The notes under the pieces were generated by a model, which was not told the DNA's origin, ran no database searches, and saw nothing but the letters and a program-made list of their open reading frames with translations. From Tidjanibacter sp. (GTDB taxonomy: Bacteria; Bacteroidota; Bacteroidia; Bacteroidales; Rikenellaceae): a DNA stretch of 53,858 nt. The stretch lies in contig JAFVSJ010000028.1 of the NCBI GenBank assembly GCA_017503805.1, forward strand, positions 1 through 53,858. The letters are read 5' to 3'. The translations under genes and the position numbers were made by a program. Numbering within the stretch: the first letter of the stretch is position 1; each line of letters starts with the position of its first letter. Positions 1 to 53,858 of the stretch are shown piece by piece.

Positions 1-534
1 GTAGCCCTGCACGAGCTGGTAGGTAAACTCGGTGAACGACATACCGTCGCCCTCGCCATTGAAACGTTTCTTAACCGAGTCTTTGGCCATCATATAGTTC
101 ACGGTGATGTGCTTACCCACGTCGCGGATAAACTCGAGGAACGAAAAGTCTTTCATCCAGTCGTAGTTGTTGACCATCAGAGCTGCATTGGGAGCGTCGC
201 TGTCGAAGTCGATGAGCTTGGAGAGTTGACGTTTGATGCACTCTTGGTTGTGGCGGAGGGTGGCCTCATCGAGGAGATTGCGCTCCTGCGACTTGCCCGA
301 GGGGTCGCCAATCATACCAGTTGCGCCACCAACGAGGGCGATGGGTCTGTGGCCGCAACGCTGGAGGTGTTTGAGAATCATCACACCGACAAGGTGGCCG
401 ATGTGGAGTGAGTCTGCTGTGGGGTCGATGCCGAGATAGGCGGTGGTCATCTCTTTCTGGAGCTGCTCTTCGGTGCCGGGCATCATATCGTGGATCATTC
501 CTCTCCACCTGAGTTCTTCTACGAAATTGGTCAT
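1..534 (-). CDS. tyrS: Tyrosyl-tRNA synthetase, N-terminal part (cut by window edge)
   Basis: Class I aminoacyl-tRNA synthetase that charges tRNA-Tyr in the cytosol. The first 178 residues are present. The start ATG at 532-534 opens [12 protein letters not shown], the HIGH signature is at residues 44-47 in a [10 protein letters not shown] context, and the Rossmann-fold segment [13 protein letters not shown], typical of bacterial TyrRS, follows. The reading frame runs off the left edge of the window without a stop, so the KMSKS-type loop and S4-like C-terminal domain are not visible. The gene lies 57 bp downstream of dnaX on the same strand with no obvious promoter between them, so co-transcription is likely. 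Confidence 0.95.
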
Positions 535-591
535 AGTCTTTACTGTGCTCTTATGTTTTTTTCTTGTGTTACTTTTCTTGTTGTCTGTATG

Positions 592-2481
592 TTAGAGTTC
601 GAGCTCAAGCTCTTTGATGAGGATTGCGATCTCGGGGTTTTTCTCTGCGAGGAAGCGGACTTTGTCTACGGGGCGAAGTGGTTTTGCCTCGTCGTTGTTT
701 TCCTTGACCACCACATCGAGTATGATGCTACCCTCGAGATTGCAGTGGCGATGGAGTAGTTCGGTGATTTCGGGCTGGTTGCGCATCACCTCCTCGCGTA
801 TGAGTTCGGTGCTCACCTCTACCGAGAGGGTGTGACCTGCCACGCGGGTGGTTTGGAGGGCATTGCTGAGTCGCGCATTGAAGGTTTTCAGATGGGTGAT
901 GAAGCTGTCCCAATTGTCCGTAATCTTCTTCTGTGCGTGGGGGTCGTAGAATATTACCGCCTCCTGCTCTTCGTCTTGCCCTTGGTCACCTCTCATAATA
1001 TCGCTTATGGAGCCGCCAAAGATGGTCTTTGAACGACTTGGCGTGGGCGTGTGGGGTGTGGGTTGTGCTGTGGCTGCCACGTCGGGGGCCGCTTTTGGAG
1101 CCATCGGAGCAGTTGGCATTGCACTATGTGCCGCGCTCGAGGCTCTGGTCTGTACAGCACTCGGAGTGGCCGCAGCCGGTGAGGTTGTACTTACATCGGT
1201 GGGTGCCGATGGGGTTGTGCTTTGCGGAGTAGCGGTCACATTTGCCATTGCCCCCTGCGAAGTTGCGGTTACCGTTTGCGTTGCTCCCTGTGGTGCGGGG
1301 GCCACATTTTGCCCTCCCTCCTGCGCTTCGGCCGAGCCTATGTGGAGGTCGGGGAGGGTGGGGATGGCTACATCAAATTTTTTTTTTTGACACAAGCCGG
1401 CGAGCTTCATAAGGCCCAACTCGACGTGCAGTCGCTGATTGGTTGCTGTCTTGATTCCTCCGTCTACCGTACCCAGCAAAGAGATGGCCGAAAAGAGGAA
1501 GCCTATGTCGCAGGCGGCGCTCTGCTGCTTGTAACGCTCAAGCAACGAGCCTGTTATCTCCAGCAGCGGTAAGGTCTGCGGGTCTTTGCACATCAACAGA
1601 TCGCGGAAGTGGCTGGCGAGGCCCGATGCGAATGTCTGGCCCGAGAAACCCTTGCTGAGCACCTCGTCGAAGATGAGCAGCGAGCCTTTGTAGTCGCCCT
1701 CGAGGATTGCCGAGGTGAGGCTGAAGTAGGTGTCGTAGTCGAGCACATTGAGGGTTGCAGCCACCTCTTTGTACTCGAGTTTGCCACCGCAGAACGACAC
1801 AGCCTTGTCGAACATCGAGAGCGCATCCCTCATACCGCCATCGGCCTTGCGTGCAATCAGATGGAGCGACTCGTCGTCGTAAGTGACTCCTTCGTTGGAG
1901 GCGATGCTCTTGAGATACTCCACAGCGTCCTCGATGCGGATGCGACGGAAGTCGTATATCTGGCAGCGCGAGAGAATCGTGGGTATGATTTTGTGTTTCT
2001 CGGTGGTTGCCAAGACGAAGATGGCGTGGTGTGGAGGCTCCTCAAGGGTCTTGAGGAAGGCGTTGAATGCGGCCTGCGAGAGCATATGTACCTCGTCGAT
2101 GATGTAGACGCTGTACTCACCCACCTGCGGGGGAATGCGCACTTGGTCTACGAGGTCGCGGATGTTGTCCACCGAGTTATTGGATGCGGCGTCGAGTTCG
2201 TGGATGGAGAAGCTGCGACCTTCGTTGAAACTGCGGCACGATTCGCACTCACCGCAAGCGTCGCCGTCGGCGGTGGGGTTGAGGCAGTTGATGCTCTTGG
2301 CGAAGATGCGTGCGCAGGTGGTCTTACCCACTCCTCGGGGGCCGCAGAAGAGGTAGGCGTGTGCCAACTGCTTGCGTGCGATGGCATTTTTGAGGGTGGT
2401 GGTGATGTGGCTCTGGCCCACGACCGATTCGAATGTCTGCGGGCGATATTTGCGAGCCGAAACTATAAAGTTGTTCTCCAT
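592..2481 (-). CDS. dnaX: DNA polymerase III subunit tau (and probably gamma)
   Basis: Clamp-loader ATPase of the replicative polymerase, 629 aa. Walker A GPRGVGKT is at residues 47-54, zinc-binding Cys66/76/79/82 follow, Walker B IIDE is at 127-130, and the arginine-finger segment ILSRCQ is near residue 170. Clamp-loader domains I-III end at about residue 365. A Pro/Thr/Ala-rich linker (about 385-490) then leads to a C-terminal tau-specific domain that in this family contacts helicase and polymerase. Codons 365-368 (Q-K-K-K) are encoded by a run of eleven A, a candidate slippage site giving a roughly 369-residue gamma form. A -7 box and a 9-bp palindrome lie just upstream. First gene of a probable dnaX-tyrS operon. 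Confidence 0.97.
   Translation of the reverse strand: MENNFIVSARKYRPQTFESVVGQSHITTTLKNAIARKQLAHAYLFCGPRGVGKTTCARIFAKSINCLNPTADGDACGECESCRSFNEGRSFSIHELDAASNNSVDNIRDLVDQVRIPPQVGEYSVYIIDEVHMLSQAAFNAFLKTLEEPPHHAIFVLATTEKHKIIPTILSRCQIYDFRRIRIEDAVEYLKSIASNEGVTYDDESLHLIARKADGGMRDALSMFDKAVSFCGGKLEYKEVAATLNVLDYDTYFSLTSAILEGDYKGSLLIFDEVLSKGFSGQTFASGLASHFRDLLMCKDPQTLPLLEITGSLLERYKQQSAACDIGFLFSAISLLGTVDGGIKTATNQRLHVELGLMKLAGLCQKKKFDVAIPTLPDLHIGSAEAQEGGQNVAPAPQGATQTVTATSQGAMANVTATPQSTTPSAPTDVSTTSPAAATPSAVQTRASSAAHSAMPTAPMAPKAAPDVAATAQPTPHTPTPSRSKTIFGGSISDIMRGDQGQDEEQEAVIFYDPHAQKKITDNWDSFITHLKTFNARLSNALQTTRVAGHTLSVEVSTELIREEVMRNQPEITELLHRHCNLEGSIILDVVVKENNDEAKPLRPVDKVRFLAEKNPEIAILIKELELEL
1378..1388 (-). 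promoter_or_regulatory. A11 slippage tract within dnaX
   Basis: Eleven consecutive A on the coding strand, spanning codons Q365-K368 and followed by TTTGATGTAG. Adding one A to the transcript (or a -1 ribosomal shift) gives K-K-K-I-stop. Losing one A (or a +1 shift) gives N-L-M-stop. Both shorter products end at about residue 369-370, at the border between domain III and the tau-specific region. Known precedents are the A9 transcriptional slippage tract of Thermus dnaX and the A6G ribosomal frameshift of E. coli dnaX. Use of this site is inferred; the tract and the stops are seen. Confidence 0.7.
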
Positions 2482-2500
2482 CTTCTCTGTGCTTGTTTGC

Positions 2501-2521
2501 TTGTGAGGTATAACCTCACAA
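2501..2521. promoter_or_regulatory. 9-bp inverted repeat at the dnaX start of transcription
   Basis: TTGTGAGGT (2501-2509) and ACCTCACAA (2513-2521) form a perfect inverted repeat with a 3-nt spacer. It abuts the dnaX -7 box (2519-2526), so it sits over or just after the expected transcription start. It could be an operator or a 5' RNA hairpin. Confidence 0.55.
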
Positions 2522-2526
2522 AGATA
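2519..2526 (-). promoter_or_regulatory. -7 box of the dnaX promoter
   Basis: TATCTTTG on the minus strand matches the Bacteroidota -7 consensus TAnnTTTG, 38 bp before the dnaX ATG. The -33 position carries TTTC rather than the usual TTTG. Confidence 0.65.
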
Positions 2527-2623
2527 CTACAAAGAGTTGAAAGTTGAAAGCCGGATTGTTTTTTTTGTCTCCGTCGAGGTCGGCACCTTGTGTCGAGGTA
2601 TCCAATTGCTCCTCTCTCTTGGG

Positions 2624-3208
2624 TTAGCCGAGCAGGTGTTCGATGAGGATGCGGAGGCCGATGAGGATGAGGATTGCGCCACCTGCAAGCTCTGCTTTGG
2701 ACTTATAGCGGCCACCGAAGTGGTTGCCGATGGCCACACCTGCTGTGCTGAAGCAGAAGGTTGTTGCGCCTATGAATGCTGCCGCCGACCAGATGTCCAC
2801 CTTCAGCACCGCTAACGATACACCCACAGCCAGGGCATCTATGCTTGTGGCTATGGCCAAGGGGAGCATTTTCTTCGCAGCCAACGGCCTCTCCTCCCTC
2901 GTCGACTCGCCGCAGCAACCCTCCTCTGCCTCTTCGGGCGAGAGAGCCTCGCGTATCATATTGACACCTATGAGTGCCAAAAGTCCAAATGCCACCCAGT
3001 GGTCGATGTTCTCGATTGCGCCCCTGAATGTCACCCCTGCAAAGTAACCCAATATGGGCATAAGTGCCTGAAAGCCACCAAACCAAAGGCCCACAGTGGA
3101 GCATCCTCCGAGCGTAATGCGCCTCATCGAAAGCCCCTTGCAGATGGCCACCGAGAAGGCATCCATAGATACGCCCACGGCCATAAGTAGTAGTGTGATG
3201 AAATCCAT
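2624..3208 (-). CDS. mntP: Manganese efflux pump MntP
   Basis: Inner-membrane Mn(II) exporter of the MntP family, 194 aa, a typical length. Six hydrophobic segments can be seen as two three-helix halves, each with the family Asp motif in its first helix: VGVSMDAFSVAI near residue 15 and ATSIDALAVGVSLA near residue 125. The hydrophilic loop between the halves holds the acidic and Cys-Cys stretch EEAEEGCCGES. The start at 3206-3208 places the first transmembrane helix at residue 3. It lies 137 bp downstream of leuS on the same strand. No mntP riboswitch was recognised upstream. Confidence 0.92.
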   Translation of the reverse strand: MDFITLLLMAVGVSMDAFSVAICKGLSMRRITLGGCSTVGLWFGGFQALMPILGYFAGVTFRGAIENIDHWVAFGLLALIGVNMIREALSPEEAEEGCCGESTREERPLAAKKMLPLAIATSIDALAVGVSLAVLKVDIWSAAAFIGATTFCFSTAGVAIGNHFGGRYKSKAELAGGAILILIGLRILIEHLLG

Positions 3209-3294
3209 TGCGAGATCTCTCTTTGTTTTTGCGGTTTCTTCTATTACACTCTCCTTCTAATCCCCGAGTGTGTGAGGGTGTGGTGCAAGATGGA

Positions 3295-3322
3295 GTCGGG
3301 TGGACCTCGTTGCCCACCCGAC
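3295..3322 (-). terminator. Stem-loop downstream of leuS
   Basis: GTCGGGTGG (3295-3303) and CCACCCGAC (3314-3322) pair perfectly over 9 bp with a 10-nt loop, 24 bp past the leuS stop. No clear U-tract follows on the minus strand, so its terminator role is uncertain. Confidence 0.45.
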
Positions 3323-3345
3323 CCTGTTGCTCATTGTGCGGTGCC

Positions 3346-6102
3346 CTAAAGCACTATGTTGATAATCTTACCCGGCACGATAATCACCTTCTTGGGTGCC
3401 TTGCCGTCGGTGTACTTCTGGGTCTGCTCATCGGCGAGAATCAGAGCCTCAATCTCGCTGTTGGCGATGCCCAGAGGCAGCGACTTCTTGAACCTCATCT
3501 TGCCGTTGAACGATACGGGATACTCAAACGAGTTCTCCACCAAGTAGTCGGGGTTGAACTCGGGGTAGGCTGCGTCGCATACCGAACCCTCGTTGCCCAA
3601 CAGGTGCCACAACTCCTCCGAAATGTGGGGGGTGAAGGGCGAGAGCAGAATGGTCAGAGGCTCCAGGATGGCCCTCTTGTTGCAGTTGCCCAACTCGTTG
3701 AGACAGATCATAAAGGCTGCAATGGAGGTGTTGAACGAGAAGTTCTCTATATCCTCTCTCACCTTCTTGATGGTCTTGTGGAGCGACTTGAGCTCGGCGG
3801 GAGTGGCGGCCTCGTCGCTGATGGCGAGGTTGCCCTGCTTGTCGAAGAATTTGCTCCAGAAGCGGCGCAGGAATTTGTGTACGCCGTCGATGCCATTGGT
3901 ATCCCAGGGTTTGCTCTGCTCGAGCGGGCCGAGGAACATCTCATACATACGCAGCGTGTCTGCGCCGTAGTTATCTACGATGTAGTCGGGGTTGACCACG
4001 TTGAACATACTCTTGCTCATCTTCTCGATAGCCCAACCGCAGACATACTTGTCACCCTCGAGGATGAACTCTGCATCGTTGAACTCGGGCCTCCAGGCGC
4101 GGAATGCGTCGAGGTCGAGAATGTCGTTCTTGACGATGTTTACGTCTACGTGAATCTCCTGTGTCTCGTACTGCTCCTTGAGTCCGAGCGATACGAATTT
4201 GTTGGTGCCCACAACGCGGTAAACGAAGTTGGAACGGCCCTGAATCATACCCTGATTGACAAGCTTCTTGAAGGGCTCGTCCTCGCAGATTACGCCGAGG
4301 TCGAAGAGGAATTTGTTCCAGAAGCGCGAGTAGATAAGGTGACCCGTAGCGTGCTCAATACCACCTACATAGAGGTCTACATTGCGCCAATATTCGTTGG
4401 CCTCGCGGCTCACCAGAGCCTCCGAGTTGCGGGGGTCCATATAGCGCAGGTAGTAGGCCGACGAGCCTGCAAAACCGGGCATAGTGCTGGTCTCGTAGGG
4501 GTAGCCCTCTGCGTTGTGCCAACTCTTCGCACGTGCCAATGGTGGCTCGCCCTCTGCCGTGGGGGTGAACTTCTCCACCTCGGGCAGCTCCAGAGGCAAT
4601 TGCTCGAGCGAGAGGGGGTGTGCTATATCATCTTTGTAGTAGATGGGGAAGGGCTCGCCCCAATAACGCTGACGACTGAAGATGGCATCGCGCAGACGGT
4701 AGTTCACCTTGCGCTGGCCCAAACCACGAGCCTCAATCTCATCCCACATACGCTCGATGGCCACCTTTACGTCGAGGCCGTTGATGAAGTCGGAGTTGAT
4801 GAGTTTGCCCTCTTTGGCATCGTAGCTTGCCTCCTCCACATTGCCGCCCTCTACGACGGGAATGATGTCGAGGCCGAAGTGCTTGGCAAATGCCCAGTCG
4901 CGCGAGTCGTGTGCGGGCACTGCCATAATGGCACCTGTGCCATAGCCTGCCAATACGTAGTCACTCACATAGATAGGAATACGTTTGCCGGTGAAGGGGT
5001 TGATAGCATAGCTGCCTGTGAAGACACCGCTCACACGTTTTGTCTCGGCGATGCGCTCCCTCTCAGAACGTTTCTTGGTGGCCTCAAGGTAGGCCTCTAC
5101 GTCGGCTTGGGCATCGGAGAGGGTGAGCTCTTTTACCCACTCGTGCTCGGGCGCAATAACCATAAAGGTAACGCCAAAGATGGTGTCGGGGCGGGTGGTG
5201 AAAATCTCGAGTTTCTTGTCGCTACCCTCGATGTCGAAAAATACCTGTGCGCCTGTGCTCTTGCCAATCCAGTTGCGCTGAATCTCCTTGAGCGACTCGC
5301 TCCACTCGAGCTTGTCGAGACCCTCGAGCAGGCGGGGTGCATAGGCGGTCACGCGGAGCAACCACTGCTTCATCCTGCGCTGCACAACGGGGAAGCCGCC
5401 ACGCACCGAGAGGCCATCTTTCACCTCGTCGTTAGCAAGCACTGTACCCAACTCGGCGCACCAGTTTACCATCGTGTCGGCGCGGAAGGCGAGGCGGTAG
5501 TTCTGGAGAATCTCCTCGCGCTCCTGTGCGGTGTAGGCTGCCCACTGCTCGGCCGTGAAGGAGAGCTGCTGGCTGCAGGCTGCATCGAGTCCCTCGGTGC
5601 CCTGCTTCTCGAAACGAGCCACCAGAGCCTCGATTTTCTCGGCTTTGCCGAGAGTGTTGTCGTAGTAGTGGGAGAACATCTCGAGGAAGGCCCACTGTGT
5701 CCACTTATAATACTCGGGCTCGCAGGTGCGTACCTCGCGCGACCAATCGTAGGAGAAACCTATCTTGTCGAGCTGCGAACGGTAGCGTGTGATGTTCTGC
5801 TCGGTGGTCACTGCGGGGTGCTGTCCGGTCTGGATGGCATACTGCTCTGCGGGGAGTCCGAAAGCGTCGTAACCCATAGGGTGGAGTACGTTGAATCCGC
5901 AGGAGCGTTTGTAGCGCGAGTAGATGTCGGAGGCGATGTAGCCCAGCGGGTGGCCTACGTGGAGTCCCGCACCCGAGGGGTAGGGGAACATATCGAGAAC
6001 GTAAAACTTTGGCTTAGAGCTATCTACCTCCACTCGGTAGGTCTGCTCTTTCTGCCATTGCTCTTGCCATTTGGCCTCGAGCTGTTTGAAATTATATTCC
6101 AT
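3346..6102 (-). CDS. leuS: Leucyl-tRNA synthetase
   Basis: Charges tRNA-Leu and edits mis-activated amino acids; 918 aa, full length. The class I HIGH signature appears as HVGH in [16 protein letters not shown] near residue 45. The CP1 editing domain contains the conserved [13 protein letters not shown] segment near residue 300. The KMSKS loop is present as [14 protein letters not shown] near residue 670, followed by an anticodon-binding helical domain. The start ATG is at 6100-6102, about 45 bp downstream of a TATCTTTG box. The opposite strand carries a long spurious open frame caused by codon bias. Confidence 0.98.
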
Positions 6103-6144
6103 TGTCTATTGTTTAGGTTTGAAAATTCGTAAAAAACTGAGCTA

Positions 6145-6171
6145 CAAAGATAAGTATATTTGCGGTGCAAA
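6145..6171 (-). promoter_or_regulatory. leuS promoter
   Basis: A minus-strand TATCTTTG box occupies 6145-6152. A TTTG at 6168-6171 lies 15 bp upstream, shorter than the usual 19-21 bp, so the -7 box is the better-supported part. Confidence 0.6.
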
Positions 6172-6362
6172 CCACACACCCCGATAAAGTTTTTTGCAAA
6201 CAGTAGAAACACAGGCAGTTGCGAGGGTGGGTTTGGTGTTTCGATAGTCGCAACAAATAGTTTCGCCAAAACGATAAGAAAAAAGAATCGACCAAAAGGG
6301 CAAAAAGGGGCTAAAATGCTGAGAAATCGGCCCTCTCGGGGGTGAAAAAAATGCCATATATA

Positions 6363-6392
6363 TTGTAGAAACAAAAAAATGCCGTATCTTTG
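6363..6392 (+). promoter_or_regulatory. Promoter of the rpsL operon
   Basis: TTG at 6363-6365, a 19-bp spacer, then TATCTTTG at 6385-6392, a good match to the Bacteroidota sigma-ABfr consensus. The leader to rpsL is about 80 nt. Confidence 0.8.
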
Positions 6393-6478
6393 CAGGCCCA
6401 AAAATGGGAACGTGAGTCCCACAATGGGCAATACGAGAATAAAAGTTTAACAAAAACAAAGGACTAAAGAAAGTAAAG

Positions 6479-6862
6479 ATGCCTACAATTCAGCAGCTTG
6501 TACGTAAAGGAAGGGTTCAGTTGGAGATGAAGAGTAAATCTCCCGCCCTCGACGCTTGTCCCCAGAGGCGCGGTGTGTGCGTGCGTGTTTACACCACCAC
6601 CCCCAAGAAGCCTAACTCGGCAATGCGTAAAGTAGCACGTGTGAAACTTACCAACCAGAAAGAGGTGAATGCCTACATCCCTGGTGAGGGACACAACTTG
6701 CAGGAACACTCTATCGTTTTGGTGCGCGGTGGTCGTGTAAAAGACCTCCCCGGTGTACGCTACCACTTGGTTCGTGGTGCATTGGATAGCGCAGGTGTAG
6801 ACGGTCGTCGTCAGCGTCGTTCGAAATACGGTGCTAAACGTCCCAAAGCAGCCAAAAAGTAA
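6479..6862 (+). CDS. rpsL: 30S ribosomal protein uS12
   Basis: Decoding-centre protein of the small subunit, 127 aa. The conserved [11 protein letters not shown] loop (about residues 41-51) and [12 protein letters not shown] loop (about 83-94) are intact. The lysines that mutate in streptomycin-resistant strains are in the wild-type state, so ribosomal resistance is not suggested. First gene of the long ribosomal cluster, followed 46 bp later by rpsG. Confidence 0.99.
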
Positions 6863-6908
6863 TCTCTCACAACTAGTAAGAACACACAATTAAAAGATTT
6901 AAGACAAA

Positions 6909-7385
6909 ATGAGAAAAGCAAAGCCTAAAAAGCACATTCTACTTCCAGATCCCAAATTTGGTGACGTTATGGTTACCCGCTTTGTAAACAGTTTGATGCT
7001 GGATGGTAAGAAGAGTATTGCATACACCATTTTCTACGATGCGTTGGATCTGGTGGGCGAGAAGATGAAGGATGCAGACAAGGCTCCTCTTGAGGTATGG
7101 AAACAGGCACTTGAGAACATCACCCCCCAGGTTGAGGTGAAGTCGCGCCGTATCGGTGGTGCTACCTTCCAGGTTCCTATGGAGGTTCGTCCTGAGCGCA
7201 AGATTTCGATTTCGATGAAAAATATGGTCCTTTATTCTCGTAAGCGCGCAGGTAAGTCTATGGCAGAGAAACTCTGCGGTGAGATTATGGCTGCCTACAA
7301 CAACGAGGGTGCTGCCTTCAAACGTAAAGAGGAGATGCACCGTATGGCAGAGGCAAATAAAGCATTCGCACACTTCAGATTCTAA
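6909..7385 (+). CDS. rpsG: 30S ribosomal protein uS7
   Basis: Primary 16S rRNA-binding protein of the small-subunit head, 158 aa, normal length. It starts [19 protein letters not shown] and contains the family segments [12 protein letters not shown] and [18 protein letters not shown]. It lies between rpsL and fusA in the classic str operon order; only 8 bp separate its stop from the fusA start, suggesting translational coupling. Confidence 0.99.
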
Positions 7386-7393
7386 GAGATTCG

Positions 7394-9508
7394 ATGGGAA
7401 GAGATTTAACATATACGCGTAATATCGGTATCATGGCGCACATCGATGCCGGTAAGACCACCACTTCCGAGCGAATCCTGTTCTACACCGGTAAGACCCA
7501 CAAGATCGGTGAGACACACGATGGTTCTGCTACTATGGACTGGATGGTTCAGGAGCAGGAGCGTGGTATCACCATCACTTCGGCCGCTACTACCGCTTTC
7601 TGGAACTACAATGGCAAACAGTATCAGATTAACCTGATCGACACCCCCGGACACGTAGACTTTACTGTGGAGGTTGAGCGCTCGCTCCGAGTACTCGATG
7701 GCGCAGTGGCTACTTTCTGTGCAGTGGGTGGTGTGGAGCCCCAGAGTGAGACCGTATGGCGTCAGGCCGACAAGTATAACGTACCCCGTATCGGTTACGT
7801 TAACAAGATGGACCGCACCGGTGCCGATTTTAGTAATGTATGCGCACAGGTTAAAGAGCGCCTTGGCGCTAACGCAGTACCCGTAGTTTTGCCCATCGGC
7901 AGCGAGCAGTCGTTCAGGGGTGTGATAGACCTTATATATAATAGGGCCATCATCTACGACGATGCAAAGAAAGATCAGCTCGTGAACTACACCTATGAGC
8001 CCATACCCGAGGAGTTGAAAGCCGAGGCTGAGGAGGCAAGGGCACACCTCGTTGAGGAGGTAGCCACTGTCGATATGGCTCTTATGGAGAAGTTCTTTGA
8101 GGATCCCGATTCGATCACTCCCGAGGAGCTCATCGCCGCTATTCGCAAAGCAACTATCGGTATGCAGATCATCCCTATGTTGTGTGGTTCGTCGTTCAAG
8201 AACAAAGGTGTTCAGCTTCTGCTGGATTCGATTATGATGTTCTTGCCCTCGCCCCTCGATATCGAGGCTATCAACGGCACCGACCCCCGCAACGAGAGCA
8301 ACGTGAAGCGTTACCCCACCGAGGATGATCCCTTCTGCGCACTCGCATTTAAGATTGCAACCGACCCCTATGTAGGTCGTCTGGCATTCATCCGTATCTA
8401 CTCCGGTAAACTCGATGCAGGTACCTATGTCTTCAACACCCGTTCGGGCAAGAAGGAGCGTATCAGCCGTATCTACCAGATGCACGCCAACAAGCAGAAT
8501 CCTATGGATACCATCGGCGCAGGCGATATCTGTGCAGTGGTTGGTTTCAAGGATGTTCGCACCGGCGATACCCTCTGCGTAGAGGACAAGCAGATTACCC
8601 TCGAGTCGATGACCTTCCCCGAGCCCGTTATCGGTATCGCCGTTGAGCCCAAAACTCAGAAGGATCTCGACAAACTCGGTATCGCACTCGGCAAACTCGC
8701 AGAGGAGGATCCTACCTTCACCGTGAAGACCGATCAGGATAGCGGCCAGACCATCATCAGTGGTATGGGCGAGCTCCACCTCGATATCATCATCGACCGT
8801 CTCCGCAGGGAGTTCGGCATCGAGATTAATGTTGGTGCACCTCAGGTATCCTACAAGGAGGCCCTCAATGGCACCTTCCAGATGCGCGAGGTATTCAAGA
8901 AGCAGTCCGGTGGTCGTGGTAAATTTGCAGATATCATCTTCGAGATCGGTCCCGCCGATGAGGGTGTTCAGGGTCTGCAGTTTATCGACGAGGTTAAAGG
9001 CGGTAACGTACCTAAGGAGTTTATCCCCGCAGTTCAGAAAGGTTTCGAGTCGGCAATGGCCAACGGTCCTCTTGCAGGCTTCGGCATCGATTCGATGAAG
9101 GTAACCCTGAAGGATGGTTCGTTCCACCCCGTAGACTCGGATGCACTTTCGTTTGAGATTTGCGCCCGCAACGGTTTCCGCGAGGCTACTCCCAAGTGTA
9201 ATCCCGTACTGATGGAGCCCATTATGAAAGTGGAGGTTGTTACCCCCGAGGAGTATATGGGTGATATCATCGGCGACCTTAACAAACGTCGTGGTCAGAT
9301 TGAGGGTACCGAGAGCAAAGGCGTTGCAACCGCAATCAAAGCCAAAGTACCTCTGTCGGGAATGTTCGGCTATGTTACCGTACTCCGTACACTCTCGTCG
9401 GGCCGCGCTACCTCTACAATGGAGTTCTCGCACTTCGATGAGGTTCCTCAGAATGTAGCTAAGGATGTTATCGAGAAATGCGGCGGCAAGAAACAAGAAT
9501 TGGAATAA
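7394..9508 (+). CDS. fusA: Translation elongation factor G
   Basis: Ribosomal translocase GTPase, 704 aa. G1 is AHIDAGKTT (residues 15-23), the switch II motif is DTPGHVDFT, and G4 is NKMDRTGAD. Domain II, the domain III segment [12 protein letters not shown], domain IV and a C-terminal domain V are all present, so the protein is full length. Its place between rpsG and rpsJ supports EF-G rather than a tetracycline-protection paralogue. No fusidic-acid resistance call is made. Confidence 0.98.
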
Positions 9509-9524
9509 AAGAATAACCATAATT

Positions 9525-9830
9525 ATGAGTCAGAAAATTAGAATCAAACTCGAATCTTACGACCACAACTTGGTTGACAAATCGGCCGAGAAGATCGTAA
9601 AAACTGTGAAAAGCACAGGCGCAGTAGTAAGCGGTCCTATTCCACTTCCTACTCAGAAAAAGATTTTCACTGTGAACCGTTCGACTTTCGTTAACAAGAA
9701 AGCACGTGAGCAGTTCCAGCTCTGCACCTTCAAAAGGATCCTTGATATCTACAGCTCGACCCCCAAAACTATCGACGCTCTGATGAAATTGGAGCTCCCC
9801 TCGGGTGTTGAGGTGAACATCAAAGTCTGA
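9525..9830 (+). CDS. rpsJ: 30S ribosomal protein uS10
   Basis: Small-subunit head protein, 101 aa. The start at 9525 gives [20 protein letters not shown], matching the family N-terminus; upstream in-frame codons overlap fusA and can be ignored. The segment [17 protein letters not shown] is diagnostic. It follows fusA by 16 bp, so the str and S10 operons are fused here. Unusually, 197 bp separate it from rplC. Confidence 0.98.
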
Positions 9831-10027
9831 TAGCAGAGACGCCCCACATACAGAAGTGATCCTCGCGGATACCTATTAGATAATATACGCGAGGAGCACT
9901 TTCTGCGGCCTGGCGAGGCGGTGGCCACGCAGGACGCAGAGGGCAAAAATCTCCCGAAATACAAGAGAGAACCAAACACACACACTTTTTATATTAAACA
10001 AACAACAAGTAATTAAAGACAGGTAAA
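9831..10027 (+). promoter_or_regulatory. Structured spacer between rpsJ and rplC
   Basis: 197 bp inside an otherwise tightly packed operon. TCCTCGCG (9860-9867) pairs with CGCGAGGA (9888-9895), extended by GTG (9856-9858) with CAC (9897-9899) across one mismatch; the loop is 20 nt. A second, weaker GC-rich fold covers about 9903-9935. No TAnnTTTG box was seen, so it is probably transcribed as an intra-operon leader for L3-L4-L23. Autoregulation by L4 is a guess. Confidence 0.5.
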
Positions 10028-10645
10028 ATGTCAGGACTTATTGGAAAAAAAATCGGAATGACTTCCGTTTTCAGTGCCGAGGGTAAAAATATACCATGCA
10101 CTGTTATCGAAGCTGGTCCCTGTGTAGTTACGCAAATCAAGAACGAGGAGAAAGATGGTTACTCCGCAGTTCAGATTGCCTATGGCGAGAAAAGTGAGAA
10201 GCACACCAGCAAAAGCTTGTTAGGCCACTTTGGCAAATCGGGTGTAACCCCCAAAGCCAAAATGGTAGAGTTCAAAGAGTTCACTGAGGTGACTCTGGGT
10301 CAGGTGCTCACCGTTGCCGACACCTTCGTAGAGGGTGACTGGGTAGACGTAGTGGGCGTGTCGAAAGGTAAAGGCTATCAGGGCGTAGTTAAACGCCACG
10401 GCTTTGCCGGTGTAGGCGGCCAGACCCACGGCCAGCACAACCGTCAGCGCAAGCCCGGTTCGCTCGGCGCATCGTCCTATCCCTCGCGCGTGTTCAAGGG
10501 CAAACGTCTGCCCGGTCAGACCGGCGGTGAGAGAGTTAAGGTACAGAACCTTAAAGTTCTCAAAGTTATTGCAGAGAACAACCTTCTCCTTGTGAAAGGT
10601 TCGATTCCCGGCGCAAAAGGTACTTATGTAATCATTGAAAAGTAG
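10028..10645 (+). CDS. rplC: 50S ribosomal protein uL3
   Basis: Early-assembly 23S rRNA-binding protein, 205 aa. The N-terminus [15 protein letters not shown] is typical. The extended loop near residues 130-160 has [16 protein letters not shown], which contains the Gln methylated in many bacteria, followed by [21 protein letters not shown]. It follows the structured 197-bp spacer and is followed by rplD after 10 bp. Confidence 0.98.
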
Positions 10646-10655
10646 TAGAGAGGAG

Positions 10656-11279
10656 ATGGAACTTACAATTTACAGCACCACAGGAACCCAGACCTCGAAG
10701 AAAGCAGTGCTTTCGCAGGAGGTATTCGGCATCGAGCCCAACACCCACGCTATCTACTTGGCAGTAAAGCAGTACTTGGCCGATCAGCGTCAGGGCACTC
10801 ACAAAGCCAAACAGCGTAATGAGGTAGCCGGTTCGACCCGCAAACTCAAACGTCAGAAAGGCACAGGCGGCGCCCGCGCAGGTAGCATCCTCTCGCCTCT
10901 CTTCCCCGGCGGCGGTCGCATCTTTGGTCCCGTACCCCGCGACTACAGCTTCAAGCTCAACAAGAAGCTCAAAGCTCTGGCCCGCCGTAGCGCACTCTCA
11001 ATCAAAGCCCAGAATGAGGCTATCACCGTTGTAGAGGATTTCGTTATGGAGACTCCCAAAACCAAATCGTTCGTAGCAATGGCCGAGGCTCTGAATCTGG
11101 CAGGAAAGAAGATTTTGCTCGTAGTAGCAGAGACCGACCACAACATCAGCCTCAGCGTTCGCAACCTCCCCAAAGTGAAGGTTATGCAGGCAGCCAACCT
11201 CAACACCTATGACGTGATGAACGCCGGTGTTATGTTGTTCACCGAGAGCGCACTGGCTCGAGTAAACGAGAATTTCTAA
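10656..11279 (+). CDS. rplD: 50S ribosomal protein uL4
   Basis: Exit-tunnel protein, 207 aa. The ATG at 10656 begins MELTIYSTTGTQT, the family N-terminus; an upstream ATG at 10635 lies inside rplC and is rejected. The tunnel loop RQKGTGGARAGSILSPLFPGG is intact. In other bacteria L4 represses its own operon by binding a leader, which makes the spacer before rplC interesting. Confidence 0.97.
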   Translation: MELTIYSTTGTQTSKKAVLSQEVFGIEPNTHAIYLAVKQYLADQRQGTHKAKQRNEVAGSTRKLKRQKGTGGARAGSILSPLFPGGGRIFGPVPRDYSFKLNKKLKALARRSALSIKAQNEAITVVEDFVMETPKTKSFVAMAEALNLAGKKILLVVAETDHNISLSVRNLPKVKVMQAANLNTYDVMNAGVMLFTESALARVNENF

Positions 11280-11301
11280 TCCTTAAAAACCGAAGAGAAT
11301 T

Positions 11302-11592
11302 ATGAACGTAATTATCAAACCCATCCTGACTGAGAAAATGGCCGGTCAGGGCGAGAAACTCGGTCAGTACGGATTTATTGTTGACCGCAGGGCTAACAAA
11401 CTGGAGATTCGCGCAGCCGTAGAGCAGATGTATAACGTAGTAGTAGAGAGCGTAAATACCATCAACACCAAAGGTAAGCTCAATGCTCGCTACACCAAAT
11501 CGGGCTACTTGGTAGGTCGCACCAATGCAGTTAAAAAAGCTATCGTAACCTTGAAAGAGGGCGATACCATTGATTTCTACAGTAATATCTAA
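11302..11592 (+). CDS. rplW: 50S ribosomal protein uL23
   Basis: Exit-port protein that docks trigger factor and SRP, 96 aa. It has the family start MNVIIKPILTEKMAGQGE and the segment VVESVNTINTKGK near residue 50. Standard position between rplD and rplB. Confidence 0.97.
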   Translation: MNVIIKPILTEKMAGQGEKLGQYGFIVDRRANKLEIRAAVEQMYNVVVESVNTINTKGKLNARYTKSGYLVGRTNAVKKAIVTLKEGDTIDFYSNI

Positions 11593-11600
11593 TTTGAGAG

Positions 11601-12425
11601 ATGGCAGTAAAAAAGTTTAATCCCGTAACTCCGGGAACAAGACATAAAGTCGCAGGTACCTTCACGGATATTACCTGCTCGGTGCCTGAGAAATCGTTGC
11701 TCGAGCCCAAAAAGAGCAGCGGTGGTCGTAACCACGTCGGTAAGATGACCGTACGTTACATCGGTGGTGGCCACAAACAGATGTACCGTGTAATTGACTT
11801 CAAACGTGCAAAAGATGGTATGGCTGCAAAGGTAGCAACCATCGAGTACGATCCTAACCGTTCGGCCCGCATCGCACTTATCGTCTACGCAGACGGTTCG
11901 AAGAGCTACATCTTGGCCCCCAATGGCCTGAAAGTAGGTCAGACCGTATTGAGCGGCGAGAGCGTTGCCCCCGAGGTAGGTAACACTTTGCTTCTTGCAA
12001 ACATTCCCCTTGGTACTATTGTACACGCAATCGAACTCTACCCCGGTCAGGGCGCAGTATTGGCCCGTAGTGCCGGTACCTACGCACAGCTTCTGGCTCG
12101 CGAGGGTAAATATGCTATTATTAAACTTCCTTCGGGCGAGACCCGTATGGTATTGTGCGCTTGCCGCGCAACCATTGGTGCAGTGTCGAACCCCGACCAC
12201 AGCCTTGAGCAGCACGGTAAAGCCGGTAGGAAGCGTTGGTTGGGTCGCAGGCCTCACAACCGTGGTGTGACTATGAACCCTGTTGATCACCCCATGGGTG
12301 GTGGTGAGGGTCGCTCCAGCGGTGGTCACCCCCGTTCGCGTAAAGGTCTGTTGGCTAAAGGTTACAAGACTCGTAATCCTAAGAAGACCACCAGCAAATT
12401 CATTATCTCCAAGAAAACAAAATAA
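11601..12425 (+). CDS. rplB: 50S ribosomal protein uL2
   Basis: Core 23S rRNA-binding protein near the peptidyl-transferase centre, 274 aa. The C-terminal segment [21 protein letters not shown] contains the conserved His of the family, and RRPHNRG precedes it. Length and ends are normal. It starts 9 bp after rplW. Confidence 0.99.
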
Positions 12426-12440
12426 AAAAATAGTAGCATA

Positions 12441-12710
12441 ATGAGTCGTTCACTTAAAAAAGGCCCGTTCATTGAGCCCAAACTCGAGCAGCGAGTTATC
12501 GCTCAGAACGAGAGCAATCAGAAGACCGTAATCAAGACTTGGTCGAGGGCAAGTATGATTTCGCCCGACTTCGTGGGTCAGACAATTGCTGTGCACAACG
12601 GTAACAAGTTCATCCCCGTTTATGTAACCGAAAATATGGTAGGCCACAAGCTCGGTGAGTTCGCAGCAACTCGTACCTTCCGCGGTCACGCCGGTAACAG
12701 AAAAAAATAA
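12441..12710 (+). CDS. rpsS: 30S ribosomal protein uS19
   Basis: Small-subunit head protein, 89 aa, beginning [19 protein letters not shown]. The C-terminal segment [19 protein letters not shown] is typical. It is followed 6 bp later by rplV. Confidence 0.98.
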
Positions 12711-12716
12711 TAGGAT

Positions 12717-13133
12717 ATGGGAGCAAGAAAATATCAAATGGCCGAGAAACTCAAGGCCGCAAAGAAGCAGGTGGCTATCGCCTCGCTGCGTGATTGCCCT
12801 ACCTCGCCCCGCAAGATGCGTATCGTTGCCGACACCGTTCGCGGCGTAGAGGTGAATAAAGCACTGGGTCTGCTTCGCTACTCGAAGAAAGAGGCTTCGG
12901 TAAGGTTGGAGAAACTCCTCCGTTCGGCTATCGCCAACTGGGAGGCCAAGAACCCCAACGAGCGTCTGGAGGATACCAAACTCTGCGTAAAAGAGATTAA
13001 GGTAGATGGCGGTCGTATGCTCAAACGCATCCAGCCCGCACCCCAGGGTCGCGCACACCGCATTCGTAAACGTTCTAACCACGTTACGATTATTGTAGAC
13101 AAAATGGTAGTAGAAACTAAAGCAGCTGAGTAA
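12717..13133 (+). CDS. rplV: 50S ribosomal protein uL22
   Basis: Exit-tunnel protein, 138 aa. The tunnel beta-hairpin is recognisable in [22 protein letters not shown] near the C-terminus and is unchanged at the tip where macrolide-resistance insertions arise. The N-terminus [13 protein letters not shown] is in the Bacteroidota style. Standard place between rpsS and rpsC. Confidence 0.98.
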
Positions 13134-13138
13134 ATAAG

Positions 13139-13882
13139 ATGGGACAGAAAGTTAATCCAATTGCAAACCGTCTCGGTATCACCCGCGGTTGGGACTCCAA
13201 CTGGTACGGCGGTAAAGATTTTTCAACCCGCTTGGTTGAGGATCAGAAAATTCGTACATATCTGAACGCCCGTCTTGCAAAGGCCAGCATCTCGAAGATT
13301 ATCATCGAGCGCACCTTGAAGCTCGTAACCGTAACCATCAGCACCGCACGCCCCGGTCTTATCATCGGTAAAGGCGGTCAGGAGGTTGACAAGCTCAAAG
13401 AGGAGTTGAAGAAACTCACCGGCAAGGAGATCCAGATCAACATCTTCGAGGTTAAACGTCCCGAGATCGACGCTGTAATCGTAGCCAACCAGTTGGCACG
13501 CCAGCTCGAGGGTCGCGTATCGTACCGTCGCGCCATCAAGACCACTATCGCATCGACAATGCGTATGGGTGCCGAGGGTATCAAGATCCAGATTAGCGGC
13601 CGTATCGGCGGCGCTGAGATGGCTCGCAGCGAGACCTACAAAGAGGGTCGTATTCCTCTGCACACCTTCCGTGCAGATGTTGACTACTGCTTGGCAGAGG
13701 CACTTACCAAAGTAGGTATCCTTGGCGTGAAAGTATGGATCTGCGTAGGCGAGGTATACGGCAAACGTGACCTCTTCGAGATTGCAGGTGCATCGTCGGT
13801 AGCCGGTCCTGCTCAGAACGATCAGCGCGGTGGCAAACCCCGCGGCGACCGCAAGCGCAGGAGAAACAATAACAACAAATAA
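13139..13882 (+). CDS. rpsC: 30S ribosomal protein uS3
   Basis: Small-subunit protein at the mRNA entry tunnel, 247 aa. It starts [14 protein letters not shown], and a KH domain with the GXXG loop in [14 protein letters not shown] lies near residue 70. A basic, Asn/Arg-rich tail ends the protein ([13 protein letters not shown]). It follows rplV by 5 bp. Confidence 0.99.
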
Positions 13883-13908
13883 GGAACACTTCTAAATAAG
13901 ATAAGACA

Positions 13909-14328
13909 ATGTTACAACCAAAAAGGACAAAATTTAGAAGAATGCAGAAAGGACGCATGAAAGGCCTCGCTCAGCGTGGTAACCAGCTTGCGTTCGGTTC
14001 GTTCGGCCTCAAAGCACTCGACTCGACTTGGATTACCGGTCGTCAGATTGAGGCAGCCCGTCAGGCGATTGTGCGTTATATGAAACGTGAGGGTCAGATC
14101 TGGATCCGTATCTTCCCCGACAAGCCCATCACCAAGAAACCCGCAGAGGTACGTATGGGTAAAGGTAAAGGTAACCCCGAGGGCTATGTAGCACCTGTGA
14201 CTCCCGGCCGTATTATGTTTGAGATCGAGGGCGTACCCTTCGAGGTAGCCAAAGAGGCACTCCGCCTCGGCGCACAGAAGCTTCCTATCGAGACCAAACT
14301 CGTAGTACGCAGAGATTATACCGAGTAG
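13909..14328 (+). CDS. rplP: 50S ribosomal protein uL16
   Basis: Large-subunit protein near the A site, 139 aa. It starts [19 protein letters not shown] and has the central segments [23 protein letters not shown] and [16 protein letters not shown], the latter containing the Arg that is hydroxylated in some bacteria. Confidence 0.98.
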
Positions 14329-14357
14329 TAAACCTGATAAAGTAAGACAAGAAAGTT

Positions 14358-14552
14358 ATGAAAACAGCAGAATTGAAAGAGATGGCGGTAGCCGATTTGG
14401 TAGAGCGCCTCGAGGCTGAGCAGGCAAAACTTGCCACTTTGAAGGTGAACCACGCAGTATCTCCCGTAGAGGATACTACCGTTATTAAGAAAGCTCGCAG
14501 AGACATCGCTCGTATGAAGACTGTACTGCACCAGAAAAACACTAAATGTTAA
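14358..14552 (+). CDS. rpmC: 50S ribosomal protein uL29
   Basis: Small two-helix protein at the tunnel exit, 64 aa. The N-terminus MKTAELKEMAVADLVERLEA and the C-terminal VIKKARRDIARMKTVL match the family. Usual position before rpsQ. Confidence 0.95.
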   Translation: MKTAELKEMAVADLVERLEAEQAKLATLKVNHAVSPVEDTTVIKKARRDIARMKTVLHQKNTKC

Positions 14553-14561
14553 TTAGACGCT

Positions 14562-14816
14562 ATGGAAAGAAATCTTAGAAAAGAGAGAATCGGTGTGGTA
14601 GTCAGCAATAAGATGGAGAAATCTATCGTCGTTGCAGTTCACCGTAAGGTAAAACACCCTATCTATGGTAAGTTCGTAAACAAAACCACCCGCTTCGTGG
14701 CTGAGGACGAGCAGAACCAGTGCAACGAGGGCGACACTGTTAAGATTATGGAGACGCGACCTCTGAGCAAGACTAAGCGTTGGAGATTAGTAGAAATTAT
14801 CGAAAGAGCTAAATAG
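14562..14816 (+). CDS. rpsQ: 30S ribosomal protein uS17
   Basis: Primary 16S rRNA-binding OB-fold protein, 84 aa. [21 protein letters not shown] and the [15 protein letters not shown]-terminus are typical. The next gene starts 2 bp after its stop. Confidence 0.98.
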
Positions 14817-14818
14817 TT

Positions 14819-15184
14819 ATGATACAACAGGAAAGCAGATTGGTAGTAGCCGACAACAGTGGTGCAAAAGAGGTTCTTTGCATTCGCGTTCTGGGCGGTA
14901 CCAAGAAGAAGTATGCCTCTATTGGCGACAAAATCGTTGTGACCGTAAAGAGCGCTACCCCCTCTGGCGAGATCAAGAAGGGTACCGTATCGAAGGCGGT
15001 TGTAGTTAGAACAAAGAAGGAGATTCGTCGTGCTAACGGTTCGTACATTCGTTTCGATGACAACGCCGTAGTGCTTCTGAACGCTCAGGGTGAGATGCGC
15101 GGTACTCGTATCTTTGGCCCCGTTGCTCGTGAGCTTCGTGACCAGTATATGAAAATCATCTCGCTTGCACCCGAAGTATTGTAA
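14819..15184 (+). CDS. rplN: 50S ribosomal protein uL14
   Basis: Large-subunit protein at the intersubunit bridge, 121 aa. It starts [19 protein letters not shown] and ends with the [18 protein letters not shown] helix. Length and order (rpsQ-rplN-rplX) are normal. Confidence 0.99.
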
Positions 15185-15205
15185 TCTTAAATACCGATAA
15201 GCAGT

Positions 15206-15529
15206 ATGAAATTACATATCAAAAAAGGTGACACTGTTTATGTTATCGCAGGCGGTAGCAAAAGCAAAGAGAAAACCGGTCGTGTACTTGAGGTAGACCC
15301 CAAATCGCAGCGCGCAATCGTTGAGGGTTTCAACGTGATCAAGAAACACACCAAACCCAGCGCCAAAAACACCCAGGGCGGAATCGTTGAGCAGGAGGCT
15401 CCTATTCACATTTCCAACCTTATGCTGGCCGATCCCAAAACCGGCAAACCTACCCGCGTAGGTCGCAAAGAGGGTGAGAATGGCAAACTTGTACGTTACG
15501 CTAAAAAATCAGGAGAGGAGATTAAATAA
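15206..15529 (+). CDS. rplX: 50S ribosomal protein uL24
   Basis: Assembly initiator, 107 aa, with the KOW motif in [20 protein letters not shown] at the N-terminus. The stop overlaps the rplE ATG by one base (TAATG arrangement), so translation of rplE is probably coupled. Confidence 0.97.
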
Positions 15530-16086
15530 TGGCTTACATTCCTACACTTAAGACAACTTATAAGGAGCAGATTGTACCCGCCCTTATGAAAGAATTTGGC
15601 TACAAGAGCATTATGCAGGTACCCAAATTGGAGAAGATCGTCCTCAACGAAGGCGTTGGCGAGGCTGTAGCTGACAAGAAACTCATCGAGATCGCTCAGG
15701 AGGAGCTCTCGATCATCGCTGGTCAGAAAGCAGTTCAGACCCGCTCGCGCAAGGATATCTCGAACTTCAAACTCCGTAAAGGTATGCCCGTGGGCGTACG
15801 CGTTACCCTCCGTGGCGACCGTATGTATGAGTTCCTCGAGCGTCTTATCGCCGTTGCACTCCCCCGTATCCGCGACTTCAAAGGTATCAACGAGAAGTTC
15901 GATGGTCAGGGCAACTACACCCTCGGTATCAAAGAGCAGATCATCTTCCCCGAGATCGACATCGACAAGATTACCAAGATCCTCGGTATGGAGATTTGCT
16001 TCGTAACCACCGCACCCACCGATGAGGAGGCATACGCACTCCTCCGTGAGTTTGGTCTTCCTTTTAAGAACGCTAAAAAAGCATAA
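15529..16086 (+). CDS. rplE: 50S ribosomal protein uL5
   Basis: 5S rRNA-binding protein of the central protuberance, 185 aa. Diagnostic segments are [31 protein letters not shown] and [10 protein letters not shown]. It overlaps the rplX stop by one base and is followed 3 bp later by rpsN. Confidence 0.99.
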
Positions 16087-16089
16087 GTT

Positions 16090-16386
16090 ATGGCAAAAGA
16101 ATCAATGAAAGCTCGCGAGGTTAAACGTGCAAAACTCGCAAAACGCTATGCTGCAAAGCGTGAGGCTATCGCCGCTGCTGTTAAAGCAGGTGAGATGAAC
16201 GAGATGGAGGCTTGGCAGGCTCTGGCTAAATTGCCCCGCAACTCCAACCCCATCCGTCAGCACAACCGCTGCCAGATCACCGGCCGTCCCAAAGGCTACA
16301 TCCGCCAGTTTGGTCTGAGCCGTATCCAGTTCCGTGAGATGGCTTCGCACGGCCTCATCCCCGGCGTGAAGAAAGCATCGTGGTAG
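16090..16386 (+). CDS. rpsN: 30S ribosomal protein uS14 (zinc-independent type)
   Basis: Small-subunit head protein, 98 aa. The RNA-binding C-terminus [20 protein letters not shown] carries a single Cys, so it is the longer form without the CXXC zinc ribbon. Last gene before a strong terminator, which separates it from rpsH, its normal neighbour in the spc operon. Confidence 0.98.
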
Positions 16387-16427
16387 TATCTGCCCCTCAA
16401 GGGAGGGTATGACCAATATCCTAAAGT

Positions 16428-16466
16428 GAGAGAACCTCGGGTAATCACCTGAGGTTCTCTCTTTTT
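16428..16466 (+). terminator. Strong intrinsic terminator after rpsN
   Basis: GAGAGAACCTC (16428-16438) pairs with GAGGTTCTCTC (16451-16461). The stem continues inward through a G-U pair and GGT/ACC to a 4-nt loop, giving about 15 bp, and TTTTT follows at 16462-16466. Confidence 0.92.
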
Positions 16467-16700
16467 CTATCGGGCACCCCCGCACTTATCACCTTCCCGA
16501 ACTCCGTCGGCAGCACCTTGCCTCCGCTCCCATTTTCTTGCAAACAGATATAGACGCACTCTATTACGGTCGCACTTTCCACTCCAACACTGCAACGACT
16601 CCCTATCGCTCGACTTGCAGCCGTAGGTTGGGGCGGTTGCGACTCGTTTGGGGGCAAAAAGAGGAAAAATCACGCAAATGATTGAATTTCTGTGAGAATA

Positions 16701-16734
16701 TTTGCAATTTATCGATAAAAAGTTTCTATCTTTG
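16701..16734 (+). promoter_or_regulatory. Promoter of the rpsH operon
   Basis: TATCTTTG at 16727-16734 with TTTG at 16701-16704; the 22-bp spacer is slightly longer than usual. The leader to rpsH is about 115 nt. Confidence 0.7.
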
Positions 16735-16856
16735 GCGGCTAATTGAGCACAAAATAGAAAAACCGACCAAAACAGCCGACTGTCCACCCCGGATGGCCGG
16801 CCGTTGAAGTGGGAAAATAATTAACTTACATTTTTAACTTTTAATCCATTACAACT

Positions 16857-17255
16857 ATGACAGATCCTATTGCGGATTTCCTCACGAGGATTAGAAACGC
16901 GGCGAAAGCCAACCACAAAACGGTTGAAGCTCCCGGTTCAAAAATGAAGGAGGAGATGACCAAGATCCTCTACGATCAGGGTTACATTCTCGCCTACAAG
17001 TTTGAGAAAAACGAGAAAGGCTTTTCGACTATCAAGATCGCGTTGAAGTACCACCCCGAAACCAAGGCTTGCGCCATCAAAGGTCTTGAGCGCGTTTCGC
17101 GCCCCGGTCTTCGTCGCTACTCTTCGGCAGCCGATATGCCTAAGGTTCAGAACGGCCTCGGTATCGCTATCGTATCGACCCCCAAAGGCATTATGACCGA
17201 CAAAAAAGCTCGTCAGGAGAACGTAGGTGGCGAGGTACTCTGCTACATCTACTAG
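16857..17255 (+). CDS. rpsH: 30S ribosomal protein uS8
   Basis: Primary 16S rRNA-binding protein, 132 aa. It starts MTDPIADFLTRIRNAAKANH and ends in the conserved STPKGIMTDKKARQENVGGEVLCYIY. First gene of a separate transcription unit here, preceded by its own promoter. Regulation by S8 cannot be judged from this sequence. Confidence 0.99.
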   Translation: MTDPIADFLTRIRNAAKANHKTVEAPGSKMKEEMTKILYDQGYILAYKFEKNEKGFSTIKIALKYHPETKACAIKGLERVSRPGLRRYSSAADMPKVQNGLGIAIVSTPKGIMTDKKARQENVGGEVLCYIY

Positions 17256-17285
17256 TTTTAATCACTTAATCAAAACAAACAAAAA

Positions 17286-17843
17286 ATGTCAAGAATTGGT
17301 AAATTACCTGTAAACTTGCCTGCAGGCGTAACCGTAGAGGTTGCAGCCAACAATGTGGTAAGCGTGAAAGGACCTCTCGGTGCTTTGAGCCAGAAAGTTG
17401 ACTCTGACATTACTGTAACCGTTGAGGGTAACGTATTGACAGTAACTCGTCCTACGAATCAGCCACGCCACCGCTCGATGCACGGCTTGTACCGCGCACT
17501 TATCAACAATATGGTAGTGGGCGTTTCGAAAGGCTACGAGATTCAGCAAGAGCTCGTAGGTGTTGGTTTCAAAGCAGAGGTTGAAGGTCAGCTCCTGAAA
17601 CTCTCTCTCGGTTTCTCGCACGATATTTTCCTGATGTTGCCCGCCGAGGTTAAGGCAGAGGTAAAACAGGAGAAGAAAGGCAACCCTATTCTCACTCTCA
17701 AGAGCATCGACAAACAGCTTGTAGGTCAAGTTGCTGCAAAGATTCGCTCGTTCCGCAAACCCGAGCCCTACAAAGGTAAAGGTATTAAATTTATTGGTGA
17801 AACCCTGCGTCGTAAGGCTGGTAAGTCTGCTAACGCTAAATAG
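17286..17843 (+). CDS. rplF: 50S ribosomal protein uL6
   Basis: Large-subunit protein near the GTPase centre, 185 aa, made of two similar folds. It starts MSRIGKLPVNLPAGV and ends with the EPYKGKGIKFIGETLRRKAGK motif. Normal length and order. Confidence 0.99.
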   Translation: MSRIGKLPVNLPAGVTVEVAANNVVSVKGPLGALSQKVDSDITVTVEGNVLTVTRPTNQPRHRSMHGLYRALINNMVVGVSKGYEIQQELVGVGFKAEVEGQLLKLSLGFSHDIFLMLPAEVKAEVKQEKKGNPILTLKSIDKQLVGQVAAKIRSFRKPEPYKGKGIKFIGETLRRKAGKSANAK

Positions 17844-17858
17844 TAAAATCGCGTAAAT

Positions 17859-18221
17859 ATGGCATTGAATAAGATCGAAAGAAGAGAGAGGATTAAAATG
17901 CGTATCCGCAAAGTTGTTGAGGGTACCGCAGCAAGACCTCGTATGACTGTATTCCGCAGCAATAAGCAGATCTACGTACAGTTGATTGACGACCAGCAGG
18001 GCGTGACTCTGGCAGCTGCTTCGTCGTTGGACAAAGAGATTGCCGAGCAGGCACAGAAAGTAAATGGTATCGAGCAGGCCAAATTGGTTGGTAAGCTGAT
18101 CGCTGAGCGTGCCCTTGCAAAGGGTATCGAGGCAGTATCCTACGACCGTAACGGCTACCTCTACCACGGAAGAGTAAAAATGTTGGCAGACGCCGCACGT
18201 GAGGGCGGTCTTAAATTCTAA
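17859..18221 (+). CDS. rplR: 50S ribosomal protein uL18
   Basis: 5S rRNA-binding protein, 120 aa. Family features are [20 protein letters not shown] in the N-terminal half and the C-terminal [23 protein letters not shown]. It starts 15 bp after rplF and ends 9 bp before rpsE. Confidence 0.98.
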
Positions 18222-18230
18222 GAAGCAACT

Positions 18231-18746
18231 ATGGCAAATAGCAATATCAAAGTAAGGACAAGCGAAATCGAGCTCAAAGATAGGCTCGTAGCTATCAAAA
18301 GGGTGTCGAAGACTACCAAAGGTGGTCGCACTATGAGCTTCTCGGCCATCGTAGTTGTTGGTAACGAAGCCGGTGTTGTTGGCTATGGCCTCGGCAAAGC
18401 AAGCGAGGTACAGTCGGCAATCGCAAAAGGTGTAGAGGATGCCAAGAAAAATCTGGTGAAAGTTCCCGTGATCAACGGCACCATTCCCCACTCGCAGGAG
18501 TTCCGCTATGGCGGTTCGCAGGTGCTGATGCGCCCCGCAGCCCCCGGTACCGGTGTTAAGGCAGGTGGTGCGATGCGTGTAGTATTCGAGAGCGTTGGTA
18601 TCCACAACGTATTGGCAAAGAGCAAAGGCTCGTCGAACCCCCACAACTTGGTGAAAGCCACCGTAGGCGCACTGATGGAGCTTCGCGATGCAGCCTCTGT
18701 AGCTCAGCTGCGCGGCATCTCTATGAATCAAGTATTTAACGGCTAA
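18231..18746 (+). CDS. rpsE: 30S ribosomal protein uS5
   Basis: Small-subunit protein at the mRNA entry site, 171 aa. The dsRBD-like N-terminal part has [24 protein letters not shown], and the C-terminal part has [18 protein letters not shown]. Length is standard and spectinomycin-site residues show no obvious change. Confidence 0.98.
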
Positions 18747-18765
18747 TCGAAGAAAGGAAGAAACT

Positions 18766-18948
18766 ATGGCAAGATTGAAAATCACTCAGGTAAAGAGCCG
18801 CATTGGTCAGACCAAAAACCAGTGCAGCAACCTCGACGCTCTGGGTCTGCACAAAGTAAACCAGACTGTAGAGCACGAGGATTCGGCCATCATCCTCGGT
18901 ATGATTAACAAGGTTAAACATCTGGTAAAGGTTGAGACCGTTAAATAA
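18766..18948 (+). CDS. rpmD: 50S ribosomal protein uL30
   Basis: Small large-subunit protein, 60 aa, starting MARLKITQVKSRIGQTKNQ. Standard position between rpsE and rplO. Confidence 0.96.
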   Translation: MARLKITQVKSRIGQTKNQCSNLDALGLHKVNQTVEHEDSAIILGMINKVKHLVKVETVK

Positions 18949-18992
18949 TTTTCAGTTCACAGGAAGTATAAAAAAGTAAAAAACGAATAACG

Positions 18993-19439
18993 ATGAATTT
19001 AAGCAATCTTAAACCCGCAGCTGGTTCGACTCACCACGAGAAGAGGATTGGTCGCGGTCAGGGTTCGGGTCACGGTGGTACCTCCACACGTGGTCACAAA
19101 GGTGCACAGTCGCGTTCGGGTTACAGCCACAAGCTCGGCTTCGAGGGCGGTCAGATGCCCTTGCAGCGTCGTATGCCCAAGTTTGGTTTCACCAACATCA
19201 AACGCGTTGAGTACAAACCCATTAACCTCGATACCCTCGAGGCTCTTGCAGCCAACAAAAACATCACCGATATCAACATCGAGACTCTCATCGAGGCTGG
19301 TTTTATCTCGAAGAACAACAGGGTTAAGATCCTCGGTAAAGGTGAGTTGACCAAAGCTCTCAACGTAACTGCTCACGCGTTCAGCCAGAGCGCACAGGCA
19401 GCTATCGAGGCTAAAGGCGGCAAAATCGAGAAACTCTAA
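18993..19439 (+). CDS. rplO: 50S ribosomal protein uL15
   Basis: Late-assembly large-subunit protein, 148 aa. The Gly/Arg-rich N-terminal extension (KRIGRGQGSGHGGTSTRGHKG) and the RMPKFGFTN segment are diagnostic. Followed by secY 28 bp later. Confidence 0.98.
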   Translation: MNLSNLKPAAGSTHHEKRIGRGQGSGHGGTSTRGHKGAQSRSGYSHKLGFEGGQMPLQRRMPKFGFTNIKRVEYKPINLDTLEALAANKNITDINIETLIEAGFISKNNRVKILGKGELTKALNVTAHAFSQSAQAAIEAKGGKIEKL

Positions 19440-19467
19440 TTTTCAACCCGTAACACAAAGTTAAGCG

Positions 19468-20778
19468 ATGAAACTTGTCGAAACCATCAAGAATATATCT
19501 AAGATTGAGGAGCTCAGGAAGAGGATTCTCTATACCCTTGGCCTTCTTCTTATATATAGGTTCGGAAGTTTTGTGGTGATTCCTGGTATCGACCCCAATG
19601 CACTTAGCGCATTGAGCGCGCAGACCGCCGACGGTTTGATGGGCCTTTTGGACATCTTCTCTGGTGGTGCGTTCTCCAACGCTTCGATTTTTGCACTCGG
19701 TGTTATGCCCTACATCTCTGCTTCGATTATCGTGCAGCTGCTTGGTATCGTAGTTCCCTACTTCCAGAAGTTGCAGAAAGAGGGCGAGAGTGGTCATCGC
19801 AAAATGAACCAGATTACAAGATATCTGACCATTGTAGTGCTCTGCCTGCAGGGTCCCGCTTATCTTGCAAACCTTCACGCCCAGACTCCCGGCGCCTTCG
19901 TTATGGAGTATAACGCCTTCTTCATCTTTACCGCATTGGTAGTACTTATTGCCGGTACTATGTTTGTAATGTGGTTGGGCGAGAAGATCACCGACAAAGG
20001 TATTGGTAACGGTATCTCGCTGATCATTATGGTCGGTATCGTTGCCCGTCTGCCCCACGCTCTGCTTGCAGAGTTGGATGCAAGGACCAATGCCGCTACC
20101 GGTGGTTGGGTAATGCTGGTTGTGGAGTTTGTTCTCCTCTACTTCATCATTATGGCTGCCATCGCACTCGTGCAGGCTACCCGTAAGATTCCCGTACAGT
20201 ATGCGAAGCGTATTGTAGGTAACAAACAGTATGGTGGTGTACGCCAGTACATCCCCCTGAAGGTCAACGCTGCCAACGTTATGCCTATCATCTTTGCTCA
20301 GGCACTGATGTTTATCCCTATGCTGTTCGGCAACTGGGAGGCTACCCGCGGTATCGCAGCAACCTTCAACGACTACACCGGATTCTGGTACAACTTCGTA
20401 TTCGCATTCTTGGTGTTCGTGTTCACCTACTTCTACACTGCAATTATTGTCAATCCCCAGATGATGGCCGATGACCTGAAGCGTAACGGTGGCTTCATCC
20501 CCGGTGTTAAACCCGGTAAGGAGACCCGTACCTACATCGACACCATTATGACAAGGATCACCCTCCCCGGTTCGATCTTCTTGGCAATCGTGGCAATTCT
20601 GCCCGCCTTCGCCGAGATGCTCGGTATCAACCGTCAGTTTGCGCTCTTCTTCGGAGGTACCTCGCTGCTGATCTTGGTGGGTGTTGTTCTTGACACTCTC
20701 AAACAGGTTGAGAGCTACTTGCTCCTTCGTCACTACGACGGTCTGATGAAGACCGGCCGTATCAAAGGTCGCCATTAG
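19468..20778 (+). CDS. secY: Protein translocase subunit SecY
   Basis: Channel of the Sec translocon in the inner membrane, 436 aa, with about ten hydrophobic helices. Signatures include RFGSFVVIPGID in the first helix region, FALGVMPYISASIIVQLL in helix 2 and the cytoplasmic basic loop KRNGGFIPGVKPGKET between late helices. Location after rplO and before map is the classic arrangement. Confidence 0.98.
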   Translation: MKLVETIKNISKIEELRKRILYTLGLLLIYRFGSFVVIPGIDPNALSALSAQTADGLMGLLDIFSGGAFSNASIFALGVMPYISASIIVQLLGIVVPYFQKLQKEGESGHRKMNQITRYLTIVVLCLQGPAYLANLHAQTPGAFVMEYNAFFIFTALVVLIAGTMFVMWLGEKITDKGIGNGISLIIMVGIVARLPHALLAELDARTNAATGGWVMLVVEFVLLYFIIMAAIALVQATRKIPVQYAKRIVGNKQYGGVRQYIPLKVNAANVMPIIFAQALMFIPMLFGNWEATRGIAATFNDYTGFWYNFVFAFLVFVFTYFYTAIIVNPQMMADDLKRNGGFIPGVKPGKETRTYIDTIMTRITLPGSIFLAIVAILPAFAEMLGINRQFALFFGGTSLLILVGVVLDTLKQVESYLLLRHYDGLMKTGRIKGRH

Positions 20779-20830
20779 TATCAACCGAAGGCTTACTTGA
20801 AGTAAGAGTACTTAAGAAAAGAGATTATAG

Positions 20831-21607
20831 ATGATATATCTCAAAACAAAGGAAGAGGTCGAACTGCTGCGTGAGAATAACCTGCTGGTGAGCGCTACGC
20901 TCGCCGAGGTGGGCCGTCACATCAAGCCCGGGGTAACCACCCTGGAGCTTGATAGGATTGCCGAGGAGTTTATCCGTTCTCACGGAGCAGTTCCGGGCTT
21001 CCTTGGCTACGGAGGCTTCCCCAACACGCTCTGTGTGTCGGTGAATGAGAATGTAGTACACGGTATTCCGTCTGATTATGCCCTCCACGAGGGCGACATC
21101 GTGTCGGTGGATTGCGGCACTGTTCTCAAGGGTTTCTATGGCGACTCGGCCTACACATTCGCTGTGGGAGAGGTTGCACCCGAGGTGGCTCAACTCCTCA
21201 AGGTGACCAAAGAGGCTCTCAAGAAGGGTGTGGAACAGGCTGTGGCAGGTAAACGCGTAGGCGATATCTCGGCAGCCGTTCAGCAACACGCCGAACAGTT
21301 TGGCTATGGAGTTGTCCGCGAACTCGTGGGCCACGGTCTCGGCAGAAATATGCACGAAGATCCCGAGGTCCCCAACTACGGACGACGCGGTCACGGCCCC
21401 CTGCTCAAAGAGGGTATGGTGATCTGCATAGAGCCAATGATCAATATGGGCACCAAGAGTGTGGTCTTTGAACGTGACGGCTGGACCGTGAGAACCAAAG
21501 ATCGCAAACCCTCGGCTCACTTCGAATATGCGGTGGCAATACGCAACGGAGAGGCCGACGTGCTGACGGATTTCGGCCTTATCGAGGCTGCGCTCGGAAT
21601 AGGGTAG
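20831..21607 (+). CDS. map: Methionine aminopeptidase, type I
   Basis: Removes the initiator Met from nascent proteins; 258 aa. The five metal ligands are visible in order: Asp in VSVDCGT, Asp in FYGDSAYTF, His in VGHGLGRNMHEDP, Glu in VICIEPM and Glu in AHFEYAVAI. There is no N-terminal zinc-finger extension, so it is the short bacterial type. Start MIYLKTKEEVELL at 20831, 52 bp after secY. Confidence 0.97.
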   Translation: MIYLKTKEEVELLRENNLLVSATLAEVGRHIKPGVTTLELDRIAEEFIRSHGAVPGFLGYGGFPNTLCVSVNENVVHGIPSDYALHEGDIVSVDCGTVLKGFYGDSAYTFAVGEVAPEVAQLLKVTKEALKKGVEQAVAGKRVGDISAAVQQHAEQFGYGVVRELVGHGLGRNMHEDPEVPNYGRRGHGPLLKEGMVICIEPMINMGTKSVVFERDGWTVRTKDRKPSAHFEYAVAIRNGEADVLTDFGLIEAALGIG

Positions 21608-21670
21608 AGGAGATAAAGGAGGATGAGAAGGCCGAGTAGCTCAAAAACAAGCGGTTGGCGAGCGAAAAGG

Positions 21671-21701
21671 TTTGGTAATCCGAAGAAAATCACTATCTTT
21701 G
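21671..21701 (+). promoter_or_regulatory. infA promoter
   Basis: TTTG (21671-21674), a 19-bp spacer, then TATCTTTG (21694-21701): an exact match to the Bacteroidota consensus, 56 bp before infA. Confidence 0.85.
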
Positions 21702-21757
21702 CGCGCTAAACAGAAAAACAAGGAATTCATACCGAACAAAACAAATTAAGTAACTCT

Positions 21758-21976
21758 ATGGCAAAGCAAGCTGCTATTGAAAAGGACGGAACCATCGTGG
21801 AGGCTCTCTCGAACGCAATGTTTCGTGTCGAGTTGGACAACGGCCACGTGATTACCGCCCACATTTCGGGTAAGATGAGGATGCACTACATCAAGATTCT
21901 TCCCGGTGACAAAGTAAAGGTCGAGATGTCGCCCTATGATTTGACCAAAGGTCGCATCTCCTTCCGTTACAAATAA
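21758..21976 (+). CDS. infA: Translation initiation factor IF-1
   Basis: OB-fold factor that blocks the A site during initiation, 72 aa. It starts [17 protein letters not shown], has the [24 protein letters not shown] core and ends [16 protein letters not shown]. It has its own promoter and is followed by an unusually long spacer before rpmJ. Confidence 0.98.
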
Positions 21977-22367
21977 CCTCCCCGCCGAGACAAGAGGAAT
22001 TAAGAGTACGGAGTGTTGCACACACAAGGCGCAAGGCGTGATGAAAAGGGATGGTGAATGAAACTATCCAAGAGCACGGCAAAAGACCGCAGAATAAAGA
22101 CGCTTTGAAAGCCACAAAGGGCAGAGGCCAACTGAGGCACTGCCGGCCCGAGGGGTAAGAACAATGCGCAAGACGTGTTGGGGTTGCCTCAAGATTGGAC
22201 AGATGGGGGCGGATGACTCTAACGAGTCGGAAGAACAACGCACCGCAACAACCATCGGTCGAATAGCCAAAACAAAAGACAAAAGGTGTGACAGTCGCTA
22301 CTTTTGGTTAACCTTTCGGCGAAGAGATTATGCCACAAACACAAAACACTATTAAACACTTTTCACG
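21977..22367. other. 391-bp spacer between infA and rpmJ
   Basis: Long for a pair usually packed together. It contains several short stem-loops: GGATGG (22049-22054) with CTATCC (22064-22069), and GACTC with GAGTC near 22215-22229. A possible promoter lies at 22299. A 63-codon open frame (22164-22355) has no recognisable features and overlaps that box. A non-coding structured RNA is possible but unproven. Confidence 0.45.
22299..22306 (+). promoter_or_regulatory. Possible -7 box for the rpmJ-rplQ operon
   Basis: TACTTTTG fits TAnnTTTG and lies 62 bp before rpmJ. No TTTG was found at the -33 position, so this is tentative. Confidence 0.35.
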
Positions 22368-22484
22368 ATGAAAGTAAGAGCATCAATTAAGAAAAGAAGC
22401 GAGGATTGCAAAATCGTAAAGCGTGGCAACCACCTTTATGTGATTTGCAAAAAGAATCCTAAATTCAAAATGCGCCAAAAGTAA
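22368..22484 (+). CDS. rpmJ: 50S ribosomal protein bL36
   Basis: 38-aa large-subunit protein, read as [20 protein letters not shown] followed by [18 protein letters not shown]. Compared with the zinc-binding form, Cys14 and Cys27 remain but the ligand positions 11 (Ser) and 33 (Phe) are changed, so zinc binding is probably lost. It sits directly before rpsM as expected. Confidence 0.97.
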
Positions 22485-22512
22485 TTAACTTAAAAAGAAG
22501 AAAAAAGAATTT

Positions 22513-22893
22513 ATGGCACGTATAGTAGGTGTAGATTTACCCAAAAATAAACGCGGTGAGATCGGTTTGACCTATATTTATGGTATTGGTCGCAGCACCG
22601 CACGAATGATTCTGGATATGGCCGGTATCGACTACAATACCAAAGTAGACGACTGGACCGATGAGCAGGTAGGTGCAATCCGTAACGCTATCGCCGAGAG
22701 CGGTATCAAAGTAGAGGGTGAGTGCCGTTCGCTCGTACAACTCAACATCAAACGACTGATGGACATCGGTTGCTACCGTGGTATCCGTCACCGTCTTGGC
22801 CTTCCCGTTCGCGGCCAGAGCACCAAGAACAATGCTCGTACTCGCAAGGGTAAGAAGAAGACCGTAGCAAACAAGAAAAAAGCAACTAAATAA
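22513..22893 (+). CDS. rpsM: 30S ribosomal protein uS13
   Basis: Small-subunit head protein at the intersubunit bridge, 126 aa. It starts [22 protein letters not shown] and has the C-terminal [22 protein letters not shown] motif followed by a Lys-rich tail. Start of the alpha operon section. Confidence 0.99.
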
Positions 22894-22907
22894 TTAAGTA
22901 GAGAGTT

Positions 22908-23297
22908 ATGGCAAAGAAACCAGTATCAGTTAAGAAGCGCGTAGTTAAAGTCGACGCAGTCGGTATGGCATTTGTACACTCGACTTTCAACAACGTTATC
23001 ATCACTATTACCAACGGTGTTGGTGAGGTTATCAGCTGGAGCTCGGCAGGTAAAATGGGCTTCCGCGGTTCGAAGAAGAACACTCCCTACGCAGCACAGA
23101 CTGCAGCCGCAGACTGCGCAAAAGTTGCTTACGACTTGGGCTTGCGTAAAGTGAAAGTTTATGTTAAAGGCCCCGGCCAGGGTCGTGAGTCGGCAATCCG
23201 TACCATCGACGGTGCAGGTATCACTGTTACCGAGATTATCGACGTTACTCCCCTGCCCCACAACGGCTGCCGCGCTCCTAACCGTCGTCGCGTATAA
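22908..23297 (+). CDS. rpsK: 30S ribosomal protein uS11
   Basis: Platform protein of the small subunit, 129 aa. Diagnostic segments are [20 protein letters not shown] and the C-terminal [18 protein letters not shown]. It follows rpsM by 14 bp. Confidence 0.99.
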
Positions 23298-23359
23298 GCG
23301 CACCCGTGCAGGAGAGAGAGTAAACATTTAGTTTCAACTATCAGTAAAACAAGAAAACA

Positions 23360-23968
23360 ATGGCAAGATATACAGGTCCAAAAAGTAAAATCGCTCGTAA
23401 GTTTGGCGAGCCTATTTTTGGTGCAGACAAGGTTCTCGACAAGAAGAACTATCCTGCTGGTCAGCACGGTCTGAACCGCAAGCGCAAAAAAGTTTCGGAG
23501 TACGGCACCCAGCTGAGCGAGAAACAGAAAGCAAAATATACCTACGGTTTGCTGGAGCGTCAGTTCCACAATGCCTTCGAGAAAGCTGCTGCTATGGGCG
23601 GTATCACCGGTGAGAACCTTCTCAAACTCCTTGAGAGCCGTCTCGACAACGTAGTATACCGTCTGGGTATCGCTCCCACCCGCGCTGCTGCTCGTCAGCT
23701 CGTTTCGCACCGCCACATCACCGTTAACGGCAACGTGGTAAACATTCCTTCCTACAGCCTCAAAGCAGGCGATGTAGTTGCAGTACGCGAGAAATCCAAG
23801 ACCCTCGAGACTATCACCGAGAGCTTGGCAGGCCGCCGCAGCAACCAGTACGGTTGGCTCGAGTGGAACGCCGAGACCCTCACCGGTAAGTTCCTCCAGC
23901 GTCCCGAGCGCGAGGATATCCCCGAGAACATCAAGGAGCAGCTCATCGTCGAGTTGTACTCGAAATAG
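23360..23968 (+). CDS. rpsD: 30S ribosomal protein uS4
   Basis: Primary 16S rRNA-binding and assembly protein, 202 aa. The N-terminal [19 protein letters not shown] lacks the Cys ligands of the zinc form. The S4 RNA-binding domain is recognisable in [20 protein letters not shown] near residue 95. Order rpsK-rpsD-rpoA is conserved. Confidence 0.99.
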
Positions 23969-23999
23969 TACTTAACAACCAATAATTGATAGATAAACT

Positions 24000-24992
24000 A
24001 TGGCAGTTTTAGCATTCCAGAAACCCGAGAAGGTGATTATGCTCGAGTCCACCTCCACTTTCGGAAAGTTTGAGTTCCGTCCCTTGGAGCCCGGATTCGG
24101 TATGACCATTGGTAATGCTTTGCGCAGGGTATTGCTCAACGCTCTCGAGGGCTACGCAATCACCACCGTAAAGATTGCCGGGGTCGATCACGAGTTTGCC
24201 GCCATCCCCGGAGTTATGGAAGGAATGATAAATATTGTCCTGAATCTCAAGAAGGTACGTTTTGTACGCACCGTTGAGACCGCCGAGGCTGAGAAGGTTA
24301 CTATCAACGTAGCCGGTCAGACCGAGCTTACGGCAGGCTATATTTCTAATTTCCTGACGAACTTCAAAGTGTTGAATCCCGAGTTGGTTATCTGCCACCT
24401 CACCCCCGACACGAAGCTCACCATCGACCTTACTATCGGTAAAGGCCGCGGTTATGTTCCCGCCGAGGAGAACCGCCCCGCCGATGCTGAGTTTGGTCTG
24501 CTTCCTATCGATTCGATTCACACCCCTATCATCAATGTTATGTACTCGGTAGAGCCCTACCGTGTTGAGCAGAAAACCGACTACGATAAACTCAACATCG
24601 AGGTTACTACCGACGGTTCGATCCATCCTAAGGAGGCTCTCAAAGAGGCCGCTAAGATTCTTATCCACCACCTGATGCTCTTCTCCGATGAGAAGATTAC
24701 CATCAATATGGAGGAGTCTTCGCCCGCAGAGGAGTTCGATGAGAACGTATTGCATATGCGTCAGTTGCTCAAGACCAAGCTCTCGGAGCAGGATCTTTCG
24801 GTTCGCGCTCTGAACTGTCTGAAGGCAGCCGAGGTAGACACCATCGGTGACCTCGTACGCTACAATCGCAACGATCTGCTCAAGTTCCGCAACTTCGGTA
24901 AGAAGTCGCTGACCGAGCTCGATGACCTCTTGGCATCCCTGAATCTCCACTTCGGTATGGACGTTACTCCCTACAAGTTGGACAAGGAATAA
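24000..24992 (+). CDS. rpoA: RNA polymerase subunit alpha
   Basis: Scaffold and activator contact subunit of RNA polymerase, 330 aa. The N-terminal dimerisation domain has [20 protein letters not shown] near residue 35. The C-terminal helix-hairpin-helix domain has [20 protein letters not shown] and [20 protein letters not shown]. Normal length and position between rpsD and rplQ. Confidence 0.99.
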
Positions 24993-25019
24993 CCCACAAA
25001 AAAACAGAAACATTAATCT

Positions 25020-25577
25020 ATGAGACACAATAAAAAAGTAAATCACCTTGGCCGTCAGGCTTCGCACCGCAAAGCCCTGATGTCGAATATGGCTTCGAGC
25101 CTTATTCTCCACAAGCGCATCGAGACCACCGTGGCTAAGGCAAAGGCTCTCAAGAAATTCGTTGAGCCCCTCATCACCAAATCCAAAGAGGATACCACCC
25201 ACCAGCGCCGCGTGGTATTCAGCTACCTGAAGGACAAATATGCAACTGCAGAGCTCTTCCGCACTGTAGCTCCCAAGATTGCAGACCGTCCCGGTGGTTA
25301 CACCCGTATTCTTCACACCGGTTTCCGTGTAGGTGACGCAGCAGAGATGTGTATCATCGAGCTCGTAGACTTCAACGAGACCTATGTAGAGGGTGTAGCT
25401 CCCAAAGCTGCTGCAGCTCCTAAGACTCGTCGTAGCCGCTCGAAAAAGGCTGCTGAGGATGCCGAGGTTGTAGCCGAGGAGAAACCCGCAACCAAGAAGC
25501 CCGTAGCTCCTAAAGCTACTGCCAAGACTTCGGGTGCGAAGGTTAAAGCCGTTAAAACCGGTGCCAAAAAAGCATAA
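25020..25577 (+). CDS. rplQ: 50S ribosomal protein bL17
   Basis: Large-subunit protein near the exit tunnel, 185 aa. Residues 1-125 are the conserved domain ([20 protein letters not shown], later [20 protein letters not shown]). About 55 further residues form an Ala/Lys/Pro-rich tail, an extension seen in many Bacteroidota. Last gene of the ribosomal cluster, followed by a terminator. Confidence 0.98.
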
Positions 25578-25597
25578 CGTTTAGATTCGTTATATGG

Positions 25598-25633
25598 AAA
25601 GTGGGGGATGAGAGTAATCGTTCCCCACTTTTT
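25598..25633 (+). terminator. Intrinsic terminator after rplQ
   Basis: AAAGTGGGG (25598-25606) pairs with CCCCACTTT (25623-25631). The stem may extend inward through GAT/ATC, and TTTTT covers 25629-25633. It ends the ribosomal cluster. Confidence 0.88.
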
Positions 25634-25636
25634 GTT

Positions 25637-25764
25637 AAAAAGCGTGCCTTGCGGGTAAATTTTGCGCCACCCTGCGGATAGTGTCCTCCTCATTTACTTT
25701 TAGTAAACTGCGGGGCCACTACCTTGCGTGGCACAAAATTTCCTCCGCAAAACACGCTTTTTTT
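25637..25764. repeat. Dispersed palindromic repeat, copy A
   Basis: About 128 bp, an imperfect palindrome. The outer arms AAAAAGCGTG...TTGCGG...AAATTTTG (25637-25670) and their inverse (25728-25762) enclose an inner stem and a central TTTACTTTTAGTAAA (25693-25707). The right part is nearly identical to copy B, 124 bp away. Confidence 0.85.
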
Positions 25765-25789
25765 GCTTTCAGTTGTTGCGAGTACTTGC

Positions 25790-25887
25790 ACTACCCTGCG
25801 GATAGTGTCCTCCTCATTTACTTTTAGTAAACTGCGGGGCCATTACCTTGCGTGGCACAAAATTTCCTCCGCAAAACACGCTTTTTC
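25790..25887. repeat. Dispersed palindromic repeat, copy B (left arm diverged)
   Basis: It shares about 95 bp with copy A with one difference seen (CACTA versus CATTA), has the central TTTACTTTTAGTAAA at 25817-25831 and the right arm ending CACGCTTTTT. The outer left arm is not recognisable. It continues with CTTTCA, the conserved extension. Confidence 0.8.
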
Positions 25888-25960
25888 CTTTCATCCAAAG
25901 CGTTGTGGTAATCTCCGCGTTGCATATCGATAACTCCGCTCCTCATTTACTTTTAGTAAA
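25888..25960. repeat. Repeat copy C, left half only
   Basis: CTCCTCATTTACTTTTAGTAAA is kept, then similarity stops right after the core: other copies continue CTGCGG, this one continues TTATAGGG. The region further left is diverged, so the half-repeat call rests on about 22 bp. It marks the left boundary of the mobile element. Confidence 0.6.
25946..25960. other. Proposed attL core
   Basis: TTTACTTTTAGTAAA, a 5-5-5 palindrome matching the centre of the repeat family and the attR core except at two central bases (TT versus GC). GATTTGCC at 25989-25996 appears inverted as GGCAAATC at 39366-39373 near attR, as expected for recombinase arm or core sites. Confidence 0.62.
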
Positions 25961-26052
25961 TTATAGGGTATTTTCACCCATTTTCTAAGATTTGCCAATG
26001 ATATGCAAAACATTGTGTTTTAGCGTATTTGGCAAATTTTCTTTTCTTGTGA

Positions 26053-26084
26053 TTTGCAGAATTTGCCGATAATATCTACTTTTG
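26053..26084 (+). promoter_or_regulatory. Integrase promoter
   Basis: TTTG (26053-26056), a 20-bp spacer, then TACTTTTG (26077-26084), 66 bp before the integrase ATG. Confidence 0.75.
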
Positions 26085-26117
26085 TATGCAAATAGTATGT
26101 GCAAGGATTTGCATACA
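26083..26117. promoter_or_regulatory. 11-bp inverted repeat after the integrase -7 box
   Basis: TGTATGCAAAT (26083-26093) and ATTTGCATACA (26107-26117) are exact inverse copies with a 13-nt spacer, placed over the expected transcription start. Half of it recurs near the other end of the element (39277-39297, 20 of 21 bases equal to 26080-26100). Candidate operator or arm-type recombinase site. Confidence 0.6.
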
Positions 26118-26149
26118 CAGAAGTAATTAACCTATAAAAACGGCAGATT

Positions 26150-27382
26150 ATGTTCAAGTATTCAAAGGACGGCATTTCGGTACTCTCGGTGCTGGATGCC
26201 CGTCGAGCCAAGAAGAGCGGATTGTTTCCTGTTAAGATACAGGTCATCTACAACCGCAAGCAGAAATACTACTCTACGGGGCAGGAGCTTTCCAAGGAGG
26301 ATTGGGCGAACCTTGCCGAGAGCAAGAGTCGCCGATTATCGGAGATTCGTTCAAGTGTAGAAAACAGTTTCTCCATTATCAAGAGCCAAGTAGAATCCCT
26401 TGCCGAGCGAGGAGAGTTTGGTTTTGACCTGCTCAGCATTCGTTTGGGACGCTGTGCGACTATTACTGTCAATGCAGCCATCAGAGCCAAGATTACCGAT
26501 GCCGAGCGTAATGAGCAGTATAGCACTCGCAATGGCTACCACTCTATGCTGTTGGGTATTGAGGCTTTTGCAGGAAAGGATATCCCATTCTCTACCATCA
26601 CCATAGATTGGCTCAATAGATTGGAACGCTTTTGGAGTAATGACGGTAAGAGCAAATCCACTATCAATGTATATTTCAAGTATCTTAAAGCGATACTCAA
26701 CCAAGCCCGTATGGATGGAGTAATCAAGGAGGTTAATTTCCCATTTGGCAGAGGTCGTTTCGAGATGCCCTCGGCAGAGGGTCGAAAGTTAGCTCTTACA
26801 TTGGAGCAGATAAAGCAACTCATAACCTACACCGATGGCAACGAGGAGACAGAGATGTATCGCGATATGTGGTTCTTCTCTTATCTGTGTAATGGTATCA
26901 ACTTTCGGGATATGCTCTACCTTACCTATAATAATATAGAGGGTGATGAGATATGTTTCGTCAGAGCCAAAACCAAGAATACCTCAAAGCAGATACGCAC
27001 CATAAGAGCTGTCTTAACTCCTGAAATGCGAAATATCATCGAGCGTTGGGGTAATGCTGATGATGGCAACCCCGATACATTGTTGTTCAAGTTTGCCACA
27101 AGTAAGGAATCTGCATACGAGATTAAACAACTCGTCTGCAAGGTTACTCAACGCTGTAATATCATCTTAGCCCGAATCTCTAAGGCTTTGGGATTGCCTC
27201 GTGTAACCACATACGCAGCACGCCATAGCTTTGCAACCGTCTTGAAGCGTAGCGGAACTAATATCTCCTATATCTCGGAGAGTTTGGGACACTCCAATCT
27301 GATGGTTACAGAGAACTATCTCGCCAGCTTCGAGCAGGACGAGCGAAAGAAGAATGCACAACTACTAACCAATTTTGATTAA
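26150..27382 (+). CDS. Tyrosine recombinase (element integrase)
   Basis: Site-specific integrase, 410 aa. It has an N-terminal arm-binding region (about 1-110), a SAM-like core-binding domain (about 115-205) and a catalytic domain (about 215-400). Visible catalytic residues are Arg358 and His359 in YAARHSFAT, His381 in LGHSNL and the nucleophile Tyr390 in TENYLASF. The first catalytic Arg is absent: the usual G-x-R position reads G249-I-N251, as in other Bacteroides-type integrases. The HxxR His is Tyr355. Located at the left end of the element next to the proposed attL, with its own promoter. Confidence 0.93.
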   Translation: MFKYSKDGISVLSVLDARRAKKSGLFPVKIQVIYNRKQKYYSTGQELSKEDWANLAESKSRRLSEIRSSVENSFSIIKSQVESLAERGEFGFDLLSIRLGRCATITVNAAIRAKITDAERNEQYSTRNGYHSMLLGIEAFAGKDIPFSTITIDWLNRLERFWSNDGKSKSTINVYFKYLKAILNQARMDGVIKEVNFPFGRGRFEMPSAEGRKLALTLEQIKQLITYTDGNEETEMYRDMWFFSYLCNGINFRDMLYLTYNNIEGDEICFVRAKTKNTSKQIRTIRAVLTPEMRNIIERWGNADDGNPDTLLFKFATSKESAYEIKQLVCKVTQRCNIILARISKALGLPRVTTYAARHSFATVLKRSGTNISYISESLGHSNLMVTENYLASFEQDERKKNAQLLTNFD

Positions 27383-27387
27383 AGCGT

Positions 27388-27789
27388 ATGCCTAACAGGA
27401 AAACAGCCAAGATAGAAATCCGCAAATTGAAGTGTTTCGGCATTATTGCGAGAGAAATAGCCGAGGAGTACCCCGAATATGAGAACTACCTCATTGACGA
27501 GGGTGTGCTGCATATCAAGGAGTATGTGCCACCTACAATAAATGATATTGACAAGGTGTTGGATAAGTTAAAATTCAACTATGCCACCCGAAAGTATAAA
27601 TATGAGACCTATCGAGATAAGGAACTCATCGACCAGAAATTATTGGCAAAGATGGCAGGCGTAACCCGTCAGACCGTAGCCCGATGGGAGCAGATAGGCT
27701 TTATCTCCCGTAGCGATGTAGGCTTGTCAAGAGACAAGTATTTCCAAATAAAAGAGGTCATTTCTCAACTCGAAAAGTTAAAAGAGTAA
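27388..27789 (+). CDS. Helix-turn-helix protein of unknown role
   Basis: 133 aa, starting 5 bp after the integrase stop and therefore probably co-transcribed. The C-terminal half has a MerR-like helix-turn-helix, LLAKMAGVTRQTVARWEQIG (about residues 86-105), followed by a wing-like and helical tail. The N-terminal part (residues 1-60) is charged and not recognised. It could be a regulator or a recombination directionality factor. A large hairpin lies immediately downstream. Confidence 0.75.
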   Translation: MPNRKTAKIEIRKLKCFGIIAREIAEEYPEYENYLIDEGVLHIKEYVPPTINDIDKVLDKLKFNYATRKYKYETYRDKELIDQKLLAKMAGVTRQTVARWEQIGFISRSDVGLSRDKYFQIKEVISQLEKLKE

Positions 27790-27815
27790 AAAATCGCACT
27801 TTTTGAAAATGACTT

Positions 27816-27930
27816 GACAGATGTAGGACAAATGATGCCATTGCGTCACTTGTCCTACATCTGTCTTATATACCTACCACCCCAAACCTATGCAGTGTCA
27901 TCATCTGTCGTAGTTGTGGCACAATCTGTC
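27816..27930. promoter_or_regulatory. 50-nt near-perfect hairpin plus phased ATCTGTC repeats
   Basis: GACAGATGTAGGACAA (27816-27831) pairs perfectly with 27850-27865. After one mismatch, TGATGC (27833-27838) pairs with GCGTCA (27843-27848) around a 4-nt loop, giving a 22-bp stem in all. The outer-arm motif ATCTGTC recurs at 27859, 27903 and 27924 (44 and 21 bp apart), each followed by nTA. Possible operator/iteron array or replication origin for the element. Confidence 0.6.
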
Positions 27931-28050
27931 ATAGGCGGGTTAAGTTATTGACAATTCGATATTTAGCCTCCTTTATTCTTCCTTTGCACCATCAATCGGT
28001 TGAGAAGGCTATGACGATAGCCAAGTATTAACTTAAAAAGGACGAATAAA

Positions 28051-28407
28051 ATGAACCAAATTATTGTAACCACGCCCGAAGAGTTAAGGGCTATTGTAAG
28101 CGAAACCGTATCGCAAACATTGGCAGGTCTTAACCATACTCAAAAAGATCTGCCCGACAATCTCACTCCCGATGCCGCAGTCGAGGCATTGGAGCAGCAC
28201 GGATTCTTAATCTCCAAAGCACGCCTGTATAAACTTACGGCAAAGGGTGAAGTTCCATTCCGCAAGTATGGCAACAAACTTCTCTTTTCGCGTAAGGAAC
28301 TTCTTTCGTGGGCTGATAACCTCGCCCGTAGAGTAAACGATAAGAGCGATGCGGCATTGACTATTGCCAGGAGTGCCAACCGTAAATTGCGAGGCTATGG
28401 AAAATAA
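28051..28407 (+). CDS. Helix-turn-helix (excisionase-family) protein
   Basis: 118 aa. Residues about 45-90 form a winged-helix DNA-binding domain of the excisionase/MerR type: LTPDAAVEALEQHGFLISKA, then LYKLTAKGEVPFRKYGNKLL, then FSRKELLSWAD. Such proteins precede replication and mobilisation genes in Bacteroidales mobilizable elements. Its stop overlaps the start of the next gene (ATGGAAAATAA), indicating coupling. An excisionase role is inferred. Confidence 0.8.
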   Translation: MNQIIVTTPEELRAIVSETVSQTLAGLNHTQKDLPDNLTPDAAVEALEQHGFLISKARLYKLTAKGEVPFRKYGNKLLFSRKELLSWADNLARRVNDKSDAALTIARSANRKLRGYGK

Positions 28408-29464
28408 CAAATCATTTGTACAGAAGCCACCGATGGCAGATGATGAGTTTGCAACTATCTGGAGAAGTGTTCATCTGAAAGTTACTGACACCTATGATAC
28501 GCCACCCGAAATACTTTGGGTGAATGGCTCTACCATTGGCACATTGGGTAATTTCAGTGCCTCGACAGGCAAGGCAAAGAGCAAAAAGACCTTTAATATC
28601 TCGGCTATCGTGGCAGCAGCACTAAGAAATAGTGAGGTGTTGCAATACTCGGCATATCTGCCACAGGAGAAACGCAAGATTCTCTATGTTGATACTGAGC
28701 AAAGCTTCTACCATTGCCATAAGGTGCTCAAACGCATAATGCGGTTGGCAGGGTGTGACATTGAACAAAACAGCAAGGATTTTCTATTCATTGTCTTGCG
28801 TGAGCATACTCCCGAGAGGCGTAGAGAGATTATCGGCGAAACCTTGCGAAGAGTAAAGGGTATCGGGCTTGTGATTATTGACGGCATCAGGGATTTGATG
28901 TATGATATAAACTCCCCAAGCGAATCGGCAGAGATTATCAACCTGTTGATGCGTTGGTCGAGCGAGTATAATCTACATATTCATACGGTGCTGCACCTGA
29001 ACAAAGGCGATGACAATACCCGAGGGCATATCGGAACAGAACTCAACAATAAGGCAGAAACGGTGCTGCAAGTAACTAAAAGCACGCAAGATGCCAATAT
29101 CAGCGAGGTCAAGGCTATGCACATTCGTGATAGGGATTTCTCCCCGTTTGCTTTCCGCATCAATGATGATGCTCTGCCCGAATTGGTCAGGGATTACACC
29201 TTTGACCAGCCACGCAAAGACCGCTCTTTCCCTCTAAAGGAGTTAAGCGAGCAGGAACACCGTCAAGCGTTGGAGAATGGTTTCGGCAACAAAGTGATAC
29301 AGGGTTTCCCCAATGTCATTGCAGCACTTAAAACGGGCTACGCAAGTATCGGCTATGAGCGTGGACGCAATACACTCGTTGATTTAAGAACATTCCTTGT
29401 AAACAAGCGAATGATTATCCCCGAGGGCAAAGGGTGGCGATACAATCCCGACTTCGTATTCTGA
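28397..29464 (+). CDS. RecA/RepA-like AAA ATPase
   Basis: 355 aa. The ATG at 28397 overlaps the preceding stop and is preferred to an ATG at 28364 that lies inside the upstream gene. A Walker A-like loop ASTGKAKSKKT is near residue 59 and a Walker B strand GLVIIDGIRDLMYD near residue 160; the order fits the RepA/DnaB-like RecA fold used by mobile elements as a replication helicase. The C-terminal 80 residues look like a winged-helix region. It works presumably with the primase downstream. Confidence 0.82.
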   Translation: MENNKSFVQKPPMADDEFATIWRSVHLKVTDTYDTPPEILWVNGSTIGTLGNFSASTGKAKSKKTFNISAIVAAALRNSEVLQYSAYLPQEKRKILYVDTEQSFYHCHKVLKRIMRLAGCDIEQNSKDFLFIVLREHTPERRREIIGETLRRVKGIGLVIIDGIRDLMYDINSPSESAEIINLLMRWSSEYNLHIHTVLHLNKGDDNTRGHIGTELNNKAETVLQVTKSTQDANISEVKAMHIRDRDFSPFAFRINDDALPELVRDYTFDQPRKDRSFPLKELSEQEHRQALENGFGNKVIQGFPNVIAALKTGYASIGYERGRNTLVDLRTFLVNKRMIIPEGKGWRYNPDFVF

Positions 29465-29465
29465 G

Positions 29466-29516
29466 ATAGGTTTAGTTTAGTTCGGGTGTATATGATTCGT
29501 ACTGAATAAACCTAAA
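29466..29516. repeat. Element-internal palindrome, copy 1
   Basis: TAGGTTTAGTTTAGT at the left and GAATAAACCTA at the right, directly after the ATPase stop. Related to the copies at 37078 and 39046 but with a different centre. Could be a terminator or protein site. Confidence 0.5.
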
Positions 29517-29531
29517 TAGTGAAACTCAAAG

Positions 29532-29565
29532 CCGATTGAGTGACTGCACAACAGCACTCAATCGG
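29532..29565. promoter_or_regulatory. Hairpin upstream of the primase gene
   Basis: CCGATTGAGTG (29532-29542) pairs exactly with CACTCAATCGG (29555-29565); inner CTG/CAG may extend the stem. No U-tract follows. Between the ATPase and primase genes, so a replication or attenuation role is possible. Confidence 0.5.
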
Positions 29566-29605
29566 TATATCAACCAATCAATTAACTTATAAAAACAGAA
29601 ACAAT

Positions 29606-30571
29606 ATGAATATCAACGAAATAAAGAAAATCAAGTTGGCAGACTATCTGCAAAGTTTGGGTTATACACCCGTTAAGCAACAAGGCAGGAGCCTATGGTA
29701 TAAATCACCGCTGAGGAACGAAACCGATGCTTCGTTCAAGGTAAACACCGAGTTAAACCAATGGTACGACTTCGGTATCGGCAAGGGGGGCAACATCATC
29801 GCATTGGCAGCGGAACTCTATCACAGTGAAAATGTAGCATACCTGTTGGAACGTATAGCGGAACGAACACCCTACATTCGCCCTGCAACATTCTCTTTTG
29901 GCAAGCAGAAAACTCACAACAGCAGTTTTCAAGGCGTACAGGTTGGCGAGTTATCTTCTCCTGCCCTTATCGACTATCTGCGAGAACGAGGAATAAACAT
30001 CGAACTCGCCAAAAGAGAATGTAAGGAGTTGAGATACGAGTATGAGGGTAAAACCTACTTCGTTGTCGGTTTTCCGAATATCGCAGATGGATATGAACTC
30101 CGCAACCGCTACTTCAAAGGTTGCCTTGCTCCAAAGGATATTACTCATATCCGACAGCAGGGCGAGCAACGGCTGGTATGCTATCTCTTCGAGGGCTTTA
30201 TGGATTATCTCTCGTTCCTCACAATACGAATGAACAACAACCCCGAAGAGCCACGCACAGGCGAGCAGGATTATATGGTGCTGAACTCCGTTACCAACCT
30301 CTCGAAAGCCGAACAATTGCTACGCCCATACTCCCGAATCGGTTGCTTCCTCGACAATGACCAGGCAGGACAAAGAGCCTATGAAAATCTGAAAAGGATG
30401 TTCGGAAACAGGCTTCAAGATATGTCGCATCACTACAAGGAGCACAAGGATTTGAACGACTATCTATGCCATAGAAACCAAGCAAAACATGCAGAGAAAA
30501 AATCACAAGTCCAATCCGTAAGGCGGATGCCACAACCGCAGCCGAAGAAGAAACGAGGCTTCAGGTTATAG
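29606..30571 (+). CDS. Toprim-domain primase of the element
   Basis: 321 aa. The start MNINEIKKIKLADYL at 29606 is chosen because homologous element primases begin here and the upstream region holds a hairpin. The N-terminal zinc-finger-like region lacks its Cys but keeps SPLRNETDASFKV and WYDFGIGKGGNIIALA. The Toprim domain has the Glu motif LFEGFMDYLSFL (about residue 200) and the DxD-type LDNDQAGQRA (about 254). A basic tail ends it. It would prime strand synthesis during transfer or replication. Confidence 0.85.
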   Translation: MNINEIKKIKLADYLQSLGYTPVKQQGRSLWYKSPLRNETDASFKVNTELNQWYDFGIGKGGNIIALAAELYHSENVAYLLERIAERTPYIRPATFSFGKQKTHNSSFQGVQVGELSSPALIDYLRERGINIELAKRECKELRYEYEGKTYFVVGFPNIADGYELRNRYFKGCLAPKDITHIRQQGEQRLVCYLFEGFMDYLSFLTIRMNNNPEEPRTGEQDYMVLNSVTNLSKAEQLLRPYSRIGCFLDNDQAGQRAYENLKRMFGNRLQDMSHHYKEHKDLNDYLCHRNQAKHAEKKSQVQSVRRMPQPQPKKKRGFRL

Positions 30572-30602
30572 CCCACTATAACTACACAGGTGTAGTTGTG
30601 GG
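30572..30602. other. Candidate origin of transfer
   Basis: CCCAC and AACTACAC (30572-30587, 3-nt bulge between) pair with GTGTAGTT and GTGGG (30590-30602) around a 2-nt loop, in the 137-bp gap just before the relaxase gene, where MobV-type oriT regions usually lie. No nick site was identified. It could instead be a primase terminator, though no U-tract follows. Confidence 0.45.
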
Positions 30603-30708
30603 GCAGAGCGACCTCTCTGCACTCCGCTTATGGGCTTCGCCCCTAAGAACCCCCAAGCAGAAATAAGGAAACAACCGACCTAATTGTAACCAATAAAATT
30701 AAAGAACA

Positions 30709-32112
30709 ATGGCAATAAAAAGCAGCATACATATCAAGCCTTGCAACATATCATCAAGCGAGGCTCACAACCTCAGAACTCCCGAATATATGCGAAACAT
30801 CGGAGAGGCGAAAATCTACCTTGTTCCCCAACTCGTAACCGACAATGAGCATTGGATAAATCCACGCTTTGGCGATTACGACTTGCAGACGCATTACGAC
30901 AATATCAAGCAGATGGTAAAGGCTAAGACAGGGCGAGCAATGCAGGAGAAAGAACGGGAACGCAAAACCAAGAGTGGTAAAATAATCAAGGTAGCAGGAT
31001 GCTCACCCATTCGTGAGGGTGTGCTCCTCATCAAGCCCAACACCACATTAGAGGATGTTCGTAGGTTTGGCGAGGAGTGCCAACAGCGTTGGGGTATTAC
31101 ACCGCTGCAAATCTTCTTGCATAAGGATGAGGGACATTGGCTCGGTGGAGAGCCACCCCCAGACGATAAGGAGAGTTTTCAAATCGGTGGTCGTTGGTTC
31201 AAACCCAATTATCACGCTCATATCGTTTTCGATTGGATGGACCACGAAACGGGAAAAAGTCGCAAACTCAACGATGATGATATGATACAGATGCAGACCT
31301 TGGCATCCGAGATTCTATCAATGGAGCGAGGGGAGTCCAAATCCGAGACAGGCAAGGAGCATTTGGAGCGTAACGACTTCATCATCGAGAAGCAGCGAGC
31401 CGAACTTGAACGCATAGAGGCTGAGCGACAGCATAAGGAACACCAGATAGATCTTGCCGAGCAAGAACTAAAACAGGTGAAATCGGAGATACGCACCGAC
31501 AAACTCAAAAGCGTAGCCACCGATGCAGCCACAGCCCTTGCAAGCGGTGTCAGTTCTCTTTTCGGTAGCGGTAAGATGAAATCGTTAGAACGCAAGAACG
31601 AGGATTTACGGGACGAGATAGCTATCCGAGATGAAACAATCGAGCAACTGCAAACCAATATCAAGCAAATGGAGGTAGAACATAGCAGGGCAATGATGAA
31701 TAAGGATAACGAGCATCGCAAGGCTCTTGAAGCAAAGGAGGCCGAACATAAGGAGGAGACCAACATCCTTAATTCGATAATCAAGACTGCTCATCGTTGG
31801 TATCCCGATTTTGCTAATCTTCTACGATTGGAACGCCTTGCCAAGCAAATCGGGCTTTCAGCAATGGAATTTGCTGAGCTGATTAAGGGTAAGGTTCTGA
31901 ACTTTACAGGGCGACTGTTCTCCTCAGAACATAACAGATGGTTTGCTACGGATAATACCCCTTTACAGATTCTGCGAGATAACGATAAGCGACTTACCCT
32001 AACCGCAAATCGAATACCTATCAGCCAATGGTTCTGCGAACAATACGACAAACTCCGACAATCAATCCGACAGCCTATTCAGCCAAAGAAAAACAGAGGA
32101 ATGAAACTCTAA
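30709..32112 (+). CDS. mob: MobV-type relaxase (Pre/Mob family)
   Basis: 467 aa. Nicks the element at oriT and pilots the strand to a recipient. The N-terminal MAIKSSIHIKPC segment and the histidine motifs LHKDEGHW (about residue 143) and NYHAHIVFDWMD (about 167) fit the MobV catalytic core. Residues about 210-355 form a long Glu/Lys/Arg-rich coiled coil. The C-terminal region is variable. No coupling protein or type IV secretion genes are present, so transfer needs a helper element. Confidence 0.88.
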   Translation: MAIKSSIHIKPCNISSSEAHNLRTPEYMRNIGEAKIYLVPQLVTDNEHWINPRFGDYDLQTHYDNIKQMVKAKTGRAMQEKERERKTKSGKIIKVAGCSPIREGVLLIKPNTTLEDVRRFGEECQQRWGITPLQIFLHKDEGHWLGGEPPPDDKESFQIGGRWFKPNYHAHIVFDWMDHETGKSRKLNDDDMIQMQTLASEILSMERGESKSETGKEHLERNDFIIEKQRAELERIEAERQHKEHQIDLAEQELKQVKSEIRTDKLKSVATDAATALASGVSSLFGSGKMKSLERKNEDLRDEIAIRDETIEQLQTNIKQMEVEHSRAMMNKDNEHRKALEAKEAEHKEETNILNSIIKTAHRWYPDFANLLRLERLAKQIGLSAMEFAELIKGKVLNFTGRLFSSEHNRWFATDNTPLQILRDNDKRLTLTANRIPISQWFCEQYDKLRQSIRQPIQPKKNRGMKL

Positions 32113-32117
32113 ACAAT

Positions 32118-32147
32118 AATGGCGACCGCAATCAAGTGGTCGCCATT
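32118..32147. terminator. Stem-loop between convergent genes
   Basis: AATGGCGACC (32118-32127) and GGTCGCCATT (32138-32147) pair perfectly over 10 bp between the ends of the relaxase and TetR genes; likely a bidirectional terminator. Confidence 0.7.
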
Positions 32148-32150
32148 GCT

Positions 32151-32747
32151 CTATTTAACCTCTAATAAGTTTCGCATTTGTGCTATGATGTTTTGTTTCC
32201 AATCGCACAACATTTCTCTAAAATGCTCCTCATCATTCATAAATACCTTTTGAGCCATATTTAATGTCAAGAATGGAAATGACAGCAGACTATAGAAATT
32301 ATAAAATACAAATTGCAATGATACTTTATTTAATTTACCTTCATCCATTTCCTCCTGAACTGACGCCAGTGCCTTTCCCATTGTCTCTAAGACATTGAGT
32401 TCCTTTGCTGAATTAATAAGTAGGTCAGCATCACGATTCAGCTCTCGTAGTAAAAACATTGGCAGATGCGGATTCTCCCAAAACAGTTCATAATAAGCAT
32501 CAATGACAACCCCTATTCGCTCTGCAACAGATTTTTCTTTATGCATTAATGCATCAAAAACTTTAGGGATGATGGATGATACAATACCTCCGATAACGGC
32601 TTGAAACATCTTGTCTTTGGTGCGAAAATAGTAATGCAGGGCAGGACGATTGATACCTACTCTTGTTGCAATCTCACTCATACTCGTCTCCGCATATCCC
32701 TTCTCAATAAAGAGTGCACGAGCTGCATTGATAATCTTATTTTCCAT
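32151..32747 (-). CDS. TetR-family transcriptional regulator
   Basis: 198 aa. Residues 1-50 are a TetR N-terminal helix-turn-helix (IINAARALFIEKGYAETSMS, then EIATRVGINRPALHYYFRTK). The helical C-terminal ligand-binding domain is of unknown specificity. It is the second gene of an operon, overlapping the activase gene by 11 bp. A TGACAC-CT-GTGTCA palindrome at the operon promoter is a natural operator, implying autoregulation; the effector is unknown. Confidence 0.9.
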   Translation of the reverse strand: MENKIINAARALFIEKGYAETSMSEIATRVGINRPALHYYFRTKDKMFQAVIGGIVSSIIPKVFDALMHKEKSVAERIGVVIDAYYELFWENPHLPMFLLRELNRDADLLINSAKELNVLETMGKALASVQEEMDEGKLNKVSLQFVFYNFYSLLSFPFLTLNMAQKVFMNDEEHFREMLCDWKQNIIAQMRNLLEVK

Positions 32748-35700
32748 CAGTATTCTCTTTCAATTTGTCAATAAATAGTAACAAACGATTTTTAATATTT
32801 ACATCGCTTACACCGCTATCAAAGTCCAAAGATAGTAAATTTATTGCAGGATATAGGTCTTTCAACCTTTTTTCTACTCCTTTGGATACGATGTGGTTAG
32901 CGATGCAGCCAAATGGTTGCAGACTAATAACGCTATTTATTCCCTTTTGTGCATACGATATAATCTCGGCGGGTAGTAACCAGCCCTCACCGAATTGGGC
33001 ATTAAGGGTAATCACTCGCTCCGCAAGTTTCGCTTCGTGGAAAATGTCGTTAAAAGGTGTAAAGTGGCGAAATGTAGAACATAGTTTGTTTGTTTTCTCA
33101 ATTTCGTGCTTTACAATGTGATATAATCCTCGGTAAGCAATATCGGTTAAACCTCGTTTAAGTAAATGTGCATTCGTTTTTGCTTTACGATTAACGAAAG
33201 CTTGCGTAAAGAAATCTATTAGGACAGGTGGTTCTACCTCTATGTGATGTTCAGCAAGCCAATCAACTATATTTCTGTTGGCAAAAGAGTTGAATTTCAA
33301 ATATATCTCACCAACAATACCAACTTTTGGAAGCGATATATCTCGGCAAATAGAGTTAAAATCTTCGGCAGCAAATGGTAAATGTTTAAGCAGTTCGCTG
33401 CTTTTACCTTCCTCTATCAACTCCGCTCCCATTTCCAAATAGAGTTTCCGCAAATCAGCAGCCATACCTTTGTTAATCTCTCGCACAAGAGCTGCGTGGT
33501 AAAATTTGTTGATACAATCGCTATATAGTACGGCACGAAGAGCAATTGGCAAAACCTTTAACCAATTTATCTTGAATGCGGGCTGCTTATTCTCTATACC
33601 AGACCCCAAAGCAAGAGATATTACGGGAACATCATTAAATCCAGCATCAACCAACGCCTTTTTTAGCATTGGCAGATAGTTTGAAGCTCGGCACTGTCCG
33701 CCCGTTTGAGTGATGCCAACTGCGGTATGCGACGGGTCATATTTACCACTCTTAAAAGCCTTTATCACATCTCCGATAATAAGTGTCGCAGGATAACAGA
33801 CCTCATTATTAGCATATTTTAATCCGTATTCACTCGACTCATCATTACTCATCGGCAGCGATTCTACTTCATATCCCGCTACACGCAAAACTGATGGGAT
33901 AAGAGGCGAAATGAATGATGTGAAATAAGGCACAACTATTTTGCGGTTCAAATGTTTTTGCTCATAATTTGGAGTGGTCGCAAAATCTTGCTTATCTCTA
34001 TTCTCTCTCTTCTTATTCGCTATTTTAAGACTCTCTATAAGTGAGCGTACTCTTAATTTCATTGACCCTATATTGTTTATATCGTCCAATTTGAGCAGTG
34101 TAAAAGCCTTGTTGTGGCGTAGCAGTAAATCACGAACTTCATCTACCATAAATGCGTCGGGACCACAACCGAATGATGTCATTTGCACGAATTGAACATT
34201 ATCACTCTGCGTAGTACACCATTTGGCAGCACGCATAATACGATTGGGATATGACCACTGCGATAAAAAGTGGGTATCGTTAATATCAATATTTTCACCT
34301 CTTACAACATCCTCGGTCAGCACATCAACGCCCATCTCTGCAAGCATATTGGAAACCTTATGTTGAATTAGCGGGTCGGCGTGATAAGGTCGCCCTGCAA
34401 GCAGTATGGTTAAGTTGTCCATTTGTTGTGATACTCGTAGCGATTCTTTGTTTCGTTCTGCAATATCAAGCATATAATTCGTTTGCGCCTCTTCGGCTTT
34501 TAGAAAAGCGTCCAATGCTATGCCTTTGGATACCCCTAATGAGTGGAGATACTCCTCGCATTGCTTGTATAGCAAGTTGCCATCGTTAAAACTGATGACA
34601 GGTGAATCAATAGGGATTCTTGTTTGTTGCACGCTCTTGACCACAGCGGAATAACCCGTTACAATGGGGCAGTTATAGCTATTTTGGTCGCCATTACCGC
34701 ATTGCTCCTTAACGACAAATGGCATAAATATTCTATCAACATCTCGTTTTTGAAGGTCGCAGATATGGCTGTGTACTAACTTTGCAGGGAAACAGATATT
34801 ATCAGACATAACCATTCGAGCACTATGCTCGTATCGTGTATAGTTGGAGGGTTCGGATAAATATACCGAAATACCACACTCGGTAAACAGAGTATGCCAA
34901 AATGGGTACTCCTCAAACATATTCAGCACACGAGGTATGCCTATTGTCAGTTTAGGGTTTTCAATAACTGCACTCCGAGAGAACAAAAGGTCGGTCTTTA
35001 TTTCGTACATATTACGCCCTGCGACTCTCGATGTTCCGCTGTTGTTGAAATGTTTTTCACATCTGTTTCCCGAATAATATTTGTGTCCGTTGCCAAAATT
35101 GTATTGTTGTATCTCACAATTATTCTCACATCCTCTACAATTCAGTGTGCGTGTAGAGTATGTAACCGTAGCCAACATTTCATCGAGAGAGATTGTGTTA
35201 CCGCTGTTCTCCATAGCGTGGAGAGCGCATCCGAATGCACCCATCAGTTCAGGATATTCACATCTTGTAACTTCAAGATTTGTAATGATTTCCAATGCTC
35301 GTACGATTGCATCATTACGCATAGCGCCACCTTGAACAACAATATGGTTGCCTAATTGTGAAGCATCCTTTAATTTCAATACTTTATATAGGCAGTTTTT
35401 TACAACAGAATATGCCAATCCTGCTGATATATCGCTTACCGATGCTCCCTCTCGTAGGACTTGTTTAACCTTTGAGTTCATAAAGACGGTGCAACGAGTA
35501 CCGAGGTCGGCAGGGTGAGCGGATTCACAAGCTTTTTGAGCAAACTCAGAAGCAGAGTATCCTAAACTTTGTGCAAAAGCCTCTATAAATGAGCCACAAC
35601 CTGAAGAACAAGCTTCATTGATTTCGATTCGGTCTATAATGCCATTATTGACAAATATAGCTTTCATATCTTGACCTCCGATGTCAAGAATAAAACTCAC

Positions 35701-36951
35701 CTTGTCATCAAGATTGTGCGCAGCTTTGTAGTGTGCAATAGTTTCTATGATTCCTGAGTGTAAGTTAAACGCAGCCTTAATCAAATCCTCACCATATCCC
35801 GTAGAACAACTACCTGCAAATTCCAAAACAGCACCTTGCTTTTTGCACTCTTCCGAGAGTTTAGACAAGCCAAGTACTATGGTTTCAATAGGTCTGCCAC
35901 CATTACCTTTATAAAATTTATATAACAACTCTCCTTGCTCATTCAACACAACAATCTTTGTGGTAGTTGAGCCCGAATCAATACCTAAGTATGCTCTCTG
36001 CACGCCTTTTGATAGTTTTGCGTGAGCTATATTGTTACGAGAAATTCGATTGTGCCACTCATTGTACGAGGTCGTATTTTCAAATATTGGTTGTAGAGAT
36101 GAGGTGGAGCGTTCTATGTTACTTGAAGATTTCTTTAAGCGAACGATTAAATCCGACAGACGCTCAATGTGCTCATTCTCAATTTCAACCAGAGCAGTAC
36201 CAAGAGCAGGGATAAGCTCTCCATATTGGGGCAACATAATTTGAGAATCATCCAATGATAGATAACTCTTGAATGCCTCTCGAAGTGCTGGGATAAATGT
36301 TAGCGGACCGCCACAAAACAATATAGGCGGTTGTATATCATATCCGTGCGCTAATGTTGTGATGGTCTGCACCGCCACAGCGTGAAAAATTGACGCAGCA
36401 ATGTTCTCTCGGCTAATATTTTTAGCTATTAGATTTTGAATGTCCGTCTTACAGAAAACTCCGCATCGTGATGCTATGGGATAGATTTTAGATGAACGCA
36501 GTGCCAATTCATTCAATTCATCGGGAGTAACACCTAAGATAATAGCCATTTGGTCGATAAATGCTCCTGTTCCTCCTGCACAATTTCCGTTCATTCGCAA
36601 ATCATCAGTCTTACCATCCTTAAATAATACTATTTTGGCATCCTCTCCTCCGATGTCAATCATAGTATTAGTTGTGGGATAATAGCATTGTACCGTTTTT
36701 GATGCTGCAACCACCTCTTGCACAAATGGCAAATTGCACCGCTCAGCGAGTCCCATTCCTACCGAGCCTGTTACTCGCAACGAAACCTCTTCATCACCAA
36801 ACTTACATAACAACTCTTCAAGGAATGATGTGATAACCTCATTCGCCTGTGCGTTATGTCTTTTGTATGATGAAAAACACACATTCCCGTTTGTTCCAAT
36901 AGCAACCAACTTGGCGGTTGTTGAACCAATATCAAGACCTATTTTTACCAT
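32737..36951 (-). CDS. Giant acyl-CoA dehydratase activase (2-hydroxyglutaryl-CoA dehydratase type)
   Basis: 1404 aa, ASKHA-fold ATPase family that activates radical 2-hydroxyacyl-CoA dehydratases with ATP-driven low-potential electrons. Two BcrAD/BadFG ATPase domains start at MVKIGLDIGSTTAK (residue 1) and YLGIDSGSTTTKIVV (about 320). Each has cluster cysteines: GNCAGGTGAF and SRCGVFCKTD in the first, EACSSGCGSF and TRCTVFMNSK in the second. A DUF2229-like and dehydratase-like half follows (LTIGIPRVLNMFEEYPF, about 660). The start at 36951 is favoured because the alternative ATG at 36996 lies inside the promoter. The physiological substrate is unknown; no separate dehydratase subunits are nearby. 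Confidence 0.85.
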   Translation of the reverse strand: MVKIGLDIGSTTAKLVAIGTNGNVCFSSYKRHNAQANEVITSFLEELLCKFGDEEVSLRVTGSVGMGLAERCNLPFVQEVVAASKTVQCYYPTTNTMIDIGGEDAKIVLFKDGKTDDLRMNGNCAGGTGAFIDQMAIILGVTPDELNELALRSSKIYPIASRCGVFCKTDIQNLIAKNISRENIAASIFHAVAVQTITTLAHGYDIQPPILFCGGPLTFIPALREAFKSYLSLDDSQIMLPQYGELIPALGTALVEIENEHIERLSDLIVRLKKSSSNIERSTSSLQPIFENTTSYNEWHNRISRNNIAHAKLSKGVQRAYLGIDSGSTTTKIVVLNEQGELLYKFYKGNGGRPIETIVLGLSKLSEECKKQGAVLEFAGSCSTGYGEDLIKAAFNLHSGIIETIAHYKAAHNLDDKVSFILDIGGQDMKAIFVNNGIIDRIEINEACSSGCGSFIEAFAQSLGYSASEFAQKACESAHPADLGTRCTVFMNSKVKQVLREGASVSDISAGLAYSVVKNCLYKVLKLKDASQLGNHIVVQGGAMRNDAIVRALEIITNLEVTRCEYPELMGAFGCALHAMENSGNTISLDEMLATVTYSTRTLNCRGCENNCEIQQYNFGNGHKYYSGNRCEKHFNNSGTSRVAGRNMYEIKTDLLFSRSAVIENPKLTIGIPRVLNMFEEYPFWHTLFTECGISVYLSEPSNYTRYEHSARMVMSDNICFPAKLVHSHICDLQKRDVDRIFMPFVVKEQCGNGDQNSYNCPIVTGYSAVVKSVQQTRIPIDSPVISFNDGNLLYKQCEEYLHSLGVSKGIALDAFLKAEEAQTNYMLDIAERNKESLRVSQQMDNLTILLAGRPYHADPLIQHKVSNMLAEMGVDVLTEDVVRGENIDINDTHFLSQWSYPNRIMRAAKWCTTQSDNVQFVQMTSFGCGPDAFMVDEVRDLLLRHNKAFTLLKLDDINNIGSMKLRVRSLIESLKIANKKRENRDKQDFATTPNYEQKHLNRKIVVPYFTSFISPLIPSVLRVAGYEVESLPMSNDESSEYGLKYANNEVCYPATLIIGDVIKAFKSGKYDPSHTAVGITQTGGQCRASNYLPMLKKALVDAGFNDVPVISLALGSGIENKQPAFKINWLKVLPIALRAVLYSDCINKFYHAALVREINKGMAADLRKLYLEMGAELIEEGKSSELLKHLPFAAEDFNSICRDISLPKVGIVGEIYLKFNSFANRNIVDWLAEHHIEVEPPVLIDFFTQAFVNRKAKTNAHLLKRGLTDIAYRGLYHIVKHEIEKTNKLCSTFRHFTPFNDIFHEAKLAERVITLNAQFGEGWLLPAEIISYAQKGINSVISLQPFGCIANHIVSKGVEKRLKDLYPAINLLSLDFDSGVSDVNIKNRLLLFIDKLKENTDGK

Positions 36952-36975
36952 AAAACAACGACTTACATTAGTGTT

Positions 36976-36989
36976 TGACACCTGTGTCA
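36976..36989. promoter_or_regulatory. Probable TetR operator
   Basis: TGACAC, CT, GTGTCA: a perfect palindrome 5 bp downstream of the -7 box of the activase operon promoter, covering the expected transcription start. Confidence 0.68.
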
Positions 36990-36993
36990 GTTG

Positions 36994-37025
36994 CAAAATT
37001 ATACGCTTTTTACGAAACGAACAAA
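36994..37025 (-). promoter_or_regulatory. Promoter of the activase-tetR operon
   Basis: On the minus strand: TTTG (37025-37022), a 20-bp spacer, then TAATTTTG (37001-36994). A good consensus match that places the activase start codon about 43 bp downstream. Confidence 0.75.
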
Positions 37026-37077
37026 TTTTATGGCAAAATTTACATTTTTTAACAAGGCGAGAACGCTGAATAATGTA

Positions 37078-37131
37078 ATAAGTTTAGTTTAGTCCATTGG
37101 CTATATACCCAAAACGGAATAAACCTATTTT
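37078..37131. repeat. Element-internal palindrome, copy 2
   Basis: 37 bases (37082-37118) are identical to copy 3 at 39049-39085. GTTTAGTCC (37087-37095) pairs with GGAATAAAC (37116-37124) with one mismatch; a T-run follows. Confidence 0.65.
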
Positions 37132-37273
37132 CGCCTGGGCAGCACTTTAAAAATCAAAAAACACACCCAACCTTGATTTTTGGGAGTAAAAATGGATGTA
37201 ATCTCGTAACTACCTTATTTACACCTTTATTAACGGAGAGGGGGCGTTTGACCTCAATATCGATGGAGATTCG

Positions 37274-37281
37274 TATATTTG
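37274..37281 (+). promoter_or_regulatory. Possible -7 box for the metallophosphoesterase gene
   Basis: TATATTTG, with TTTG at 37247-37250 (23-bp spacer, long). A second candidate TACTTTTG lies at 37345-37352, 22 bp before the gene. Which one is used cannot be told. Confidence 0.4.
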
Positions 37282-37374
37282 CAAATAATGAACTACTCTT
37301 GGCAATAAAGTCGTATTAAATGCATTTATACTAATATTTTTGATTACTTTTGTTACAATGAAGAATATTGACAT

Positions 37375-38394
37375 ATGAAAGCTACACAAATAATGCTATG
37401 TTTCTGCCTTGTAGGCGCTATTATGTTGGCATTGGTTCCACATATCCTTTGGTTTCTGGGATGGTGCATTGGCAAAATAGTAGATTTACATATACCATAC
37501 AGGCTCTTTGGGGGCTTAGCAATTATTCTGGTAGTGCTATTTTGGAGCCTTATGGCATATGGATATTTCGTTGGTCGATGGAAGGTTGAATCAATCGAAG
37601 TAGAGTATGCCCACAAGGATATACCGCAGGCGTTTAATGGCTTCAAGATTGTGCATATTTCAGATTTGCATTTATCGACATTTGATGATTCTCCAGAAAA
37701 ATTTAAGAAATTTATAGATGAAATCAACAGCCACTCTCCCGACTTGATATGTTTCACTGGAGATATGGTAACCATAGGAAGAAGCGAGGCAGAGCCTTAT
37801 GCAGACATTCTCAAAACAATGAATGCAAAATATGGGGTATTGTCTGTGTTGGGTAATCACGACTTTATGATATATGGTTTCGACCGCAACCTTGACAAAA
37901 ACAAAGCTGTTGAAGATTTAGTGGATTTCCAAAAAAATATTCTTGGCTGGACTCTACTCAGAAACGAAAACAGAGTCATAGAGGCTGAGGATGGCTCTAA
38001 GATTACATTCATAGGTGTTGACAACGCAAATTTTAGCCAACAAGGATTTCCTACGATTCATCAAGGCGACCTAAAGAGAGCGATGGACGGAACTGATGGA
38101 TTTAGGATTCTTCTCTCGCACGACCCAAGCCACTGGAAAGCCGAAGTTGTACCCGATACGGATATTCCGCTTACGCTCTCGGGGCATACACATAACGCCC
38201 AAATAAGGATATTCGGGTGGACTCCTGCAACATTCTCGTTCAAAGAGGTCGCTGGCAGATATGATTGTGGAGAACAGACGCTTTATATCAATGTCGGTCT
38301 TGGTTGTACTGCTCCATTCAGAATCGGTGTCAATCCTGAAGTGACTGTAATTACACTTAATTCTCAGGCGGGTATTTTAGCCGACTCTTTATAA
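37375..38394 (+). CDS. Membrane-anchored metallophosphoesterase
   Basis: 339 aa. Two hydrophobic segments (about residues 5-27 and 43-65) anchor a calcineurin-like phosphoesterase domain starting near residue 90. Metal-binding motifs are in order: HISDLHLS, CFTGDMVTIG, LGNHDF and LSGHTHNAQ. This resembles the YaeI/YkuE group that acts on lipid or nucleotide phosphates at the membrane; the substrate is not known. Probably cargo of the element, transcribed away from the activase operon. Confidence 0.88.
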   Translation: MKATQIMLCFCLVGAIMLALVPHILWFLGWCIGKIVDLHIPYRLFGGLAIILVVLFWSLMAYGYFVGRWKVESIEVEYAHKDIPQAFNGFKIVHISDLHLSTFDDSPEKFKKFIDEINSHSPDLICFTGDMVTIGRSEAEPYADILKTMNAKYGVLSVLGNHDFMIYGFDRNLDKNKAVEDLVDFQKNILGWTLLRNENRVIEAEDGSKITFIGVDNANFSQQGFPTIHQGDLKRAMDGTDGFRILLSHDPSHWKAEVVPDTDIPLTLSGHTHNAQIRIFGWTPATFSFKEVAGRYDCGEQTLYINVGLGCTAPFRIGVNPEVTVITLNSQAGILADSL

Positions 38395-38405
38395 AGTATC
38401 ACATT

Positions 38406-38780
38406 TTACACAATTACCATAAATCCCTTGTCAGCACCACCTGCGTAGATAAGTTGAGTAACCTTGATGGCAAAATTATTTCCGAAGTGGGACATCGAAA
38501 CACTCTGCCCATTCAGAAACTCACGGTCTAAATGATAACCATTGCCGAGATAACACGTCGACAAAGAGATGTCAATGTCAGGCAGATAGCCATTCTTTGC
38601 CGCCTTAACCGTCTGCTGCGCTTCTGTAACCGCAGCCTCCTCAGCCTTTATAGTTTTGCTATTTTCGTCTGCCAGAGCAAACATCTACTCTAAGGTCAGT
38701 ACATGAGAATTTTGTGCATAGCTGCCCTCAGCCCATAGCAATGCCTATAGCACCACTATGAACAACTGCACTTTGCTCAT
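38406..38780 (-). pseudogene. TolC-family outer-membrane efflux protein remnant
   Basis: From an ATG at 38778-38780 the frame reads a signal peptide (MSKVQLFIVVL, stop, ALLWAEGSYAQ), then LTLE, stop, MFALADENSKTIKAEEAAV and NGYLPDIDISLS up to QLIYAGGADKG, where homology ends. Two in-frame TAG codons (38745-38747 and 38685-38687) and loss of about three quarters of a normal 450-aa protein show a dead gene. Both stops are one base from CAG or GAG codons. It suggests the element once carried an efflux system. Confidence 0.78.
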
Positions 38781-39045
38781 ACAATTATTTATATTTATTA
38801 GTGATTTTGAAAGAGAATTACATTACTTTCAGTCCTCCCAATTCGTGCTGATATGGGATGTAGATATACGCTGCTGAAATATAGTAATGTAAGTTCGAGT
38901 TATTTTTCATATAAAGGAAGAACTTTATGCTCTTCAGCCGACAAAGGCACGAAAAATAACGCAAAGTTGTAAGGGTGTCATTTCGACATTTTTTTGAGTG
39001 GAATGTATTGTTGTTTATTTCAGATAATTAAGATATAGGTCAAAA

Positions 39046-39100
39046 TAGGTTTAGTTTAGTCCATTGGCTATATACCCAAAACGGACTAAACTTATTTTTG
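39046..39100. repeat. Element-internal palindrome, copy 3
   Basis: GTTTAGTCC (39054-39062) pairs perfectly with GGACTAAAC (39083-39091) and is followed by TTATTTTTG. Together with copy 2 it forms direct repeats bracketing the metallophosphoesterase gene and the TolC remnant. Confidence 0.65.
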
Positions 39101-39276
39101 CTTAGACAGCATAAAATATGCTGGCGAAAAAAGAAATCATTGCAACTTCTCTTTTCGTCAGCAATATTTTTATACCTTTGTGATGTCGGAAGTGAAAGAA
39201 AATATAAATAATCACCTACCACGATAGAATTTTTTGTAGTGGTATTTTTGCATTACTATTTTCCTTAAATCTTCGA

Positions 39277-39297
39277 TTTTGTATGCAAATTGTATGT
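39277..39297. repeat. Arm-like direct repeat near the right end
   Basis: TTTTGTATGCAAAT then TGTATGT, matching 26080-26100 beside the integrase at 20 of 21 bases. It lies 86 bp inside attR; the left copy is 120 bp inside attL. Possibly an integrase arm-type site. Confidence 0.5.
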
Positions 39298-39382
39298 TAT
39301 AAATTTGTGAGTTAATTGCGAAATGCACAAGTAATAAATTGATAATTAAATAGATATTTAAGGGTGGCAAATCAAGAGTTTA

Positions 39383-39397
39383 TTTACGCTTAGTAAA
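39383..39397. other. Proposed attR core
   Basis: TTTACGCTTAGTAAA. To its right the sequence continues as a host repeat right half (CTGCGGACTCGCCACC...). To its left there is no repeat left half but element sequence, including the inverted GGCAAATC motif 10 bp away. Confidence 0.65.
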
Positions 39398-39518
39398 CTG
39401 CGGACTCGCCACCTTGTTTATCGCAAAATTTCCTCTGCAAAACACGTTTTTTTGCTTTCAGTTGGAGCGGGTAACTTTTTCACCTCAAATAATCATCCTC
39501 CACTGAATCAGGGGAGGT
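39383..39518. repeat. Repeat copy D, right half plus extension
   Basis: Core, inner-stem right arm GGACTCGCC, outer right arm ending CAAAACACGTTTTTT, then CTTTCAGTTGGAGCGG and the second module ATCATCCTCC...GGGGAGG shared with copy E. Its left half is missing, cut at the attR core. Confidence 0.75.
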
Positions 39519-39605
39519 GCCCGTCAGGGCAGAGGGGTCTGCCATAATTGCCACAGCCATACATTACAACCACTTGTCTATCGAGCATAGAATTTGTGCA
39601 GAATG

Positions 39606-39637
39606 TTGGAAAAAATCGCAAAGATGTACTAACTTTG
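39606..39637 (+). promoter_or_regulatory. Promoter of the moxR/bat operon
   Basis: TTG (39606-39608), a 21-bp spacer, then TAACTTTG (39630-39637), about 100 nt before the moxR ATG. Confidence 0.7.
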
Positions 39638-39740
39638 TAGTAGCTTACGTTTAACTTCTTGGGTGGAGTGCGTACTCATTTTTGGGGCACAATAGCCATC
39701 CTCTCTGAAACGAATTGAACGAAAAACTATATATTACACT

Positions 39741-40739
39741 ATGAGCGAAATTGTTAACATCAAGGAACTTAATGAGCGCATCGAGCGCGAGAGTCTTTTT
39801 GTCGACTCGTTGAGTATGGAGATTGGTCGCGTGATTGTCGGTCAGCGTCACTTGGTAGATACTCTTCTGATAGGTCTGCTTTCGGGCGGTCACATCTTGT
39901 TGGAGGGTGTCCCCGGTTTGGCAAAGACCTTGGCCATCACCACTTTGTCGCAGGCTGTGGATGCAAAGTTCAGCCGTGTGCAGTTTACCCCCGACCTGCT
40001 GCCTGCCGACCTTATAGGTACGCTTATCTACTCGCAGCGCAACGAGGAGTTCACCGTGAAGAAGGGCCCCATCTTTGCCAATTTTGTTTTGGCCGATGAG
40101 ATTAACCGTTCGCCTGCCAAGGTGCAGAGTGCCCTGTTGGAGGCTATGCAGGAGAGGCAGGTGACCATTGGTGAGGAGACTTTCGAGTTGCCCAACCCGT
40201 TTTTGGTTATGGCTACACAGAACCCCATCGAGCAGGAGGGTACCTATCCTCTGCCCGAGGCGCAGGTTGATAGGTTTATGCTCAAGGCCAAAATCTCCTA
40301 CCCGAAGCGTCAGGAGGAGCGTGACATCGTAAGGCTCAACCTTGCCGGCGAGGGATTGCCCAAAGTGAATAAGGTGGTTACTCCCGAGGATATCGCACGC
40401 GCACGCAAGGTGGTGAGCGATGTCTATATGGACGAGAAGATAGAGAAATATATTGTAGACATCATCTTTGCCACTCGTGAGCCTGCCGAGTATGGGCTCT
40501 CGAAACTCTCGCCTATGATCTCCTACGGAGCATCGCCCCGTGCGAGCATCGCTTTGGCGAAGGCGTCGAAGGCCTATGCGTTCATCAAACACAGGGGCTA
40601 CGTTATCCCCGAGGATGTGAGGGCTATGTGCCACGACGTGCTGCGTCACCGTATAGGCCTGTCCTATGAGGCCGAGGCAGAGAACATTACGAGCGAGGAA
40701 ATCATCACCGAGATTCTCAACGCCGTAGAGGTGCCCTAA
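39741..40739 (+). CDS. moxR: MoxR-family AAA+ ATPase
   Basis: 332 aa chaperone-type ATPase that acts with von Willebrand A proteins. Walker A-like GVPGLAKT (about residue 59), Walker B FVLADEINRSPAK, sensor region FLVMATQNPIEQEGTYPLPEAQ and the lid-domain segment ISYGASPRASIAL are all recognisable. First gene of the operon and preceded by a promoter. In Bacteroides the linked Bat proteins support survival of oxygen exposure. Confidence 0.96.
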   Translation: MSEIVNIKELNERIERESLFVDSLSMEIGRVIVGQRHLVDTLLIGLLSGGHILLEGVPGLAKTLAITTLSQAVDAKFSRVQFTPDLLPADLIGTLIYSQRNEEFTVKKGPIFANFVLADEINRSPAKVQSALLEAMQERQVTIGEETFELPNPFLVMATQNPIEQEGTYPLPEAQVDRFMLKAKISYPKRQEERDIVRLNLAGEGLPKVNKVVTPEDIARARKVVSDVYMDEKIEKYIVDIIFATREPAEYGLSKLSPMISYGASPRASIALAKASKAYAFIKHRGYVIPEDVRAMCHDVLRHRIGLSYEAEAENITSEEIITEILNAVEVP

Positions 40740-40781
40740 TGCGTGCTGCGTAGAGTGAAACCCAAAGATGAATAGAGGAAG

Positions 40782-41663
40782 TTGAAAGATACGGCCGAAA
40801 TACTGAAACAGGTTCGCAAGATAGAGATTAAGACTCGAGGTCTGTCGAACGACATTTTTGCGGGACACTACCATAGTGCCTTCCGTGGTCGTGGTGTGGC
40901 CTTCAGCGAGGTGAGGGAGTATAGGATGGGCGACGACGTGAGGGATATTGATTGGAACGTCACCGCCCGTACTCGCAAGCCCCACGTCAAAATCTATGAG
41001 GAGGAGCGTGAACTGACACTTATGCTGCTGGTAGACGTGAGTGGCTCGGGCACATTTGGCTCGGGAGAGAAGACCAAGCGCACGGTGATGACCGAGATTG
41101 CGGCAGTTTTGGCATTCTCGGCTGCACAAAACAACGATAAGGTGGGTTGCCTGCTCTTCAGCGATAGGGTGGAGAAGTTCATCCCCCCGAAGAAGGGACG
41201 TTCGCACATCCTGATGATAATCCGCACCCTGCTGGAGTTTGAGCCCGAGGGCAAGGGTAGCTCGCTGTTGTCCCCGATGGAGTATCTGACGAGTGTTCAG
41301 AAAAAACGCTGTACGGCCTTCGTAATGAGCGACTTCGACACCCCGAAGGAGGAAGACGAAAGACTCTCGAAGGTATTGGGTATTGCTTCGCGCAAACACG
41401 ATTTGGTAGCTATAGATGTCTACGATAGGAGAGATGCGGAGCTGCCCGATATGGGTTTGGTGGAGGTGGTCGATGCCGAGAGTGGCGAGAGGATGTGGAT
41501 GGACACCTCCTCTGCCGTGGCACGCGAACACTATGCTCGCGAATGGCAGCAGCGCCACGATGAGATGGGACGTATGCTCACCCGCAGCCGCATAGATAGT
41601 GCAGCGGTGACAACCGATGAGGACTACGTGAAGGAGTTGATAAAACTTTTCAGAAGACGATAG
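40782..41663 (+). CDS. DUF58 protein of the Bat operon
   Basis: 293 aa. The start is TTG at 40782 behind AGAGGAAG; no in-frame ATG is available nearby and the protein from here has the usual DUF58 N-terminus (LKQVRKIEIKTRGLSNDIFA). The DUF58 signature EYRMGDDVRDIDWNVTAR is at about residue 50. A VWA-like fold follows, with a MIDAS-type VDVSGSG and later MSDFDTPK. Cytoplasmic partner of MoxR. The next gene begins directly at its stop (TAGATG). Confidence 0.93.
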   Translation: MKDTAEILKQVRKIEIKTRGLSNDIFAGHYHSAFRGRGVAFSEVREYRMGDDVRDIDWNVTARTRKPHVKIYEEERELTLMLLVDVSGSGTFGSGEKTKRTVMTEIAAVLAFSAAQNNDKVGCLLFSDRVEKFIPPKKGRSHILMIIRTLLEFEPEGKGSSLLSPMEYLTSVQKKRCTAFVMSDFDTPKEEDERLSKVLGIASRKHDLVAIDVYDRRDAELPDMGLVEVVDAESGERMWMDTSSAVAREHYAREWQQRHDEMGRMLTRSRIDSAAVTTDEDYVKELIKLFRRR

Positions 41664-42716
41664 ATGAGATTTTTACTACGATATACCTTGGGGTTGCTGA
41701 TGCTCCTCGGTGGCGTGCAGATGGCTGTGGCGGAGGGTGTTGCCGATGGGCAGAGCCCCGTGCAACTGCTTGGCGCGCGCTTTGAACCCTCGCAGGTGCT
41801 CATAGGCGACCACTTCGAACTTGTCTTGGAGGTGGAGGCCGAGGAGGGTAACGAGGTTGCATTCCCCACCATCACTCCCGACTTCATAGAAGGGCGCATA
41901 GAGTTGCTCGAGGAGAGGGGAGTGGATACGCTCGAGAGCGAGGGCGGCAGATATAGACTGCGCAAGAGCTATAGGCTCACCTCTTTTGAGCCCGCGCACT
42001 ATAGCCTCGATTCGGTGGGTGTACTTTGGTCCGATGGAGTGAAGATAGATACCCTCTTTGCATCGGGCGCACTCGAGGTGGAGGTGGCTGCTATGCCCAT
42101 CGATACGGCTCAGAAAACCATCCACGACATTCGCCAACCACTTGAGGCTCCGATACTTTTGGGTGAGTTTCAGGGCTATCTGCTGACAATCTTGTTGGCC
42201 ATTGCAGTGGTGGTTTCGGTGGTGTGGCTGGTTGTGACACGCATCCGCATCCGTAGGGGTGCGAAACCCGAAGCCGAACTACCCAAGGTGGCTCCCCACA
42301 TTGCGGCCATCCGTTCGCTCGAGAGGCTCCATAACCAAAAACTCTGGCAGAATGGCCGCTACAAGGAGTACTATTCGCGCCTTACGGAGATTCTGCGCGA
42401 ATACCTCGACGGCCGATTTGGCATCGGGGCTATGGAGATGACCACCGATGAGATTGTGGCGGCACTTGCCAAGATAGAGATAACTACTGCGCAACGCTCG
42501 GGACTTACGGAGCTGCTGCGCGAGAGCGATCTGGTGAAGTTCGCCAAACATACCCCCACAGAGGATACCCACGAGTCGGCCTACAATCTGGTCTACTACT
42601 TTGTGGAGGAGAGCAAAGAGGTTGCAGAGGAGGTTGTGGCAGTCGAAAAACAGGTGCCCGAAGGTGTGACCCCAACCGAAACCGTTGCGGAGGAGGCGCA
42701 GAAGAGCGATGAATAG
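41664..42716 (+). CDS. Membrane protein of the Bat operon (DUF4381-like)
   Basis: 350 aa. A signal peptide (about 1-23), a periplasmic beta-rich domain (about 30-155), one transmembrane helix (about 168-192, GYLLTILLAIAVVVSVVWLV) and a cytoplasmic helical domain with LWQNGRYKEYYSRLTEILREYL follow. The last 40 residues are acidic and low complexity. A protein of this build usually sits between DUF58 and the VWA genes in Bacteroidota. The name is tentative. Confidence 0.75.
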   Translation: MRFLLRYTLGLLMLLGGVQMAVAEGVADGQSPVQLLGARFEPSQVLIGDHFELVLEVEAEEGNEVAFPTITPDFIEGRIELLEERGVDTLESEGGRYRLRKSYRLTSFEPAHYSLDSVGVLWSDGVKIDTLFASGALEVEVAAMPIDTAQKTIHDIRQPLEAPILLGEFQGYLLTILLAIAVVVSVVWLVVTRIRIRRGAKPEAELPKVAPHIAAIRSLERLHNQKLWQNGRYKEYYSRLTEILREYLDGRFGIGAMEMTTDEIVAALAKIEITTAQRSGLTELLRESDLVKFAKHTPTEDTHESAYNLVYYFVEESKEVAEEVVAVEKQVPEGVTPTETVAEEAQKSDE

Positions 42717-43500
42717 CAGAGTCAGAAGCCTGATAATGATGGTGTTGCTGGTTGTTGTGAGCACACCGGCTTGGGGACAGATGTTCCCCGACCGTCGCCA
42801 CGTGCGTGGAGGCAACCGTCTCTATGAGGAGCAGAAGATGGCCGAGGCACAGAAGGCCTACCGCACGGCTCTTACGCTCGACAGCCTTTCGGTCGAGGGC
42901 AAGTTCAACTTGGGCGATGCACAGTATGCTTCGGGTGACTTTGCGGGTGCCGAGGAGAGCTTCCGCAGCCTTGTGGAACGCAATCCGAGACTTACCAAAG
43001 AGCAAAAGGCCGATGCCTACTACAATCTGGGTAATGCACAGTTCCAACAGCAGAAATTCTCCGAGGCGGTCAACTCCTACAAGGAGTCGTTGCGTCTGAA
43101 GCCCGAGAGTCTTGAGGCCAAGACCAACTATCAGTACGCCAAAGCTATGGAACAACAGCAGCAGAGTAATCAGAACCAAAACAACGACCAAAACAACGAT
43201 TCGCCCGACGACCAATCGGATAATAAACAACAACCACAGCAGGACCCCAATAGTCCCAACGAACAGCCCGAAGGCGACAACGGTGACGAGTCCGAGCCCG
43301 AGCAGAATGAGGATGAACAACAGCCCGAGCCCGAAGAGCCCAAGCCCGAGTCAACCGAGGAGCAGCAGCAAGCCCTGGCAGAGCCTCGTCCCGAGAGCGA
43401 ACAGATGTTGGATGCTGTGCAGGCCGCCGAGGATAAGACTCGCGAAAAGGTCGATGAGGAGCGCAAGGCCGTAGTGGGCCGTTCGGGCAAGAATTGGTAG
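42709..43500 (+). CDS. batC: TPR protein of the Bat operon (BatC-like)
   Basis: 263 aa. The ATG at 42709 overlaps the preceding stop (ATGAATAG) and opens a signal peptide (MNSRVRSLIMMVLLVVVSTP); an earlier in-frame ATG would add a poly-Arg leader and is rejected. At least three TPR units cover about residues 35-140 (GNRLYEEQKMAEAQKAYRTA; YYNLGNAQFQQQKFSEAVNSY). A long Gln/Asn/Pro/Glu-rich region fills residues about 145-235. It lies before rather than after the VWA genes, unlike the common bat order. Confidence 0.82.
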   Translation: MNSRVRSLIMMVLLVVVSTPAWGQMFPDRRHVRGGNRLYEEQKMAEAQKAYRTALTLDSLSVEGKFNLGDAQYASGDFAGAEESFRSLVERNPRLTKEQKADAYYNLGNAQFQQQKFSEAVNSYKESLRLKPESLEAKTNYQYAKAMEQQQQSNQNQNNDQNNDSPDDQSDNKQQPQQDPNSPNEQPEGDNGDESEPEQNEDEQQPEPEEPKPESTEEQQQALAEPRPESEQMLDAVQAAEDKTREKVDEERKAVVGRSGKNW

Positions 43501-43621
43501 CCCGAAGAGCACCCCTGCCCAACAAAGATGCCTACCTCTGCGGTGTTTTCCGACTCGGTATCATTAGCAGGTGGGGTGGTGAAACAACCGAAACGAGAAA
43601 AAATAGAGATAGATAAGAGAG

Positions 43622-44608
43622 ATGACATTTGCAAATCCCGAGCTGCTCTGGTTGGCAGCATTGGTGGTGCCTATGGTGGCCTACTACATCTGGTACAATA
43701 GGGCCGGAGGAGCCGCACTCACCCTCTCTACGGTGAAGGCGGTGCGCACTATGCCACGCACACTCAAATACTACTGTCGCCATCTGCCCTTGGTATTGAG
43801 GTGTTTGGCGGTGGTCTGCATTGCTGTGGCCTTGGCGCGTCCGCAGAGTAGCGAACAACTCTCCAAAACAACGGTCGAAGGTGTAGACATAGTCCTCTCG
43901 CTCGACGTGTCGGGTACAATGCTCGCCGCCGACTTCGAACCCGACCGACTCACAGCCGCCAAGGATGTGGCCGCACAATTCATTGCCGACCGCCCCAACG
44001 ACCGTATAGGACTTGTGGTCTTTGCAGGCGAGAGCTACACCCAGAGTCCGCTCACAACCGATAAGGCCGCTCTGCAAACACTGCTTTCGCAGGTGAAATT
44101 CGGTGTGGTTGAGGATGGTACGGCCATCGGTATGGGACTTGCCACTGCCGTGAACCGACTGCGAGAGTCAGAGGCCAAGAGCAAGGTCATCATCTTGCTT
44201 ACTGATGGTGTCAATAATGCGGGACAGGTGGCACCGCTCACTGCGGCCGAGATTGCGGCCGAGTACGGCATAAGGGTATATACCATCGGCGTGGGTAAAC
44301 GTGGCTACGCTCCCTACCCCTACTACGATGCTTGGGGCAATGTGCGCTACCACCAGCAGAAGGTCGAGATAGACGAAAAGACCCTTACGGACATTGCCGC
44401 CAAGACGGGTGGTGAGTACTTCCGAGCCACCGATAAGAAGGCTCTCCGTGGTGTCTACGACCGCATCAACGAACTCGAAAAGAGCCGCATCGAGACCGAT
44501 AACTACACCAAGTACCACGAACACTTTGCCGCTTGGCTCCTTGCAGCCATAGCACTCGTGCTGGCCGAGTTTGTGGTTCGCAGGCTGTGGCTCAACAAGT
44601 TACCATAG
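43622..44608 (+). CDS. batA: von Willebrand A membrane protein BatA
   Basis: 328 aa. Transmembrane segments lie at about 8-25 and 55-75, and one at the C-terminus (about 298-318), with a VWA domain between (about 85-280). MIDAS residues are complete: LDVSGTM, the Thr of GTAIG and LTDGVNN. The arrangement matches BatA/BatB of the aerotolerance operon. A 121-bp gap with no recognised gene precedes it. Confidence 0.9.
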   Translation: MTFANPELLWLAALVVPMVAYYIWYNRAGGAALTLSTVKAVRTMPRTLKYYCRHLPLVLRCLAVVCIAVALARPQSSEQLSKTTVEGVDIVLSLDVSGTMLAADFEPDRLTAAKDVAAQFIADRPNDRIGLVVFAGESYTQSPLTTDKAALQTLLSQVKFGVVEDGTAIGMGLATAVNRLRESEAKSKVIILLTDGVNNAGQVAPLTAAEIAAEYGIRVYTIGVGKRGYAPYPYYDAWGNVRYHQQKVEIDEKTLTDIAAKTGGEYFRATDKKALRGVYDRINELEKSRIETDNYTKYHEHFAAWLLAAIALVLAEFVVRRLWLNKLP

Positions 44609-44641
44609 AAACGATAATAAAGAAAAAAAGACCCGATATAT

Positions 44642-45667
44642 ATGTTCCGATTTGCAACACCCGAGCTCCTCTATCTGCTCCTCGCCGTGCCGTTGATGGT
44701 GGCACTCTTTGAGTGGTCACTCGGCCGCCGCAAGCGACTTCTGGCTCGCTTTGGCTCCGAGGGCGCACTGCGCCGCTTGGCTCCCGATGCCTCGAAGGGC
44801 AAATTGAGGTTGCAGTTTTGGCTGCTTCAGTTGGCCTATGTGCTTATGGTGGTGGCTGTTGCGCGTCCGCAGATGGGCTCCAAACTCAGGGAGGTCGAAC
44901 GCGAAGGTGTAGAGATTATGGTCGCTGTGGATGTCTCCAACTCGATGCTTGCCAACGACTTCACCCCCTCACGACTCGAGCGTACCAAGTATGCTGTCAG
45001 TCGTATGATTGAGGGACTCTCGGAGGAACATATCGGTGTGATCATCTTCGCAGGCGATGCCTATGTGCAGCTCCCCATAACCTCCGACTATCTTACTGCA
45101 CGCAACTTTGTCGAGCGCATATCGCCCACGCAGGTAACCAAACAGGGTACGGCCATAGGTGCCGCCATAGATCTTGCTGCGAGCGCATTCTCCTCGCAGA
45201 GCGGCAGTAGCAGGGTGGTGATACTTGTCACCGATGGCGAAAACCACGAAGATGATGTTGAGGCAGCAGCCGAACGTGCCGCCGCCAAGGGTGTGAAGGT
45301 CAACACGATAGGTATCGGCACCCCCGAGGGTGCCCCCATCTCGCTCGGCGATGACTTCATCCGCGATGAGAAGGGTGAGATTGTGGTCTCCAAACTCAAC
45401 GAGGAGGGACTCCAGAGGGTGGCCGCCCTCACAGGCGGTGCCTACATCAGAGCCACCAGCGCCTCGATGGGGGTGCAGGAGATTGTGGATATGATTAACC
45501 GTACGGAGAAGGCCAAGTTCTCGACCGAGATTTTTGAGGAGTACGACGAGAAGTACCCTATTCCCCTCGTGGCCGCACTCATCGTGTTGATGCTCGAGTT
45601 CATCGTGCTCCCGAGGCGCAACCGAGTGCTCGCACGCTTCAACCTCTTTGGCGAGCCCAAAGAGTAG
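44642..45667 (+). CDS. batB: von Willebrand A membrane protein BatB
   Basis: 341 aa, same plan as the preceding gene: N-terminal hydrophobic segments, a VWA domain with MIDAS VDVSNSM, GTAIG and VTDGENHEDD, and a C-terminal transmembrane helix (VAALIVLMLEFIVL). Probably forms a complex with BatA in the membrane. BatD and BatE genes do not follow; murA does. Confidence 0.9.
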   Translation: MFRFATPELLYLLLAVPLMVALFEWSLGRRKRLLARFGSEGALRRLAPDASKGKLRLQFWLLQLAYVLMVVAVARPQMGSKLREVEREGVEIMVAVDVSNSMLANDFTPSRLERTKYAVSRMIEGLSEEHIGVIIFAGDAYVQLPITSDYLTARNFVERISPTQVTKQGTAIGAAIDLAASAFSSQSGSSRVVILVTDGENHEDDVEAAAERAAAKGVKVNTIGIGTPEGAPISLGDDFIRDEKGEIVVSKLNEEGLQRVAALTGGAYIRATSASMGVQEIVDMINRTEKAKFSTEIFEEYDEKYPIPLVAALIVLMLEFIVLPRRNRVLARFNLFGEPKE

Positions 45668-45731
45668 CATCCACAAGCCCGACTCCTGCACTAAAGAGTG
45701 ATGCAATGTGGCAGAAGTCGCAAAAATTTAC

Positions 45732-45739
45732 TATCTTTA
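45732..45739 (+). promoter_or_regulatory. Possible murA -7 box
   Basis: TATCTTTA, one base from TAnnTTTG, 51 bp before murA. No good -33 box was seen. Confidence 0.4.
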
Positions 45740-45790
45740 CGCCTAATACTACCGCGCCCTAACACTTAATCAACGAAGAACGACAAGACT

Positions 45791-47098
45791 ATGGCATATT
45801 TCGAGGTATATGGAGGCCGCCCACTCGGTGGCGAAATCACCCCGCAGGGAGCCAAAAACGAGGCCCTGCAGATAATCTGTGCAACTCTGCTTACACCCGA
45901 GAAGGTGACACTCCACAATGTGCCGGAGATTGTCGATGTGCTCGCACTCATCGAACTGTTGCGCAACCTCGGAGTGGAGGTCGAACGTATCGGCGAGGGA
46001 GAATACTCCTTCTGCGCCAAGGAGATAGACCTCGGATATCTGCGTACGGAGGACTACCGTAGGCGTGGTAGCAAACTGCGTGGTTCGGTGATGGTTATCG
46101 GCCCGTTGCTCGCACGCTATGGTGTGGCCTACATTCCCAAGCCGGGTGGCGATAAGATTGGCCGCCGCCGACTCGATACACATTTCATCGGACTCCAAAA
46201 ACTCGGTGCCGAAATTAACTTCGACTCCGCGGGAGATTTCTTCGAGGTAGGGGCCCAGCGACTCAAAGGTACATATATGCTCCTCGATGAGGCCTCCGTG
46301 ACCGGTACGGCCAATATCGTTATGGCCGCAGTGCTGGCCGAAGGCACCACCACCATCTACAACGCCGCTTGCGAACCCTATCTCCAGCAGCTCTGCAAGA
46401 TGCTCAACCGTATGGGCGCACGCATCGAGGGCATTGCCTCCAACCTCCTCACCATCCACGGCGTGGAGTCGCTCGGAGGCACCGACCACACTATGCTCCC
46501 CGATATGATTGAGGTGGGTAGCTTCATCGGTATGGCGGCAATGACGCAGTCGGAGCTGACCATCAAGAACGTCTCCTTCGACAACCTCGGCATCATCCCC
46601 GCACAGTTTGCGCGCCTTGGCATCAGACTCGAACGTCGCGGCGACGACATCTTCATCCCACGTCAGGAGCATTACGAGATAGAGAGCTTTATGGATGGCT
46701 CCATAATGACCATAGCCGATGCTCCGTGGCCCGGCCTCACCCCCGACCTGCTCAGCGTCTTTCTCGTGGTGGCCACGCAGGCCAAAGGCTCTGTGCTCAT
46801 CCACCAGAAGATGTTTGAGAGCCGACTCTTCTTCGTGGACAAACTGATAGATATGGGTGCCCAGATTATCCTCTGTGACCCCCATCGCGCCACAGTCATA
46901 GGTCACGACCATAATCGTCGTTTGCGTCCCACGACTATGGCTTCGCCCGATATTCGTGCGGGTGTGGCTCTGCTGATTGCGGCGCTCAATGCCGACGGTA
47001 AGAGTATCATTCAGAATGTGGAGCAGATAGACCGTGGCTATCAGAATATCGAGGGCCGTCTCAATGCTCTCGGAGCGAAGATTATCCGCAAGGAATAA
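45791..47098 (+). CDS. murA: UDP-N-acetylglucosamine 1-carboxyvinyltransferase
   Basis: 435 aa. First committed step of peptidoglycan synthesis: transfers enolpyruvate from PEP to UDP-GlcNAc. Lys22 and Asn23 in PQGAKNEAL are conserved. The catalytic loop reads PGGDKIG, with Asp121 (GAT at 46151) where the E. coli enzyme has Cys115, the residue alkylated by fosfomycin. The Asp form is active and fosfomycin-insensitive in mycobacteria and chlamydiae, so insensitivity is expected here. The rest, including the ASVTGTANI and MTIADAPWPGLTPD segments, is normal. Confidence 0.96.
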   Translation: MAYFEVYGGRPLGGEITPQGAKNEALQIICATLLTPEKVTLHNVPEIVDVLALIELLRNLGVEVERIGEGEYSFCAKEIDLGYLRTEDYRRRGSKLRGSVMVIGPLLARYGVAYIPKPGGDKIGRRRLDTHFIGLQKLGAEINFDSAGDFFEVGAQRLKGTYMLLDEASVTGTANIVMAAVLAEGTTTIYNAACEPYLQQLCKMLNRMGARIEGIASNLLTIHGVESLGGTDHTMLPDMIEVGSFIGMAAMTQSELTIKNVSFDNLGIIPAQFARLGIRLERRGDDIFIPRQEHYEIESFMDGSIMTIADAPWPGLTPDLLSVFLVVATQAKGSVLIHQKMFESRLFFVDKLIDMGAQIILCDPHRATVIGHDHNRRLRPTTMASPDIRAGVALLIAALNADGKSIIQNVEQIDRGYQNIEGRLNALGAKIIRKE

Positions 47099-47152
47099 CC
47101 CTCTCATTAAAGACTACTATTAACTCAAGTTAAACTAATAAATATTATTACT

Positions 47153-47341
47153 ATGGGATTTATTCTCTATATCATTGGTTTGGTATGCGCCGTGTGGTGT
47201 GTGCTTGACGTATTCAAGAAAGATATTGAACTGCCTTGGAAACTGATTGTTGCTGTGGTTGTATTGGCAACAAGTTGGGTAGGCCTTGCTCTTTATTATT
47301 TCTGGGCGAGGAAGAATCTTGAGGTTTGGTTCAAGAAATAA
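47153..47341 (+). CDS. Small membrane protein (PLDc_N-like)
   Basis: 62 aa with two hydrophobic helices (about 3-18 and 30-50) around a short polar loop, ending WARKNLEVWFKK. The layout and the W-x-G-x-x-x-Y-Y-F-W pattern resemble small proteins with the phospholipase-D nuclease N-terminal domain. The repeat copy E starts exactly at its stop and may end its transcript. Confidence 0.65.
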   Translation: MGFILYIIGLVCAVWCVLDVFKKDIELPWKLIVAVVVLATSWVGLALYYFWARKNLEVWFKK

Positions 47342-47534
47342 AAAAAACGTGCCTTGCGGGTAAATTTTGTACCACCTACGACGGGCAAGTTCCTCATTTA
47401 CGTTTAGTAAACTGCGGACTTGCCCTTTCTTGTTGGCACAAAATTTCCTCCGCAAATCACGCTTTTTACTTTCAGTCGGTGCGGTGATTTTTTCACCACC
47501 ACCAATAATCATCCTCCCCTAAATTTAGGGGAGG
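47341..47534. repeat. Dispersed palindromic repeat, copy E, with second module
   Basis: Complete copy. Outer arms are 47341-47370 and about 47434-47466; inner stem GGGCAAGT (about 47382-47389) pairs with ACTTGCCC; the core TTTACGTTTAGTAAA is at 47396-47410. CTTTCAGTCGGTGCGG follows, then a separate 11-bp palindrome CCTCCCCTAAA/TTTAGGGGAGG (47512-47534). Confidence 0.85.
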
Positions 47535-47578
47535 ACTAATTTTTATGTCGGTCGACGGTCGTCGGTTTGCAAATAAAA

Positions 47579-47603
47579 AAGGCTCGGCAAAGTGCCGAGC
47601 CTT
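47579..47603 (-). terminator. Intrinsic terminator of eno
   Basis: AAGGCTCGGC (47579-47588) pairs with GCCGAGCCTT (47594-47603) around a 5-nt loop; on the minus strand it is followed by a U-rich tract (complement of AAATAAAA). Confidence 0.88.
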
Positions 47604-47635
47604 CGTTATAGAAAATCTACTCTCTTGTCAGTAGA

Positions 47636-48952
<1,317 letters not shown>

Positions 48953-49120
48953 TTAACCTAACTTGTATATTGTTGTTTTATCTCCTTCCCCATAGCAAGG
49001 GTAGGTGCTGTGCGCCTACCCCTGCCGTGAGAAAGATATTGTTTCCATCGGGGGTGTCGGGGAGTTTTGTGTGGTCTTTACACCCAACAACTGTTCCCTA
49101 TCACCCTCGGGTGGAGTTTT

Positions 49121-49864
49121 TTAGCTACGGAATTTAGCTTTCAGATACTCGCGGTTGAGGCGAGCGATGTGGTTGATGGTGATGCCTTTGGGGCACTCTG
49201 CCTGGCAAGCGCCGGTGTTGGTACAGTTACCGAAGCCGAGCTCGTCCATCTTGGCTACCATTGCTTTGGCCCTGCGTGCGCCCTCTACCTGACCCTGGGG
49301 GAGTTTGGCGAGCGACGAAACGCGAGCTGCAACGAAGAGCATTGCCGAACCGTTCTTGCAGGTAGCTGCGCAAGCGCCACAACCGATACAAGCGGCTGCA
49401 TCCATACTCTCCTCTGCATCGTCTTTGGCGATGGGAATAGCGTTGGCATCGGGTACACCACCGGTGTTTACCGAAACGAAACCACCGGCCTGAAGGATGG
49501 TCTCATAGGCGGTGCGGTCTACAACGAGGTCTTTGATTACGGGGAATGCGCGGCTTCTCCAAGGCTCGATCACGATCTTGTCGCCATCTTTGAAGTTACG
49601 CATATGGAGCTGGCAGGTGGTCACCTCGCTCTCGGGGCCGTGTGCGTGGCCGTTGATGCGGAGTGAGCAAGCGCCACAGATACCCTCGCGGCAGTCGTGG
49701 TCGAATGCTACGGGCTCTTTACCCTCGTGGATGAGCTGGTTGTTGAGGATGTCGAGCATCTCGAGGAACGAACTCTCGGTCGATACATCCTTAACCACAT
49801 AAGTTTCGAATTTGCCTTCGGCTTTGGCGTTGGGCTGACGCCAGATTTCAAGTGTTAAATTCAT
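49121..49864 (-). CDS. frdB: Fumarate reductase/succinate dehydrogenase iron-sulfur subunit
   Basis: 247 aa. The [2Fe-2S] motif is in [17 protein letters not shown] (about residue 58), the [4Fe-4S] motif in [17 protein letters not shown] (about 150) and the [3Fe-4S]-type cluster ligands in [15 protein letters not shown] (about 208). It carries electrons between FrdC haem and FrdA flavin. Last gene of frdCAB. In Bacteroidales this enzyme mostly works as a fumarate reductase during anaerobic growth; direction is inferred. Confidence 0.96.
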
Positions 49865-49928
49865 ATCTTTTTTTGGTGTTATTTGCAGTAGTTAATTGTA
49901 GAGTTGTTGTCTTTGTGTCGACCGTAGA

Positions 49929-51875
49929 TTAGTCTTTGTAGTTACGCTGCTGGAGGTGGATAGTCTCAAAGGTGAGAGGCTCTTTGTAGAGAACGGGCTC
50001 TTTGTCCTCACCCTGATACTCCCATACGGCTACATAAGCGTAGTTCTCGTCGTCGCGGAGAGCCTCACCCTCGGGAGTCTGGAACTCCTCGCGGAAGTGG
50101 CCGCCGCAGCTCTCGTTACGGTTCAGTGCGTCGCGTGCCATAAGCTCGCCGAGCTCCAAGAAGTCGGCAAGACGGAGAGCTTTCTCGAGCTCCTGGTTGA
50201 ACTCATCGGGTTTGCCGGTGAGTTTCAGATCGCTCCAGAACTCCTTGCGCAGTGCCTGAATCTCTACGATGGCCTGCTCGAGCGACTCTTTGGTACGAGC
50301 CATACCCACTTTCTCCCACATAATGCCGCAACCGAGTTTTTTGTGGAGCTCATCGGGGGTCTGATTACCCTTGATGGCGTAGAGTTTCTCGATCTTGGCG
50401 CGGATAGCCTTCTCGGCCTCCTCGAAGGCGGGATCGTTGGTATCCACCTTGGGCGACTGGATCTCGTGCGAGAGGTAGTCACCGATGGTGTAGGGCAATA
50501 CGAAGTAGCCGTCTGCCAAGCCCTGCATCAGCGCCGAAGCACCGAGGCGGTTTGCACCGTGGTCCGAGAAGTTGGCCTCACCGATGGAGTACAAGCCGGG
50601 GATGGTGGTCATAAGGTTGTAGTCTACCCAAGTACCGCCCATAGTGTAGTGTACGGCGGGGTAGATCTGCATAGGCTGCTCGTAGGGATTCACGGCGGTA
50701 ATCTTCTCATACATCTGGAAGAGGTTGCCGTAGCGCTCGCGAATCTTGTCGATGCCGAGGCGTGCGATAGCGGTCTTGAAGTCGAGGTATACGGCCAGAC
50801 CGGTCTCGTTTACACCGTAGCCTGCATCGCAACGCTCTTTGGCCGCACGCGAAGCCACGTCACGAGGAACGAGGTTACCGAATGCGGGGTAGCGGCGCTC
50901 AAGATAGTAATCCCTATCTTCCTCTGCGATGTCGGAAGGCTGTTTTACACCTGCACGGAGTGCTTTCACGTCGGAGAGGTTTTTGGGAACCCAGATACGG
51001 CCGTCGTTACGGAGCGACTCACTCATAAGGGTAAGTTTGCTCTGCTGGGTGCCGTGTACGGGGATACAGGTGGGGTGAATCTGTGTGAAGCAGGGGTTAG
51101 CGAAGGCAGCACCTTTCTTGAAAGCCTGCCAAGCCACCGAACCGTTGGAGTTCATTGCGTTGGTCGAGAGGAAGAATACGTTGCCGTAGCCGCCGGTAGC
51201 CATAACCACTGCGTGGGCACCGTGGCGCTCGAGCTCGCCGGTGACGAGGTTACGAGCAATCACACCCCTTGCCTTGCCGTCGATAAGTACGATGTCGAGA
51301 ATCTCGTGACGGGGATAGCTCTTGACGGTCTTGGCTGCGATCTGACGGTTCAGGGCAGCGTAAGCACCGAGCAGGAGCTGCTGACCGGTCTGACCGCGAG
51401 CATAGAAGGTACGCGATACCTGTGCGCCACCGAACGAACGGTTGGCCAAGAGACCGCCGTACTCGCGAGCGAAGGGTACGCCCTGAGCCACGCACTGGTC
51501 GATGATGAGGTTAGAAACCTCGGCCAGACGGTAGACGTTGGCCTCACGTGCACGGTAGTCACCACCTTTGATGGTGTCGTAGAACAGACGGTAGACGGAG
51601 TCGTTGTCGTTCTGATAGTTTTTGGCGGCGTTGATACCACCCTGTGCAGCGATGGAGTGGGCCCTACGGGGCGAGTCGCTGATGCAGAATACCTTGACAT
51701 TGTAGCCAAGCTCACCGAGGGAGGCAGCAGCAGCGCCACCACCGAGACCGGTACCGATCACGATAACGTCGAGTTTGCGCTTGTTCGCGGGGCTGACAAC
51801 TTTGATGTCGCCCTTGTGTTTGGTCCATTTACCTTCAATTGGGCCGGCCGGAATTTTAGAATCAAGTTTAATCAT
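49929..51875 (-). CDS. frdA: Fumarate reductase/succinate dehydrogenase flavoprotein subunit
   Basis: 648 aa. FAD-binding [20 protein letters not shown] is at about residues 37-56. The His of [18 protein letters not shown] is the expected covalent FAD attachment site. The active-site segment [10 protein letters not shown] and the C-terminal [20 protein letters not shown] follow. Second gene of the operon, with 53 aa more at the N-terminal and central parts than E. coli FrdA, as usual for the cytochrome b type. Confidence 0.97.
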
Positions 51876-51903
51876 ATCGCGTAATGTGTTTTATGGTTTC
51901 AGA

Positions 51904-52617
51904 TTAGAAAAGGGGGTTGGGAAGGATGCCGTTGCCCTGCAGGAAGAGGACGATAGCGCAGAGTGCGAAGCCGCCGATGATGATGGTAGCTACGATGGTC
52001 GAGATGCATTTCATACGTTTGAACCAAACCTTGCTGTTCAGACCGAGCGAGTGCATCATACTCCATACACCGTGAGTGAGGTGGAACCAGATGCCTGCGA
52101 ACCATACGAGGTAGAGGAGCAGGTAGGGCCACTGAGCGAAGTAGTAGCGTACGATAGCTGCGCCGTCGGTGGGGGCTACCATAGCTGCGCCGATAGCAAC
52201 CTCGTGTGCGCCCATAAGCTCGGTGAACATCATCTTGTACCAGAAGTGTACGAGGTGGAAAATAAGACCGAGGAGCACCACAAAGCCGAGTACGAGCATA
52301 TTTTTGCTCGACCACTCTACGCCGTTCTCGTGTGCGTTAGCGCGGTAGCGGATGGAGCCACGAGCCTTGCGGTTCTGGAGTGTGAGCACGATTGCGAGGG
52401 CAATGTGGAGCACGATGACGAGTGCCAGAACAGCGGTAGCTGCTACTGCGTACCAGTTGGCACCGAGGAAACCGCAGATTGCGTTGTAGGCTGCGTCGGA
52501 GAATACCAATGCAAGGTTCATACACATATGGAATGTGAGGAACAGAACCAAGATGCAACCCGAGATGCTCATAAACATCTTTTTGCCGATTGAAGAGGTA
52601 AAAATACTTCCACTCAT
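51904..52617 (-). CDS. frdC: Fumarate reductase cytochrome b subunit
   Basis: 237 aa, five transmembrane helices, anchoring the enzyme and binding two haems b through His residues such as those in FHMCMNLALV, HIALAIVL, FHLVHFWYKM and FHLTHGVWSMMHSLG. This single-subunit anchor defines the type B enzyme found in Wolinella and Bacteroidota. First gene of the operon, 28 bp before frdA. Confidence 0.95.
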   Translation of the reverse strand: MSGSIFTSSIGKKMFMSISGCILVLFLTFHMCMNLALVFSDAAYNAICGFLGANWYAVAATAVLALVIVLHIALAIVLTLQNRKARGSIRYRANAHENGVEWSSKNMLVLGFVVLLGLIFHLVHFWYKMMFTELMGAHEVAIGAAMVAPTDGAAIVRYYFAQWPYLLLYLVWFAGIWFHLTHGVWSMMHSLGLNSKVWFKRMKCISTIVATIIIGGFALCAIVLFLQGNGILPNPLF

Positions 52618-52731
52618 AATAAATTAGGATAATTAGGATTAATAATTGTTTATTGTTTGTAGTTGTTCGTTTGATTCGCTTTTATCTCCGATTTCCGCTC
52701 GACCCCATCCGTAGGATGGGCTACGATTCCG

Positions 52732-52739
52732 CAAAGTTA
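52732..52739 (-). promoter_or_regulatory. -7 box of the frdCAB promoter
   Basis: Minus-strand TAACTTTG, about 115 bp before frdC. No clear TTTG at -33. It is divergent from the promoter at 52748-52779, only a few bases apart. Confidence 0.55.
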
Positions 52740-52747
52740 TCATTGTT

Positions 52748-52779
52748 TTTGGAATAACACAATTATTTGGGTAACTTTG
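52748..52779 (+). promoter_or_regulatory. Promoter of the thioredoxin-like gene
   Basis: TTTG (52748-52751), a 20-bp spacer, then TAACTTTG (52772-52779). It excludes the ATG at 52777, which would overlap the -7 box, and supports the start at 52804. Confidence 0.78.
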
Positions 52780-52803
52780 TCATTGCTAAAATCAATTTTG
52801 TAT

Positions 52804-53703
52804 ATGAAAAAGTTCATTTCCGCCCTTCTATTGACTCTTGCATTCTGCTCGATGATTGCCCTTGCGCAGTCGGGGCGGCCGTTCCCATACCCGCGAGTAC
52901 CCTCATACATAGCCTCCGATAGTGCCGCCGCCGAGTGGATGGCGCTCCATTTTTGGGACAACTACCACTTCGATAAGGCCGGGTCGGACTACTCCACAGA
53001 GCAGAACAGACGAGGATTTGTGGCCTTCATAGAAACGCTCTATACTACCAATCCCGCACTCTCCATTGAGGCTGTAGCCCAAATGATGGAGCGTGCAGCC
53101 ACATCGGAGGATGGCTATTGGTATTTCCTCGAAATGGCCGAGGTGGTTCTCTACGACCCCTCCTCTCCTATGCGCAACGACCTGCTTTGGGAACCTTTTT
53201 TGCGTCACGCCATAGGGCCTCGCAGCCCTCTCGATGCCGCTTCCAAGAAGCGTTACGAGACACTCCTTGAGCTTGTTAGCCGCAATCAGCAGGGGACTAT
53301 TGCCACCGACTTTGCCTACACGCTTGCCAATGGTACGACCGGCAGACTTCACTCCATCCGTTCCCCCTATCTGCTCATCTATTTCTACAATCCGGGCTGT
53401 AGTGAGTGTGGCCGTACCAAGGCGCAGCTCGATGCCACAGGTCTGCTTGAGAGTCTCCACGCGAGGGGTGTGCTGAAGGTTTTGGCTCTCCATCCCGACG
53501 GGGAACTGTCCGAGTGGCGCAGGTTGCTGTCCGAGAATCCTTCGTGGTGGATTTCGGCCTACGACAAGGGCGAGCAGATTCACACTCGTAACCTCTACGA
53601 CCTCAAGGCGATACCTACTTTCTATCTGCTCGATTCCGACAAGCGAGTTTTGATGAAAGATCCTGTGGTGGAGGATTTGATATATGTCCTCTCCACCTTA
53701 TAG
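52804..53703 (+). CDS. Exported thioredoxin-like protein (DUF5106-type)
   Basis: 299 aa. A signal peptide of about 22 residues (MKKFISALLLTLAFCSMIAL) precedes a helical domain like DUF5106 (about 30-180). The C-terminal thioredoxin-like domain has its CxxC in FYNPGCSECGRTK (about residue 200) and the cis-Pro segment LKAIPTFYLLD (about 272). It probably reduces or forms disulfides in the periplasm. The start follows from the promoter position. Confidence 0.82.
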   Translation: MKKFISALLLTLAFCSMIALAQSGRPFPYPRVPSYIASDSAAAEWMALHFWDNYHFDKAGSDYSTEQNRRGFVAFIETLYTTNPALSIEAVAQMMERAATSEDGYWYFLEMAEVVLYDPSSPMRNDLLWEPFLRHAIGPRSPLDAASKKRYETLLELVSRNQQGTIATDFAYTLANGTTGRLHSIRSPYLLIYFYNPGCSECGRTKAQLDATGLLESLHARGVLKVLALHPDGELSEWRRLLSENPSWWISAYDKGEQIHTRNLYDLKAIPTFYLLDSDKRVLMKDPVVEDLIYVLSTL

Positions 53704-53858
53704 AAAAGCGTGCCTTGAAAAAGCGTGCCTTGCGGGTAAATTTCGCGCTGCACTTCGGATGGCGAGTTCCTCATTTACGACTTGTAAACTGCGGACTCGC
53801 CACCTTGTTTATCGGGAAATTTCCTCCGCAACTCACGCTTTTTTGTTTCAGTTGGAGC
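53703..53858. repeat. Dispersed palindromic repeat, copy F (runs to window end)
   Basis: The left arm start AAAAGCGTGCCTTG is doubled (53704 and 53718). Inner stem GGCGAGT pairs with ACTCGCC, the core is TTTACGACTTGTAAA (53774-53788), and the right arm ends CTCACGCTTTTTT followed by the TTTCAGTTGGAGC extension. It begins at the stop of the preceding gene. Confidence 0.85.

Follow-up and report, generated by a model that had tools for sequence, protein, structure and literature searches.

NBU1 is reported to use a tRNA-Leu gene as its attachment site (PMC8138268), Tn4555 to prefer a single 589-bp locus and Tn5520 to prefer AT-rich regions (PMC5704250), and CTnPi4 of Prevotella intermedia to share the att sequence TTTTCNNNNAAAA with the CTnPg1 family (PMC4755523). 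CTnDOT, Tn916 and SXT are described as using non-matching spacers, or "coupling sequences" (PMC5991714). The insertion sequences ISPsy8, ISPa11, ISPpu9 and ISPpu10 are reported to target REP palindromes (PMC1525189), which are given as 20–40 bp long (PMC3733652). Among the titles and abstract openings screened in open-access papers, none describes an element whose tyrosine integrase mainly targets palindromes dispersed in the host genome. The window, a stretch of 53,858 nucleotides of Tidjanibacter sp. DNA analysed here as a whole, contains a 13.4-kb integrase element flanked by two cores, each set in half of a host repeat. The observations as a whole are very probably explained by an IntDOT/NBU-type element whose integrase acts on TTTAC and GTAAA half-sites and for which the tips of hairpin repeats are the preferred attB.

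The element in the window

Positions are those of the window, and features lie on the forward strand unless the reverse strand is named. The sequence TTTACNNNNNGTAAA is present at six sites (25693, 25817, 25946, 39383, 47397 and 53774), against 0.05 expected from 100 dinucleotide shuffles. The core pattern TTTAC-N5-GTAAA occurs 15 times in the 1.25-Mb draft genome, and the reversed control pattern is absent. Comparison of many junctions places the start of the element's own sequence, GTAAATTATAGGG, at 25956 and its end, TTTAC, at 39387, so that each window core is half host and half element. In the left junction core (25946..25960, TTTAC-TTTTA-GTAAA) TTTAC is the host side and GTAAA the element side; in the right junction core (39383..39397, TTTAC-GCTTA-GTAAA) TTTAC is the element side and GTAAA the host side. 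The preliminary description had reported intact repeat copies with a common core and conserved flanks, a left flank alone at 25946 and a right flank alone at 39383, and two bases of difference between the cores (TTTTA and GCTTA), all of which we confirm.

The tyrosine integrase (410 aa, 26150..27382) has an arm-binding domain (Arm-DNA-bind_5, PF17293), a core-binding domain (Phage_int_SAM_5, PF13102) and a tyrosine catalytic domain (Phage_integrase, PF00589), each above the Pfam cut-off. A TTTGTATGCAAAT motif at 26081..26093, a candidate arm-type integrase site, is directly repeated near the right end of the element at 39278..39290. Of 27 homologous integrases, 18 have a relaxed form of this motif upstream, a count that does not bear out its presence upstream of nearly all of them. 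The other genes encode a helix-turn-helix protein (27388..27789; HTH_3 above cut-off, MerR below), an excisionase-like HTH_17 protein (28051..28407; HTH_17 above cut-off, TIGR01764 below it at 6.1e-4), an AAA_25 ATPase that is RepA-like by domain match (28364..29464) and a primase-like protein (29540..30571) with a CHC2 zinc ribbon and Toprim above the Pfam cut-off and a dnaG model below cut-off. The putative relaxase (467 aa, 30709..32112) has an HKDE...NYHAH motif, recognised by eye, and matches PF03432 below cut-off (E 0.019). It is 94% identical in three relatives, and a search for PDB relatives gave none that was meaningful. The cargo, assigned by domain matches, consists of a TetR regulator (32151..32747, reverse strand), a large acyl-CoA dehydratase activase of 1419 aa (32737..36996, reverse strand), a metallophosphoesterase (37375..38394) and an outer-membrane efflux protein fragment (38406..38684, reverse strand). 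Domains and gene content place the element among the integrative elements of the Bacteroidales IntDOT/NBU type. It is probably mobilizable, and its mobilization would be conjugal. The coherent integrase-to-relaxase element proposed at the outset holds for the integrase, whose domains exceed the cut-offs, and is weaker at the relaxase, whose match does not.

Host repeats and the window locus

The host repeats are hairpins of about 127 nt with covarying arms, as analysed without the two junction half-cores. The core lies at the hairpin tip, beside conserved unpaired bases. Copy A (25637..25763, core 25693-25707) is an intact 127-nt hairpin 60 bp behind rplQ, and copy B (25786..25886, core 25817-25831) has an unmatched outer left arm. 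Two further intact copies lie on the 3' side of the enolase gene, at 169 bp and in opposite orientation (47342..47467, core 47397-47411), and 15 bp behind a gene (53718..53844, core 53774-53788). Folding of three copies gave z values of -6.9 to -8.2, with -8.2 for copy A and -10.3 for its opposite strand. The repeat alignment used the 36 of 40 fetched stretches that gave copies (not L213, L224, L234 and L235); copies were picked by core pattern and flank score, so the conservation of the centre is partly due to selection. In a sample of 14 of the 32 repeat matches, nine copies lie 60 bp or less behind the stop codon of a co-oriented ORF. Core sites number up to 62 per genome, against 0–7 for the control pattern, and arrays of partial repeats exist. 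As regards an intrinsic terminator, T-runs are visible, and a simple scanner called none in either copy A or copy B. A known RNA family was rejected as the identity of the repeat, Rfam giving no match at gathering for the window and none at E up to 1 for six loci. Repeats driven by a RAYT were likewise rejected: the Y1 transposase domain PF01797 matched in just one genome, G007, of the 23 from the genus, and G007 holds only one core; many of the 23 are incomplete drafts. The analysis brings to light a hairpin family, located behind genes, whose arms covary and which no Rfam model matches.

The genes to the left of the element are rpoA (RNA polymerase alpha, 24000..24992, Pfam RNA_pol_A domains) and rplQ (ribosomal protein L17, 25020..25577, Pfam Ribosomal_L17 2.1e-36), the last gene before the repeats; the right neighbour is a MoxR-type AAA ATPase (39741..40739, by domain match). 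Fuller repeat arms were judged by eye, with duplex energies calculated for a few. The host right arm (39398..39457) is 89% identical to the copy at 53718. The host left arm adjoining the element (25885..25945) resembles the left arms of intact repeats only imperfectly; the most similar of the sampled copies reaches 69%, against 66% for other copies, a difference that is not decisive for an origin in another repeat subfamily. The two flanks pair at -19.9 kcal/mol, which 228 of 421 cross-genome arm pairs equal or better, and they are not the two halves of one palindrome. That the element entered a single intact repeat is therefore unsupported at the window itself.

The preliminary description had proposed a comparison with related strains that lack the element. 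Three relatives (G020, G021 and G005) keep rpoA-rplQ and moxR adjacent without it, and an assembly chimera at the window was rejected on this ground; an intact palindrome is present at the empty locus in G021, with a 4-base spacer, and in G005. Ends near-identical to those of the window sit in other repeats in other genomes. The left end matches that of G242 at 1397 of 1400 bases, whereas the host flanks agree at only 11 of 60; the right end matches that of G241 at 658 of 660 bases, and the host flanks at only 27 of 60.

Junctions and integrases in related genomes

The claim that the repeat core is targeted, with many possible sites in a genome, is supported by independent insertions in other genomes: most junctions lie at TTTAC/GTAAA cores. 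The data are nearly all metagenome-assembled contigs, many broken inside the element, so that most left-right pairings are inferred. The left end of the element, beginning with GTAAATTATAGGG (25956..26149), has matches in 21 of 268 family genomes. Left matches starting after query base 12 were excluded (L068, L069, L070 and L077), and the right count covers matches that come to 25 bases or less from the end; four further right-end matches (G012:C7, G115:C17, G011:C45 and G221:C11) lie outside the inspected set. L098 and the short matches L107 and L109-L119 yielded no junction, and for the L061 element a right end was sought and not found. The element end is the same to the base, with GTAAA, in 32 of 33 distinct left junctions despite differing flanks; the 33 include L139 (diverged end, ATAAA), which is outside the spacer tally. 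Exact TTTAC is present in 27 of the 33, against about 0.0013 per position expected from the window. The host-repeat flank, defined as CTCA or GCAG in the four bases adjoining TTTAC, is present in 24 (21 CTCA, forward; 3 GCAG, reversed). The 18 right junctions have exact GTAAA in 16, with differing flanks, and a repeat flank in 14 (12 forward, 2 reversed), scored by eye as CTGCG/CTCCG or TGAG after GTAAA. The element is thus inserted in both orientations relative to the repeats, and G221 and G011 have three left ends each.

These counts bear on a second reading, in which a low-specificity integrase acts on a loose, AT-rich, TTTAC-like core and the repeats are hit simply as the best-matching sequence in non-essential DNA. 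We consider it rather unlikely, although in part it is the same model as the preferred one with a weaker preference. Left half-sites end in C in 33 of 33 cases and right half-sites begin with G in 18 of 18, as a loose core would allow. In six carriers not titled Rikenellaceae TTTAC is found in only two of six left half-sites, the others being ATATC, ATATC, ACTAC and TTTTC, and core counts are near control in five of the six genomes. Against this reading, the repeat flank is found at 23 of the 27 left junctions that come from the genome of the window and from its family, although repeats make up only a tiny fraction of a genome, and the excess of forward over reversed insertions (21 to 3) suggests a role for bases beyond the core.

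Integron integrases act on attC in its folded hairpin form. A similar recognition of the extruded repeat, as a cruciform or single strand rather than as duplex DNA, would fit the position of the core at the tip of a stable hairpin (z -6.9 to -8.2 in three copies) beside conserved unpaired bases. It is very unlikely here, since the repeat flank is missing at nine of the 33 left junctions and at four of the 18 on the right, and since the arm-binding and core domains of this integrase belong to the type that recombines duplexes. A broader version, in which folded-hairpin recognition makes the repeats a Rikenellaceae-wide attachment network, N5 tags the prior dock and recombination at cores shuffles the arms, is also improbable; the shuffling is suggested by the mismatched arms around the window element.

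The spacers give a mixed picture. At L084, where both element ends are on one contig between two repeat arms, N5 is identical at the two ends, so N5 is not always different. In eight genomes where a single left end and a single right end were inspected and paired by inference, N5 differs in all, and only G016 among them has clearly complementary arms. Two right junctions (L099 and L106) have a 6-base spacer. The mismatched crossover claimed earlier agrees with the window and with the eight pairs; it is not borne out by L084, nor by the window flanks, which are not one palindrome. Judged from these sequences, the element likely tolerates mismatched N5, which is not proven. No circular or tandem junction was found in assembled contigs: 24 exact N5 matches were all known left junctions, and four further matches with other spacers (G302, G330, G052 and G054) were outside the inspected set. 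A search of viral contigs gave four stretches, in which tblastn found no element gene; a second search gave no stretch, and a third gave three without element genes.

The non-complementary window arms, the arrays of partial repeats and the draft state of the contigs could also be read as homologous recombination or misassembly, with the repeats as chromosomal recombination sites and the half-repeat elements as products of rearrangement or assembly. This is most improbable, since 32 of 33 left junctions have base for base the same element end and 16 of 18 right cores are exact, amid varied flanks, since the flanking genes are adjacent in three relatives, and since L084 has both ends on a single contig.

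Eight full-length integrases of the element's clade form one group with 100/100 support, in a tree of homologues alone, with no named reference integrase among them and without L045, L056, L057, L060, L077 and integrase fragments. The 34 more distant integrases (68% identity or less) were assigned by eye to tRNA-like ends (17) or protein-gene ends (9) or left without label (8), and the group at 68% identity lies within a coding-like stretch. By ARAGORN, only two of 42 integrase loci (L054 and L085) contain a complete tRNA; the tRNA labels therefore rest on sequence resembling the 3' half of a tRNA. Homologous integrases at tRNA genes, which the preliminary description had named as evidence against its reading, appear only at 53% identity or less and by these labels, not in the element's clade. 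For that clade tRNA attachment was rejected, as a search of the window found no tRNA and the junctions are at repeats. Target specificity seems to have changed within the integrase family, and the claim for this element stands.

Mechanism and comparison with known systems

At the level of sequence, the ends, half-sites, flanks, orientations, multiple ends per genome, empty loci and the other target of distant integrases are established. In the preferred reading the integrase would bind short inverted half-sites, TTTAC and GTAAA, 5 bp apart in the attP circle and in attB, and strand exchange would take place in the spacer between them. The integrase would thus make the junctions, N5 would not need to match and would travel with the element, and excision would yield a circle. 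The best attB in Rikenellaceae hosts would be the tips of the dispersed repeats of about 127 nt, often behind genes; such sites would be many in repeat-rich genomes, could be used in either orientation and could spare genes. Repeat-rich genomes would offer the element dozens of gene-sparing docking sites, and docking in repeats would explain near-identical copies at different loci, in different gut Rikenellaceae genera and with different cargo. This would be a tyrosine integrase lineage with a multi-copy host hairpin family as its main target, whereas its more distant relatives seem to go to the ends of single genes.

Group IIC introns, which are retro-mobile RNA, insert behind terminator hairpins. 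They are like the present element in landing behind genes at hairpins and unlike it in that their insertion is not site-specific DNA recombination. The insertion sequences that target REP palindromes are likewise mobile DNA in dispersed extragenic palindromes (PMC1525189), but they use transposases, whereas the window element has a tyrosine integrase, is 13 kb long and joins at the hairpin tip; the host repeat, at about 127 nt, is also not a short REP/BIME palindrome of 20–40 bp. The CTnPi and MTnPi elements are likewise from Bacteroidales; their att cores are short, and a genome holds several near-identical copies. MTnPi1-3 carry two integrases, and the available text of that report names no host repeat as their target (PMC4755523). 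Among the closest known systems are also those of the IntDOT/NBU group (CTnDOT, NBU1, NBU2 and Tn4555), to which the window element is likened by domains and gene content. They share with it a tyrosine integrase with an arm-binding domain and, nearby, a primase and, with a match below cut-off in the window element, a putative relaxase, but they typically integrate at a tRNA or a single gene end, whereas the element described here is found in dispersed repeats at 24 of 33 junctions on the left and 14 of 18 on the right.

The element and the host hairpin repeat

In the window, rplQ and moxR border a 13.4-kb element (25946..39397; contig C16 of a draft genome that is 59% complete). Its backbone comprises a tyrosine integrase of 410 aa, a pair of small DNA-binding proteins, an AAA ATPase, a primase-like protein and a putative relaxase, followed by cargo that encodes TetR, an acyl-CoA dehydratase activase of 1419 aa, a metallophosphoesterase and an efflux protein fragment. 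A 68-bp direct repeat (90%) at 37077-37144 and 39044-39111 frames the last cargo genes and may mark a cargo capture point or be an origin-like site. The motif TTTGTATGCAAAT is present in direct orientation at 26081-26093 and 39278-39290, about 100-125 bp inside either element end. A relaxed form is found upstream of the integrase in 18 of 27 homologous integrases, and the pair are candidate arm-type binding sites. Residues 249-254 of the integrase (26150-27382) are GINFRD; by eye, the first catalytic arginine of tyrosine recombinases is apparently replaced or shifted, as reported for the CTnDOT integrase (PMC8138268).

The core of the host repeat, TTTAC-N5-GTAAA, occurs six times in the window (0.05 expected) and 15 times in the genome, versus none for the reversed control pattern. 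Family genomes contain up to 62 cores each versus 0-7 for the control; 49 of the 268 have none and many others few. Three folded copies are hairpins of about 127 nt with the core at the tip (z-scores -6.9 to -8.2), and copy A (25637..25763) has a z-score of -10.3 on the opposite strand. Pairing was analyzed in 47 sampled intact copies with 32 distinct inner arms, in a gapless register from the core. At repeat positions 8, 13, 14 and 16 the bases pair in 97-100% of the copies and use three or four different pair types, against 16-84% pairing in slid registers. Positions 7, 9, 10 and 11 are 72-88% paired, 12 is 56%, 15 is 31% and those past 16 are below 50%. A few bases beside the core are conserved and, in the gapless register, unpaired. 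Among 14 copies taken from the 32 matches in the window's genome, nine start at most 60 bp past the stop codon of an ORF in the same orientation and one is 1 bp from a 5' end, with ORFs called mechanically and some copies oriented by match strand. Repeats sampled in genomes G000 and G212-G219 (L196-L235) have a conserved tip and variable, covarying arms, sometimes form arrays of partial copies, and often lie behind genes. The repeat has no match in Rfam, and no RAYT transposase was detected in 22 of 23 genus genomes, many of them incomplete.

Junctions and target specificity

An integrase scan gave 29 loci, and searches of the 268 family genomes gave matches to the left end in 21 and to the right end in 40, many of the latter only short. 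Removal of identical junctions left 33 left junctions; the 18 right junctions are 17 plus that of locus L084. On the element side, left junctions start with GTAAA in 32 of 33 (ATAAA in L139). The host side is variable, with an exact TTTAC in 27; the other six half-sites (TTTTC, ATATC twice, ACTAC, TTAAC and TTTCC) all have C last. The repeat flank accompanies 24 left junctions, 21 as forward CTCA and three as reversed GCAG. GTAAA is present at 16 right junctions (GAAAA and GATAA at the other two), where the flank is forward in 12, reversed in two and absent in four. Together the two sides indicate that the element supplies one half of each core and the host the other; the forward and reversed flanks show that insertion occurs in both orientations, with forward in excess. 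The preliminary description had proposed that the integrase targets the repeat core. TTTAC at 27/33 left junctions and the repeat flank at 24/33 left and 14/18 right junctions bear this out, and the dispersed host hairpin cores are very probably the element's main target.

Six carriers are named Bacteroidaceae, Bacteroidales or Phocaeicola (L061, L066, L080, L084, L086 and L087); other hosts were taken as Rikenellaceae. TTTAC is found in two of these six and the flank in one, versus 25 and 23 of the other 27 left junctions. Among the genomes of these six, only G349, which carries L084, has more cores than the control (5 vs 0); counts in G347, G348, G350, G351 and G353 are near or below it. Given this difference between carriers, the integrase seems, from sequence, to recognize a short core with some tolerance, and the repeats seem to be its best sites.

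The eight full-length integrases of the clade form one group (support 100/100). The L068-L070 integrases (68% identity) all lie at one coding-like stretch, and the core was found in none of 27 stretches upstream of homologous integrases. The tree also contains 34 integrases that are more distant, of which 17 were labeled by eye as at tRNA and nine as at a protein-gene end, with eight unassigned; of 42 loci scanned with ARAGORN, only two contain a complete tRNA gene. These tRNA labels and most left-right pairings are the weaker parts of the evidence.

Three relatives, G020, G021 and G005, have the rpoA-rplQ end next to the moxR gene without the element. The site behind rplQ holds an intact palindrome with TTTACGAAAAGTAAA in G005, a palindrome with a 4-base spacer in G021 and no repeat in G020. 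In G018, the stretch L180 begins with a match to the rplQ end and shows a paired change, CTTAC...GTAAG.

Spacers at the two ends

The window's spacers are TTTTA (left) and GCTTA (right), a mismatch earlier ascribed to crossover between non-identical sequences. Spacers also differ in all eight genomes with one left and one right end each (G016, G215, G236, G251, G266, G224, G217 and G253; pairing mostly inferred), two pairs also in length (5 vs 6). The right-junction spacer is six bases in L099 and L106. Arm complementarity was ranked by duplex energy against 421 cross-genome pairs. The G016 arms (-51.0 kcal/mol) are equalled or surpassed by two of these, and its ends are clearly one insertion, the only such pair among the eight. 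Those of G251, G215, G224 and G266 are matched by 20-44, G217 by 65 and G236 by 86; the G253 arms are not complementary (215/421). The window's flanks are not complementary either (228/421), so its mismatch may stem from two repeats. In L084 the two ends lie on a single contig and share the spacer GCTCA, which counts against heterology. Attribution of the spacer differences to mismatched crossover is likely but only partly supported. At the left end, A precedes GTAAA in 30 of 32 and may belong to the element. Of all arms compared, those of L143 and L104 in G011 pair best (-87.4 kcal/mol); because both carry the CTCA side, they look like two opposite-orientation insertions in related repeat copies.

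Recent movement, cargo differences and known systems

The window's left end is identical to that of the G242 element at 1397 of 1400 bases (flanks 11/60), and its right end to that of G241 at 658 of 660 (flank 27/60). Three left ends are present in G221 and three in G011, and carrier contigs often end inside the element, as expected of multi-copy DNA. Among right-end contigs, L243 has backbone parts (94-100% identical) and L244 and L242 the relaxase part alone (94%); the cargo behind these parts differs. Cargo across L242, L243, L244 and L084 includes an RND efflux system with an AraC regulator, an ABC transporter (PBP_like_2) with a histidine kinase, a UvrD-like helicase with DUF2971, and an AAA_15 ATPase. 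At L084 (9796-16360) lies a derivative of 6.55 kb that retains the two element ends and only the first 70 residues of the integrase, and otherwise lacks any match to the window backbone. Its interior holds other genes, one an AAA_15 ATPase, and it may be mobile with the help of a complete copy.

Tn916, CTnDOT and SXT use spacers that do not match (PMC5991714). PMC5704250 gives tRNA or gene ends as the usual targets of IMEs, and looser targeting for the Tn4555, Tn5520 and MTnPi elements. The open-access literature searched yielded no tyrosine-integrase element that mainly targets dispersed host hairpins; REP palindromes are used by some insertion sequences (PMC1525189).
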